Shown here: piece after piece, positions 1 through 43,134 of the stretch
Layout: each line of letters starts with the position of its first letter
Numbering within the stretch: the stretch's first letter is position 1
From: a virus
Reading direction: 5' to 3' (one strand)
Length of the DNA: 43,134 nucleotides
IMG/VR virus record: IMGVR_UViG_3300021479_000035
Coordinates: 1 to 43,134 of that record
Position numbers and translations under genes: made by a program
The notes under the pieces: model-generated
Databases searched by the model: none
The model's input: the letters and a program-made list of their open reading frames with translations, nothing else
What the model was told of the DNA's origin: nothing

Positions 1-196
1 CCTAGGCGGCTTGATAGGCGCCTTGGGCGGCAGTTCCCCGATTGGCCCAGCAACAAGCGTTCCTCTGCAGGCACTTTCGCCGCGTGAGAATGCTACGATG
101 TCGGAACCTGGGATAGGACCGGTTCCGATGCAGCCGCCGCTTCCGGTTGCTCCCGCTCCAACTCCTGCCCCAGTGTCTCAGTATCCAAGTGGTGCT
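1..196. repeat. Left copy of 196-bp terminal direct repeat
   Basis: These bases recur at the right end of the window with one mismatch, G at 100 against A at 43038. The reading frame entering at base 2 is the same as that leaving at 43134, so the repeat marks closure of a circular or circularly permuted genome and not a biological duplication. The mismatch changes a Met codon to Ile in the spanning gene. It is either strain variation in the sampled population or a sequencing error. Confidence 0.95.
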
Positions 197-2470
197 CCTG
201 GCGGGCTAGACTTGCATGGCCTGCAAGGTCTTGGGGGGCAAGCAGCGTCTCCTGCTCCACTCCCGCCGCAGCGACCCGAGCTTTTGGCGATGAACGGGCC
301 AGGTTTGGCGGCTCCATTGCCTCCGGTCCGGCCTGAGGCGCCTGTTCCGGTTCCGCGTCCTGAAGACCAAGTTCCCCTGCCCGCTCCGCGGCCATTGTTG
401 ACAATGAATGGCCCAACTGAAACTGCGCCTCCTGTGCCAGTTGCGCGCCCTATCGAAGCATCTGCTTTGCAACTGACCGGTGCGCCAGCTGGCATCAAGC
501 ATAACAACCCCTTTGATGTTTCATTGCCTATTTCCGGCTGGAGCGGAGGCGGAAGGGTTGTTGGCTTGCCTGATCAAAAGGGATTTTCGGAATTCCCTGA
601 TTTGGAGACTGGGTACGCTGCAGGAGTGCAGCGCCTAACCAGCCGCATAAATCAGGGTTATGATACGATTGCAGGCCTGAATCCCATTTATGCTCAAGAC
701 CAAAATTGGAAGAATAACGTTGCGGCTGGTTCCGGGCTGGGTCTCAACGAAAAGCTTGATCCCAACAATGCAGCTCAAATGGAGCAGCTGCAAAGGGGAG
801 TGCTGATCGCTGAGATTGGAGCCAATCGTGCGGCCCAGGTAATGGCAGCGGTGCCAGGCCGAGGGGGTAGTCTGCTTGCTCAGAACCAGCCATTGCCTGG
901 CAGCGCTCCCGGCCTGATCACTCCAGGCCAAGGATCCGCACAAGCGGTAGCAAATTCCGGCGGCATCTATCCGCAGACTGCGACACAAGGCAATCCTGCC
1001 ATTGGAGCCATGCCGCTACCGGCTAGGCAGGGGCTTAATAATGCCCCCTTCATGCAGCCGCAACAACAACAATCACTTCCGGCTCAGCAACAGAATATTC
1101 CGCCCCCCGCTCAGCCACCTCAAGGGGCACCTGTAGAAACCGGGCCGCGGAGCGGCTTGGCCTCTCCTAATCTGCTTGCGCAAAATATCTATGGCCAGAA
1201 CTATTCCGATTTGCCGCTGTTTGGGCCAAAGGCTGGCGCTGCATCGCCGGTTCCAGCTCCAGGCGGGGAAGGTGAAAAGGCCGAAGAGCAGCAATTGCCA
1301 CCTCTCCAACCACGGCCTAGAATCGATACCAAGGCCGCCCTGGCCTATCTTTCAAATCCTCTCTATGCCGGTCAGCAATATGCGGCGCAGAGGCAATTAG
1401 TGATGCAAATGCTGCAACACCAGATGACGCAGGATGCAGCTGGAACTACCCAAGTGGTTAAAGGGCCAGGCGGCTACAACGTCCAGCAGAATACGGCTAC
1501 CGGAAAACTTGAGGCTTATCCGTCGAATCCCGATAAAGCTACTGAAACGCCAGCCGTAAAAAATTATGAATATGCGCAGACGCATCCAGGGTTCCAGGAA
1601 TATCTGCAGCAAAATGAAGATCTCAAAAACCATGTTGTTGGCAGGAACTTGGTTAATAGTAAGGGGCAGGTACTATTTGCGGCCCCTGAAGGCGCGACCT
1701 TAGACCCAGAGGCAATCGATTTTCTCGCTCACCAATCTGTCCTTGGTGACAATTCCGGCCTTGTTGGCATGGGCCGCGGAACACAAGGAGCCACTAATCT
1801 CGTTGCCATTCGGAACAGAGCTGCTGCGATTGCGACAGAGCGGGGCATCGACCCTCAAGGCGTGCTGGACAATATCGCCGCATTTGGTGGCCAGAAAGCT
1901 GGTGCTCGCACTGCCGGAGCAATTGGCGCCAAAACAGAGGTTTATGGGGCCTCGGCACACAATGCGCTTGAGATGGCTATGCAGAGGTCCGACGAACTGC
2001 CTCGCGGTACTTTTATGCCGTATAACCAGCTTGTTCAGGCAGCACAAAAAATGAACAGTAATGAGCCTCTTGCTGTTTTAAATGCTGCAACTGAGACGGC
2101 AGTAAATGAATATGCTCGAGCAACTACCGCTACCGGCGCATCAACCGATACGCAAAAATCTCATGCTTATACGATGCTAAATGCAGCTCAATCGCCGCAA
2201 GCATACAAGGATATTGTAAAAGCTCTGCAATGGGAGGTTGATAATTTCAAGAATTCGGCTGCAGGAGTTGCGGAGGGACTTAGGAAGGGTCAGGGCGCTG
2301 CGCCTCATCAGGGGCCTCTGCCAATTCCACCCGGTCCAGGATCGCCAGCCGGTCAAGCTGCTCCACAAGCTCCTGCTGGAGGCCAGAGATTGAGTCCGGC
2401 TGATGCCCAGAAATTGCCGCCCGGGACTTCATTCATAGGCGAGGATGGGATTGAAAGGGTGAGGCATTAA
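2..2470 (+). CDS. Proline-rich internal virion protein with lysozyme-like domain (C-terminal 822 codons)
   Basis: This is the larger part of a gene that starts at 42595 and crosses the genome join; the whole product is about 937 residues. The region here begins with long Pro/Gln/Ala-rich linkers containing PxPxRP and MNGP repeats. At about residues 278-390 of the full protein is a compact domain: HNNPFDV, then GFSEFPDLETGYAAGVQRL, then INQGYDTI and YAQDQNWKNNVAAGSGL. That pattern matches small phage virion domains annotated as peptidoglycan-degrading or P5-like structural proteins, where NNP-N, F-D--AG-RA and YAPP-ENDT are conserved. I see no clear catalytic Glu. The rest is helical, Ala/Gln-rich and low in complexity. 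Its place between the nozzle region and another Ala-rich virion protein suggests a DNA-ejection (internal core) protein that helps cross the cell wall. The enzymatic role is inference. Confidence 0.75.
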   Translation, partial: LGGLIGALGGSSPIGPATSVPLQALSPRENATMSEPGIGPVPMQPPLPVAPAPTPAPVSQYPSGAPGGLDLHGLQGLGGQAASPAPLPPQRPELLAMNGPGLAAPLPPVRPEAPVPVPRPEDQVPLPAPRPLLTMNGPTETAPPVPVARPIEASALQLTGAPAGIKHNNPFDVSLPISGWSGGGRVVGLPDQKGFSEFPDLETGYAAGVQRLTSRINQGYDTIAGLNPIYAQDQNWKNNVAAGSGLGLNEKLDPNNAAQMEQLQRGVLIAEIGANRAAQVMAAVPGRGGSLLAQNQPLPGSAPGLITPGQGSAQAVANSGGIYPQTATQGNPAIGAMPLPARQGLNNAPFMQPQQQQSLPAQQQNIPPPAQPPQGAPVETGPRSGLASPNLLAQNIYGQNYSDLPLFGPKAGAASPVPAPGGEGEKAEEQQLPPLQPRPRIDTKAALAYLSNPLYAGQQYAAQRQLVMQMLQHQMTQDAAGTTQVVKGPGGYNVQQNTATGKLEAYPSNPDKATETPAVKNYEYAQTHPGFQEYLQQNEDLKNHVVGRNLVNSKGQVLFAAPEGATLDPEAIDFLAHQSVLGDNSGLVGMGRGTQGATNLVAIRNRAAAIATERGIDPQGVLDNIAAFGGQKAGARTAGAIGAKTEVYGASAHNALEMAMQRSDELPRGTFMPYNQLVQAAQKMNSNEPLAVLNAATETAVNEYARATTATGASTDTQKSHAYTMLNAAQSPQAYKDIVKALQWEVDNFKNSAAGVAEGLRKGQGAAPHQGPLPIPPGPGSPAGQAAPQAPAGGQRLSPADAQKLPPGTSFIGEDGIERVRH

Positions 2471-4341
2471 TGGCCAGTGACCCATATGCCGATTTTTCAA
2501 GTCCGGCTGATCCATATGCTTCGTTTTCCGCCAGGAGTTCAGGGGCGCAAAATACAAATAATATTGCGCCACCACAGGCTCCGCCAAATCCTGCTCTGGA
2601 CGCTGCCAATCAGGCGACAATTGGCCTCTCCCGCGGTGCAATAGAAACAGTTGGAGCCATACCGGACGCGGCCAGCTTTCTGCGTTCAGCAGCCAACAAG
2701 GGCTTTGACTATCTTCTTGGACCGGCGCCTCCAATGCCGGATGAAGCCAATGTCATTGGCGGAGCTGCTTTAAACCAAGCGGCCGCCAAGGCCATTCCGG
2801 GGCTCGCTGAGCAGCCTCAAACAACTTTAGGCCAGTATGCCCGGACAGCTGGTGAATTCGTTCCTGGAGCCCTTTTAACTGGCGGCAATCCACTAGCAAA
2901 TGCACTCCGGTATGGAGTGGTGCCTGGCGTAGCCTCCGAGGCTGCTGGGCAAGCAACAACTGGCTCTCCAATGGAAGGCCCTGCCAGGATGGCGGCCGCT
3001 ATTGCTGGAGGCGCCGGAGCAGGTTCGGTTCTGACCGGCGCCAAGCAGGCCGCGGGCGAGGCAATCCCGACAGCTGAGAACATCGGAGCGCTCAAGAATG
3101 CGGCCTATGCCAGAGCCAAGGAGCTTGGGGCGGCATATACGCCAGAGGCTTATAGCGGACTAATTGCAAAGATTCAGGCTGATGCCAAAGCGGCTGATAT
3201 GAACCCGGAGCTGACGCCTAAGACGGCATCGTTCATAAAAAACCTCCAGAACATACCGGAGAACGAGGGCAATCTAAATGCTCCTGTATCGCTAACGGCT
3301 CTTGATCAAAAGCGCCAAGTTGCCAATGACGAACTTATGTCATCACACGAAGGGCGTGAAGCTAAGTTTGGCAAGATGATCAAGAACAATATTGATCAGT
3401 TTATTGCCAATCCTGAGCCGTTTGCGCAGCCAAAGACTAGTGCCGCTCCATTTGATCCTGACAGGACCATGCCTATACAGCCCGGTCCTGGCAGCCCAAC
3501 GTGGAACAGATATTTGCAGCGGCTGGCCGATTATAGCGACAAGACAAGGGACCTTTATGACCTTGCTGTAGAACATGAAATTGTAAACAATCGTGATGAA
3601 TTCGCTAATCCAACTCAGACACAAGCCAAAGGTATTTCGGATCTAATTGACAAGTTTAAGAACGATCCTGCGTTCACGGGGATAGGGCCGCCCCCGGAAA
3701 GGCCTTTGCCGCCTTCTGGGTATATTGAGGGAAGCGCACCTAATCCTGAAGCGCCTATGCCAAAACCGCCGCCTGCTGCACCCAGTGCAATGGCAGCTGG
3801 CGCTGCCCCTGAAGCCGCTGCAGCCATCCAAAATGCGCGTGATCTGAATACGCGATATGAAAAGCTGCAATCGCTTACTGAGGCTTTGCAAGGCGCTCAA
3901 TATCGCGCCGGAAAGAATCAGGTCTACAATATTGATGCTGCAACAAGACAGAAATTACTTCCATTGCTTGAAAATGGAAACTGGAGCCCACAAGAGAAAT
4001 CGCTGCTTGAGAGTTCGGTCATGGGAAGCCCCGCACAGAATGCTCTTCGCTGGGCGGGTAAATTCTCCCCGGGAAGTGGATTCTTTCCTGCCCTTGCAGA
4101 GATAGGAACCGCTGGAGCGGGGCATGTCGGTCCAGCGCTTGCAATGGCCCTGGGAGGAGAAGGGGCCAAGCAAGCTTCAAAATTTCTAGCCAACAGAAAC
4201 ATAGAGCAGCTGCGCCAGACAATTCTGGCGGGCGGTAAGGCACCATTACCAATCGTCAATCCTCAGCCGCGGCAGCTCGGAGCCCTTCTTGCTGGTGTCT
4301 CGAGCCGGAACAATCTTCCGGCGCCTCCATCGCCACAGTAA
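2470..4341 (+). CDS. Ala/Pro-rich internal virion (ejection) protein, putative
   Basis: The product has 623 residues and the start overlaps the previous stop (TAATG). The N-terminus contains a DPYA(D/S)FS repeat. It is followed by Ala/Gly-rich, partly hydrophobic helical segments at about residues 50-200, a long charged helical region, Pro-rich linkers near 430 and another Ala/Gly-rich hydrophobic segment near 540-580. No enzyme motif is visible. Long, Ala-rich proteins with membrane-active helices placed just after the tail genes of podoviruses are often ejection proteins, such as P22 gp16 or gp20. I infer that role from position and composition only. It ends immediately before a short gap that contains an opposite-strand gene candidate. 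Confidence 0.6.
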   Translation: MASDPYADFSSPADPYASFSARSSGAQNTNNIAPPQAPPNPALDAANQATIGLSRGAIETVGAIPDAASFLRSAANKGFDYLLGPAPPMPDEANVIGGAALNQAAAKAIPGLAEQPQTTLGQYARTAGEFVPGALLTGGNPLANALRYGVVPGVASEAAGQATTGSPMEGPARMAAAIAGGAGAGSVLTGAKQAAGEAIPTAENIGALKNAAYARAKELGAAYTPEAYSGLIAKIQADAKAADMNPELTPKTASFIKNLQNIPENEGNLNAPVSLTALDQKRQVANDELMSSHEGREAKFGKMIKNNIDQFIANPEPFAQPKTSAAPFDPDRTMPIQPGPGSPTWNRYLQRLADYSDKTRDLYDLAVEHEIVNNRDEFANPTQTQAKGISDLIDKFKNDPAFTGIGPPPERPLPPSGYIEGSAPNPEAPMPKPPPAAPSAMAAGAAPEAAAAIQNARDLNTRYEKLQSLTEALQGAQYRAGKNQVYNIDAATRQKLLPLLENGNWSPQEKSLLESSVMGSPAQNALRWAGKFSPGSGFFPALAEIGTAGAGHVGPALAMALGGEGAKQASKFLANRNIEQLRQTILAGGKAPLPIVNPQPRQLGALLAGVSSRNNLPAPPSPQ

Positions 4342-4509
4342 TTGTTTCACCCAGAATTCCACCTCGACAACGAGGGCCGTTGCAAAGCCTGCACCAAGGA
4401 AGGCCAGCAAGGCTTGCGCATGACTATTGCCGTTTGCTGCTTCGTTGTTATGCAGCAACAAAAGCGTGCTGAAGAAAACAACTATCTGGAATATCTTCCA
4501 TAGGATCAT
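4246..4509 (-). CDS. Small membrane protein on the opposite strand, possible
   Basis: This minus-strand frame fills the only sizeable gap in the late block (4342-4512) and overlaps the end of the upstream plus-strand gene by 96 bases. From the ATG at 4509 it encodes 87 residues, beginning MILWKIFQIVVFF, with a second hydrophobic stretch LLAFLGAGFATALVV and a basic tail WRWRRRK. This is a two-helix membrane topology. A GAGG sits about 7 bases before the ATG. It would be the only leftward gene in the late region, as small accessory genes sometimes are. An antisense coincidence cannot be excluded. Confidence 0.4.
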   Translation of the reverse strand: MILWKIFQIVVFFSTLLLLHNNEAANGNSHAQALLAFLGAGFATALVVEVEFWVKQLLWRWRRRKIVPARDTSKKGSELPRLRIDDW

Positions 4510-4512
4510 GGG

Positions 4513-5496
4513 ATGCCTCGACAAAGTGATGGAACTTTTACTCAGCTGGCCAATACGGCCGCGGTGTTTGGTAACATAATCGATCCGGTTCAGTTTAATA
4601 TTCTCACTGGTGATTATGATACGGAAATCACGAATTCGCTAGATCGCAACGGCCGCGGAGCGATGCTGGCTGATCTAGATGCTGGCACGTTCCGGGTCAA
4701 GAACATCGCCAATCCGACGGCTGCCCAGGACGCAACTCCTAGATCCTATGTGCTCAATCAGATTGTTTTTGCCTTTCCAACCACAGCTCAGACGGTCACC
4801 GGCACAGATACCATAGTTGCGACTTTCGCCCCTCCGCTGGCGGCTTATGGCCATGGAATGCGGGTTTTCTTCAGAGCCGCCGGACCGAATACGACAAGCC
4901 TCGTTACATTCACACCCGACGCGCTAGCGCCAAAAGTTGTTTACAGGCCAAGCTGGGCATTTGCCTCTACTGCCACGCTTTCCCCAGGCGATATCCCGAA
5001 TGCTGGTTTCTGGGCCAGTATGACTTATGATGCAACCTTGAACACCGGCATAGGCGGCTGGTCGATGGAGCCATGGGACAGGACTCCACCTGGCACAGTT
5101 CGAATGATGGCTAATTCCATCGCTCCTCCGGGTTGGATTTTGTGCAATGGCCAAAGCCTAGCAAGGTCAACATATACGAACCTGTTTAATTCCATAGGAA
5201 CGCTCTACGGTTCTGTCGATGGAGCTCATTTCAATCTCCCAACTCTTGGCGGACGGTTCCCGCGGTATCTTGATGGCGGGATCGGGCTGGACCCGGCTCG
5301 AGTAATCGGTACGCTGCAGGGTGATACGTTCCAGGATCACACTCATACGGTGTTCTCACCGGGTGGCCCTGGCCAAACTGGCGGCGGAGCTGGCACTGCT
5401 GGCAACATCGCATCCGGATTGACAACTGCTGGTTACAGAGCCGGTACAGAAACTAGACCCGTGAACATTGCCCTCTATGGTATCATAAAACTATAA
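4513..5496 (+). CDS. Tail fibre protein with phage tail collar domain
   Basis: The 327-residue product has an N-terminal attachment-type region with the phrase RVKNIANPTAAQDATPRSYV (residues 61-80), a signature shared by many tail fibres. A collar domain lies at about 193-256: PGTVRMMA, then APPGWILCNGQSL, YTNLFNSIGTLYG and FNLPTLGGRFPRYLDGG. A HDHTH-like motif (QDHTHTV) and a Gly-rich tip end the protein, finishing NIALYGIIKL. This arrangement is typical of short fibres that contact the host surface. An AGGA lies upstream of the ATG. It overlaps the next gene by one base, so the two fibre-type proteins are likely made together and may form one adhesion apparatus. Confidence 0.88.
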   Translation: MPRQSDGTFTQLANTAAVFGNIIDPVQFNILTGDYDTEITNSLDRNGRGAMLADLDAGTFRVKNIANPTAAQDATPRSYVLNQIVFAFPTTAQTVTGTDTIVATFAPPLAAYGHGMRVFFRAAGPNTTSLVTFTPDALAPKVVYRPSWAFASTATLSPGDIPNAGFWASMTYDATLNTGIGGWSMEPWDRTPPGTVRMMANSIAPPGWILCNGQSLARSTYTNLFNSIGTLYGSVDGAHFNLPTLGGRFPRYLDGGIGLDPARVIGTLQGDTFQDHTHTVFSPGGPGQTGGGAGTAGNIASGLTTAGYRAGTETRPVNIALYGIIKL

Positions 5497-6536
5497 TGGC
5501 AGCAGTTATCACATTTCCTCCCTTCCCTCCCGGAGGGCCTGGGCCGCTCCAGGGATTACTGCCTCTAAGGTTTCGCGGTCCTTGGGGCGCAACGACAGCC
5601 TATATTGTAAACGATGGAGTGCTTTTTAACGGATCGAGTTATGTAGCGATAGCTGCCAATACCGGACAGCAGCCTGATATCTCACCGCTGACGTGGAACC
5701 TGATTGCTCAGGGCGCTCCAGGGAGCAGCAATCCCGGTATAGATACATTAAGCAATATCATCGCCTCAGTTGGATCGATAATTTATAAGGCCAGTACCAA
5801 TCCAACCGGCTGGGTTGCATTGGCTCCCGGGGCAGCCGGGCAAGTTCTCCAAACGCCCGGTGCCAATCAGGCTCCTGTCTGGGCGTCGCTATCTGCCACC
5901 CAGTCCATTGGCGGTATTCAGCAATCATTTACAACGGCTGCTACCTACACGCCGACTCCAGGCATGAAAGTGTGCATCGTGGAATGTTGGGGCGGGGGCG
6001 GAGGTGGTGGTGGAGCTGCCAATAGTGGCATTGGTCAGAGCACTGGCGGGTTCGGCGGCTCTGGAGGGTATTCAAGAAGAGTATTGACTGCGTTACAGAT
6101 AGGAGCTGGTCAGACTGTCATTATTGGTCCTGGAGGGTTAGGCGGAGCTGCTGGAACCAATAACGGCGCTCCTGGGGGAGACACAACAGTCGGCACCATC
6201 CTGTGTGTGGCTAAGGGTGGTAGTCAAGGGCTAGGAGCACTTGCCAACGCCAATGGCGCTGGCGGCCTTGGTGGCATCCTTGGGACTGGCGATGAAACCG
6301 AAGTAGGCAGTCCTGGAGACACTGGTGTTTATAGTAATGTTAGCGGTATTATAATTCCTCTAGGTCGCGGCGGTCAGACGGCTCTTGGGCAAGGTGGCGT
6401 AAATGGGAGCGCTCCGCCTAATGCCAATTCGGGAGCAGGTGGCGGGGGCGGGATATCAGTTAATAACAGCGGCGATACGGCTGGAGGCAATGGCGCCAAC
6501 GGCTTCTGCCGTATTACTGAGTTCCTGTTTTCATGA
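5496..6536 (+). CDS. Glycine-rich tail fibre / receptor-binding protein
   Basis: The product has 346 residues. Residues 30-65 (WGATTAYIVNDGVLFNGSSY, then a Trp about 20 residues later) follow the W-x-Y-x-GD-V-x-G-Y pattern of small chitin-binding-like carbohydrate modules found in phage fibres. Residues about 155-346 form a Gly-rich domain starting CIVECWGGGGGGGG, with repeated GGxGG and ending GANGFCRITEFL. This is the Gly-rich fibre-tip family that forms polyglycine-type sandwiches. Its start overlaps the collar fibre stop and it overlaps the following Cys-rich small gene by ATGA. Host adhesion is the likely role; the receptor cannot be read from sequence. Confidence 0.75.
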   Translation: MAAVITFPPFPPGGPGPLQGLLPLRFRGPWGATTAYIVNDGVLFNGSSYVAIAANTGQQPDISPLTWNLIAQGAPGSSNPGIDTLSNIIASVGSIIYKASTNPTGWVALAPGAAGQVLQTPGANQAPVWASLSATQSIGGIQQSFTTAATYTPTPGMKVCIVECWGGGGGGGGAANSGIGQSTGGFGGSGGYSRRVLTALQIGAGQTVIIGPGGLGGAAGTNNGAPGGDTTVGTILCVAKGGSQGLGALANANGAGGLGGILGTGDETEVGSPGDTGVYSNVSGIIIPLGRGGQTALGQGGVNGSAPPNANSGAGGGGGISVNNSGDTAGGNGANGFCRITEFLFS

Positions 6537-6700
6537 GCGATAAGCGTTCTAAAATGGAAGTTGATTTTGAGTGGATCGCCTCCAAGGAACCTCATTGTGG
6601 CGAGTGTGTGCATTTCATCGATGCGGAAAGAAAATGTAAGCTGGTCGAAGGCAGGATCCTGCCAGGATCATGGTGCAAACTCTTTGAAAGGGAAAAGTGA
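6533..6700 (+). CDS. Small Cys-rich protein, HiPIP-like pattern
   Basis: This 55-residue product starts in an ATGA overlap with the fibre gene. Its residues include C-x2-C (PHCGECVHF), CKLVEGRI and then P-x2-WC-x-LF near the end. The spacing C-x2-C, C-x-LVEG-I and WC-L resembles the cluster-binding half of short high-potential iron-sulfur proteins. Such small HiPIP-like genes occur in Gram-negative genomes, but the usual signal peptide is absent here, so a cytoplasmic zinc or iron-sulfur protein is more likely. Function in the phage is unknown. Confidence 0.6.
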   Translation: MSDKRSKMEVDFEWIASKEPHCGECVHFIDAERKCKLVEGRILPGSWCKLFEREK

Positions 6701-6843
6701 TGCCTCTCAATAAGGGAAAATCAAAGAAGGCATTCTCTGAGAATGTCAGGACTGAGATTGCGGCCGGTAAGCCGCAAAAGCAGGCTGTGGCAATCGCATA
6801 TAGCGTGAAGCGCGGTGGTAAGTCGAAAGGAAAGGGTAAGTAA
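6700..6843 (+). CDS. Small basic phage protein
   Basis: The product has 47 residues, begins MPLNKGKSKKAFSENV and contains AAGKPQKQAVAIAYS before a Lys/Gly-rich tail. The KGKSKK...NI/V-T-I--GKPQKQA-AIA pattern is common in tiny phage proteins of unknown function. The ATG overlaps the previous stop by one base (TGATG), and a GTG-initiated gene follows directly after the TAA. The strong positive charge suggests nucleic-acid or virion association, but no function is established. Confidence 0.7.
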   Translation: MPLNKGKSKKAFSENVRTEIAAGKPQKQAVAIAYSVKRGGKSKGKGK

Positions 6844-7113
6844 GTGGCAAAATTGACACAGGGGGAAAGGGATAAAATCCCCACTTCGAAATTTGCAGGA
6901 AAAGGCCGGACATTTCCGGTCGAAGACAAGAAGCATGCTCGAGCTGCTATTATGCTCAGCGGCAAGGCTCCGCCAAGTGAGCGTGCCCACATCAAGGCGG
7001 AAGCCAGGAAAGAGCTGCGATCCGGCGACAGCGGCAAGAAAGACGGTGGATACAAAAAGGATGATGGAGAGAAATTCCTGGGGGCTTCAAAGCGCAAGGT
7101 GATGGGCAAATGA
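6844..7113 (+). CDS. Small basic phage protein with IEDKAHARAA-type motif
   Basis: GTG start immediately after the previous stop; 89 residues. The segment IPTSKFAGKGRTFPVEDKKH followed by ARAAIMLSGK fits a small phage domain seen in many genomes (P-S-FA-PG-R-YPIEDKAHARNAL). The C-terminus, residues about 74-89, ends EKFLGASKRKVMGK, which is nearly repeated at the same place in the next gene. It overlaps that gene by ATGA. It is cytoplasmic and highly charged; function unknown. Confidence 0.7.
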   Translation: MAKLTQGERDKIPTSKFAGKGRTFPVEDKKHARAAIMLSGKAPPSERAHIKAEARKELRSGDSGKKDGGYKKDDGEKFLGASKRKVMGK

Positions 7114-7337
7114 GACGCGAAGACAAATACGTCGAGCCAGACACTAAGAAACAGGGTGCGCTGATCGATAAATGGTTTGCTGGCAAGGGCTCAGTGAACG
7201 CCAAGCGAGAAGTCCCATCTGCTTCAAAAACAAGGCCAGAACCTAAGCCAAAAGCCCCAGGCGAAACATTTCTTGGTGCGCCGATACGCAAGGTAATGGG
7301 CAAAGGGAAAGTCCATTATGGTGGCAGCAGTGGTTGA
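7110..7337 (+). CDS. Small basic phage protein sharing C-terminal motif with its neighbour
   Basis: The product has 75 residues and no recognised domain. It is rich in Lys, Pro and Arg. Near the C-terminus it carries ETFLGAPIRKVMGK, matching EKFLGASKRKVMGK of the preceding gene, so at least the ends of the two genes are related. The start is in an ATGA overlap, and the last 20 bases overlap the lysozyme gene start at 7318. It may be a peptide that binds nucleic acid or a virion partner. Confidence 0.65.
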   Translation: MRREDKYVEPDTKKQGALIDKWFAGKGSVNAKREVPSASKTRPEPKPKAPGETFLGAPIRKVMGKGKVHYGGSSG

Positions 7338-8007
7338 TACCTCTGTAGGCGTGAAAGCAGTCCAGTACTATCTTGGCTTGCCCGATCCGCTGCCTAAAGT
7401 AGGCGCTGTTGCGTTAGTCTCTGTCTTCCATCGTGAGAGTAACCTGAGACCTGGCGGACAAGGAACTCAGGCGAGTGAACATCCTGGAGCGCTCAATCCA
7501 TCCGGGGCCTATGGAATTGCATCCTGGAACGGGCCTCGCCAGCAGGCTCTCAAGGACTTTTGCGACAAACATCAGCTTGCATACGATAGCTTGACGTCGC
7601 AATTGAGCTTTGCACTGCATGAAATTGCGAATGGCTACCCGAAGACATGGGCAGCAGTTAGAGACACTGGACTGAGCTACGGGCAGATTATTCCTACCAT
7701 TGTCAGGGAATATGAGAACCCCAAGGAGCCTGACCCGGAAATAGCCGATGCAACTGCCTATGCTCGTGAGCTTTGGCCACTCATTATCGACCGTCCAGTG
7801 GTGGTGACAATTCCTGCCACGCGGGTAATTCCGGTGGCGGAGCCTCCCGTAGTGCCAATCCCCGCGTCTGTGCCTTCCGCTCCTATCCCTATAGCGCAAG
7901 ACCCGGAGCTTCATTTGCTTGAGAGCCTTGTTGCTTGTCTGCAAGGGCTCGCTCCCGATGCGCGAAAGCGTGTTCTAACCTATCTCTATTCTCGTATGGT
8001 ATCATGA
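7318..8007 (+). CDS. Phage lysozyme / endolysin (phage tail lysozyme-like)
   Basis: The product has 229 residues. Residues about 10-115 carry VGAVALVSVFHRESNLRPGG, with Glu40 as the likely catalytic acid. These are followed by PSGAYGIASWNGPRQQALKD, then SLTSQLSFALHEI and YPKTWAAVRDTG. The order ES-L-P, AYGI-W---R--AL, QL-F---E matches the phage tail lysozyme / muramidase-like family that cuts peptidoglycan. A Pro/Val-rich linker (residues 160-195) joins a short helical tail. No signal peptide is present, so export would need a holin. The genes just downstream encode small membrane proteins, which suggests an endolysin in a lysis block. A virion-associated role is also possible. Confidence 0.8.
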   Translation: MVAAVVDTSVGVKAVQYYLGLPDPLPKVGAVALVSVFHRESNLRPGGQGTQASEHPGALNPSGAYGIASWNGPRQQALKDFCDKHQLAYDSLTSQLSFALHEIANGYPKTWAAVRDTGLSYGQIIPTIVREYENPKEPDPEIADATAYARELWPLIIDRPVVVTIPATRVIPVAEPPVVPIPASVPSAPIPIAQDPELHLLESLVACLQGLAPDARKRVLTYLYSRMVS

Positions 8008-8020
8008 AAGGAACCATAAA

Positions 8021-8254
8021 ATGGGTGCCACGGTAACAACAATCATGGGAATTTTCGGAGCTGTTGCTCCCTACATTCCTTATCTTATCACTGGAGCGGC
8101 CGCAGCTGCTGCAGCTCTCCCGCAAGCTAAGCCAAATACCGCCTGGGCTGGGTTTCGCAGTGTCATCGACTTTGCTGCTATGAATTTTGGCAACGCCAGA
8201 AACATCACGCCTCTTCAGGCGAAAGTCGTTGAAGAAATCATGCCTCCGAAATGA
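8021..8254 (+). CDS. Small hydrophobic protein, candidate holin
   Basis: The product has 77 residues, with a strong GAAAGGA ribosome-binding site 6 to 8 bases before the ATG. Residues 3-35 are hydrophobic (IMGIFGAVAPYIPYLITGAAAAAAAL) and the rest is soluble and mildly amphipathic. It follows the lysozyme by 13 bases and overlaps the next membrane gene by ATGA. Size, one membrane helix and position fit a holin or holin-like protein. No family signature proves it. Confidence 0.55.
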   Translation: MGATVTTIMGIFGAVAPYIPYLITGAAAAAAALPQAKPNTAWAGFRSVIDFAAMNFGNARNITPLQAKVVEEIMPPK

Positions 8255-8412
8255 AAAACTGGCCTCTCGACAGATGGGACTTCATCATATTTGGCGCATG
8301 GGCAATCCTTGTGATTGTCGGAATGCTATATTTCAGCACGCGAGTTCCGCCAAATGAGATTGTCCAATTCACCATTCAAGAGCCATCAGCTCATTCGGAC
8401 GGTTCCATATAA
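8251..8412 (+). CDS. Small single-span membrane protein in lysis block
   Basis: The product has 53 residues: a short charged N-terminus (MKNWPLDRWD), one transmembrane stretch (FIIFGAWAILVIVGMLYFST) and a soluble tail. Both ends are coupled by overlaps, ATGA at the start and TAATG at the stop. A competing frame at 8315-8509 was rejected because this one has the hydrophobic profile and coupled junctions. It could be a holin partner or a spanin-like component; no lipobox is present. Confidence 0.6.
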   Translation: MKNWPLDRWDFIIFGAWAILVIVGMLYFSTRVPPNEIVQFTIQEPSAHSDGSI

Positions 8413-8501
8413 TGCGAATGGTCGTTTGGACAATATGGACGGTGCTTCTTGTGCTTGTCATTGCCTTGCCGCTGTTGGTCTGCAGGTTAATGCTAGGATA
8501 G
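8412..8501 (+). CDS. 29-residue membrane peptide
   Basis: The peptide starts MRMVVWTIWTVLLVLV and is almost entirely one hydrophobic helix, with a single Cys near the end in LLVC, which is not a valid lipobox. The ATG overlaps the stop of the upstream membrane gene by one base and the stop lies four bases before the next ATG. Coupling and composition support a real micro-gene of the lysis block. Function unknown. Confidence 0.45.
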   Translation: MRMVVWTIWTVLLVLVIALPLLVCRLMLG

Positions 8502-8505
8502 GCGA

Positions 8506-8793
8506 ATGATCACAGAAGATCAGCAAACTGAGATCTATCTCAAGCTGCGCGATATCGTCCATATGTTCGAGCGCGCAAGCATGGAAGAGAAGGAAACATC
8601 TTTCGCGCACTGGTCAGATGGCGAGGTTGCCATCGAGGGCCGCGAAAGCTTTGACGGGTCGATTGCGGCCCAATTTCTCACTTTTGCCGTGATGCCCGCG
8701 GAGCACTGGGTTGACAGCGCATTCCATCGCCAGACAGAAACAAACCATTGGGTTGATTTCAAGCACAACCGGAACGATCGACCTCCAAGGTGA
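8506..8793 (+). CDS. Conserved-looking small cytoplasmic protein, unknown
   Basis: The product has 95 residues, with no signal peptide or membrane span. It is acidic in the N-terminal half (MITEDQQTEIYLKLRDIV), with several Trp and His residues and a Pro/Arg tail. I do not recognise a family. It sits between two membrane-protein genes and overlaps the next by GTGA. It may serve the lysis block or be an unrelated late gene. Confidence 0.6.
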   Translation: MITEDQQTEIYLKLRDIVHMFERASMEEKETSFAHWSDGEVAIEGRESFDGSIAAQFLTFAVMPAEHWVDSAFHRQTETNHWVDFKHNRNDRPPR

Positions 8794-9065
8794 CGCAAAT
8801 GGACCCAGCTGTTTTGATCCTTGCCGCATCTAATATCGGAGCAGTTGTGGTTGCCTCATGGCTCGAGCACAGGGGGACGTCAAGGGTTGCTCAGACACTT
8901 GCCGAGAGCCAGAAAGCTACTGCGGGCAAATCGGCTGAGCTGGCCAGGGAACTGCAGCATAATTCCGCCATGACCGAGCACACAATGACGGTTGTCAACA
9001 ATCAGCGCACGCTGATGGAAGCAAAGATTGAGCGGCTGGAAAAGATGCTCGAATTAAGGAAGTGA
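8790..9065 (+). CDS. Membrane-anchored coiled-coil protein, spanin-like candidate
   Basis: GTG at 8790 overlaps the previous stop; an in-frame ATG lies at 8799. The roughly 90-residue product has an N-terminal hydrophobic segment (AVLILAASNIGAVVVASWL) and then a long charged helix from about residue 28 to the end, with heptad character in VNNQRTLMEAKIERLEKMLE. A type II anchor plus periplasmic coiled coil is the architecture of inner-membrane spanins, and it is the last gene of the rightward late unit. No outer-membrane spanin was found, so the call stays tentative. Confidence 0.5.
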   Translation: MTQMDPAVLILAASNIGAVVVASWLEHRGTSRVAQTLAESQKATAGKSAELARELQHNSAMTEHTMTVVNNQRTLMEAKIERLEKMLELRK

Positions 9066-9334
9066 AGCGGCGCGGGCGCTCTATCCGCGCATTCATTGCT
9101 CCTTGCGGGACCCAGCTCCATTTTCTGGCAGCTTCACTTGCCCGATATCTCGCCTCGGAGCCGGGCTACGGAACATGCTCACACAGGTGGCCTATTTGTT
9201 TTAGGCTGTTCTGTGACTCATTGTTCCAACCTCATTAGGTGCCCGATATTCACGCCTCGGAGCCGGGCTCGGAGAGGACTTAAGGACCTGGGGCTTTTCA
9301 GCCTGTTTCCGGCCGCTCCAACCTCAGCCTGTCG
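9066..9334. repeat. Convergent intergenic region with duplicated GC-rich element
   Basis: The rightward late genes end at 9065 and leftward genes end at 9335, so this is a convergent junction. A 6-bp GC stem (GCGCGG/CCGCGC, 9070-9090) follows the last stop codon and may help termination. An element TGCCCGATAT...CGCCTCGGAGCCGGGCT occurs at 9139-9167 and again at 9240-9269, about 101 bases apart; each copy can pair GCCCG with CGGGC. A rightward 80-codon open frame here lacks a ribosome-binding site and recognisable features. The repeats may be a bidirectional terminator or protein-binding sites. Confidence 0.55.
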
Positions 9335-9487
9335 TTAGCTCTTGATTTCGTCGTAAGCGCCTTCGCAGATTTGCTTGGCGATTTCTTCTAAAGCAGAAGC
9401 TAAATCGTCTCGCTCATTGGCTAAGCCTTCCGTCATTGCTTTGTCAATCAGCGCATCAAGCGCAAGCTCAAACTCATTCATTGTCAT
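9335..9487 (-). CDS. Small acidic protein at end of early operon
   Basis: The product has 50 residues, beginning MTMNEFELALDALIDK and ending YDEIKS. It is helical and acidic, with no membrane span or known motif. Its start follows the upstream gene's stop by three bases, so it is probably co-translated as the last gene of the leftward operon. An alternative start at the third residue (Met) exists. Function unknown. Confidence 0.6.
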   Translation of the reverse strand: MTMNEFELALDALIDKAMTEGLANERDDLASALEEIAKQICEGAYDEIKS

Positions 9488-9490
9488 CGG

Positions 9491-9718
9491 TCAGCCCTCG
9501 AACTTGAAGTAATTGGAACCGATTACAACGACGCCCTTGGCCTGTGTTCCATCCGGTCCGGTGCGGAAGTGGAACTCCGCAAGATTTCCGTTTGCAGGCC
9601 TTTCCTGGGCTTGCTCGAGCGCTTTCTTTGCGCTAGCCTCCACCTTGTCCCAAAGGGCAAGTTGAGTTGCCGCTTGCCTTGCGGATTCTGTAATGGCCAA
9701 AGCTTTAGTTTTACCCAT
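9491..9718 (-). CDS. Small helical protein preceded by its own promoter and hairpin
   Basis: The product has 75 residues: an Ala/Lys-rich helical N-terminal half (MGKTKALAITESARQAATQL) and a C-terminal beta-type segment (EFHFRTGPDGTQAKGVVVIG). No family is recognised. AGGAGA lies about 8 bases before the ATG. Upstream is a TTGACA promoter whose start point falls in a 15-bp hairpin, so this gene and the next can be expressed independently of the long leftward operon and may be active in the prophage. Confidence 0.7.
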   Translation of the reverse strand: MGKTKALAITESARQAATQLALWDKVEASAKKALEQAQERPANGNLAEFHFRTGPDGTQAKGVVVIGSNYFKFEG

Positions 9719-9748
9719 AGTGTTTGTCTCCTCTATGTGGTAGAAAAG

Positions 9749-9788
9749 TATCGGCTGCCATTAACTGGCAGAGTAATGGCAGCCGATA
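9749..9788 (-). promoter_or_regulatory. Perfect 15-bp hairpin in leader of the 9718 gene
   Basis: TATCGGCTGCCATTA (9749-9763) is the exact reverse complement of 9774-9788, with a 10-base loop. It lies directly downstream of a TTGACA/TAGATT promoter reading leftward, at the expected transcription start. It could be a repressor operator or a 5' stem-loop that protects the mRNA or attenuates it. It could also end transcription from the upstream gene, but only a short T tract follows on that strand. Confidence 0.7.
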
Positions 9789-9794
9789 TTCTCT

Positions 9795-9822
9795 AATCTA
9801 GAGTAATTCATAGAATTGTCAA
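9795..9822 (-). promoter_or_regulatory. Leftward sigma70-type promoter
   Basis: On the minus strand, TTGACA (9822-9817) and TAGATT (9800-9795) are separated by 16 bases. The -35 is a full match and the -10 has 4 of 6. The start would be near 9788, at the edge of the hairpin. It serves the genes at 9491-9718 and 9335-9487. Confidence 0.6.
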
Positions 9823-9833
9823 GTAATCACGTT

Positions 9834-10223
9834 TTATTTCACCGTCCACTTTCCTGCCTTTGTCCTAGTCACAATCCCTCTTACCTTCATGGCCTGCAGG
9901 GCTCCTGAGACGGAGCCTTTCCCAAGTCTCATTGAAAAATCCTCGCTGAGGGCCTTGTCAATGTCGGCCTTGGTCTTTGGTCCAGCTTCGGCAAGAAGGC
10001 TGCGTATAGCCGCCGCAAGGCCTTTGGCGGGCGTTTCATGAATATACTCAGCTGCCGGCCTCCATTTTTCCGGTAAGCTAAGCCTGTCACTTTCCTTGTA
10101 AGTCATGGACACTGGTGGCACCATGTTAAGCTCCAGCAAGGCCGTTTCAGCCGTGCGCAGCAGCTTCAGACGTGCCTCGAGCTGCACAATCTCTTGTTGA
10201 ATTTGTTCAAGCGCCGTGGTCAT
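9834..10223 (-). CDS. Winged-helix DNA-binding protein with N-terminal coiled coil
   Basis: The product has 129 residues. Residues 3-32 form a heptad-type helix (ALEQIQQEIVQLEARLKLL). Residues about 68-129 look like a winged helix: GLAAAIRSLLAEAGPKTKAD, then SVSGALQAMKVRGIVTRTKAGKW, where a recognition helix precedes a beta wing ending KWTVK. This arrangement suggests a dimeric regulator. The ATG overlaps the stop of the coiled-coil repeat gene, so the two are coupled. The target is unknown; nearby palindromes at 10725 and 10901 are candidates. Confidence 0.65.
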   Translation of the reverse strand: MTTALEQIQQEIVQLEARLKLLRTAETALLELNMVPPVSMTYKESDRLSLPEKWRPAAEYIHETPAKGLAAAIRSLLAEAGPKTKADIDKALSEDFSMRLGKGSVSGALQAMKVRGIVTRTKAGKWTVK

Positions 10224-10732
10224 TTGAGTGTGTCCTCGAGCGCGGTGATGCGCTTTCCAAAATCAGCAAGGAGTTGTGTTCCTGGCTCACAGGCCTCTTT
10301 GCTGAGAGCTTTTTCTAGCGCGGCGATGCGACGATATTGGTTTTCTGCGGTGATAATGAGATTAGAGACAGTTCCATCAAGCGCGGAGATGCGCTCATTA
10401 TGCTCCCCTAAAAGGCCGTCCTTTTCAAGGTAACTCTCAAGCTTCTCAAGGGTTTCTTCAAGCGCGGCAATGCGCTGTTCAAAGTTGTCAATCCAAGATT
10501 CAAGTTTTGCCTCAAGCCGCAGAACAGATAAAGGAGAGGCAGGATTTGTGAATCTATCAATACTTGTCTCAAGCGCGGTGATGCGCTGTTCAAGTTTAGA
10601 GATGAAAGTTTCAATAATGGCAAGGCGATGTCGGTCGCTTTCCTCAAGCGCGGCGATGCGCTTTTCTATAGGACTTAGATGCGCAGAAAGAACTCCTTCG
10701 ATGACGGCAATTTCTATTTCTTTTGTGTTCAA
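10220..10732 (-). CDS. Coiled-coil protein built on six RI(A/T/S)AL(E/D) repeats
   Basis: The open frame extends to 10804, but the first 20 or so codons come from the tRNA-derived attP sequence. I place the start at the TTG at 10732, 9 bases after GAGGAG, giving about 170 residues. The motif RIAALEE or a close variant (RITALET, RISALDG, RIAALEK, RITALED) recurs six times at irregular 21-37 residue spacing, reflected in the DNA as TCAAGCGCGG(N)(N)ATGCGC repeats. The protein is almost wholly coiled coil and acidic. It may be a scaffold or antirepressor-type partner; no enzyme motif is present. Confidence 0.6.
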   Translation of the reverse strand: MNTKEIEIAVIEGVLSAHLSPIEKRIAALEESDRHRLAIIETFISKLEQRITALETSIDRFTNPASPLSVLRLEAKLESWIDNFEQRIAALEETLEKLESYLEKDGLLGEHNERISALDGTVSNLIITAENQYRRIAALEKALSKEACEPGTQLLADFGKRITALEDTLK

Positions 10733-10740
10733 TTGAACAC
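10725..10740. promoter_or_regulatory. 16-bp perfect palindrome, operator candidate
   Basis: GTGTTCAATTGAACAC is its own reverse complement. A near-identical site lies at 10901-10916, on the other side of attP. The TTG start proposed for the coiled-coil gene lies inside it. Perfect palindromes of this length are typical sites for dimeric regulators. The binding protein is not known. Confidence 0.65.
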
Positions 10741-10762
10741 CCTCCTCTTTTGCTAAGTGCAG

Positions 10763-10810
10763 TGCTGCGGCCCAGTTTCGAACTGGGGACCTCTCCCTTA
10801 CCAAGGGAGC
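10763..10810 (-). other. attP: attP core: 3' half of a tRNA-Thr(GGU) gene
   Basis: On the minus strand this reads as an anticodon arm CTCCC-TTGGTAA-GGGAG (anticodon GGT), variable AGGTC, T arm CCCAG-TTCGAAA-CTGGG, acceptor half CCGCAGC and discriminator A. All expected pairings and the T-loop consensus are present, but no D arm or 5' acceptor half follows the tRNA order upstream. A tRNA 3' half in a phage with a tyrosine integrase is the classic attachment site, which restores the host tRNA on integration. The host target is predicted to be tRNA-Thr(GGU) with acceptor GCTGCGG. Confidence 0.88.
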
Positions 10811-10824
10811 TGGTTTATTGGAAT

Positions 10825-11016
10825 CTAACGACTTTTGGTGTCTTCTGGTTCATTTCGTTGTGCATTTGGTGCCGTTTTGTGCATCTGGTGTTCTGTGGTC
10901 GTGTTCACTTGAACACGGGAGCACTCCGCAAACATGGCTCGCTCAAGCTCGATAATGCGAAAATCGAGATATTCTGTAAATTTCTCAAGTTCTTTGATGT
11001 GCTTTTTCTTTTTCAT
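10825..11016 (-). CDS. Small basic-to-acidic helical protein next to attP
   Basis: The product has 63 residues from the ATG at 11016 (MKKKKHIKELEKFTEYLDFR); an upstream ATG pair at 11067 would add 17 residues but overlaps the previous gene further. The N-terminal half is helical. The C-terminal part is encoded by repeated DNA (see 10858-10890), giving a low-complexity tail with His, Gln and Asn. No clear ribosome-binding site is visible before 11016, so translation may depend on coupling to the gene upstream. Confidence 0.5.
   Translation of the reverse strand: MKKKKHIKELEKFTEYLDFRIIELERAMFAECSRVQVNTTTEHQMHKTAPNAQRNEPEDTKSR
10858..10890. repeat. Two 14-bp direct repeats beside attP, possible integrase arm sites
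   Basis: TTGTGCATTTGGTG (10858-10871) and TTGTGCATCTGGTG (10877-10890) differ at one base and are 19 bp apart, close to two helical turns. A related TTTGGTGTCTTCTGG lies near 10834. They are 50 to 130 bp from the attP core on the integrase side. Position and spacing suit arm-type integrase or excisionase sites. Confidence 0.5.
10901..10916. promoter_or_regulatory. Second copy of the GTGTTC...GAACAC palindrome
   Basis: GTGTTCACTTGAACAC matches the 10725-10740 site at 15 of 16 positions and keeps perfect 6-bp outer arms. The two sites bracket attP at a centre-to-centre distance of 176 bp, which would allow looping by a dimeric protein. It lies inside the open frame of the 10825-11016 gene. Confidence 0.6.
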
Positions 11017-11230
11017 TAAATGGTGCTGCTGTTTCGTAGTCAAGTATGTCCTTAAGGCTGGCATCATGCATCATAGAAAGGACTTCCAGTATCCCCTCTA
11101 CGGTATCAGAAATAACCTCAGCTTTCTCCGTCCACCATTCCACGGTGCCATTATCGTCGTAATAAACTTCATGTATGGCGTAGAACGTTTCCTCTCCATA
11201 ATGCCGCATTATTCTGTAGTTCCAAGTCAT
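10985..11230 (-). CDS. Conserved small protein of the MTWNYRI...HEVYYD type
   Basis: The product has 81 residues. It begins MTWNYRIMRHYGEETFYAIH and continues EVYYDDNGTVEWWTEKAEV, then a helical second half. Small cytoplasmic proteins with the pattern NYR(I/V)-(R/K)H-----(Y/F)-IHEVYYD-(D/N)G are widespread in bacteria and phages; their role is not established. AAGGTG lies 9 bases before the ATG, which overlaps a possible preceding stop. Its 3' end overlaps the next gene by 32 bases. Confidence 0.75.
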   Translation of the reverse strand: MTWNYRIMRHYGEETFYAIHEVYYDDNGTVEWWTEKAEVISDTVEGILEVLSMMHDASLKDILDYETAAPFNEKEKAHQRT

Positions 11231-11319
11231 TTAGATCCCACCTTTTCTTTTTGATTCGCATTTCTCAATAGCAGCCTTAAGCCGTTTAATTGCGCGCACT
11301 TGTGCCCTATCAAGATCAT
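11227..11319 (-). other. Uncertain micro-gene or frameshifted 3' part of the 11495 gene
   Basis: One frame here gives a 30-residue peptide coupled at both ends (TGATG at 11319, ATGA at 11230). A different frame, without any start codon, reads DDLDRAQVRAIKRLKAAIEK followed by CESKRKGGI and TAA at 11233-11231. That second frame has the composition of a normal helical protein and would extend the 11495 gene by a +1 shift just before its stop. Either a sequencing error, a natural frameshift or a micro-gene explains the stretch. Confidence 0.3.
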
Positions 11320-11495
11320 CACTGTTTCCTATATTTGATTAATTTGGCTTGTGCTTCTGAACTCTGCTGCAGATCAGGCAAATCATCAGTTGTCCAGTTT
11401 TTCTCGGCAATTCGGATTGCCTCTTCTTCGGTTTCAGCCTCAACGTCCATTTCTATACGGCCTTTCACCTCAAATTTCACTCTGAATTCTGTCAT
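11319..11495 (-). CDS. Small acidic protein following integrase
   Basis: The product has 58 residues, beginning MTEFRVKFEVKGRIEMDVEA, then EEEAIRIAEKNW. A two-strand plus helix pattern of this kind (FEV-G---V-VEAET-EEAI--A) occurs in many tiny phage and bacterial proteins of unknown role. Its ATG overlaps the integrase stop (ATGA), so the two are co-translated. A better-looking continuation lies in the +1 frame after the stop. Confidence 0.65.
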   Translation of the reverse strand: MTEFRVKFEVKGRIEMDVEAETEEEAIRIAEKNWTTDDLPDLQQSSEAQAKLIKYRKQ

Positions 11496-12514
11496 TTTGC
11501 CACCTTAATCTCGTGCACCGTTTTAATCTCCAGCGCCTCGGCCGCGTCCCTCAGAAAATCAGGCGAAAACTTAACATAGATCCTGGAGGTAATGCGACTA
11601 TCGCTGTGGCCGAGGAAGGCTGCAATTCTATCCATACTAACTCCCGCTTCGGCCATCCAGGATGCAGCGCTGTGTCTGAATACGTGAGCGGTGACCCAGG
11701 GCAGATCACAACGCTTTCCAGCGGCCGCCAGTCCCTTCTTGATGCTTTTGACCGGTTTACCATCCCACTCCACCACGAAATCACTCAGTGCGCCTCTTTT
11801 GGCCTCTTGGAGGGCCGCCATGAGGGTACGGTTAATAGGAACTGATGCCCGCCTTTTGCTTGTAGAAAGTCCATTCTGAGCGGTCAGATCGATTATCCGC
11901 CTCTCTAGATCCACTTGGTTCCACTTCAGCCCTAGCAATGCACCAATACGTGCTCCTGTTGTCATGGCTGCAATAACGCATAGTCGTATGTGCGGGGTGG
12001 AGCACGATGAAAGGAACCGGCTCGCTTGTTCCCGTGTCAAACGCAAATCCCGAGGTGGCGACATAGCCGGGCGGGATATGTAGGGGGCCTTGGCTATCAG
12101 GTTCTTTTTCTCTGCCCACTTCAGTGCACTCCTGAGTCGCCCGAGCTCCGTCGCAATCGTTCCGTCCTTACGGCCTCCGGCTCTGCGTTCAGATACATAA
12201 GCCACGCAAGTGTCATCCCTGATACTGGCCGCGGCCATAGTGCCAAAGAAAGGCAAGACAGAGCGCCCTTCAAAGCCCATAGTCTGAAATGAAGGTTTTC
12301 CCTTAAGCGTCTCGCGGTATCCATTCCAAACATATTCCACCGTTATGGTTTTTGGCCTGTTGGCGATTTCGTATTGCTCGGCAAAGGTTCTGAGTGCTCG
12401 CTCGGCAACATCACGATCTTTGGTGCGAAGTGAGACACGGCAGACCCGGCCTCGAATTCGATATGCGGCATAGTACCATCCTCGATACAAGACTTTACGG
12501 AACTTAGGACACAT
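11492..12514 (-). CDS. int: Tyrosine-type site-specific integrase
   Basis: The product has 340 residues. The N-terminal arm-binding part (residues 8-50, YRGWYYAAYRIRGRVCRVSL) is followed by a SAM-like core-binding domain (about 55-140) and the catalytic domain. Catalytic residues are visible: Arg189 in TTGARIGALLGLKW, Lys220 in LSTSKRRASVPI, His277 and Arg280 in HVFRHSAASW, His303 in AFLGHSD and the nucleophile Tyr313 in SRIYVKF. The length is normal. It recombines attP at 10763-10810 with a host tRNA-Thr gene. Its first 172 bases overlap the excisionase-like gene in another frame. Confidence 0.95.
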   Translation of the reverse strand: MCPKFRKVLYRGWYYAAYRIRGRVCRVSLRTKDRDVAERALRTFAEQYEIANRPKTITVEYVWNGYRETLKGKPSFQTMGFEGRSVLPFFGTMAAASIRDDTCVAYVSERRAGGRKDGTIATELGRLRSALKWAEKKNLIAKAPYISRPAMSPPRDLRLTREQASRFLSSCSTPHIRLCVIAAMTTGARIGALLGLKWNQVDLERRIIDLTAQNGLSTSKRRASVPINRTLMAALQEAKRGALSDFVVEWDGKPVKSIKKGLAAAGKRCDLPWVTAHVFRHSAASWMAEAGVSMDRIAAFLGHSDSRITSRIYVKFSPDFLRDAAEALEIKTVHEIKVAK

Positions 12515-12669
12515 GCCTCGTACGCCTCTACGCCTTCAATAGGAACTCGAAGCAGTTTGCCCCCAAACCGGAAGGCTGGCAATTCCCCCTTCTGAATTAA
12601 ACGACGAACAAAACGCTCGGAGCACTGCCAGCGCTCTGCAACATCTTCAGGTCGCAGGACTTTTGTCAT
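12343..12669 (-). CDS. Excisionase-like HTH protein (MerR/HTH_17 type)
   Basis: The product has 108 residues. Residues 6-51 form the excisionase-type winged HTH: RPEDVAERWQCSERFVRRLI, then GELPAFRFGGKLLRVPIEGV, then EAYEA. AAAAGGAC lies just before the ATG. After about residue 52 the frame runs through integrase coding DNA in a different phase, so the C-terminal 56 residues have no independent conserved look. Proteins with this domain direct excision or regulate integrase. The long overlap suggests coupled expression with int or a frameshift relation. Confidence 0.75.
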   Translation of the reverse strand: MTKVLRPEDVAERWQCSERFVRRLIQKGELPAFRFGGKLLRVPIEGVEAYEACVLSSVKSCIEDGTMPHIEFEAGSAVSHFAPKIVMLPSEHSEPLPSNTKSPTGQKP

Positions 12670-12841
12670 TGTCGTCCTTTTCGAGAAATTTAATCCGCGC
12701 TACCGATATGGGAACCATATGCGCGCCCCCTTTAGCATCGCTAGCGCTGACCACATAACGGGTCACGCTTTCGATTTTCAATTCAGGGTCATAATCTCGG
12801 CTTGGCCGATGTTTCATGGTATCATCAATATGGTTTGCCAT
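12647..12841 (-). CDS. Small protein of unknown function upstream of xis
   Basis: The product has 64 residues with no recognised motif. It is polar, with a basic N-terminal part (KHRPSRDYD) and a beta-rich centre (IESVTRYVVSASDAKGGAHM). It overlaps the excisionase-like gene by 23 bases. Met9 (12817) is an alternative start. Likely cytoplasmic. Confidence 0.55.
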   Translation of the reverse strand: MANHIDDTMKHRPSRDYDPELKIESVTRYVVSASDAKGGAHMVPISVARIKFLEKDDNDKSPAT

Positions 12842-12912
12842 GTAGCATCCGCCAATGCGACAAGGAAGAGCTTGCCAAGGTCATAGATGGCCAGGGCCAC
12901 CACTATGACCAT
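12814..12912 (-). CDS. 32-residue hydrophobic peptide, possible
   Basis: This minus-strand frame from the ATG at 12912 encodes MVIVVALAIYDLGKLFLVAL and a short polar end. It fills the gap between the SSB-like gene and the 12841 gene and overlaps the latter by 28 bases. One membrane helix with a central Asp is predicted. No clear ribosome-binding site is visible. The operon has other membrane micro-genes, which makes it plausible. Confidence 0.35.
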   Translation of the reverse strand: MVIVVALAIYDLGKLFLVALADATWQTILMIP

Positions 12913-12925
12913 GACACTGCGGACT

Positions 12926-13306
12926 TCAGAATGGTATGTCATCATCAATAATTTCTGCTGAGGTTCGCGTATCATCAGTTGTCACCTTGCCCTTCTTAAC
13001 TTTATTTGGTGCAATCCGCACGCGGATCGCTGGCACTGTGGCGCCCTGGAATGAGACCATTGCCTCATAAAGGACGATCTGCCCTCCGATCCATTCTTCC
13101 GTGTCATCACCAAACATCTCGGCGATCTTGTTAGCATTGGTCTTGTTAAGAACGATGCCTTTGTCCTTGCCCTCGAAAAATAGGACTGGTTTTGGTTCGC
13201 CGTTGATCTCCCGCAGAGAAACGCTAACCATAGTCACGGTAACAGCTTTCCCATTGAGGTCAGCGGCCCTGAGGAATTCCGAGGGGAATGCAGCAGATAT
13301 TCTCAT
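12926..13306 (-). CDS. SSB-like phage protein with DDDIPF tail
   Basis: The start is placed at the ATG at 13306, 5 bases after AAAGGA, giving 126 residues; the longer frame to 13330 would overlap the previous gene. The body reads FPSEFLRAADLNGKAVTVTM, then PVLFFEGKDKGIVLNKTNAN, then DDTEEWIGGQIVLYEAMV and a basic VRIAPNKVKKGK. It is beta-rich, as for an OB fold, and belongs to a family common in phages. The C-terminus ends EIIDDDIPF, identical in its last six residues to the tip of E. coli SSB that recruits repair proteins. A single-strand-binding role is therefore likely. Confidence 0.7.
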   Translation of the reverse strand: MRISAAFPSEFLRAADLNGKAVTVTMVSVSLREINGEPKPVLFFEGKDKGIVLNKTNANKIAEMFGDDTEEWIGGQIVLYEAMVSFQGATVPAIRVRIAPNKVKKGKVTTDDTRTSAEIIDDDIPF

Positions 13307-13316
13307 GATAATCCTT

Positions 13317-13622
13317 TCAAGTGTTTTCACGTACCCATTTGAATAGGTACGGTTTCTTGTTTTTCATACATATCAGATCTCCCCGGTGAATAGGTGCACC
13401 GGTTCCCCAGTCATAACCTGCGAATTCTGCCGGGAACGGATCTGAATAGCTGTTGAGATCAAATGGTTTAGTTGTTTCTCGAGAAAGGGGCTCTATTCTG
13501 TGAGCGTCCCTGCCTTGCTCTTTGGCCAGAATTAGCCGGAAGTTATCAGATGGATTCTCAACACCAAAACGCTTTTGACCCCATTCCCATAATTCGTCTG
13601 TAACCATCATCACGTGTTTCAT
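13317..13622 (-). CDS. Small protein, unknown, upstream of SSB-like gene
   Basis: The start is at the ATG at 13622, directly after GGAGGAAGAAA, giving 101 residues; the frame is open for 30 further codons upstream without a better signal. Visible segments are MKHVMMVTDELWEWGQKRFG, then RLILAKEQGRDAHRIEPL and PAEFAGYDWGTGAP. It has many aromatic residues and no membrane span. No family is recognised. The SSB-like gene starts 10 bases after its stop. Confidence 0.65.
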   Translation of the reverse strand: MKHVMMVTDELWEWGQKRFGVENPSDNFRLILAKEQGRDAHRIEPLSRETTKPFDLNSYSDPFPAEFAGYDWGTGAPIHRGDLICMKNKKPYLFKWVRENT

Positions 13623-13650
13623 TTTCTTCCTCCAGCGAAAAGCGGTTTGT

Positions 13651-14007
13651 TCAGCATGCCGGTCTTCCCATCCATTGGCCAAGGAGCCCGATGGAACACG
13701 GTGGTAGTCCATGCTGACGCCTCATTTCGTTGATGATTGCTTCCGTGTTGCGCTGATTGGCAATAATTCCATTCCAATCCGTTCCGCCGCCATACCCGCC
13801 GCGTGCGGCATAGTAGCTATTCCAGAATGTCTCCGTTGAGTTCTGGGCATGCGCTGGCATGAGCATACCGAATAGTGCCAAGGCATCGACAAGCATTACA
13901 AATAGCACAGCTCTTATCACTATTTTTTTGCTCATTCCGAGGGCCAGTCCTGACATGATCAAGACAGCAGGCCCAATTACAAGAACATAGAACACTAACA
14001 TTTTCAT
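13651..14007 (-). CDS. Membrane or exported protein with AHAQ cleavage-like site
   Basis: The ATG at 14007 overlaps the stop of the Gp157 gene (TGATG), giving 118 residues. Two hydrophobic segments are present, MLVFYVLVIGPAVLIMSGLA and VIRAVLFVMLVDALALFGML, the second ending PAHAQ, which resembles a signal peptidase site. After it comes a soluble part with GGYGGGTDWNGII and two Cys (PPCSIG and a C-terminal Cys). It may be exported to the periplasm or stay anchored. Unknown function; possible superinfection or surface role. Confidence 0.6.
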   Translation of the reverse strand: MKMLVFYVLVIGPAVLIMSGLALGMSKKIVIRAVLFVMLVDALALFGMLMPAHAQNSTETFWNSYYAARGGYGGGTDWNGIIANQRNTEAIINEMRRQHGLPPCSIGLLGQWMGRPAC

Positions 14008-14525
14008 CACCTTGTGTTGATTGTTATAATTGGCTGAGAATTGCCAAATTTGGCAACCTCCAGCGCTTTCGGGTCGCCTCGTTCGAGAGCACCTCGTAGG
14101 GCTTTTCTGTCCCATGAATAAGAGGTTGTCTTTTCCGTGAATGGCGTCATAAAGTCTGGTGACACTGTGAAGACCAATGGCTGTTGCCCAGTCCTTAATG
14201 AAACCGTCAGATCCGGCTCAAATAGTTTTTTCACACCAACTTCCATCATTGTTTCCGCGACCCATGACCGGAATTTTTCCGCCCGTGCTATCAATCTGCT
14301 TTTGCGTGCCTGCATTTGATTGATGCGCTTTTGCAGGCCATCGATGCTGCACTCATCGTCTTGGATCTGCCTCACCAGCCCAGCCAAATGCTCGCGCAGA
14401 TTGGTAGCGCCTTCCAGAGTATCAAGCAGCACCGGGTCATCATCATTGAGCTGATACTCCAGCTGTAATTTATGCTTGAGGTCCTTGTAAAAAATGGCTT
14501 CCATCGATAGCGGTTGATTGTTCAT
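14007..14525 (-). CDS. Siphovirus Gp157-family protein
   Basis: The product has 172 residues. The family pattern is visible: an N-terminal helical segment with LLDTLEGATNLREHLAGLVR, then IDGLQKRINQMQARKSRLIA and FRSWVAETMMEVGVKKLFEP. The end is beta-rich: LTVSLRTGQQPLVF and FTEKTTSYSWDRKALRGALE before ITINTR. Members occur beside phage recombination and SSB genes. The first described member was linked to phage-resistance effects in Streptococcus, and the biochemical role is not settled. The start overlaps a membrane micro-gene by ATGA. Confidence 0.85.
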   Translation of the reverse strand: MNNQPLSMEAIFYKDLKHKLQLEYQLNDDDPVLLDTLEGATNLREHLAGLVRQIQDDECSIDGLQKRINQMQARKSRLIARAEKFRSWVAETMMEVGVKKLFEPDLTVSLRTGQQPLVFTVSPDFMTPFTEKTTSYSWDRKALRGALERGDPKALEVAKFGNSQPIITINTR

Positions 14526-14620
14526 TTGCAGCCCGGAAGAGTTATTGTGAAGACGAAAATGGCCAATCCTTCAAAGAAAATAAGGACCAACATAGCAACA
14601 AGCAAAGAACGAATAACCAT
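14522..14620 (-). CDS. 32-residue membrane peptide coupled to Gp157
   Basis: GGAG lies 7 bases before the ATG at 14620. The peptide reads MVIRSLLVAMLVLIFFEGLA and ends in TLPGCK. It is one long hydrophobic segment with a terminal Cys. The stop overlaps the Gp157 start (ATGA). The strong ribosome-binding site and coupling support a real gene; it displaces a longer competing frame at 14542-14733. Confidence 0.6.
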   Translation of the reverse strand: MVIRSLLVAMLVLIFFEGLAIFVFTITLPGCK

Positions 14621-14645
14621 TTTATTACTCCTATACGCCTATTGC

Positions 14646-14693
14646 GGCGGGCCAGACGGAGGTAAGGAGAGGAACCCTCTAGCCTGGCCCGCC
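14646..14693. promoter_or_regulatory. Nested hairpin in the early operon
   Basis: GGCGGGCCAG (14646-14655) pairs exactly with CTGGCCCGCC (14684-14693), and an inner AGAGG/CCTCT stem fits within the loop. It lies in the gap between two minus-strand genes. No T run follows on the minus strand, so an mRNA processing or stability element is more likely than a terminator. Confidence 0.6.
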
Positions 14694-14717
14694 ATCCCCG
14701 CTCTACCGGCTGCGCAA

Positions 14718-14945
14718 TCAACTGCGCCTCCAAGGGAGCAGGGGTTCGATAAATCCGCGTGCGCGATAATGCAGCAGGCTGCTGATTTTAACGATTAGCT
14801 GATATCTCAGAGTCGGGTCGCCAATCATTGCCATGGCCAACAGCCAGCTGAACGGCGCTCCGCTATAGTACCAAGCGCCTATCATAATCCGGCGCCGGAT
14901 GCGCTTGTAAGGCGATCGATACCAAGGGGGGCGAAGATCATTCAT
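14718..14945 (-). CDS. Small membrane protein in early operon
   Basis: The ATG at 14945 overlaps the previous stop (ATGA), giving 75 residues. The N-terminus is very basic (RPPWYRSPYKRIRRR), followed by one hydrophobic stretch (IMIGAWYYSGAPFSWLLAMA) and a soluble tail with PLLPWRRS. The positive-inside rule predicts a cytoplasmic N-terminus. Unknown function. Confidence 0.6.
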   Translation of the reverse strand: MNDLRPPWYRSPYKRIRRRIMIGAWYYSGAPFSWLLAMAMIGDPTLRYQLIVKISSLLHYRARGFIEPLLPWRRS

Positions 14946-15145
14946 TTGCATTCCCCGCGGGAGACGTCTGTTCTTTCCGCTGCTTCCGTCAGAACTGACC
15001 TGATAAGGCAACTTCTAGTTCCGGTATCTCCCTCGAGCGTTTTAATTACTAGTCGCACAGCTCGCAGCAATACCGTAAGCTTGTGGGACAGGTCGATTTC
15101 AAGATCAGTCATGTCTCTCCAATCTACTGAGCCGGGTCCTGACAT
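14942..15145 (-). CDS. Small helical protein, unknown
   Basis: The start is the ATG at 15145, 8 bases after GGGAAGG, giving 67 residues: MSGPGSVDWRDMTDLEIDLS, then HKLTVLLRAVRLVIKTLEGD. It is amphipathic and helical, without a membrane span. It is coupled to the downstream membrane gene. No family recognised. Confidence 0.6.
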   Translation of the reverse strand: MSGPGSVDWRDMTDLEIDLSHKLTVLLRAVRLVIKTLEGDTGTRSCLIRSVLTEAAERTDVSRGECK

Positions 15146-15187
15146 CGTATTGCCTTCCCTCGTCCACACCCAGTTTAGTGAAGCGCC

Positions 15188-15352
15188 ATGTCCACCAAGC
15201 CGGTGAAACCTATTGTCGTTTCCTATCGTCAGTCAGTACTCTTGTGGATGGCGCTTCGCTCTGCCGCCTTCTTTCTTGGTTTGTGCCTCGGGCTTTCCCC
15301 TTCACATCCAAGCAATGCCTCAGCGGCAGGCCGAAGTCAGTCTCTACTGTAG
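15188..15352 (+). CDS. Opposite-strand small membrane protein, possible
   Basis: This plus-strand frame encodes 54 residues, MSTKPVKPIVVSYRQ then a hydrophobic segment LLWMALRSAAFFLGLCLGL. The region 15146-15336 holds no well-supported minus-strand gene, although a 66-codon minus frame (15210-15410) is open. The hydrophobic profile is persuasive, but no ribosome-binding site is visible and it runs against the operon, so the call is weak. Confidence 0.3.
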   Translation: MSTKPVKPIVVSYRQSVLLWMALRSAAFFLGLCLGLSPSHPSNASAAGRSQSLL

Positions 15353-15501
15353 CATCGCTTCCAGAATCGAGGCCACACGTGCATAACATGGCCATTCCAC
15401 CCGTTATCATTGCCGGACGCGTTTACCCATGTCCTGAGATATTTTCGCCAAGGGCCCCACGTCGGAAGACGGTTGATCATGTCTTGTTTGGTCAGTCTCA
15501 A
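15337..15501 (-). CDS. Small Trp-rich protein with TTG start, possible
   Basis: AGGAG lies 8 bases before a TTG at 15501, giving 54 residues: LRLTKQDMINRLPTWGPWRK, then WVNASGNDNGWNGHVMHVWP. Six Trp residues and a basic C-terminus are notable. The open frame continues upstream to 15603 without a better signal. TTG starts with similar spacing occur elsewhere in this genome (10732, 17991). No family recognised. Confidence 0.42.
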   Translation of the reverse strand: MRLTKQDMINRLPTWGPWRKYLRTWVNASGNDNGWNGHVMHVWPRFWKRCYSRD

Positions 15502-15616
15502 AGTGCATACTCCTATAGTTGCTATGTGAGGGACAGAATGACCCAAGCCATCCAAGCCACACATACCCAAGTGGCAAAGCAAAAAGCGAGTGCCACCAAC
15601 CAAAAAAGTGCCAGCT

Positions 15617-15799
15617 TCATTTCTTCAGGAGCCTCAATGCTCGCTTGCTCCCGTGCTTGATTGCCTTGAGCCATGTCCAGCCAAAGCGGTCTGCTTTGTC
15701 ATGAGTGAGCGGCCCATATGAACTATTGAGATAGTTGTGCTCATAAAGCAGCACAAAATAGTTCCGGCCGTCCACAGTCCACACATCGTAGTCATACAT
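15617..15799 (-). CDS. Small aromatic-rich early protein
   Basis: The start is the ATG at 15799, preceded by GGGAGG, giving 60 residues: MYDYDVWTVDGRNYFVLLYE, then SSYGPLTHDKADRFGWTWLK and a basic tail. Beta strands are followed by a helix. Unknown role. A 9-bp hairpin lies between it and the upstream gene. Confidence 0.6.
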   Translation of the reverse strand: MYDYDVWTVDGRNYFVLLYEHNYLNSSYGPLTHDKADRFGWTWLKAIKHGSKRALRLLKK

Positions 15800-15831
15800 A
15801 CTGCCTCCCATTTTCGAGCTTGGCGCTCGTG

Positions 15832-15853
15832 TCTGCCGCCCGGAGGCGGCAGA
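15832..15853. promoter_or_regulatory. 9-bp perfect hairpin between early genes
   Basis: TCTGCCGCC-CGGA-GGCGGCAGA forms a 9-bp stem with a 4-base loop. It lies between the first and second genes of the leftward operon. No T run follows on the minus strand, so it may modulate mRNA stability rather than terminate. Confidence 0.6.
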
Positions 15854-15861
15854 GGCTAGCG

Positions 15862-16014
15862 TCAGTTAACCAGTTCCCAATAGCGGCAGGCGCGGCCTTG
15901 TGTCTGATAATCCCAGCGGCCAATATACCAGTGACCATTTTCGAACATCAGCTCTTCGTCGGCGTGCCTCCAAATCAAAACCTGATTACCGTTGTGGTAT
16001 CCTAGAGTAAGCAT
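15862..16014 (-). CDS. First small gene of the leftward early operon
   Basis: GGAGAGACGAAA precedes the ATG at 16014, giving 50 residues: MLTLGYHNGNQVLIWRHADE, then MFENGHWYIGRWDYQTQGRA. It is Trp/Tyr-rich, beta-type and soluble. Its start is about 230 bases downstream of the leftward promoter, with the 20-bp inverted repeat inside the leader. Unknown function. Confidence 0.6.
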   Translation of the reverse strand: MLTLGYHNGNQVLIWRHADEELMFENGHWYIGRWDYQTQGRACRYWELVN

Positions 16015-16050
16015 TTTCGTCTCTCCATTCCTGCACTCACAATGCATTCT

Positions 16051-16174
16051 GCAACTTAGCTTGGGGCTGATTACTCAGGAGGATTGCTTGCAGTGCTAGC
16101 TCCAGAACTTTTTATCGTTGTGGCCCTTCAAAGCTTCGCATCGATGCTTTTCTGTCAGCCCCAAGCTAAGTTGC
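16051..16174. ncRNA. Candidate structured RNA or leader element closed by a 20-bp inverted repeat
   Basis: GCAACTTAGCTTGGGGCTGA at 16051-16070 is the exact reverse complement of 16155-16174, enclosing 84 bases that include the palindrome GCATCGATGC and further short pairings. On the plus strand the right arm is followed by TTTTT (16175-16179), as in a terminator. On the minus strand the element lies in the 5' leader of the leftward operon. It could be a rightward small RNA with its own terminator, an attenuator or antiterminator site in the leftward leader, or a DNA element. No coding frame fits it. No known RNA family is recognised. Confidence 0.45.
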
Positions 16175-16244
16175 TTTTTCCTGTCCAGCTCCCGGATCTG
16201 AGCCGGGGCCTTTGAGCGATGCCGTGTGTCCGCTTGCAAGGATC

Positions 16245-16272
16245 AATGTACACGTTCTTGTGCAGATGTCAA
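16245..16272 (-). promoter_or_regulatory. Leftward early promoter
   Basis: On the minus strand, a perfect TTGACA (16272-16267) is followed after 16 bases by TACATT (16250-16245). The expected start is near 16238, giving a leader of about 220 bases that contains the 20-bp inverted repeat before the first gene at 16014. It has the same 16-base spacing as the promoter at 9795-9822. Confidence 0.6.
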
Positions 16273-16335
16273 CATGAAATATGTACTCTACGTAAAAAAA
16301 ATTACATTACCCAAACCTGACATACGTTTCATTTG

Positions 16336-16353
16336 ATGACACACGCGTGTCAT
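16336..16353. promoter_or_regulatory. Operator-like palindrome
   Basis: ATGACAC-ACGC-GTGTCAT has perfect 7-bp arms around four bases. It lies in the noncoding stretch between the repressor gene and the leftward promoter, 64 bases upstream of its -35. This is a reasonable site for the XRE repressor or the RHH protein. The rest of 16273-16456 holds no gene I can support. Confidence 0.5.
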
Positions 16354-16456
16354 TTTATAGGAGTGCGCCGCACCATATTTGCTCTGCGGGAAGCCTTTTT
16401 TGAAAGGACTTCAATGCATAGGTCATGCTGCAAGGGGCAATGGAAAGGGGAATGTT

Positions 16457-16891
16457 TCAGTCGTGAATTTCGCCAGCTACTCGGAGCAAAGATCGCAAAA
16501 GTTCAAGCTCAAGTTCTGCAGTCCGGCCGCTCGACACAAGAGCTTTCCGAGCTGCGAGAAATTCTAAAATCGCTTCCGTCAGAATCCGGCGAGCCCCAGG
16601 GGAGCGCACGGGAATCCGGTAAAGATCCAATATTGCCGCGACGACGGCTCTAATGATTGGCCTGAGCATCGCCATAGGTTCGTCGTTATTCGAGATCCCT
16701 TCGCCATGCAGGAGCCAAACCGCCCGGGTGCCGAACGCCAGCGCATATTTCTCAGCGGTCTCCACCCGATAATTATTCTGGCCATTTTCGTGGGATGCAT
16801 AGGTTGATGGCGTCCAGCCAAACCTTGTTGCAGCTGCACGGGCTGATCTAAAACCTGCAGCTTGACGGGCCTGACGGAGGCGAAAGTTCAT
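16457..16891 (-). CDS. XRE-family repressor (CI-like)
   Basis: The start is the ATG at 16891; a GTG three codons upstream is possible. The 144-residue product has an HTH at about residues 4-65: NFRLRQARQAAGFRSARAAA, then FGWTPSTYASHENGQNNYRV and AEKYALAFGTRAVWLLHGEG. This is the cI/XRE fold of short phage repressors. The C-terminal half is helical, Ala/Arg/Leu-rich, probably for dimerisation, and lacks a LexA-type peptidase, so RecA-driven self-cleavage is not expected. It is divergent from the RHH gene across overlapping promoters. Confidence 0.85.
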   Translation of the reverse strand: MNFRLRQARQAAGFRSARAAATRFGWTPSTYASHENGQNNYRVETAEKYALAFGTRAVWLLHGEGISNNDEPMAMLRPIIRAVVAAILDLYRIPVRSPGARRILTEAILEFLAARKALVSSGRTAELELELLRSLLRVAGEIHD

Positions 16892-16938
16892 TGATCCCAC
16901 GGTTGCAGGTCAAATATTTTCCAGGCTCCAGGTCAATC

Positions 16939-16967
16939 ATTATACACAAACCCATATTGACACGCAA
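16939..16967 (-). promoter_or_regulatory. Promoter of the repressor gene
   Basis: On the minus strand, TTGCGT (16967-16962) and a perfect TATAAT (16944-16939) are 17 bases apart. The leader of about 40 bases contains two TTGACCTG motifs (near 16916 and 16935), which may be operators. The -35 abuts the -35 of the rightward promoter, so the two polymerases should compete. Confidence 0.6.
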
Positions 16968-16985
16968 ACATGATTTATGTAGCCT
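16957..16985 (+). promoter_or_regulatory. Rightward early promoter, probably leaderless transcript
   Basis: TTGACA (16957-16962), 17-base spacer, TAGCCT (16980-16985). The start would fall within a base or two of the ATG at 16992, and no ribosome-binding sequence is seen before that ATG. The -10 is weak (3 of 6), so the assignment rests mainly on the -35 and position. Confidence 0.45.
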
Positions 16986-16991
16986 GGGCGA

Positions 16992-17207
16992 ATGGACCAG
17001 ATTGTCAAAGATCCCGCGGGGGGAGCCCGTCTTCGCCGAAGGAATAAAGCGGATCCCAATGTCACGGTTGTTGGGGTTCGCTTGCCCGCGAGCATGGCTC
17101 GCCGGATTGATGGGATCAGGCGCGTGCATCCCGAGCTTCCAACACGCTCAGCCGTTATTCGGGAGCTTGTGATTGAGGCTCTGGACCGGAGGAGCGCAGA
17201 TGGATGA
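16992..17207 (+). CDS. Ribbon-helix-helix DNA-binding protein (Cro-position regulator)
   Basis: The product has 71 residues. A basic N-terminal arm (ARLRRRNKADP) leads into a CopG/Arc-type RHH: the strand VTVVGVRLP, helix 1 ASMARRIDGIRRV and helix 2 TRSAVIRELVIEALD. Such proteins bind operators as dimers of dimers. Its position opposite the XRE repressor suggests the Cro role or control of early rightward transcription. The gene appears to be leaderless, and it overlaps a membrane micro-gene by 8 bases. Confidence 0.8.
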   Translation: MDQIVKDPAGGARLRRRNKADPNVTVVGVRLPASMARRIDGIRRVHPELPTRSAVIRELVIEALDRRSADG

Positions 17208-17292
17208 TGTCATCGCATTTGCCCAATTTGGTGCTCTCCTGACTACGCTAATTGGTATTGGCACTTTCATTTTTATAGTTTCCAGAGGTTAG
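17200..17292 (+). CDS. 30-residue membrane peptide
   Basis: GGAGGAG lies 6 bases before the ATG. The peptide is MDDVIAFAQFGALLTTLIGI followed by GTFIFIVSRG, a single membrane helix. It overlaps the RHH gene and is followed by a terminator, so it is the second and last gene of the first rightward unit. It could be a lysogeny-related membrane peptide; function unknown. Confidence 0.55.
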   Translation: MDDVIAFAQFGALLTTLIGIGTFIFIVSRG

Positions 17293-17319
17293 TTTTTTTC
17301 TCCCTGGCCTCTGGGACTT

Positions 17320-17352
17320 GGCGGTGCTGCCCACCTCAGCACCGCCATTTTT
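17320..17352 (+). terminator. Rho-independent terminator or attenuator
   Basis: GGCGGTGCTG-CCCACCT-CAGCACCGCC is a perfect 10-bp stem followed by ATTTTTC. It sits between the RHH/membrane-peptide unit and the nuclease gene, whose ATG is only 16 bases further on. Transcription of the replication and late genes must pass it unless another promoter exists, so it could be a regulated termination point. Confidence 0.85.
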
Positions 17353-17367
17353 CTCCAGGATGATTCC

Positions 17368-17748
17368 ATGCCGCGCAGTAGCGAAATCAATTCAATCCAC
17401 ATTCCGGTAGTTGCTGAGCTGCGCCGCTGGATCAAGCCAGAGTGGCGTTTCTTCCATTGCCCCAATGGTGAACTTAGATCGCCACATGTGGCTGCAAAAC
17501 TCAAGGCCATGGGCGTGCTGCCAGGTATGCCTGATCTGGTCCTGATGGCTCCAGGATTGGGTATAACAAACGATTATTTCCTTGAATTCAAACTACCCGG
17601 GAAAACGTTGTCGGACGTGCAAGAAGACTTTCGCATGTGGGCTGTCCGTCGAGGTAGTCCGTATGTAGTTGCATACAGCCAGAGTGATGCATTTCGTGCA
17701 TTCACCGAGTGGGATTGCTGGTTGGTCAGAGCCGATTGGTTCACATAG
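17368..17748 (+). CDS. VRR-NUC domain nuclease
   Basis: The product has 126 residues. Visible family motifs are the N-terminal Glu/His region, WRFFHCPNGELRSPHVAAKL, KAMGVLPGMPDLVLMAPG, then DYFLEFKLPGKTLSDVQEDF and SPYVVAYSQSDA. The GMPDLV Asp and the EFK core match the PD-(D/E)XK active site of VRR-NUC proteins, and the protein is a stand-alone domain as in many phages. It probably cuts branched or free DNA during replication or packaging. AGGA precedes the ATG. Confidence 0.9.
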   Translation: MPRSSEINSIHIPVVAELRRWIKPEWRFFHCPNGELRSPHVAAKLKAMGVLPGMPDLVLMAPGLGITNDYFLEFKLPGKTLSDVQEDFRMWAVRRGSPYVVAYSQSDAFRAFTEWDCWLVRADWFT

Positions 17749-17761
17749 GAGCAAGACGGAC

Positions 17762-17989
17762 ATGCGTTTCAATGTTGCATCCAATGCAAATGACAGACGA
17801 AATGAAGACCACAACTTCTGGGAGAGACAAAAGGAGGCATGCGAAAAATTTGCAGAGGCACTTGAAGTAGCTGGCGCCAAACGCAGCATTGGCAAGCCAT
17901 GCGAGCATGACAGGCCCAGGCTGATATCCGCTCGAACTGAAATTTCAGGATGCAGCTCGTCTGCCGGATGGGATGTAACGGAGGGATAA
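17762..17989 (+). CDS. Small polar protein, unknown
   Basis: The start is the ATG at 17762, about 11 bases after AGGAG, giving 75 residues: MRFNVASNANDRRNEDHNFW, then RQKEACEKFAEALEVAGAKR. The first part is helical and charged; the end is disordered. No family recognised. It is followed two bases later by a TTG-initiated gene. Confidence 0.55.
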   Translation: MRFNVASNANDRRNEDHNFWERQKEACEKFAEALEVAGAKRSIGKPCEHDRPRLISARTEISGCSSSAGWDVTEG

Positions 17990-17990
17990 T

Positions 17991-18236
17991 TTGCGCGGCC
18001 GCAACAGCGATTACATCGAAGCAGAGAAATACCTTGCGCTTTGCCGCATGGGAAAGATGCGGGCCGTTAAAGAGCATGATGGGTGGGGCGCTCGCATCAT
18101 TTGCGTTTCCAATTCCGGCAAAACGTCGAAGGTTATCAAGTCTAAATATGCATACATGTTTGAGGCGTTTATGCTCGAGTATGGTAATCGCGACGGGCTA
18201 TTTGAAGGATGCGATCAGACAGCAGAGGTGAAATGA
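17991..18236 (+). CDS. Small basic protein, unknown (TTG start)
   Basis: GGAGGGATAAT precedes a TTG at 17991, giving 81 residues: MRGRNSDYIEAEKYLALCRM, then GWGARIICVSNSGKTSKVIK and helical SKYAYMFEAFMLEYG. A mixed alpha/beta fold is likely. No motif identified. The stop overlaps the next ATG (ATGA). Confidence 0.55.
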   Translation: MRGRNSDYIEAEKYLALCRMGKMRAVKEHDGWGARIICVSNSGKTSKVIKSKYAYMFEAFMLEYGNRDGLFEGCDQTAEVK

Positions 18237-18748
18237 GCGACGAAAAATTTACCATTCTCACTGCTGGCCTTCACTTGCTTACCGACGAACTCCAAAGCTG
18301 GGGCATCGAAAAGGGCCACACGACCCATCGAATGGTTGGAGCCGCCAGAAAACAGCTAGTCATGAAACTTCATGGAGAGGGTCTTTCACAGCGGCAAATT
18401 GCTGCGCTTGTTGGAGTGGGTCACAGAACAGTAGGGCGCGACATTAATGAAGCAAATGGGTCAGATGACCCAAATGACCCAGAAAATGACCCAGAAGCAG
18501 AACAGGAAGGAGACACTCATGATCTTGAGGAATGTGATGCTCCGTCGCGAACATCAGAACTAGAAGAAAGGTGGCGTTACAATCTTTCTTTGATGGCTGG
18601 ATATTCAATCGATCTTCCCGAATACTGGGAAAAACATTTTAAAGGATGGCAAAATGTCAACTTAACATCAAATGATGTCGAACTAGTGAGAAAGGCAATA
18701 ATGGCCTGGAAGATAATAGAAGAAAGGATGAAAGAATGGGTAAACTAA
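18233..18748 (+). CDS. HTH DNA-binding protein of the replication block
   Basis: The product has 171 residues from the ATG at 18233. Residues about 38-75 carry a homeodomain-like HTH: ARKQLVMKLHGEGLSQRQIA, then ALVGVGHRTVGRDI. This type is used by Trp repressor-like and ParB-like proteins. An acidic low-complexity linker (DDPNDPENDPEAEQEGD), encoded by repeated GACCCA units, leads to a helical C-terminal part. It may be a replication or transcription regulator. It overlaps the next gene by 13 bases. Confidence 0.7.
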   Translation: MSDEKFTILTAGLHLLTDELQSWGIEKGHTTHRMVGAARKQLVMKLHGEGLSQRQIAALVGVGHRTVGRDINEANGSDDPNDPENDPEAEQEGDTHDLEECDAPSRTSELEERWRYNLSLMAGYSIDLPEYWEKHFKGWQNVNLTSNDVELVRKAIMAWKIIEERMKEWVN

Positions 18749-19260
18749 GACCACGTAGATTTTACTTTAACGACATCGCAACTTCATATGAATTGCTGTC
18801 GGCTGATCCTGCGACGAAAACGGTAGTCATAGAGCCCCCGTTTAAGGCTGGTAAGCCGGGAAGTAGTAGGGAATGTTTGGTTTCCAACGCGATAATGGAT
18901 AATCCGCATGTGTTCCCGCATCCTGTTTATGGAGCCCAAACAATTAAATCTAGAACAGATATAGTAGATAAAAAGAAAAAAGGTGGCACTCCTTCTCATG
19001 TCGTTGTTTATCAGCATAATTGCGGAAAAAGAACGAATGCAAATGACGATGAAAATTTGACTCAAGAAGACCTTGAAACTCCAATCACGCTAAAACCGCT
19101 TAGGCAAAAACAAAAATACATTGTTGGTAGCGAAACTGGCGGCAGTTCAAGGGTGTTTTCCAAATTGTGCTTGAAAGGTACGCGTGCTCGGGCGCTCAGA
19201 GCCAAGCTTATTCCTGATGAAGAACTAACGCGCAGAGAACGAGAAATTCTGGGCAAATGA
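18736..19260 (+). CDS. Protein of unknown function in the replication block
   Basis: The product has 174 residues, strongly basic and beta-rich: MGKLRPRRFYFNDIATSYEL, then FPHPVYGAQTIKSRTDIVDK and a helical end with DEELTRREREILGK. No recognised domain. The local base composition is more AT-rich than that of its neighbours, suggesting recent acquisition. It may be a nucleic-acid-binding partner of the HTH protein. Confidence 0.6.
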   Translation: MGKLRPRRFYFNDIATSYELLSADPATKTVVIEPPFKAGKPGSSRECLVSNAIMDNPHVFPHPVYGAQTIKSRTDIVDKKKKGGTPSHVVVYQHNCGKRTNANDDENLTQEDLETPITLKPLRQKQKYIVGSETGGSSRVFSKLCLKGTRARALRAKLIPDEELTRREREILGK

Positions 19261-19264
19261 TATT

Positions 19265-19507
19265 TGTCCGCGGAAATTCCAGGATTTTCCATGCTCATTT
19301 CCGCGGACATTTTCAGGCGTCTTTCTGTGCTGAAGCTGCAGCCAGAAGCTATGTCTACAGTATTGGAGATAATAGCCGATATTCAAACACATAACAACAA
19401 CAGACGTGAAAAAGACAGAGACAGGAAAAGGAATGTCCGCGGACAATCCGCAGAAAAAGAAAGGTCCCCCCATACCCCCCTAAAGAAAAATATAAATAAT
19501 ATTATAC
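19265..19507. other. ori: Candidate replication origin inside a replication gene
   Basis: TGTCCGCGGAAAT (19265-19277) and its exact reverse complement (19297-19309) form a 13-bp inverted repeat, with the proposed start codon of the replication gene in the loop. A third copy, TGTCCGCGGACA, is a perfect 12-bp palindrome at 19434-19445. About 35 bases later an almost pure A/T stretch runs from 19481 to 19507. Initiator sites followed by an AT-rich unwinding region within the initiator gene is the lambda O/ori arrangement. Confidence 0.55.
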
Positions 19508-19791
19508 CACGCAAGCGCGAACTGCCGGAGGGCTGGCAGCCAAACGAGAGCGATCTTGGTTATGGCAAAAAGCTCGGCCTCCTGAACGGCCAATTTGAAG
19601 GTCAGCTGGAGGCGATGAAGTTGTGGGCTAAAGCTAATCGAATTCTCAAGGTCGATTGGCACGCTACCTTGAAAGGCTTCCTTCGAAGAGAAGCAGAGAA
19701 ATTTTCCCCGCGGTCCAGCAATGGTCCGGTTGGGACTAAATCGAACTGGCGAATAGGAGGCGATGGCAAATGGACCAAGGATGCGCCGTGA
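19291..19791 (+). CDS. Phage replication protein (O/DnaT-like), putative
   Basis: I prefer the ATG at 19291 (AGGA 7 bases before) over the TTG at 19264. The 166-residue product has a short helical N-terminus, a polar basic low-complexity linker over the origin-like DNA, and a C-terminal domain: LPEGWQPNESDLGYGKKLGL, then MKLWAKANRILKVDWHATLK and FLRREAE. The LP-W-P...DW-A-(F/L)--(W/F)(L/I)RR pattern occurs at the ends of phage replication proteins that bring in the host helicase. Its 3' end overlaps the next gene. Confidence 0.6.
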   Translation: MLISADIFRRLSVLKLQPEAMSTVLEIIADIQTHNNNRREKDRDRKRNVRGQSAEKERSPHTPLKKNINNIIPRKRELPEGWQPNESDLGYGKKLGLLNGQFEGQLEAMKLWAKANRILKVDWHATLKGFLRREAEKFSPRSSNGPVGTKSNWRIGGDGKWTKDAP

Positions 19792-20306
19792 AGGGCCGCA
19801 ATCGCAAGCATGGGCCGCGTTATCCGTCCGGCGATATCAAGCCAGACGAAAGCGATTATTCCCCGACTGCGGTCAGGCGGCTGGTTGATGCATCGATTGC
19901 CGGGGCCAGCCATCCCATGTGGGCAACACCATTCGGTCGTATGCACCTCGAAGGCAGGTTCACTTATGCTGAATATGCTGCTGGGAGGCGCTGGGATGGG
20001 CTACGGCGGCAGTATCTGATTGCTATCGATGGGCACAGGTTAAATCCAAGATCGGCCGCCACAGAGCTTGGTAGGGGCAATGAGCCTGACCCAGATAGCT
20101 ATGCTGGCATACGAATGGCCAAGGATCATATAGCAGCGGTTAAGGAATTTAGTGCGGCATACAAGGCCTTGCGTAGCCAAGGCCCATTTGTGACATTTGT
20201 TGTGGAGTTTCTTTGTAAAAATGATGGCAGAAGAATAGTTAGACACGAAGAATTTTTGGCAGCCAAAAAGGGTTTACAAACTCTTGCACAGTTTTTTTTC
20301 AAATGA
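19770..20306 (+). CDS. Conserved phage protein with GR..LEGR.TYAEYAAGRRW motif
   Basis: ATG at 19770 overlaps the replication gene by 22 bases; GTG at 19788 is an alternative start. The product has 178 residues: a basic N-terminus, then PFGRMHLEGRFTYAEYAAGR and RRWDGLRRQYLIAI, and a helical C-terminus. Proteins with a similar (G/P)--LG-L-L-G-I---QY-AG--Y core occur after replication genes of alphaproteobacterial phages, function unknown. It is the last gene before the packaging block; a late-gene regulator role is speculative. Confidence 0.6.
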   Translation: MDQGCAVKGRNRKHGPRYPSGDIKPDESDYSPTAVRRLVDASIAGASHPMWATPFGRMHLEGRFTYAEYAAGRRWDGLRRQYLIAIDGHRLNPRSAATELGRGNEPDPDSYAGIRMAKDHIAAVKEFSAAYKALRSQGPFVTFVVEFLCKNDGRRIVRHEEFLAAKKGLQTLAQFFFK

Positions 20307-20388
20307 GGCTTGACTGCGTATCAAAAACTTGGGAAATGCAAGGTAGCAGTTTCTCTGTTTACATCCCATACAAATTTGGTGAGCATTA

Positions 20389-20670
20389 GTGCCAGGGTTC
20401 CAAAAAGGGCACCCTCGCGTAGGCGGTCGCCAGCTTGGTAGCCTGAATAAATCCACAGCTGACATCAAGGCGCTAGCGTTCCAGCATTGCCCGAAAGCCA
20501 TCGCGTTTCTGGTCTCGGTTATTGAGGCAAAAACTGAACCTACCGTCACCAAGATCGCAGCTGCCAAGGAGTTGCTTGATCGCGGAATCGGCCGAGCTGC
20601 GCAACCGCAAACTGGTGCCGATGGCGATGGCCCGGTTGAGATCAAGCATATCATCAGTTGGCAGAAATGA
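20389..20670 (+). CDS. Putative small terminase subunit / DUF5681-like protein
   Basis: GTG start with GGTGAG about 6 bases upstream; 93 residues. The N-terminus FQKGHPRVGGRQLGSLNKST is the KG--GGR--GS-NK signature found in small packaging-associated proteins. It is followed by a helical part with CPKAIAFLVSVI and AAKELLDRGIGRAAQP. Position at the head of the packaging/structural block supports the small terminase, although TerL lies 4 kb away. The 82-base gap upstream (20307-20388) has no convincing promoter. Confidence 0.45.
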   Translation: MPGFQKGHPRVGGRQLGSLNKSTADIKALAFQHCPKAIAFLVSVIEAKTEPTVTKIAAAKELLDRGIGRAAQPQTGADGDGPVEIKHIISWQK

Positions 20671-20679
20671 GGTAGGTTT

Positions 20680-21972
20680 ATGAGCATTCTCGGCATGTGG
20701 ATTTTTGTGGCGGTTATGTGGATTTGTGTTTTGTGCTATGCGATGATTGTACTCCGGCCGCAGAGAATGCCATTGTGGGTTGCATGGTTGGCGGTTGTAT
20801 TTGTTATTGGTTTTCCGTTGTTGGCGCTTGCGCAAAGCCCAACTGTTTCCAACCCGACTGGAGGCGTAAGCGTTCCCTATAGCATCACAGCTGGTGCAAC
20901 GGTGAATTTCACAGGTTCTACACCTCCGCCGCCCCCGCCACCTCCTCCTCCACCGCCATCCGGCACATTCACGGTTAGCTCCTGCACACAGCAGATCCCC
21001 GACACTGCGACATTCTACACGGATAGCCCTTTGGCTCCTCTCGAGAGCGATGTTGCGGGAGCACCTCCATTCTGGATCCAGACGCAGAGCGGCAGCAAAT
21101 ATTGGCTGTTCCAGGGCCCATACAATGCGCCAACCGGCACTCCGCCAGGCTACAACGTGCTGGCCTTCAATGGCAGCACAACTTGGTTTTCAAACCCGAA
21201 GGCTGTGCCTGGCCTATTTTGGGTCATGGGCGTGTTCGAGGATCCGGCCAGCAAGCGGCTGATTGCAGTTCTACACACGGAGGAAGCAGACGGTGGCACC
21301 AACGATTTTAATGTCATGCGGCTCAGTCTGGCAACTGCCGCCTCTAACTCTGTGGCCAATCCAGTCGGAAGTGCTGGCAACCCATGGATCGTGCTGGGCA
21401 ATATTGTCAAATTTACCGACGAATCAACCATGCAGGCCAATGGCTTCAACATCGGAGGCACCAACCCGATAGTCGGTCAAGACGGCTACCTCTACGTCAT
21501 GTACACCGGCACCTACCTCGCTAGAGCCTCCATTAGCTCCGTACTGGCTGCTGCGGTGAATGGAACAGCTGCGCCGTGGATGACCTATTCGACTGATGGG
21601 ACATTTGATTCGCTGTCGATAAACGGAACCGCCACTTGGGCGCATATCAGCGATCCAACGAACGAAATTGGCGCCTCTCACACTGCCGTGGCGTTTTCCA
21701 TCTATGACAAGCACTTCTATACGACTGAGAACAATTATCTGTTTAATTCTACAGATCTCATCCATTGGACCAATGTGGGTCAGTTCTTGGGCGTGTGCGG
21801 AGTCTACAATGCGGCGACGGATGGGCCGTTCTATTACAGCATCTTCGACCCAAACACGCCGCTCTACAACCAAGCCACCCAAGTCGGGAAATCGTTCTTC
21901 GTAAATGCGGCGTGGTTCAAGAACGGCGCCAATGGCAACGGCTGGGTACAGACTGGCATCACCCTCAACTAG
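20680..21972 (+). CDS. Exported protein with polyproline linker and propeller-like domain
   Basis: The product has 430 residues. Two hydrophobic segments (residues 5-25 and 31-49) end in LALAQ, a signal-peptidase-like site, followed by SPTVSNPT shared with the next two genes. A run of twelve prolines (about 82-93) separates a C-terminal domain with KYWLFQGPYNAPTG, DGYLYVMYTGTYL, YSTDGTFDSL, SHTAVAFSIYDKHFYTTEN and STDLIHWTNVGQF. Repeated strands with DLIHW are typical of glycoside hydrolase 43/sialidase-like propellers, but I cannot assign catalytic residues. An exported, possibly glycan-binding protein in a phage packaging block is unexpected. Confidence 0.65.
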   Translation: MSILGMWIFVAVMWICVLCYAMIVLRPQRMPLWVAWLAVVFVIGFPLLALAQSPTVSNPTGGVSVPYSITAGATVNFTGSTPPPPPPPPPPPPSGTFTVSSCTQQIPDTATFYTDSPLAPLESDVAGAPPFWIQTQSGSKYWLFQGPYNAPTGTPPGYNVLAFNGSTTWFSNPKAVPGLFWVMGVFEDPASKRLIAVLHTEEADGGTNDFNVMRLSLATAASNSVANPVGSAGNPWIVLGNIVKFTDESTMQANGFNIGGTNPIVGQDGYLYVMYTGTYLARASISSVLAAAVNGTAAPWMTYSTDGTFDSLSINGTATWAHISDPTNEIGASHTAVAFSIYDKHFYTTENNYLFNSTDLIHWTNVGQFLGVCGVYNAATDGPFYYSIFDPNTPLYNQATQVGKSFFVNAAWFKNGANGNGWVQTGITLN

Positions 21973-21985
21973 GAGCTTTAGTTCA

Positions 21986-22195
21986 ATGCGCCCCTATCAT
22001 CCAATTAGTTATGTCTACGCCTTGATATTTGGTATTATTGCAAGCTTTTCCCTAGTTGTCGGGCTGCTTGTTGCTAGCGGCGCGCATGCGCAATCACCTA
22101 CGATCAGCAATCCTACGGCCACGATTACCAATTGCGTCGGCTCGCCAGTAACGTCATGTCAGGTCACCTGGCATGGCGGTATCACTCTTAACTGA
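21986..22195 (+). CDS. Short exported protein, empty-cassette version of its neighbours
   Basis: AGGAG precedes the ATG by 10 bases; 69 residues. The signal peptide (ALIFGIIASFSLVVGLLVAS, then GAHAQ) is followed by SPTISNPTATITNCVGSPVT and SCQVTWHGG, nearly identical to the segment in the next gene. It ends GITLN exactly as the 430-residue protein does (TGITLN). It therefore looks like a product of recombination between the two neighbours, with the domain between lost. The mature part has two Cys that could pair. Confidence 0.6.
   Translation: MRPYHPISYVYALIFGIIASFSLVVGLLVASGAHAQSPTISNPTATITNCVGSPVTSCQVTWHGGITLN
22091..22176 (+). repeat. Duplicated signal-proximal module, copy 1
   Basis: About 86 bases encoding QSPTISNPTATITNCVGSPV and SCQVTWHG. 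A diverged copy lies at 22397-22486 in the next gene. The leader with the ribosome-binding site, TAGGAGCTTTAG, is also repeated before each gene (21971 and 22291), so the duplication includes the translation start region. Confidence 0.7.
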
Positions 22196-22303
22196 TTTAC
22201 CTATGCCGGGGCTATCGGACTGACCGGTCATCGATTCGGGGTAAGGAATGGTAGTTGCGATGAAAGTTCGCAACCGGCACCACTCTCATAGGAGCTTTAG
22301 CTT

Positions 22304-23116
22304 ATGCGATCAAATTCACGTCTAATTGGACAGGGAATAGCAATATTTGTTTTCGCGGTGCTAACAACACTTGGTGCATATAGGCTTGCCGATGCACAAT
22401 CAGCCCCCACGATTAGCAATCCCACGGCGACGATCACCAATTGTGTGGGCTCGCCGGTTACGTCTTGCCAGGTCAATTGGAATGGCCTGCTCAATGTCAG
22501 CGGCGGCACTGGCACCGGCGGTTCTCCCCCGCCAGCTGGCGGATATGTGTTTGATAAAGCCGCTAACACTGCCAACCTTTTGTCTTTTCCTATTTCCACC
22601 TCTGGGCCGAATGAGCTCGTCTTTGTGTTTTCTGTTTTTCAAGGAGCTACAAGCTGTGCGATATCCGATACATCTGGCCTGACATGGACACCGGTCATTT
22701 CCAAGGTCGCCTCGAATGAGTGTGCTTGGGTGGCCAAAGCACCTACCGCGCTATCAGCCGATACGATTACGGTCACCGCTCCCGGCAACCTCTACAATTT
22801 CAACGCCTGGGCGGCCTTCAGTGGCGGCGCTCAGACCCATGATACCAACTCCAGCGTTCCGGCTTCGAGTTTTGGCAAGTCCGTGATGGTTTCGCCAAAT
22901 GGCGCAACCGGTCTTGCCATTGGATTGGTCAATCCGTCCGTTGGCGGGGCAGCAAGCTTTGTTCCCGATACCGGTTTCACCAATGCTACAACGACTGGCC
23001 CGCTCAACCCGCTCAGCGTCGAATATCAGATATTCAGCACCAAACCGGCATCTCTGACAATCGGCGCCAATGGCGGGAATAGCGTTGGCGCAGTGATGGC
23101 TGACATTTGGGATTGA
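22304..23116 (+). CDS. Exported beta-rich protein sharing the duplicated module
   Basis: The product has 270 residues. The signal peptide (IAIFVFAVLTTLGAYRLADA) is followed by the shared module (APTISNPTATITNCVGSPVT), a Gly/Pro linker and a C-terminal beta-sandwich-like domain: FDKAANTANLLSFPISTSGP, then LVFVFSVFQGATSCAISDTS, NAWAAFSGGAQTHDTNSSVP and ASLTIGANGG. That domain resembles the phage and bacterial NELV(V/I)-F-S---a--isDs-G-tWt surface domain, usually a structural or adhesive sandwich. AGGAG precedes the ATG. It is probably displayed outside the inner membrane; the partner is unknown. Confidence 0.65.
   Translation: MRSNSRLIGQGIAIFVFAVLTTLGAYRLADAQSAPTISNPTATITNCVGSPVTSCQVNWNGLLNVSGGTGTGGSPPPAGGYVFDKAANTANLLSFPISTSGPNELVFVFSVFQGATSCAISDTSGLTWTPVISKVASNECAWVAKAPTALSADTITVTAPGNLYNFNAWAAFSGGAQTHDTNSSVPASSFGKSVMVSPNGATGLAIGLVNPSVGGAASFVPDTGFTNATTTGPLNPLSVEYQIFSTKPASLTIGANGGNSVGAVMADIWD
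22397..22486 (+). repeat. Duplicated signal-proximal module, copy 2
   Basis: About 90 bases encoding AQSAPTISNPTATITNCVGS and PVTSCQVNWNG. It is similar over its length to 22091-22176 with mostly silent differences, so the protein is under selection or the duplication is fairly recent. Confidence 0.7.
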
Positions 23117-23122
23117 TCATTC

Positions 23123-23428
23123 ATGAACCCTCTGAGGTTGCTTCTTTTATGGCTGTGCCTAGTTGCAGCTCTCCTTATCGGCGCTTATTGGAATGGAGTT
23201 TTTGCCCAGCCCTTTGGCTGGGAGCCGGAGCTTGAACTTCGGACATGGCATCATCATCGCTGGTGGAAGCATCACGACTGGCATCATGATGCTTGGCGTG
23301 AACATCATCGTCGGAGCGATTGTTGCTGGAACACCCATAACCATGAACACGAATGGCGCTTTCTGCATCAACACGGCGATGAGCATAAGCATTGGCATCG
23401 CGGGGATGGTGAAAGGGATTGGCGATGA
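23123..23428 (+). CDS. Exported His/Trp-rich small protein
   Basis: The product has 101 residues. The signal peptide MNPLRLLLLWLCLVAALLIG ends near FAQP. The mature part is extraordinary: about 17 His and 8 Trp in some 70 residues, in motifs such as TWHHHRWWKHHDWHHDAW and HEHEWRFLHQHGDEHKHWH. The stop overlaps the next ATG (ATGA), like most junctions here, which supports this frame. A second long frame (23163-23438) covers the same DNA. A periplasmic metal-binding role is suggested by composition but not shown. Confidence 0.5.
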   Translation: MNPLRLLLLWLCLVAALLIGAYWNGVFAQPFGWEPELELRTWHHHRWWKHHDWHHDAWREHHRRSDCCWNTHNHEHEWRFLHQHGDEHKHWHRGDGERDWR

Positions 23429-23745
23429 AACCGATTGATATTACTTACAAAACAGCTGCAGAGCTGGAGATAACCGAGGAAGAGCGGGAAAGCCTGACCG
23501 CGGTTATTGACAAGCTTCTTGGTCTTCCACTGCCTAAGTTTCAAATGAGGCATCGTTGTGAATGCATCGAGGGCCAAGCAGGCTTGTACGCTAATGGCTT
23601 AGTCCATAGCCCCCCTCTCAACAGGCTATTTTTCCCATTCGGTAGCCAAGGCGCAAGCGCTTGCTGGGATCACTGCAAACATCCATGGGATGCCACGCCA
23701 GCTGAAGCGGCCAAGGCCGTTGTGCGCTTTCTGCAGGGTGAATGA
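23425..23745 (+). CDS. Small Cys-containing protein, unknown
   Basis: The start is the ATG at 23425 (GGGA upstream), giving 106 residues: a helical acidic N-terminus (ITEEERESLTAVIDKLLGLP), a Cys/His part (MRHRCECIEG and later ACWDHCKHPWD) and a helical end (AEAAKAVVRFLQGE). The paired Cys motifs suggest metal binding. No signal peptide, so it stays in the cytoplasm. It overlaps the next gene by ATGA. Confidence 0.6.
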   Translation: MKPIDITYKTAAELEITEEERESLTAVIDKLLGLPLPKFQMRHRCECIEGQAGLYANGLVHSPPLNRLFFPFGSQGASACWDHCKHPWDATPAEAAKAVVRFLQGE

Positions 23746-24134
23746 TGGACCGGATAATGTCGGATTATCCTGGCCTATTCGGTTTGTCTGGCAATGTCGA
23801 AGATCGGCGCAATCCTTATGGCAGGGTTATGACGCCTCAGCTGGCACAAGTTCAGGCAGAAGTGCCGATGGTGCCGCAATACAATGAGCAGCTGAGCAGT
23901 TATGGCCAGGGGAGTATTCCCGTTGGGCGGGAAGCGGAGCCAGGTTATGGTCCAGTTATACCATCGGTCATGCCTCAGAACCAGCGGCCGCTGATGCAGG
24001 GGTTTCAGCCACCGCCGCAACCTCCGCCAATTCAGAACATGAATTTTCAGGGAACTGCTCTTGAAAAGCTTGGGGCGTCATGGCCCGGTAATCCTATCCC
24101 AATCAATCTTATCTCAGCACTGAGTGGTGGTTAA
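23742..24134 (+). CDS. Pro/Gln-rich low-complexity protein
   Basis: The product has 130 residues. Near the N-terminus is YPGLFGLSGN, related to PSGLFGMAGN of the next gene. The centre is PQ-rich (PPPQPPPIQN), and the end ALEKLGASWPGNPIPINLIS is mildly hydrophobic. It has no recognised domain and is probably disordered. Its composition matches the internal virion proteins at the other end of the late block. Confidence 0.55.
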   Translation: MMDRIMSDYPGLFGLSGNVEDRRNPYGRVMTPQLAQVQAEVPMVPQYNEQLSSYGQGSIPVGREAEPGYGPVIPSVMPQNQRPLMQGFQPPPQPPPIQNMNFQGTALEKLGASWPGNPIPINLISALSGG

Positions 24135-24159
24135 TTAATGATGAGAAAGTGTGCAATAA

Positions 24160-24588
24160 ATGTGGCCTAGCGGACTGTTTGGCATGGCTGGTAACCCCAA
24201 TCAGCCTGGCGGCAATCTTTCGCCGGTTGCTAATGCTTTTCTCGGAATGGGATCGCCGCAAACTCAGTCAAACTCATTCATGCCTGCTCCGCAGCCTGGG
24301 ATAGCCGGTCAGATGCAACCTGGCGCAATGCGGCTAGGGATGCCCACCCAGACGCCTCCAGCTGTTCAGGCTCCTGCCCCCCAGGCAATGGCTCAAGGCC
24401 TCTCCTCGCCTTCGCCAGCGGCTACGATTGGCCCTCCGGCTGCCCCAATGAGTACGGGGGATCATTCTTTTAGTACTGGATATCCGGCACCCAATGATGC
24501 TGCGACGATAGCGGCGACTATGGCTAGGTACGGCGGCGTCTTCAGGGGCGCCGCCTTGCCGGGAGGGGGAGGTTTCAGGCAACCATGA
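24160..24588 (+). CDS. Gly/Pro/Met/Gln-rich low-complexity protein
   Basis: The product has 142 residues, starting MWPSGLFGMAGNPNQPGGNL, with repeated P-Q, AP and MxPG segments and a helical patch (NDAATIAATMARYGGVFRGA) near the end. It is a paralogue of the preceding gene at least in its GLFG(L/M)(S/A)GN start. It is likely disordered; a virion or assembly role is inferred. It overlaps the next gene by ATGA. Confidence 0.55.
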   Translation: MWPSGLFGMAGNPNQPGGNLSPVANAFLGMGSPQTQSNSFMPAPQPGIAGQMQPGAMRLGMPTQTPPAVQAPAPQAMAQGLSSPSPAATIGPPAAPMSTGDHSFSTGYPAPNDAATIAATMARYGGVFRGAALPGGGGFRQP

Positions 24589-24779
24589 TGATTTATTCTA
24601 GAGCTTTTTGGGAGGGGTTTATGGATGGTTTCAGCGGGATCTGGCTTCTCGTTCCCTTGTTTCTGCTAATCTATTTTATCCTTGAACGGACATCCCGCGG
24701 GCGAAGATATCACGCTAGATTACTAGCCGAGAGCCTCAAGCGGAATGATCCAAGAAATCCGCTCCGAGATCCCGTATAA
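24585..24779 (+). CDS. Small membrane protein before TerL
   Basis: The product has 64 residues: FWEGFMDGFSGIWLLVPLFL followed by LIYFILE forms one membrane segment, and a basic tail (RTSRGRRYHARLLAESLKRN) follows. It overlaps the TerL gene by 35 bases. The single span with a cationic C-terminus could be a holin-type or accessory membrane protein; no proof. Confidence 0.6.
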   Translation: MMIYSRAFWEGFMDGFSGIWLLVPLFLLIYFILERTSRGRRYHARLLAESLKRNDPRNPLRDPV

Positions 24780-26082
24780 GCCGAGGTCTTGGTTTGTACC
24801 ATTTCACGATAGAACTCAGCGATTTGCTATTGGTGTTGCTCATCGCCGTTGCGGCAAGACTGTTGCTTGCGTCAATGACATGATCTACAGGGCGGCTATT
24901 AGCCCGCTCACTTTCTACAAGGCCGCTTATATTGCTCCCTATCTGAGGCAGGCCAAGGATGTCTCTTGGACGTATTTTAAGCACTACGGCGAACCGCTCA
25001 TTGCCAGAGTCAACGAATCAGAGTTATGGATTGAGCTGTTTAATGGGGCACGCATCCGCATCTACGGGGCAGACAACGCCGATGCTCTCCGAGGCGGATA
25101 TCTTGATGACGTTGTCCTCGACGAATATGCGGATATGGACCCCAGCGTCTGGGGCAGTGTCATTCGGCCGATGCTTGCCGATAGAGCCGGTACAGTAACC
25201 TTTATCGGCACGCCTAAGGGCCGCAACAACTTCTTTGAAATGTGGTGCCGCGCTAAGGAAGATCAGAAGTGGTTTAGCTTTCTTTGGCGCGCAAGCGAGA
25301 CTGGTGTGCTACCGGAAAGCGAGCTGCAGCTGGCTCGCGGCGACATGACTCAGGAGCAATATGAACAAGAATTCGAATGCAGCTTCGAAGCCGCCATCCT
25401 TGGAGCCTACTACGGTCGGGAGATGGCTGAGTGCGAGAGATCAGGACGAATTAAGACAAATCTTGAGGCAATTGCGGGATCGCCTATCCATACTGCCTGG
25501 GACTTCGGTAATGGTTCAAATATGGCCGTCTGGGTTCTCCAAGTTGGAACAGATGAGCGATCTAGACCCATGTTGCTCATTCACGATTTTATCCAATCCG
25601 CAAACTGGTACTTTGACGACTATCTCGCTGAGGTGAACAAGCGTGGCTACAACGGCACTGATTATGTTCCTCATGACGCTCGTGTGCCTAGTTTTGAAAC
25701 AGGCAGAACCAGAATTGAAACTATGGTTGCTGCTGGCCGCAAGCCCGTGCTGGTTCCTGATCATCACGTCGATGACGGGATAAATGCTGTCAAGCTGACC
25801 TTTCCACGGATGATCTTCAATGGAACTGCTTGCAAGATCGGTATTGAGGCTCTCAGACAGTATCGCGCAGACTGGGACGAAAAAGCCAGGGTTTTTAGGA
25901 CGGTGCCGCGTCATGATTGGTCGTCTCATCCTGCGGATGCTATGCGCTATCTCGCGATGGCTTGGCGAGAGCTGATTGCTACGAAGGATGAGCCACCCGC
26001 GCCGCTGTTCAAATCTCTTGGTGATCTGACGTTTGACGAATTCTTCGAGGTTGAGGAAACACTTCCAACAGTGAGAATATGA
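24745..26082 (+). CDS. terL: Terminase large subunit
   Basis: The product has 445 residues, a full-length packaging motor. The ATPase carries Walker A AHRRCGKT (32-39), Walker B VVLDEY (123-128) and the coupling motif FIGTPKG (153-159). The nuclease domain has the acidic residues Asp253 (AWDFGNG), Asp311 (VPHDAR) and Asp398 (SHPADAM). It cuts and pumps DNA into the prohead through the portal encoded at 28846. It overlaps the preceding membrane gene and, by ATGA, the beta-helix gene that separates it from the portal. Confidence 0.95.
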   Translation: MIQEIRSEIPYKPRSWFVPFHDRTQRFAIGVAHRRCGKTVACVNDMIYRAAISPLTFYKAAYIAPYLRQAKDVSWTYFKHYGEPLIARVNESELWIELFNGARIRIYGADNADALRGGYLDDVVLDEYADMDPSVWGSVIRPMLADRAGTVTFIGTPKGRNNFFEMWCRAKEDQKWFSFLWRASETGVLPESELQLARGDMTQEQYEQEFECSFEAAILGAYYGREMAECERSGRIKTNLEAIAGSPIHTAWDFGNGSNMAVWVLQVGTDERSRPMLLIHDFIQSANWYFDDYLAEVNKRGYNGTDYVPHDARVPSFETGRTRIETMVAAGRKPVLVPDHHVDDGINAVKLTFPRMIFNGTACKIGIEALRQYRADWDEKARVFRTVPRHDWSSHPADAMRYLAMAWRELIATKDEPPAPLFKSLGDLTFDEFFEVEETLPTVRI

Positions 26083-28754
26083 TGAATTTTAGAGACTTGC
26101 TTGGCATAGCATTAGGCGCCGTAATTGGCGTCTTTCTTTTTGGGCAGGATGCTTTCGCGACTGTCAACGCGCCAGCGCACTATCCATCGCCGCTGACCGT
26201 TAATCCTTCCCGAACCTTCTACGTCTCCCCTAATGGTTCTGACGTGGGCGGTTGTGGAGGCGGGCCAATCGGCGCAGGCAGCAATTGCGCGACGCCGTGG
26301 GGAGCCAACAACAACATTGCTCTGACTGGCGGTGATACCGTTATGGTTCAGGGCTCGGCGCCAACAGAAACGACACTTGGTTCGTCTGGGTGGATCAACT
26401 ACAACATGGGTGGAGGGGTTACCTTCACGGATTCCGGAACGGCCAACACGCCAACTGGATACATCAACTATATCTGCACCGTAAACCATGGGTGCAAGTG
26501 GACTTGCAACAATGCTGCTTCGGATGGTTTTGCTTGCTTGAATCTGACCGGGAATTTCATTGCCTTCGACGGCATGGAAATCGATGGTGTAAACATCCAA
26601 GGCTACAACGGCTATAACAACAACAATACAAATACTTACAACGCTCCCGGTCAGCTGTTCCGCTCCAGCGGCCACCACCACATGCATCTGAACGGCATCT
26701 ATCATGGCTCCGGGGGCGGGTTCGGTTCGAGTGTCGGAACCGACTACGAATATGTCTTTGCTACTGAGCTATATGATTTTGCTGGCGTTAACAGCTGTCA
26801 CACTTCTGCATACGGGCCTGCTGCCATCAATGTGATCGGCGGCTATGTTGCTTCCGGCACGTGGGACAATCTGCCGAACCATTATCAGCTTATCGGCAAT
26901 GTCATTCATGATAGCGGAGAAACGACTGCGGAGCCCGCGGTTTCCTGTGCAGGTCAGCCGACATATCACACAGACGGGAATTGCATCTCTATCGATCATT
27001 GGTCTCAGAATGGTTATCCATACGGCGCGCTTATCGCCTATAACCTGCTCTACAATTGCGGTGGTCGCGGGATAGAGGTCAATAGTCCTACCAATGTGAC
27101 GATGATTAACAACACCGTCTGGAATGATTGCATTGATGCGACCTTTAATACTGGCACTCAGGGCGGGTGCGGGATGGCCGAAGTTGGCAGCAGTAATTTG
27201 TCTGGAACCACGGCTACCTGGAAGAATAACATTTTTTTCCGTACCGCATCTGCATCAGGAGATGCTTCGGGAAGCTATCAAACTGGCGGCTTTTCGATGC
27301 GGCTTGATGGTGGTACGGATGCCGGAATCACCAACAATGTCACGTTTGATCAAAAAGCGGGCGGTGCTTCGGTGGCATCTTTTTCCGCAGCAGACAATGC
27401 TGGCAACGTCTCGAGAATTATAGCCAATAATACCACGGGGACCGATCCGAGGCTCACCAATCCTCCGCATCAGACTTTGAGTGATTTCCAGCCTGTAGGT
27501 GGCGACACTATAGTCATTGGCAAGGGCGCCTCAACTTCGAGCATAACTCCTGTGATCGCATTTGTCACTCCTGACGGCAATCAGCCCTCCAATCCGCCAA
27601 CCATTGGTGCCTTTGTTCAGGGTTCTACTCCACCTCCCGCGCTTGGCCCTCCAGTCAGCATCAACGCTGGCGGTCCGGCTGTTGGCAGCTTTATTGCAGA
27701 CGCCGGGTCCACTGGCGGTCTCACGATTGCAAACAACCCCTCTGGAGCGGTTGATACGAGCCTAGTTGCCAATCCGGCGCCAACGCTAGTTTACCGGTCT
27801 GAGCGCTATGGCAATTTCAGCTATCAGGTAAACAATGCTGTTCCTGGGAAAACCTACGTTGTGAATGTTCACGAAACCGAAGACGTTGACAATGGCGCCA
27901 ATATCCGTGTCATGGACATTTCCATTAACGGAACTATCGTGTTCCCTTCGTTTGATATCTTTGCTGCTACCGGAGCACTTCATAAGGCTATAGTCAAAAC
28001 AGCCAACGCGGTTGCGGACACCAACGGAAACATCACTATTGCTTTTGCTCCGCATGCTGGCAGCACCGACACCAGCGCAAAAGTAGACGGCGTGGAGGTT
28101 CTCAATCCCATCCCGGCCCCGCCGTTGCCAGGCAATTTTAGCTACCAGACCGGCCGCTGGTATACGCTGGACCTGCATATTCCCTCCTCGGTTGCTCCGG
28201 TTGCTCATGCGGCCAACACGATCCGCTGCGCGCCTGCCGGTATGCGCAACACGGCGACAATCAACAATGTTTCAGCTCGGATCTACAACGCGGATGCAAG
28301 CGGTCATCTGGCTTTTGGCATCTACGGCAACGGGCCTGACAACCGTCCGGCAAATCTAGTGACCACTTCGGCCACGATGGCGACGACGCCGTCAGGGGCC
28401 GAGCCAATTGCAGCACTAGGTGCAAATGTTCAGGGAGGTCCTAGCGGCACTGGAGTGACTGACAAGTTCTGGGTCTGCTCCAACACAGATAGCGCTACGG
28501 CCTCCTTTGCCTCCGTCAGCCCAAGCGGAGGATTAACCTCCACTTTGCTAGGATCCACGACGCCAGCGAATATCCTGCAGACTAGCGGCACAAGTGCGGT
28601 CATCAGCCATCTTAGCTGCGCAGGCGCGGCGTGCAATGGCGGCACGAGCACTTTTGCCAGTGGTTTCCCGGCCAATCTTGCCGGTTCGACATGGACAGAG
28701 CAGACGACCGTGGATATGCCTATGATAGCGGTTCAATTCATATCGGTGCCATGA
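26079..28754 (+). CDS. Exported beta-helix protein with malectin-like domain
   Basis: The product has 891 residues. Residues 1-28 form a signal peptide (LLGIALGAVIGVFLFG, then QDAFA). Residues about 46-515 form a right-handed beta-helix: TFYVSPNGSDVGGCGGG, FIAFDGMEIDGVNI, HYQLIGNVIHDSGE, GIEVNSPTNVTMINNTVWND and WKNNIFFR, as in polysaccharide lyases and phage depolymerases. Residues 526-677 look like a malectin carbohydrate-binding domain (SINAGGPAVGSF, YRSERYGNFSYQV, VDGVEVLNP). Residues 684-891 resemble a fibre C-terminal domain (GRWYTLDLH). It could be a tailspike depolymerase, but the signal peptide argues for secretion. Confidence 0.75.
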   Translation: MMNFRDLLGIALGAVIGVFLFGQDAFATVNAPAHYPSPLTVNPSRTFYVSPNGSDVGGCGGGPIGAGSNCATPWGANNNIALTGGDTVMVQGSAPTETTLGSSGWINYNMGGGVTFTDSGTANTPTGYINYICTVNHGCKWTCNNAASDGFACLNLTGNFIAFDGMEIDGVNIQGYNGYNNNNTNTYNAPGQLFRSSGHHHMHLNGIYHGSGGGFGSSVGTDYEYVFATELYDFAGVNSCHTSAYGPAAINVIGGYVASGTWDNLPNHYQLIGNVIHDSGETTAEPAVSCAGQPTYHTDGNCISIDHWSQNGYPYGALIAYNLLYNCGGRGIEVNSPTNVTMINNTVWNDCIDATFNTGTQGGCGMAEVGSSNLSGTTATWKNNIFFRTASASGDASGSYQTGGFSMRLDGGTDAGITNNVTFDQKAGGASVASFSAADNAGNVSRIIANNTTGTDPRLTNPPHQTLSDFQPVGGDTIVIGKGASTSSITPVIAFVTPDGNQPSNPPTIGAFVQGSTPPPALGPPVSINAGGPAVGSFIADAGSTGGLTIANNPSGAVDTSLVANPAPTLVYRSERYGNFSYQVNNAVPGKTYVVNVHETEDVDNGANIRVMDISINGTIVFPSFDIFAATGALHKAIVKTANAVADTNGNITIAFAPHAGSTDTSAKVDGVEVLNPIPAPPLPGNFSYQTGRWYTLDLHIPSSVAPVAHAANTIRCAPAGMRNTATINNVSARIYNADASGHLAFGIYGNGPDNRPANLVTTSATMATTPSGAEPIAALGANVQGGPSGTGVTDKFWVCSNTDSATASFASVSPSGGLTSTLLGSTTPANILQTSGTSAVISHLSCAGAACNGGTSTFASGFPANLAGSTWTEQTTVDMPMIAVQFISVP

Positions 28755-28849
28755 TGAATGGCCTTCCGCCGTTTGTACTCTTAATTGTTTTTTATTTTGT
28801 AGGCGTTTTTGTGGGCTATCTCTGGGGGAGCAGAAATCCCATTAAATGA
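28751..28849 (+). CDS. 32-residue membrane peptide before portal
   Basis: The ATG overlaps the stop of the beta-helix gene and the stop overlaps the portal ATG (ATGA at both ends). The peptide MMNGLPPFVLLIVFYFVGVF ends VGYLWGSRNPIK, one membrane helix with a basic tail. The double coupling supports a real gene. Function unknown. Confidence 0.55.
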   Translation: MMNGLPPFVLLIVFYFVGVFVGYLWGSRNPIK

Positions 28850-31158
28850 CCTACGAAGCCAGCTCTACCGCAGATAACACTGATTCAGAAAGTGATCGCG
28901 GAGTAGAGTATTGGCTAACTGAGCTTGCTAAGGCACAGCGCGCTCCAGGGATGAAATCCTGGAATGAGCGGTGCAATTCCATTCATCGGCTCTATCGCGA
29001 TGACCAGACAGCGCGGCGCCGCAAGCGCCGTTATGCTATGCTCTGGTCGAACATGGAGACCATGAAACCGGCAGCTTACACCAAGCCGCCAGTTGCAGTT
29101 GTCCAGCGGCGCTATAGAGACAGCGATCCGATTGGCCGGATGGCGGTAGAAGTGCTCGAGAGGGCAATTAATTTCACATTCGAGACGAATGACTTTGATA
29201 ATCGCTTTAAGCAAGTACGTGATGATTTTCTGCTTTACGGCCGTGGCGTTGCCCGTGTCTCTTATGACCCTGTTCTTTCCACCGTGCCGGATTATGACGA
29301 TGAATCCGGCCTCGATGTTACCAGTATGGTTGGTCCTGATCAGGAAGCAACTGAACGGAAAGAGCACGCCGAAGAAGAGCAAGACCCAGGCGAAGTGCTT
29401 CAATTCGAAAACGTCAAAATAAGGTTCGTACAGCGGCAAGATTTTGTGCATCAGGAGGCCCGAACCTGGGATGAGGTTGACTGGGTTGCTTTTCGCGGAT
29501 TTCTTAACCGCGAGGGTCTTGTTGAGAGGTTTGGTGAGAAAATTGGAAACCAGATTTCCGTCAACGTCTCAGAAACCTATCGCAAGGACGACTATGATTT
29601 ATCTTCAGTAAGCGACAAGGCGGAGATATGGGAAATCTGGGATCGCTGTCATGAGGAAGTGCTTTGGATATCGAAGGGCTTCAAAGAGGTTTTAGATCGT
29701 GGATCGCCCTATCTTAAGCTCGAAGATTTCTATCCCTGTCCGCGCCCGGCTTATGGTACGCTTACGAACGAGTCCTTGGACCCCATACCGGACTATGTCT
29801 ACTATCAGGATCAGGCTGAGGAAATTGACCGTCTTACAGCCCGTATTGGAGCACTCACTGATGCCCTTAAGCTTGTTGGCTTCTATCCGGGAGGCCCGCA
29901 AGGCGACGGCGCGCCTGAAATCGAAAAGGCGCTAACCCCCGGTTATGAAAACCGCATGATTGCGGTGAAATCCTGGGATGCCTTTAAACAGGGCGGAGGA
30001 GGCCAAGGAGCGCCTATCGTCTGGTTGCCCATAGAACAAGTCGCAGAAATCCTGAAGGGCTGTGTGGAACTCCGCAAGCAGCTTGTGGACGACGTGAACC
30101 AGATCTATGGAATCAGTGACATCATGCGCGGCGACGGTCAGGCGCAGGAGACTGCGACAGCGCAGAGCATCAAAGCCCAGTACGGCTCTATTCGGATCAG
30201 AACACGTCAGCAGGAGCTAGCGCGCTTCTGCCGCGATATTTCCCGGATGACCGGCGAGATTATAGCGACACATTTCCAGCCTGAGACGCTGCTGAAAATG
30301 GTTAACATCAAGCTGCCAACTAGGCAGGATGTTATGATGCTGCAGCAAAAGCAGGCCTTAATGGCTGCTGCGCAAGCTGGACGTCAAGCTGGAATGATGG
30401 CTGCCCGCCAAGGGCTTTCAGCCAGTCCTGGCCAGGCACTTGGACAGGCTCCCCCTGCTGGTCCGCAGCTATCTATGGCGCCTGCAGGCGAGCAATCACA
30501 GCCTAGTGGTGGGTTTTCCTCGCAGGCGCCTTCTAATTCTGGTCCGACGATCGATGACGTAATGGAGCTGCTTAGGGACAATGTGCTAAGGCACTTCAGG
30601 ATTGATATCGAAGCTGATTCAACCATTGTTGGCGATGAAAGCCAGGAAAGGCAGGATCGCAATGAGTTTATTGCAAGCATTACAAAATTCATGGAGGTCT
30701 GGGGGCCTATGGTCGCCGCGGAACCTGCTTTATCTCAGTTGGCTGGTGGTCTTCTCCAGTTTGGCGTGCGCGCTTATCGCGTTGGCCGTGAGTTAGAGGA
30801 ACTGATCGAAGAGACTATTCAAAAGGCTCAGCAAATGCCTCCGCAACCGCGTGGCAAGGGTGACCAGTCCAAAGTGCAAGCTGAGATGATCAAGCTCGAG
30901 GGGACGAAGGTCAAGAGCCAGGCTGAGCTGCAAAACACTCAGATGGAGTCCCAGCAGCATGCATTCGAAGCCGGACTTAAGATGCAAACTGAGGCGATGA
31001 AACAGCGTGCCGATCAGGCCAAGATTGGAACAGAATACGCGAAGGTTGGCGCGGCGCACGCGAAAGCTGGTGCTGATCACGTAAAGGCGCAAGCTGATAT
31101 CATAAAGGCCCTCCAGCCGCCTGCGCCTGCGAGACCACAACAAGGAAACAAGCAATGA
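28846..31158 (+). CDS. Portal protein (podovirus type)
   Basis: The product has 770 residues, the size of large podovirus portals. The N-terminal body carries SWNERCNSIHRLYRDDQTAR, RRYAMLWSNMETMKPAAYTK, FETNDFDNRFKQVRDDFLLY and EIWDRCHEEVLWISKGFKEV. The stem region includes QIYGISDIMRGDGQAQETAT. Beyond residue 500 are Gln/Ala-rich helices and a long coiled coil (residues about 660-760) rich in Gln, Lys and Glu, as in the barrel of P22-like portals. It forms the dodecameric DNA gate for TerL. Position before scaffold and capsid genes fits. Confidence 0.88.
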   Translation: MTYEASSTADNTDSESDRGVEYWLTELAKAQRAPGMKSWNERCNSIHRLYRDDQTARRRKRRYAMLWSNMETMKPAAYTKPPVAVVQRRYRDSDPIGRMAVEVLERAINFTFETNDFDNRFKQVRDDFLLYGRGVARVSYDPVLSTVPDYDDESGLDVTSMVGPDQEATERKEHAEEEQDPGEVLQFENVKIRFVQRQDFVHQEARTWDEVDWVAFRGFLNREGLVERFGEKIGNQISVNVSETYRKDDYDLSSVSDKAEIWEIWDRCHEEVLWISKGFKEVLDRGSPYLKLEDFYPCPRPAYGTLTNESLDPIPDYVYYQDQAEEIDRLTARIGALTDALKLVGFYPGGPQGDGAPEIEKALTPGYENRMIAVKSWDAFKQGGGGQGAPIVWLPIEQVAEILKGCVELRKQLVDDVNQIYGISDIMRGDGQAQETATAQSIKAQYGSIRIRTRQQELARFCRDISRMTGEIIATHFQPETLLKMVNIKLPTRQDVMMLQQKQALMAAAQAGRQAGMMAARQGLSASPGQALGQAPPAGPQLSMAPAGEQSQPSGGFSSQAPSNSGPTIDDVMELLRDNVLRHFRIDIEADSTIVGDESQERQDRNEFIASITKFMEVWGPMVAAEPALSQLAGGLLQFGVRAYRVGRELEELIEETIQKAQQMPPQPRGKGDQSKVQAEMIKLEGTKVKSQAELQNTQMESQQHAFEAGLKMQTEAMKQRADQAKIGTEYAKVGAAHAKAGADHVKAQADIIKALQPPAPARPQQGNKQ

Positions 31159-31189
31159 TCTGCTTTGAAGAATGGGGAGGTCTTACCTG

Positions 31190-31468
31190 ATGGGATTACC
31201 TGTTGGACAAGACAGCTCGCCTCTGAACAGCATGCTCAATATCTCAGGCGCTACGGTTGCGAAGGTTGGCGGAGGGTTTGTCTACTCTCTTGCGGTAATT
31301 ACCGGTCCATGCAGCATTTATGATTTTGCTGCAGCCTCTGGGCAGGGGGCGGCAAATTTGATTTGGACGTCCCCTACCGCGACGGGAATATATCAGCTCA
31401 ATTTCCCGTTTAAACTGGGTTTGCTTGTAGTCCCCGCTGGCGGCACGGCTACAGTGAGTTTCCAATGA
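31190..31468 (+). CDS. Small beta-rich structural protein
   Basis: GGGGAGG lies before the ATG at 31190; 92 residues: MGLPVGQDSSPLNSMLNISG, then SIYDFAAASGQGAANLIWTS and LLVVPAGGTATVSFQ. The C-terminal phrase G(L/V)VV-PG-GT--V-(F/Y) is frequent in small capsid decoration or head-fibre proteins. It sits between portal and scaffold genes, consistent with a virion part. Confidence 0.6.
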   Translation: MGLPVGQDSSPLNSMLNISGATVAKVGGGFVYSLAVITGPCSIYDFAAASGQGAANLIWTSPTATGIYQLNFPFKLGLLVVPAGGTATVSFQ

Positions 31469-31494
31469 AACTGGCATGATGAAAGGAACGAACT

Positions 31495-31980
31495 ATGCCA
31501 TTCTACTATGACGTAACGCGGCAGGCTACCTCAAATGGCTCTGCGGGGACTGCCTCCACTCATCTCTGGGGGAAGACGATAGCCAATCAAGAAACTGTTG
31601 GCATCGGACTCATTTTGGTTGCTGGCCGGTTTGGAACCGCGGGCGGTGCACAGTTCCGTCTGAATACGAACACCGGAACAACGGCGTCTGGCGGCACGGC
31701 GAACACGCCAGGGGCAAAGAATATCCGCGGCGCTGTTGCTGCCCAAAGTGTATGGGCTGATGACACGTCGGCAATCACTGCTGGCACCACGCTCAAGCAG
31801 CGCTTGTCCATCGGCTGGGCGCAGACTGGCGGCACGGGCGGCTATCAGGCACTTGAGCCTACTGACAAGATTCAAATGATGCCCAATGCGACCAGCCCTG
31901 TTGATGTCGAATTCACTTCGGTTGCCTCCAGCGCCTCAGTGACCTTTGATCTGACGGTTGAGTTTGGCGAAGGCATCTAA
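31495..31980 (+). CDS. Structural beta-rich protein, putative
   Basis: The product has 161 residues with GAAAGGA before the ATG. It is beta-rich, Gly/Thr/Ala-rich: YYDVTRQATSNGSAGTASTH, then TIANQETVGIGLILVAGRF, RLSIGWAQTGGTGG and FDLTVEFGEGI. It has alternating strands and no catalytic pattern. It is probably a capsid decoration or minor virion protein. It is expressed with the neighbouring late genes. Confidence 0.6.
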   Translation: MPFYYDVTRQATSNGSAGTASTHLWGKTIANQETVGIGLILVAGRFGTAGGAQFRLNTNTGTTASGGTANTPGAKNIRGAVAAQSVWADDTSAITAGTTLKQRLSIGWAQTGGTGGYQALEPTDKIQMMPNATSPVDVEFTSVASSASVTFDLTVEFGEGI

Positions 31981-31983
31981 TCT

Positions 31984-32253
31984 TTGCCTCTTCCCTCAGA
32001 TACCCGCCGCAACTGGGATAGCCAGCTAGATAACAATCTCCCTGATTCACGTGTGGCTTGGTGTCCAGATCACAAGCTGGTTTATGTTGGTGGAAGGCAG
32101 CGACAGCATGTCTATTGTGCGTCTTGCGGGGAAAAGGCCGGAGTGATCAGGCCGGAATGGTTTGCCCATGTATTCTATCTGTGTGAGCCATGCTGTGAAA
32201 AATATGGATTGATCGAAGGGACAATTGAGGTGCCTGAAGCCCTCGTCCGCTAG
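31984..32253 (+). CDS. Zinc-ribbon-like small protein (TTG start)
   Basis: TTG at 31984 begins four bases after the previous stop; 89 residues. It contains a WCPDH motif, then YCASCGEKAG and FYLCEPCCEKYG, three Cys pairs spaced as in zinc ribbons. It ends in a short acidic helix. It may stabilise an assembly complex or bind nucleic acid. The start codon is unusual and the ribosome-binding site is weak. Confidence 0.6.
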   Translation: MPLPSDTRRNWDSQLDNNLPDSRVAWCPDHKLVYVGGRQRQHVYCASCGEKAGVIRPEWFAHVFYLCEPCCEKYGLIEGTIEVPEALVR

Positions 32254-32263
32254 GGAGTAAGGC

Positions 32264-33766
32264 GTGTCAAATATCACGTTCATTGCGGATGGTGGCTATA
32301 ACAGTGCAGCTGCGACCAGTGTCGCACTTACCAAGCCCGCTGGTGTAACTGCCGGTAATCTTTTAATAGCGTTTGTTGGTGCACAGGATAACAATGCCGG
32401 TGCGGGTTCAGTAACAGTTACTACGCTTGCTGGCTGGACGCGTATTATTGATAGTCCACGTACGGCAGCCTTAGGCGGTAATTTCAAGGCTATTCTTTCC
32501 ACGTTTTGGAAGGTCGCAGGAACTGCCGAGCCAGCAACTTATACATGGTCATCTGCGCTTAATGGCGGAACCCTTTCGGGCATGGATGGGAACATTCGTG
32601 CCTATGCCGGTACGAATGGCGTAGCCCCGATAAATGGCACATGCTCCGGTGCATTGGCGGGGCTTGGTGGGCCGTGTCCTTGCGGTGCCAATAACGAGAC
32701 GACCTTTGTTAAGGGTGAAAAGGCTGTCTATTGCTGCTTGGACGAAGGGAATGCAGCAAACACTACATGTTCTCCCAATTCCTTAAGTGATACCTTTACA
32801 GCCAATGGCGTATTTGAAGCGTATTCAATCGGTGATTTTGATCCGACTTCGACGCCAGCGGCGCAAAGCATTGGGCTTTCTTCCAATGGTGCTGCTACCT
32901 CAGTCGGCTTCACGATCCTTCCGGCGCCACCGCCTCTAACATCGTTTTCTGGTAGGTTTGGTCCGCGCTCTTTAGGGCGATTTGTTTTTCAGGGCTGGGA
33001 TCAGTTAGTTCCCCAGTTAGATAGGGAAAACTTTCATTTCCAGCCTCGTTTCAGTCCAGCGGGTATTAGTGGGTTCAAATACAACAGCTGGGATAAACAG
33101 CCTCCTGTAATCGATCAGGAAAACCCACATTTTGTCTTTGACTTTAAGCAAGCTGGTATTAGCGGATTCAAATACAACAGTTGGGATTATTCAGCAACAG
33201 TTTTTGATCTTGAGAACCCACACTTTATAGGACGATTTAGCCAGCCTAAATTAGGTTCATTCAGATATACGAATACTGCTGATATACCTTTAGTTTTCAT
33301 TGTTCCTGAAACCAACACTTCTTTCATTAGTCAGTTTCATCCTTCTGTTCTATCGTGGTTCAAATATAATAGCCTGGATGAAGCGTTACCGCCTATTTCG
33401 GAAACGAATGTCCATTTTGTCGGCCGGTATGGGCGCGCAGTTCTAAGGGCGTTCCAATACAACAACTGGGATCCAACGGGGCTCAATATCCCGCCGATCC
33501 TGCCACCTCCGCCACCGCCTCCAGCACTGTTGGCGACAGCAACGATTGCTGCCTATCACCGGCGGACGATACAGAAGAATTTCGACATTTCACGGGTTGT
33601 AATTGCCCCCAATGAGTTTGTCGAAGACATGGCCCTTGAGGCGCTGATCCAATTGGCCATCACTGGTGACATTATATCGATACGGGCGCTGGACAAACTT
33701 AGGGATGGGCAGGTCTCTACTTATGGAGGGTCGTTAGATTGGCGCACGCTGCAGGGACTGCAATGA
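32264..33766 (+). CDS. Virion protein with six 32-residue tandem repeats
   Basis: GTG start; 500 residues. The N-terminal domain (1-215) is a beta-sandwich: SNITFIADGGYNSAAATSVA, AGNLLIAFVGAQ, LAGWTRI and YTWSS, with an inserted Cys-rich loop at about 126-170. From 228 to 402 six repeats follow with period about 32: (R/Q)F-P--(L/I)--F(K/R)YN(S/N)WD and N-HF; clear copies include GISGFKYNSWD twice, LSWFKYNSLD and LRAFQYNNWD. A proline run at 410-420 and a helical tail end the protein. The repeats may form a fibre or a beta-propeller-like surface structure. Confidence 0.65.
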   Translation: MSNITFIADGGYNSAAATSVALTKPAGVTAGNLLIAFVGAQDNNAGAGSVTVTTLAGWTRIIDSPRTAALGGNFKAILSTFWKVAGTAEPATYTWSSALNGGTLSGMDGNIRAYAGTNGVAPINGTCSGALAGLGGPCPCGANNETTFVKGEKAVYCCLDEGNAANTTCSPNSLSDTFTANGVFEAYSIGDFDPTSTPAAQSIGLSSNGAATSVGFTILPAPPPLTSFSGRFGPRSLGRFVFQGWDQLVPQLDRENFHFQPRFSPAGISGFKYNSWDKQPPVIDQENPHFVFDFKQAGISGFKYNSWDYSATVFDLENPHFIGRFSQPKLGSFRYTNTADIPLVFIVPETNTSFISQFHPSVLSWFKYNSLDEALPPISETNVHFVGRYGRAVLRAFQYNNWDPTGLNIPPILPPPPPPPALLATATIAAYHRRTIQKNFDISRVVIAPNEFVEDMALEALIQLAITGDIISIRALDKLRDGQVSTYGGSLDWRTLQGLQ

Positions 33767-33828
33767 CCAATGGTGATGTTGTTTTGATGTTTCTGGCTGC
33801 CATAGGGGCGATGTTCTGGGAATGGTGA
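33763..33828 (+). CDS. 21-residue hydrophobic peptide, possible
   Basis: The ATG overlaps the previous stop (ATGA) and the stop overlaps the next start. The peptide MTNGDVVLMFLAAIGAMFWE ends in Trp. It fills an otherwise unused 55-base gap. Short and without homology evidence; it is one of several membrane micro-genes coupled in the late block. Confidence 0.35.
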   Translation: MTNGDVVLMFLAAIGAMFWEW

Positions 33829-34145
33829 CGTACGTCATGCGCAACGGGAAGCTGGTCATTAAACCATACCAGTCGGACAGTGCTCGCTCGCATCTTTCTG
33901 CACCAATGATTATCAAGGATAATGCTGACCCGTTTTTGTCCCATGCTGATGGCAAGGTCTACACGTCCAAGTCAGCTTATTATCGCACGCTTAAAGAGCG
34001 GGATCTTCGCATAGTTGAAGAGACGCTAGGGCCACCGCAGAATTACCAAGGCGCTCCTATTACTGAGGCCGAAATCGGGGAAGCCTATCAGAAAGTGCGT
34101 GATGGCTATAAGCCCGCGCCGCTTGAGAAGGAAGAGATAGCTTAG
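33822..34145 (+). CDS. Small charged protein before scaffold
   Basis: The product has 107 residues: MVTYVMRNGKLVIKPYQSDS, then AYYRTLKERDLRIVEETLGP and EIGEAYQKVRDGYKPAPLEK. It is helical and charged, and no family is assigned with confidence. Similar small genes between portal and scaffold of podoviruses encode assembly cofactors; that role is inferred from position. Stop and next start are two bases apart. Confidence 0.65.
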   Translation: MVTYVMRNGKLVIKPYQSDSARSHLSAPMIIKDNADPFLSHADGKVYTSKSAYYRTLKERDLRIVEETLGPPQNYQGAPITEAEIGEAYQKVRDGYKPAPLEKEEIA

Positions 34146-34147
34146 GC

Positions 34148-35248
34148 ATGGTTGATGAAATTGAAACCGAAGGCGCTCCGGCGCCTGCGGCCGATGAAGA
34201 TTTGTCGCTTACCGATGAAATAGCATCGGCTGTTGCAGGGCAGCGTGGCTCGGAACCAAAAGAAATCAAGCCGGAGCAAGCATCTCCCGAGAGCGGCGAT
34301 GAGCGCCCACGTGATGAAAAGGGTAGGTTTGCCGCTAAAACTGACGATAAAGAGGAACCGGGAGCCCCAAAGGATAGGACAGACGCCTCCCGCGGGGAGC
34401 CCACAGAAGCCAAAGAAGGGGTTCCGGCTCCAAACGTAGCTCCAGATGCCCCAAAGCCGCCAGCGGGCTTCTCTGCAGCTGCCAAGGCTCAATGGGATAA
34501 GCTACCGGATATCGTCAAGGCCGATATTGCCAAGCGTGAGGCTGATGTTGACAGAGGGTTCAAGCGCTATGAAGGGCTTGGCCGATTTGCCGAGCTCTGT
34601 GAACGCAATGGCACAACGCTGCCAACCGCTGTTGCCCAGTATAACCAGCTCGAGAACATGTTTGTCCGTGATCCTGTTGCAGGCATCACAGCAATATGTC
34701 AGCGCCTCAATATAGACCCCAGAATTCTTACGTCTGCCATGCAAGCCCAGTATGGCGGGATGCTGGGAACTCAAGCACCAGCACAACCGGCGGCTCAAAC
34801 GCCCGGTCAAAATGGGTATCAAGTGCCTCAATTCAATCATGAGGCATTGATTAACGAAGCGGTCAATCGGTTCAATCAAGCGCAGTCTGAGAGGGACACT
34901 CAATCTCAGATCAGTGCGTTCATGGCCGATCCCGCAAACAAATATTTCGAGAATGTGCGCCAGCAAATGGTAGCCGCGCTTCAAAGCGGCCAGGCGAGCA
35001 CACTCAAGGAAGCATATGAAGCTGCTCTTTGGATGAACCCAGAGACGCGGGAAATTATGCTCAAAGAAAGAAACAAACCATCATCTCAAACGCGCTCTAT
35101 CGCTGCTGTGACTCAAGCAAAAGCAGCTGCAAAAGCCGTTGGCGGCTCACCACGTCCAGGACTCAAGCCGGGCGGAGCCATAGATCCGAATTCATCGGTA
35201 ACCGACACAATCATAGCGGCAATCAACGCACAGCGTGGAACCGTATAG
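34148..35248 (+). CDS. Capsid scaffolding protein
   Basis: The product has 366 residues. The first 100 residues are acidic and disordered (GAPAPAADEDLSLTDEI). A characteristic helical core follows: PPAGFSAAAKAQWDKLPDIV, KADIAKREADVDRGFKRYEG, AVAQYNQLENMFVRDPVAGI, and a Gln-rich region with FNQAQSERDTQSQISAFMAD. The phrase (P/K)AQW-KLP--VKA-I-KREA-V--G----- is typical of podovirus scaffolds. The C-terminus is basic, where scaffolds bind the coat. The major capsid gene follows 11 bases later. Confidence 0.85.
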   Translation: MVDEIETEGAPAPAADEDLSLTDEIASAVAGQRGSEPKEIKPEQASPESGDERPRDEKGRFAAKTDDKEEPGAPKDRTDASRGEPTEAKEGVPAPNVAPDAPKPPAGFSAAAKAQWDKLPDIVKADIAKREADVDRGFKRYEGLGRFAELCERNGTTLPTAVAQYNQLENMFVRDPVAGITAICQRLNIDPRILTSAMQAQYGGMLGTQAPAQPAAQTPGQNGYQVPQFNHEALINEAVNRFNQAQSERDTQSQISAFMADPANKYFENVRQQMVAALQSGQASTLKEAYEAALWMNPETREIMLKERNKPSSQTRSIAAVTQAKAAAKAVGGSPRPGLKPGGAIDPNSSVTDTIIAAINAQRGTV

Positions 35249-35259
35249 GAGTTTAGCAA

Positions 35260-36261
35260 ATGGCTTCCCCCTTAGTCACAACTATTGACTGGGGTGATGT
35301 TGTCACGACTACGCTTGAGAACAGGTCTCGAAAACTAGCAGATAACATCACCAACAATAACGCGTTGCTGACGTTTCTGAAAACTCGCGGCAAAACTGAC
35401 ACCTTCAATGGTGGTCGCGAGATTATGCAGGAACTCGAATACGCGATGAACCAAACGTTTCAATGGTATTCAGGCTATGAGAACCTGAACGTATCATTGA
35501 ATGACACGATGACGGCTGCCCGCTTCCCGATTAAGCAGGCGTCAATCTCCATCACGATCAGCGGTCTCGAGGAACTCCAGAATGATTCTGAAGAGCGCAT
35601 GATCGATCTGATCAGGGCCCGTATCAATGTCGCCGAGGCTACCTTCTGGAATCAGCTCTCAGCTGGTGTCTATTCAGATGGAACCGCTTTTGGCGGCAAA
35701 CAGATGAATGGCCTCGCGCTTCTTGTTGCCAAGGTGCCGACGTCAGGCGTCGTTGGCGGCATTGACCGCGGCTCCCAGGTTTGGTGGCGCAATTTTGCCG
35801 TCAATGCGAATACGGACGCACGCGGTGTTGTGACCAGCTCTAATGTTCAGAGCTACATGAACAGCACGACCGTTAACCTTAAACGCAATACCGAAGGTGT
35901 AGACCTTATTGTTGCGGATAACAACTTCTACCTCAGCTATCTCGCCTCGCTGCAGACAATCCAGCGTATCACCTCCGAGAAAGGCGAGCATGGAATAGGC
36001 TTTACGGGTCTCAAGTACTACGGGGCCGGTAAGGAAATCGATGTTGTCCTCGATGGTGGCAAGAACGGTCAGATCAGCGCCAATACCATGTATTTCCTCA
36101 ACACCGAATACTTTATGTATCGGCCGCATGCGCGCCGGAACTTCAAGGTAGTCGGTGGGGATCGCGCCAATGTTAACCAAGACGCGATTGTGAGAATCAT
36201 GGCCTGGGCAGGGAACATGACTATCTCTAACTCTTTCCTGCAAGGAGTGCTCTGGCAATGA
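35260..36261 (+). CDS. Major capsid protein
   Basis: The product has 333 residues, directly after the scaffold gene and with AGGAG before the ATG. Visible features are DWGDVVTTTLENRSRKLADN, GGREIMQELEYAMNQTFQWY, a helix with ISGLEELQNDSEERMIDLI (spine helix type), the long central QVWWRNFAVNANT and a C-terminal TYFMY-like strand (NTMYFLNTEYFMYRPHARRN). This fits an HK97-fold coat. It ends overlapping the decoration gene by ATGA, as expected for proteins needed in similar amounts. Confidence 0.85.
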   Translation: MASPLVTTIDWGDVVTTTLENRSRKLADNITNNNALLTFLKTRGKTDTFNGGREIMQELEYAMNQTFQWYSGYENLNVSLNDTMTAARFPIKQASISITISGLEELQNDSEERMIDLIRARINVAEATFWNQLSAGVYSDGTAFGGKQMNGLALLVAKVPTSGVVGGIDRGSQVWWRNFAVNANTDARGVVTSSNVQSYMNSTTVNLKRNTEGVDLIVADNNFYLSYLASLQTIQRITSEKGEHGIGFTGLKYYGAGKEIDVVLDGGKNGQISANTMYFLNTEYFMYRPHARRNFKVVGGDRANVNQDAIVRIMAWAGNMTISNSFLQGVLWQ

Positions 36262-37295
36262 CAATCGCAATTGAACAATTCTCCACTGTCGGCGCGAAGA
36301 TATTTCAGCCGGACGGTCCGTTCAGCAATCAGACGCCAGGCTTGCTTGCTTTCAAGCTTGGGACTGTCATTGATGGCGATGCAGAGGCCGAATACACCTA
36401 CCTGCAGCTGACCGTCACCGGCGCTCTTGTGCTGCAGCAGGGAACGATTATTGGCTGGGATAACAGCTATCAAGCTTATCTCCCAACCACAGCGACTGAA
36501 ACCCAGCACGGGGGCAGCTCTATAGGCTCCTTCTTCCTGGGCGGCCGCGTAGGAGACCCGGGTGGTTTGCCAAGCTCAGCTAATTGGCCATACCTGTATA
36601 CATTCCCATCTCCCGGCGTATATGGAATATGGGTGCAGCGCTCCGGCTCGGCTTTGCTGAACCTTGTGTCTGCGGCTGTTACTGCACCTGCCTTTGGCAA
36701 CGTGGTGACAACTACGACAACCGCGGGCGCTGTTGATGCGCCTACAGCTTCGGTCGGCAAGCCTATCCAAGGGCTGTTCCTGGCTCCGTTTTCGGCTACC
36801 TTTACCTGTAACAACACAAACGGCTCGGCTGTCCTTACGGCGGTTTCTACCGCCAAAGGTGTTGAGTTGGGAATGGGCATTACCGGTACCGGTATTCCGG
36901 CCGGGTGCTTTGTTGCGGCAATCAACGGGAACACGATCACTCTTGGCAATATCACTGCGGCAGGGAGTGCTCTTTGCACCTCCACCAACACCGGTCTTAC
37001 GGCTACGTGTTCCAGGTATCAGTTTACGGCAAACACCGTGAACGGATCGCCGATCCTGACCAATGTGTCTAATATCTCGGGTATCTATCCCGGGTCAGGA
37101 CTGGGCGTTGCGGGCGCGGGTATCCCGATAGGTGCAACCGTTCTCTCAATCGGCGGCAACTCTGCCTCCGGTTTTGTAGTCACCATGTCGGCAAATGCCA
37201 CGTCAACAACTACGTCAACGACGTTCAACTTCACTCCGGTCGTGTCCAACACGACTGTGGTGGAGGGCCTATTTCGCTGGCCGTATATGACTTAA
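36258..37295 (+). CDS. Capsid decoration-type protein with internal duplication
   Basis: The product has 345 residues. The N-terminal domain (1-150), with FQPDGPFSNQTPGLLAFKLG and YTYLQLTVTGALVLQQGTII, is a beta-rich head domain. Residues 185-260 and 265-340 are two related repeats, (F)TCNNTNGSAVLTAVS...G(M)GITGTGIPAGC.. and FTANTVNGSPILTNVS...GLGVAGAGIPIGATVLSI, followed by strand-rich Thr/Ser segments. Such repeats occur in immunoglobulin-like surface domains of phage heads. It is placed directly after the coat gene and before a strong terminator. Confidence 0.7.
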   Translation: MTIAIEQFSTVGAKIFQPDGPFSNQTPGLLAFKLGTVIDGDAEAEYTYLQLTVTGALVLQQGTIIGWDNSYQAYLPTTATETQHGGSSIGSFFLGGRVGDPGGLPSSANWPYLYTFPSPGVYGIWVQRSGSALLNLVSAAVTAPAFGNVVTTTTTAGAVDAPTASVGKPIQGLFLAPFSATFTCNNTNGSAVLTAVSTAKGVELGMGITGTGIPAGCFVAAINGNTITLGNITAAGSALCTSTNTGLTATCSRYQFTANTVNGSPILTNVSNISGIYPGSGLGVAGAGIPIGATVLSIGGNSASGFVVTMSANATSTTTSTTFNFTPVVSNTTVVEGLFRWPYMT

Positions 37296-37301
37296 CGAGA
37301 C

Positions 37302-37375
37302 GCACCCTCCATGCAGCTGCCGCGGGCTAAGTCTAGGCGCGGGTTTCCTAGACTGGGCATGGGGGGTGCACTTTT
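37302..37375 (+). terminator. Terminator or attenuator after the capsid genes
   Basis: GCACCCTCCATGC (37302-37314) pairs with GCATGGGGGGTGC (37357-37369) with one G-T pair. A second nested stem, AGTCTAGG/CCTAGACT (37330-37354), lies within, and ACTTTTC follows. It would reduce transcription past the abundant head proteins into tail genes. The next gene starts 17 bases later. Confidence 0.75.
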
Positions 37376-37391
37376 CACTTAGGAGTATGCA

Positions 37392-37697
37392 ATGTTTGGT
37401 CCCTTTTATAATGGAGACAGTCCTAAGCCATTCATAACAAGGGCGCCATTTGTGGATGAGGAAAATGTCATGGGATCAATCACTGATCGATTCAACAATG
37501 TCAGTCAGCAAACCTTTCGTGCGGCTATTGCCTCGCCGGAAGCGCTGAAGGAACTTCGGGATGCAGTAAAGGCATTCATGGCTGAGATAGAAATGCGTCT
37601 ACCGGCAGAGCCGGTTGCCGAGTCGGAATGGGTGCCCCCTTCGCTTCAACCAGTTGAAGGACTGGATCCTTCGCCACCTTCATTAAAGAGAGGCTGA
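37392..37697 (+). CDS. Small structural-block protein, unknown
   Basis: AGGAG lies 8 bases before the ATG; 101 residues: MFGPFYNGDSPKPFITRAPF, then SPEALKELRDAVKAFMAEIE and a Pro-rich tail. The central part is helical. No family known. It may be a head-tail joining cofactor by position; unproven. Confidence 0.6.
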   Translation: MFGPFYNGDSPKPFITRAPFVDEENVMGSITDRFNNVSQQTFRAAIASPEALKELRDAVKAFMAEIEMRLPAEPVAESEWVPPSLQPVEGLDPSPPSLKRG

Positions 37698-37698
37698 A

Positions 37699-38040
37699 AT
37701 GGCAACGACAGTTCCAGCATGTCTCGCACTTATTACCGGCGGGATACCGGGATGGGATAACACGCGTGCCGCTCCTATAACGACCGCGCAGCGGGTATCC
37801 GCTATTGCCTCAATCCTGGCTGGTACCGTGGCCACAAAGGCAGACGTGCTCGCTCTCATTGCAACTGCTGCGACGGCCGCGGGATGCAGTCAGAAGGCCG
37901 TTTATGATTATATGGTCTCGCCAACTGTTTCTGATCCGGTTGCAGTTTATCCTGTTGGGAATGCATTCTTTTCTAAGGAAGGGATGCCTATAACTGCAGC
38001 CGTTAATCCTTTCTATTCAGGTCCGAACCCAGGAAAGTGA
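37699..38040 (+). CDS. Small Ala/Thr-rich structural-block protein
   Basis: The product has 113 residues: MATTVPACLALITGGIPGWD, then SAIASILAGTVATKADVLAL and a Pro/Gly tail ending in NPFYSGPNPGK. Helical first two-thirds, no signal peptide. The start is one base after the previous stop. Function unknown; probably virion or assembly protein. Confidence 0.6.
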   Translation: MATTVPACLALITGGIPGWDNTRAAPITTAQRVSAIASILAGTVATKADVLALIATAATAAGCSQKAVYDYMVSPTVSDPVAVYPVGNAFFSKEGMPITAAVNPFYSGPNPGK

Positions 38041-38041
38041 T

Positions 38042-38680
38042 ATGGACGATTATTTGCCGAGTGCTGACCCATTCGCTACGATTGATAATTTCACTGTTAA
38101 CTACGCCGATATGAACCGTGGAGTGACGCCTGTATTCATGTTGGCTACAGTTCCTCACGATGGTTTGAGCGAGGAAAGTGGCTATCCAAGATTTATCAAC
38201 ATAGAGTGTGTGCGCCTCTTGGTTGCTGGCGACACTCTGAATTCCGGCGTGTTCCCTGTAACCGAGGAATACAAGCGCCGCTTTGCCGATGCCTATGCAA
38301 GATGGAAGGCTGGCGCAAAAGAGCGCCATATCGAAGGCACGCCATTGGCTCAATGGCCCGCTATGAGCACGGTTCATATCAAGGAATTCGAGGCCTTGAA
38401 CGTTTTTACTATCGAAGGTCTCGCAGACGTATCTGACGGAAATATCAACCGGCATGTCGAGGGCCGCAAGTGGCGTGATATGGCGAGGGCTTTTCTGGCT
38501 CAGGCAAAGGATAGCGCCTTGGCGCAGAAACTGGCTGCTGAGAACGGGCGTCTCATGGAAAAGATAGAAGAGATGCAGCGAGATCAGATTGTGCTCAGGG
38601 AAAAAGTTGAGGCCATGAGCGCCGAAGATGATACAAAGGACGCACCTAAGAGACGTGGGAGGCCACCAAAGGAAACCTGA
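38042..38680 (+). CDS. Coiled-coil protein with AT-hook-like C-terminus
   Basis: The product has 212 residues: a folded N-terminal part (NVFTIEGLADVSDGNINRHV at about residues 119-138), a coiled coil at 150-190 (LAAENGRLMEKIEEMQRDQI) and the basic tail KRRGRPPKET, the core RGRPPK of an AT hook that binds the DNA minor groove. It starts one base after the previous stop and overlaps the connector gene. It may be a DNA-contacting internal or connector-associated protein; inference. Confidence 0.65.
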   Translation: MDDYLPSADPFATIDNFTVNYADMNRGVTPVFMLATVPHDGLSEESGYPRFINIECVRLLVAGDTLNSGVFPVTEEYKRRFADAYARWKAGAKERHIEGTPLAQWPAMSTVHIKEFEALNVFTIEGLADVSDGNINRHVEGRKWRDMARAFLAQAKDSALAQKLAAENGRLMEKIEEMQRDQIVLREKVEAMSAEDDTKDAPKRRGRPPKET

Positions 38681-39411
38681 TGGCTCTCATAGACATCATC
38701 AAAAGAGCTGCAGTTCGCTGCAATATTCCAACTCCCAGCGCAGCTTTTTCGTCTACTGACCCTTTGATTATTCAAATGGTCAATTTTGCCAATGATGCTG
38801 CGCAAGATATGATCGAACGATGGGACTGGCGCAACCTCAAAATAGGGGCTCAGGTTATAGGTGATGGTACTACAACTCTTTTTAGTCTGCCTCCTGATTG
38901 GCTTCGTGTTGATCCTTCTGACAAGTCCCCCGTGGGCGCCTTTGTTTCTAATTTATTCCCTATTATTCCTTTGGCAGGTCCCGTAAATGACGAAGACCTG
39001 AACGCCTATAAGAACTTCCCGGCTATGCCAGTGCGTCCAATGTGGCGGCTGATTGGAGGTGCGCTGGAGATATGGCCAGCGCTGGCGCTGAATGAGACGG
39101 TGACGTTCAACTACTTTTCCAAGAATTTCGTCATCAAGTCAGATGGGTCCTCTAGACAGCCACAATGGACCGCAGACGATGACATTGGACTTGTTCCTGA
39201 AGACACGATCATGAAAGGAGTTGTCTGGCTCTGGAAGAATGCCAAGGGGCTCGATTATGCGGAAGAGATGCGTATGTATGAGTTATCTCTTACCCGCCAA
39301 GCAGGCCAGGAGAGCCAGGAGCGCTCTGTTGCTACGGCCTTCCCATCTTACTATCCAGGCATGGATTGGTGGCCTGGCGCGATTAATGACCAGTCAACAC
39401 AGCAACCATAA
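38680..39411 (+). CDS. Head-tail adaptor / connector protein (gp4-like)
   Basis: The product has 243 residues. It starts with a helix (LIDIIKRAAVRCNIPTPSAA), then NFANDAAQDMIERWDWRNLK and strand-rich TTTLFSLPPDWLRVDPSDKS, ending in a helical part (EDTIMKGVVWLWKNAKGLDY). The initial A-----------R-WDWR... followed by a beta-rich part and GVVWLWK-AKGLDYAE-M matches podovirus tail adaptor proteins of the P22 gp4/tubular A kind that bind the portal. One-base overlap with the nozzle gene. Confidence 0.8.
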   Translation: MALIDIIKRAAVRCNIPTPSAAFSSTDPLIIQMVNFANDAAQDMIERWDWRNLKIGAQVIGDGTTTLFSLPPDWLRVDPSDKSPVGAFVSNLFPIIPLAGPVNDEDLNAYKNFPAMPVRPMWRLIGGALEIWPALALNETVTFNYFSKNFVIKSDGSSRQPQWTADDDIGLVPEDTIMKGVVWLWKNAKGLDYAEEMRMYELSLTRQAGQESQERSVATAFPSYYPGMDWWPGAINDQSTQQP

Positions 39412-41060
39412 TGCCTATGCTGCAGGCGCTTAAAAACAAGAAACAGAACCGTAACGCCATTGTAGCAGCTGGCACACTTCAGGCGCCTATCAAGGGATGG
39501 TACACAGGGGCAAGTCTGGCGGATGCCCCTCCAGCAAGCGCTTTTGTCCTGGATAATGCTTTTGTACAGCTGGACTTTATTCGCTCCCGCCGCGGTTCGA
39601 CCACTTGGGCCAGCGGCATGGGCCCAGTGTCTGTTAATACCCTTATGAACTGGACAGACGGGTCCAGGGTCAAAATATTTGCTGCGACCAGCGATGGATC
39701 TATTTACGACGTAAGCAACATAGGACCAGTTGGAGCTGCGCTGGTTTTCGGTCTCTCCAATTCTCATGGTCCGTTTGGCGGAGGCGGTTATTTCGAGTGG
39801 CTTCAGCACAAGGACGCTGGCGGCGGCACGTGGCTGGTCGCGGTCAATGGGATTGACCCTCCACAATTCTACAACGGTACGACATGGGTAACGGCACCGG
39901 CATGGACCGGAACCGGGTTCACCACACTATCGTCTGTCTGGACATTCAAGGGACGTCTTTTCGGCGTCCAGCCTGGCACCCGTAATGCTTGGTATCTGCC
40001 AGTAGGGCAGGTAGGGGGGACTGCAAGCCTTTTCTCGCTTGGCGAGTTCATGAAATGGGGCGGTGCCCTTTTAACTGGCGGAACATGGGCAGTTGAGTCA
40101 GTAAGTGGCAACTTCGAATTCCTTTGCTTTGTCACAACTGAAGGCGAGGTGCTTGTCTATGATGGGACAGACCCGACGGTTCTGACCCTGAGAGGCAGCT
40201 ATAAGATATCGCGCCCGCTTGGCCCGCGTTGCCTCATGAAAGCAGGCGGCGATCTTGCGATCATGACCGAAGACGGCATTGTGCCAATGTCTCAAGTCGA
40301 GACGCTGGACCAAGTTGCTCTCCAGAATGTTGCCATAACGGTGCCGATTGCTCCCGATTGGCGGAAGGCGGTGCTTGCCCGGTCAGGAATTCCTGGCTGG
40401 CAAATAGTGATGTGGCCAATGGAATCCATGGCTATCATCAATCTGCCGAAGCAGAACGCTCTAGACCGGACGCAGTTTATTGCAAATGCCCGCACGGGCG
40501 CATGGAGTAGGTATATCGGATGGGATGCAAATTGCTTCGTTGTATCGGGACTAGGCCTGACCAATTCTCAGTTGTTCTATGGCACATCTGATGGCCGTAC
40601 AATGCTTGCCGAAAGCGGCGGCCAGGATGACGGGCAGCCATACACAGTCACGATCTTTCCGAGGTTTGAACATCTTGGACAGCTGGAGACATCAATTGCA
40701 CAGGCTACAACTTATTCATCGGTCATTAACAAGCAGCTTCGCATGGTTCGGGTCAATCTGTTCACCGATACTCCATTCACGCCCCAGCTCACTGCTCGCA
40801 CCGATTACGACACAACAATACCTCCAAATCCTGGGACAACCTATGCCCCAATTACTGGAGGGGCGATGTGGGGAATTGCCCGATGGGGAATTGACCGCTG
40901 GCCCAATAAGGCATTCAAGCAATTGACCTGGGCGGCCTGCCCTGGGATCGGCGCGGTGCATACTCCGGTCATGCAGTGGACTATTTCGTCTCTTGCAGCT
41001 CCTGACATACGATTCACCGCGTTCGACTTGATGTGGGAAGGGGGGAACCTCCTTGGCTAA
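39411..41060 (+). CDS. Tail nozzle-type protein (P22 gp10-like)
   Basis: The product has 549 residues. The N-terminus shows ASLADAPPASAFVLDNAFVQ and DFIRSRRGSTTWASGM, then VNTLMNWTDGSRVKIFAATS, typical of podovirus tail nozzle/DNA-stabilisation proteins with a beta-propeller. Propeller strands recur, e.g. WTFKGRLFGVQPGTRNAWYL and VSGNFEFLCFVTTEGEVLVY. The C-terminal region has IGWDANCFVVSGLGLTNSQL and a final Trp-rich part. It closes the tail after the adaptor and links to the spikes. Confidence 0.82.
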   Translation: MPMLQALKNKKQNRNAIVAAGTLQAPIKGWYTGASLADAPPASAFVLDNAFVQLDFIRSRRGSTTWASGMGPVSVNTLMNWTDGSRVKIFAATSDGSIYDVSNIGPVGAALVFGLSNSHGPFGGGGYFEWLQHKDAGGGTWLVAVNGIDPPQFYNGTTWVTAPAWTGTGFTTLSSVWTFKGRLFGVQPGTRNAWYLPVGQVGGTASLFSLGEFMKWGGALLTGGTWAVESVSGNFEFLCFVTTEGEVLVYDGTDPTVLTLRGSYKISRPLGPRCLMKAGGDLAIMTEDGIVPMSQVETLDQVALQNVAITVPIAPDWRKAVLARSGIPGWQIVMWPMESMAIINLPKQNALDRTQFIANARTGAWSRYIGWDANCFVVSGLGLTNSQLFYGTSDGRTMLAESGGQDDGQPYTVTIFPRFEHLGQLETSIAQATTYSSVINKQLRMVRVNLFTDTPFTPQLTARTDYDTTIPPNPGTTYAPITGGAMWGIARWGIDRWPNKAFKQLTWAACPGIGAVHTPVMQWTISSLAAPDIRFTAFDLMWEGGNLLG

Positions 41061-41181
41061 GACAATTCATATACTGTTCAGCTTTATGGTATTCCTGCTG
41101 ATCGAGATGATATTTTTTCCCGTTCAGCTGGTCTATGTCATTTTGGCGGTTGGCCATTTTAAGGCGCTTATTTTTGACTAG
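41053..41181 (+). CDS. 42-residue membrane protein (TTG start), possible
   Basis: GGGGG lies 6 to 8 bases before a TTG at 41053. The peptide reads AKTIHILFSFMVFLLIEMIF, then PVQLVYVILAVGHFKALIFD, two hydrophobic segments. It overlaps the nozzle gene end by 8 bases and the acetyltransferase frame by 47. One of several coupled membrane micro-genes. Confidence 0.45.
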   Translation: MAKTIHILFSFMVFLLIEMIFFPVQLVYVILAVGHFKALIFD

Positions 41182-41590
41182 AGATGTCGTTAACAACAAT
41201 GACCTAGCTAAGAGGTTTATTGATGGCGTTCTTGGCTGCAAAATGAGTGAGCCATTTACCGGTCTTGTTGTGCTTGAGGATGGCCACGTGCTTGGCGCTG
41301 TGGTGCTGAACAATTACGAAAAGGGTCTTACGGTCGATTTGACGGTTGCGGGATATGGCGCCTTTGGAATTCGAGAGGTTCGCACGATTGCCCGCTACAT
41401 TTTTGAGCAGCTTGGATGTCAACGGATTACAGCAGTGATACGGCCTGACAATTATAAAGTGCTTTATACGCTTGTCCAACTTGGTTTCAAGCAAGAAGGC
41501 CGTTTGCGCCGTCGCTACAAAGACTGCGATGGCCTCCTGTTTGGGATCACTCGTGAAGAGCAAAGGGCAATAAGGCTGAAAAATGGGTAG
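41135..41590 (+). CDS. GNAT-family acetyltransferase, phage type
   Basis: The product has 151 residues from the ATG at 41135; TTG at 41174, with AAGG upstream, is an alternative and would remove an odd hydrophobic start. The fold is visible: PFTGLVVLEDGHVLGAVVLN, then VDLTVAGYGAFGIREVRTIA, RYIFEQLGCQRITAVIRPDN and KVLYTLVQLGFKQEGRLRRR. The strand-helix with FEQLGCQRIT and G-K-EG is GNAT-like, though the usual acetyl-CoA pocket motif is weak. Podovirus genomes often place such a gene between the tail genes; its substrate is not known. Confidence 0.7.
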   Translation: MSFWRLAILRRLFLTRDVVNNNDLAKRFIDGVLGCKMSEPFTGLVVLEDGHVLGAVVLNNYEKGLTVDLTVAGYGAFGIREVRTIARYIFEQLGCQRITAVIRPDNYKVLYTLVQLGFKQEGRLRRRYKDCDGLLFGITREEQRAIRLKNG

Positions 41591-42605
41591 CTCGCCAACT
41601 CCTCCTGATCCCATGCAAACATCGATGATGCAGGGCATATTCAACCTTGAGGCAGCTAAAGAGCAGCAGGGCTTGAATATGACCAATCAGGTCACGCCAT
41701 ATGGGAACCTGACTTATTCAGCAACTCCGCATGGAAGCGGCTCGGGATTATTCGGGCCAATAGACCAGCCTGGATCATACACAGCGACGACTACTCTTTC
41801 TCCAGAGATGGAAAGGCTGTTTCAGCAGAATGTCACCAATGCGCAGCTGTCAGGGCAAATTGGAGAGCAGCTGGAAAGAAACGTATTCCCATCGGCTAGC
41901 AAGCCTCTGGACCTTGGATGGAGCGCAACCGAGGCAAATCTTGATGCGCTGAACAGGCAGCGGCTTGATCCGCTATGGCAGCAGAAAACCGAGGCTGAAC
42001 AGCAATCTTTATACAATCAGGGATTGTCGCCTGATACGCCTGGCTATGCGACCCAGATGCAGCAATTCAATCAGGCCAAGAACGATGCTTATAATCAGAT
42101 GTTCCTGCAGGGCCACTCGCAGGCGGTTAATGATCTTGTCCAACAGTATGAGATTCCAATTAACGCAGCGCAGGCATGGCGTTCCGGCGGGCAGATACAG
42201 CAATACCAGCCAAATCTGGGTCTTGTTCAGACGCCTCAAGCCTCAGTAGCAGCACCAAATTATCAGCAGGCGGTGCAATCCAATTATCAGCAGCAGTCAG
42301 CGAATTCCAATGCTCAAATGGGAGGGCTATTTGGATTAGGCGGGCAGCTGCTCGGGCTTGGTGGCTCACTGTTATCTGATCGCCAGGATAAGACCGATAT
42401 CCAATCTCTTGGGCCTGATCCGCAGACCGGTATTCCAATCCATGCCTTTCGCTACAAGGGCGATCCGAAATCTTATCCTAAGACAGTTGGGCCAATGGCT
42501 CAGGATGTCGAGAAGGCGGCTCCTGATGCCGTTACAACAGTTGGCGATCATAAGGTCATCAGGACGGCTCGGACGCTAAGAGGCCAATCTCAAAATGGCA
42601 ATTAG
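41583..42605 (+). CDS. Virion protein with C-terminal S74 chaperone domain
   Basis: The product has 340 residues. The body is Gln/Asn-rich helical (SLYNQGLSPDTPGYATQMQQ, then FNQAKNDAYNQMFLQGHSQA) with a short Gly-rich, hydrophobic segment (GGLFGLGGQLLGLGGSLL). Residues 265-331 form a peptidase S74-type domain: SDRQDKTDIQSLG, GIPIHAFRYKGDPKSYPK and VGPMAQDVEKAAPDAV, with candidate dyad Ser265 and Lys270. S74 domains usually cap tailspikes, trimerise them and cut themselves off, but here the domain is on an internal-virion-like protein next to ejection genes. ATGGG start overlaps the acetyltransferase. Confidence 0.8.
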   Translation: MGSSPTPPDPMQTSMMQGIFNLEAAKEQQGLNMTNQVTPYGNLTYSATPHGSGSGLFGPIDQPGSYTATTTLSPEMERLFQQNVTNAQLSGQIGEQLERNVFPSASKPLDLGWSATEANLDALNRQRLDPLWQQKTEAEQQSLYNQGLSPDTPGYATQMQQFNQAKNDAYNQMFLQGHSQAVNDLVQQYEIPINAAQAWRSGGQIQQYQPNLGLVQTPQASVAAPNYQQAVQSNYQQQSANSNAQMGGLFGLGGQLLGLGGSLLSDRQDKTDIQSLGPDPQTGIPIHAFRYKGDPKSYPKTVGPMAQDVEKAAPDAVTTVGDHKVIRTARTLRGQSQNGN

Positions 42606-43134
42606 CGATTATCTCCCCACGCTTTTTAATGCTCCTGGCAATCCGACCGGTGACGCACATGCGCGTGATGCGATGATTGCAGCCCTGGCAAGGGCAGGCG
42701 GGCAAGGCGGTGACTATTCTCCTATCCAATCGAAGTGGCAGGGTGCTGCGCGCTTGGCCGAAGGGCTCAAGACCGGTCTTGCTAATTATGCCCAGGGGGC
42801 CGCGCAGAAGCAGGGAGCTACAGACTTTGCCAAGGTTCTGGCCCCAGCATTGCAGCAACCGGCTCCAGCCCAACAGGTCACGCCGGTATCCGCACCGCCT
42901 GTAGCGGCTTCTGGTGGCGGAGGAGGTGGTGGAGGCGGCCTAGGCGGCTTGATAGGCGCCTTGGGCGGCAGTTCCCCGATTGGCCCAGCAACAAGCGTTC
43001 CTCTGCAGGCACTTTCGCCGCGTGAGAATGCTACGATATCGGAACCTGGGATAGGACCGGTTCCGATGCAGCCGCCGCTTCCGGTTGCTCCCGCTCCAAC
43101 TCCTGCCCCAGTGTCTCAGTATCCAAGTGGTGCT
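42595..43134 (+). CDS. N-terminal part of proline-rich lysozyme-domain virion protein
   Basis: The start is the ATG at 42595, overlapping the S74 gene by 11 bases; 180 codons are present before the window ends and the frame continues from base 2. Residues 1-90 are helical (AISDYLPTLFNAPGNPTGDA, then HARDAMIAALARAG and LAEGLKTGLANYAQGAAQKQ); a run of nine Gly follows near residue 107-115, then the Pro-rich linker. Whole protein about 937 residues. The N-terminus looks like that of an internal, membrane-interacting virion protein. Confidence 0.8.
   Translation, partial: MAISDYLPTLFNAPGNPTGDAHARDAMIAALARAGGQGGDYSPIQSKWQGAARLAEGLKTGLANYAQGAAQKQGATDFAKVLAPALQQPAPAQQVTPVSAPPVAASGGGGGGGGGLGGLIGALGGSSPIGPATSVPLQALSPRENATISEPGIGPVPMQPPLPVAPAPTPAPVSQYPSGA
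42939..43134. repeat. Right copy of 196-bp terminal direct repeat
   Basis: Identical to 1-196 except A at 43038 where the left copy has G at 100. It indicates that this genome closes into a circle of about 42,938 bp. Confidence 0.95.

What the first reader, a model, noticed from the sequence alone, without database searches (positions are those of the whole stretch)
20680..28849. A block of exported-protein genes inserted between TerS, TerL and portal
Five proteins in this stretch (starts 20680, 21986, 22304, 23123, 26079) begin with Sec-type signal sequences ending in LALAQ, AHAQ, ADAQ, FAQ and DAFA. Virion proteins are assembled in the cytoplasm and normally lack these. One product combines a beta-helix and a malectin-like domain, another a propeller-like domain, suggesting glycan binding or cutting. 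The hypothesis is that the phage exports a set of surface or exopolysaccharide-modifying proteins, for lysogenic conversion, superinfection exclusion or biofilm escape. They may instead be virion proteins whose hydrophobic N-termini anchor them.
Basis: partly seen in the sequence, partly recalled or inferred. Interest (0 to 1): 0.78.

Follow-up and report, generated by a model that had tools for sequence, protein, structure and literature searches.

The report
Exported cargo inside phage packaging operon
A temperate phage known only from sequence carries, between the genes that package its DNA, a run of genes whose proteins bear secretion signals and cysteine pairs, so they are probably shipped out of the infected cell late in infection; relatives keep the export signals at the same place while changing the cargo.

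Summary
Between TerS (20389), TerL (24745) and portal (28846) lie five genes with Sec-type N-termini. Four score well for cleavage; 22304 has a strong core but a weak cleavage score. Two are not what they seem: 21986 is a signal plus 34 residues, and 23123 is frameshifted at the signal/mature junction.

Export is supported by comparison, not just motifs. A complete relative (capsid protein 100% identical, synonymous sites strongly diverged) carries an unrelated signal-bearing protein between TerS and TerL, and a 60% identical signal + beta-helix + malectin protein between TerL and portal, whose signal is only 30% identical but still canonical. Distant relatives carry other signal-bearing proteins beside TerL or portal. 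Mature parts are 3-fold enriched in cysteine. One exported protein has four cysteines where three signal-less homologues have none.

The genes overlap terL and portal by ATGA and show no independent promoter, so they are probably late genes; this argues against classical lysogenic conversion. Best reading: a late-operon cargo site for Sec-exported, disulfide-bonded, mostly surface- or glycan-directed proteins. Enzymatic function, release and fate (secreted or virion-bound) are not shown. Filed as a new variant of phage cargo genes.

The parts
20389..20670 (+). TerS-like small terminase
   Evidence: phrog_15261 E 6.6e-13; 68% identical in relative G1
20680..21972 (+). Exported protein 1, 430 aa: two hydrophobic segments, LALA|Q, QSPTVSNPT start, poly-Pro linker, unknown (possibly propeller-like) domain
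   Evidence: signal scan; alternative start Met30 gives a clean signal; no homologue found
21986..22195 (+). Exported protein 2, 69 aa: signal (35 aa) plus 34-aa mature peptide with a C-x7-C pair; remnant or minipeptide of a tandem duplication
   Evidence: module comparison; repeated gene end/RBS alignment
22304..23116 (+). Exported protein 3, 270 aa: signal (LADA|Q, weak cleavage score), same C-x7-C module, unknown domain, 4 Cys
22097..22165 (+). Module PTISNPTATITNCVGSPVTSCQV in protein 2
   Evidence: 11 synonymous and 0 non-synonymous differences over 23 codons against 22406-22474 (chance about 5e-7)
22406..22474 (+). Same module in protein 3
23123..23428 (+). Exported protein 4: signal (VFA|Q) in this frame; the coding frame switches to +1 at about 23207 (runs to 23438), i.e. 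a frameshift at the signal/mature junction
   Evidence: codon log-odds over 23207-23418: frame 0 -11.9, +1 frame +14.9
23419..24588 (+). Three genes without signals (23419-23745, 23742-24134, Pro/Gln-rich 24160-24588); the last is shared with G1 (57%)
24585..24779 (+). Small single-TM protein, overlaps the Pro-rich gene (ATGA) and terL
24745..26082 (+). TerL
   Evidence: phrog_2 E 1e-36; 91% in G1, 57% in L003
26079..28754 (+). Exported protein 5, 891 aa: signal 1-27 (DAFA|T), beta-helix (about 46-512), malectin (527-656), C-terminal domain matching a phage family (690-814, phrog_25864); start overlaps terL stop
27657..28046 (+). Malectin domain of protein 5
   Evidence: PF11721 E 3.1e-10, residues 527-656; E 1.6e-15 in the G1 homologue
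28751..28849 (+). 32-aa single-TM peptide whose stop overlaps the portal start
   Evidence: translation (end of ORF 28631-28849)
28846..31158 (+). Portal
   Evidence: phrog_12082 E 4e-204
13651..13935 (-). Sixth probable exported protein, in the leftward region: MSKK...MPAHA|QNSTETFWNSYYAARGG, conserved with its signal in G1

Best explanation
The stretch is a cargo site inside the late packaging operon of an Mx8-capsid-type temperate podophage. Its genes encode Sec-exported, disulfide-bonded proteins directed at the cell surface or surface glycans. They are translated with TerS, TerL and portal late in infection, carried across the inner membrane by the host Sec machinery, cleaved by signal peptidase, oxidised in the periplasm, and released there or at lysis. 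Outside, the beta-helix/malectin protein and its partners bind or cut host or neighbour polysaccharide, which would help progeny leave and spread or keep them from being trapped on debris and siblings. Supported here: the signals, their conservation under cargo turnover, the cysteine signature, the malectin domain, the kinship of the beta-helix to secreted bacterial proteins, and the late-operon layout. Inferred: actual cleavage, disulfides, enzymatic activity, release and benefit.
For: Signals in 5 of 10 block genes versus 1 of 41 others. Complete relative G1 (IMGVR_UViG_3300050821_007750), syntenic throughout, carries a different signal-bearing 687-aa protein between TerS and TerL, and a 60% identical signal + beta-helix + malectin protein between TerL and portal. 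dS in core genes is about 1.1-1.6, so the arrangement is old; the signal is 30% identical yet canonical in both. L003 (TerL 57%) has a signal-bearing Pfam Beta_helix protein starting in the terL stop, and another signal protein after portal. L118, L078 and L159 have signal-bearing proteins after portal, between TerL and portal, and just before TerL. Cys 24/1516 in exported mature parts versus 31/6145 in virion-type proteins, p = 5e-5; even Cys number in 11 of 12 exported proteins versus 13 of 26 controls, p = 0.03. L003's 194-aa protein has four mature Cys, its three signal-less homologues none. Nothing lies between TerL and portal in Mx8, BUCT555 or ppBjS10J-1, and no packaging-region gene there passes the signal scan.
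Against: No trained signal predictor was available, and 22304 fails my cleavage cut. No enzyme family is assigned to 20680, 22304 or 23123. Both structure models are unusable. The C-terminal domain of 26079 matches a phage family of unknown function, which also fits a virion protein. Relatives use the same gap for signal-less appendage-like genes. The 23123 gene has one Cys in its +1 frame and is frameshifted. Late expression is inferred from layout only.
Confidence: 0.57

Rival explanations
1. Lysogenic-conversion morons: the genes are expressed from the prophage and alter the lysogen's surface (receptor masking, superinfection exclusion).
For: The phage has an integrase-like gene (11492-12514, -) and a repressor-like gene (16457-16900, -) (by sequence reading). 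Lambda lom and bor (background knowledge) are exported moron products; lom lies in the late region.
Against: Tight spacing and ATGA overlaps with terL and portal. Promoter-like sites do not exceed shuffles (15 versus 11.4 +/- 3.4), and none lies on the + strand between 19020 and 27485. The host's promoter consensus is unknown.
Confidence: 0.15
2. Virion proteins with hydrophobic N-termini that anchor them in the particle or in the host membrane at entry, never processed by signal peptidase.
For: The same gap holds signal-less appendage-like genes in other relatives (L067, L016, L075, L079, L019). The C-terminal domain of 26079 matches a phage protein family. Homologues of L003's exported protein lie signal-less in the head-gene region.
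Against: AxA cleavage motifs and Cys enrichment; canonical signals kept at 30% identity; cysteines present only in the signal-bearing homologue; the beta-helix half is related to a secreted bacterial protein that has its own signal.
Confidence: 0.12
3. Exported, then virion-bound: the proteins fold and oxidise in the periplasm and decorate particles after lysis.
For: Virion-type neighbourhood and domain sharing with signal-less head-region proteins, together with export features.
Against: I know of no precedent in tailed phages; no shared attachment domain was found between the exported proteins of different phages.
Confidence: 0.12
4. Chance hydrophobic N-termini or mis-called starts in unrelated hypothetical genes.
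For: No trained predictor; one gene is frameshifted and one is a fragment.
Against: About 0.5% random rate; recurrence at the same place in several phages with different cargo.
Confidence: 0.04

Closest known systems
Mx8-type podophage packaging/capsid module (Myxococcus phage Mx8, Stenotrophomonas phage BUCT555, Bradyrhizobium phage ppBjS10J-1)
   Same: Homologous major capsid protein (44-51%) and the same TerL-portal-scaffold-capsid order
   Different: In those phages TerL abuts portal and no packaging-region gene passes the signal scan
Exported morons such as lambda Lom and Bor (from background knowledge)
   Same: Phage-encoded Sec-exported proteins; lom lies among late genes
   Different: Here several genes sit in one apparent operon, overlapping terminase and portal genes, with beta-helix and malectin domains rather than small outer-membrane proteins
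Phage-encoded carbohydrate-active cargo (soil viral chitosanase, PMC9485262; Bacillus phage GH32, PMC4595243)
   Same: Polysaccharide-directed proteins encoded by environmental phages
   Different: The phage GH32 enzymes are reported to lack signal peptides (PMC4595243), and the main text of the chitosanase paper does not mention secretion or export; here signals are the conserved feature
Secreted bacterial right-handed beta-helix proteins (NosD/pectate-lyase-like)
   Same: Residues 198-362 of 26079 match a signal-bearing alphaproteobacterial beta-helix protein, 28% identity, E 1e-9
   Different: 26079 adds malectin and a C-terminal domain that matches a phage family
SAR or signal-peptide endolysins (PMC6116005)
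   Same: Sec-exported phage late proteins
   Different: No muralytic domain in any of the five; the lysozyme-like gene is elsewhere (7318-8007, Phage_lysozyme2)

Membership tests
Sec/SPI-exported protein | n-region, hydrophobic core, A-x-A cleavage site | tested here: met
   Four of five by von Heijne-type scan; 22304 meets the core but not the cleavage cut
Sec/SPI-exported protein | actual cleavage and translocation | not testable with these tools
   needs experiment
Mx8-type podophage head module | homologous capsid protein and TerL-portal-scaffold-capsid order | tested here: met
Malectin domain protein | Pfam PF11721 above gathering score | tested here: met
   40.7 bits against cut-off 23
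Right-handed beta-helix family (PF13229) | profile match above cut-off in 26079 itself | tested here: not met
   no Pfam hit on 26214-27620; only pairwise homology to a PF13229 protein
Five-bladed propeller glycosidase (GH43/GH32-like) for 20680 | profile or fold match | tested here: inconclusive
   no profile hit at E 10; model pLDDT 38.6
Moron / lysogenic conversion gene | own promoter and expression in the lysogen | tested here: inconclusive
   no promoter excess, no + strand site at the start of the block; expression not testable
Virion tail fibre/spike | presence in particles; N-terminal virion-attachment domain | not testable with these tools
   no proteomics; recognisable tail-fibre-like genes lie elsewhere, at 4513 and 5496
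SAR endolysin | muralytic domain | tested here: not met
   no lysozyme, amidase or transglycosylase hit in the five

The most novel reading that the evidence does not exclude
In this phage lineage head- or appendage-type domains have repeatedly been given Sec signals and cysteine pairs, so that phage-type proteins are deliberately exported: either as soluble blockers of receptors and surface glycans, or as periplasm-matured parts that join the particle after lysis. L003's exported 194-aa protein, with three signal-less and cysteine-less homologues, is the clearest case.
Probability: 0.22. Interest if true: 0.85.

Novelty: new variant of a known kind. Interest (0 to 1): 0.6.

Why it matters
Exported phage proteins are usually discussed as isolated morons or as lysis proteins. 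Here the packaging operon itself holds a site that keeps the export property while the cargo changes, in several uncultured phages. If confirmed, it means infected cells secrete glycan-directed phage proteins as part of the late programme. That could affect biofilm and environmental polysaccharide turnover, and it gives a simple search rule (a signal peptide beside TerL or portal) for finding such proteins.

Tried and rejected
Structure prediction of 20680 (single sequence) and 26079 (two sequences) gave pLDDT 39 and 29, so no fold search was run. I suspected that 22304 shares its domain with the signal-less protein 32264, but profile comparison gave a probability of 0.1 percent, so I dropped it. 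Hits of 20680 in alphaproteobacterial genomes lie on or around its low-complexity poly-Pro linker and were discarded. Searches for relatives of 20680, 22304 and 26079 in named phages, and of 20680 and 22304 in viral contigs, found nothing. L129's signal protein before TerL ends in a coiled-coil-like stretch and may be lysis-related; I did not count it. L118's second signal ORF seems interrupted, so its Cys number was not used. Literature searches found no description of this arrangement; the library holds open-licence papers only.
Full report
WHAT THE WINDOW IS. The window is an IMG/VR virus record of 43,134 bp whose first and last 196 bp are 99.5% identical, as in a complete circular or terminally redundant genome. 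It has packaging, portal, scaffold and capsid genes, tail-fibre-like genes at 4513 and 5496, a lysozyme-like gene at 7318, and, by reading the translations, an integrase-like gene (11492, minus strand) and a repressor-like gene (16457, minus strand). The capsid protein is 44-51% identical to those of Myxococcus phage Mx8, Stenotrophomonas phage BUCT555 and Bradyrhizobium phage ppBjS10J-1. I call it an Mx8-capsid-type temperate podophage; the host is unknown.

THE OBSERVATION. TerS, TerL and portal are confirmed by PHROG profiles. Between them lie five genes with signal-like N-termini. No trained predictor was available, so I used a von Heijne-type matrix plus hydrophobic core test. Four are positive. 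22304 has the core but a cleavage score of 2.6, below my threshold of 3.5. Counting 22304 as positive, 5 of 10 block genes are positive against 1 of 41 elsewhere in the window, p = 6e-4. Random proteins of the same composition pass a stricter cut 0.45% of the time, and 28 of 1645 distinct ORFs in all loci do, several of them the genes discussed here.

CORRECTIONS. (a) 20680 has two hydrophobic segments; starting at Met30 it would have a clean signal. (b) 21986 encodes only a signal and 34 residues. Its module PTISNPTATITNCVGSPVTSCQV recurs in 22304 with 11 synonymous and no non-synonymous differences over 23 codons (chance about 5e-7), so the peptide with its cysteine pair has been under constraint in at least one copy. 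The gene end and ribosome-binding site are also repeated, so the block has grown by tandem duplication. (c) 23123 is frameshifted: codon statistics favour frame 0 through the signal and the +1 frame from about 23207. The His/Trp-rich tail in frame 0 is therefore out of frame. Whether this is mutation or assembly error is open.

COMPARISON WITH RELATIVES. The complete relative G1 (IMGVR_UViG_3300050821_007750) is syntenic along its length. TerL is 91%, portal 80-84% depending on the alignment, and capsid 100% identical, but dS is about 1.1-1.6 in these genes, so the two have been apart for long. Between TerS and TerL G1 has an unrelated 687-aa protein with a signal (SSVLA|Q) and pectate-lyase-like N-terminal sequence (the latter by eye; no profile hit). 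Between TerL and portal it has a homologue of 26079 with signal, beta-helix and malectin. Identity is 30% in the signal, 53% in the beta-helix region, 66% in malectin and 75% in the C-terminal domain. Both signals remain canonical. L003 (TerL 57%, portal 50%) carries a signal-bearing Pfam Beta_helix protein whose start overlaps the terL stop, as in the window and G1, and a second signal protein after portal. Further signal-bearing proteins lie after portal in L118, between TerL and portal in L078, and just before TerL in L159. Many other relatives, and the named Mx8-type phages, have TerL abutting portal; no packaging-region gene of the named phages passes the signal scan. Some relatives fill the same gap with appendage-like genes without signals ('appendage-like' is by reading the sequences).

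CYSTEINES. Mature parts of the window's exported proteins hold 24 Cys in 1516 residues against 31 in 6145 for virion-type proteins, p = 5e-5 (23123 left out because it is frameshifted). Cys numbers are even in 11 of 12 exported proteins (the exception is the frameshifted 23123) against 13 of 26 controls, p = 0.03, which is modest. The most telling case is L003's 194-aa protein: four mature Cys, while three signal-less homologues (G1 134 aa, L108 147 aa, L103 154 aa) have none. Two of the four lie in the aligned domain; the other two are in its extra N-terminal part. Gain of a signal with gain of cysteines is what export to an oxidising compartment predicts.

WHAT THE PROTEINS DO. 26079 is the only one of the five with a family: malectin. 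Its beta-helix half matches a signal-bearing alphaproteobacterial beta-helix protein (28% over about 165 residues, E 1e-9; located). Its C-terminal domain matches phrog_25864, unknown function. Nothing convincing was found for 20680, 22304 or 23123. Glycan cutting or binding is therefore an inference, strongest for 26079. Both structure models failed.

TIMING. 20680 starts 9 bp after terS; 26079 overlaps the terL stop; a 32-aa membrane peptide overlaps the portal start. Promoter-like sites do not exceed shuffles, and none on the + strand lies between 19020 and 27485. Layout points to late expression, not to prophage-stage conversion.

VERDICT. A late-operon cargo site for Sec-exported proteins is the best-supported reading. 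Export is well supported but indirect; function, release and any benefit are not shown. It is a new variant of phage cargo genes. The more novel reading, that phage head- or appendage-type domains are converted to exported proteins, rests mainly on L003 and L118.

Noticed in passing
13651-13935 (-): Small probable exported protein in the leftward region (MPAHA|QNSTETFWNSYYAARGG...), conserved with a diverged signal in G1 (95 aa, minus strand).
   Followed up: partly
window 1-196 and 42939-43134: 196-bp terminal overlap at 99.5% identity, so the record is probably complete and circular or terminally redundant.
   Followed up: yes
35260-36261: Capsid protein 100% identical in amino acids to that of G1 despite synonymous divergence of about 1, an extreme constraint.
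   Followed up: partly
24585-24779 and 28751-28849: Two small single-TM proteins interleaved with the exported genes, overlapping terL and portal.
   Followed up: no
L159:59-619: 186-aa signal protein with 10 Cys directly before TerL in a distant relative.
   Followed up: partly
39411-41060: PHROG calls this protein family an amidase (phrog_5107, E 3e-114), but its place suggests a head-tail or tail protein; the label may be wrong.
   Followed up: no
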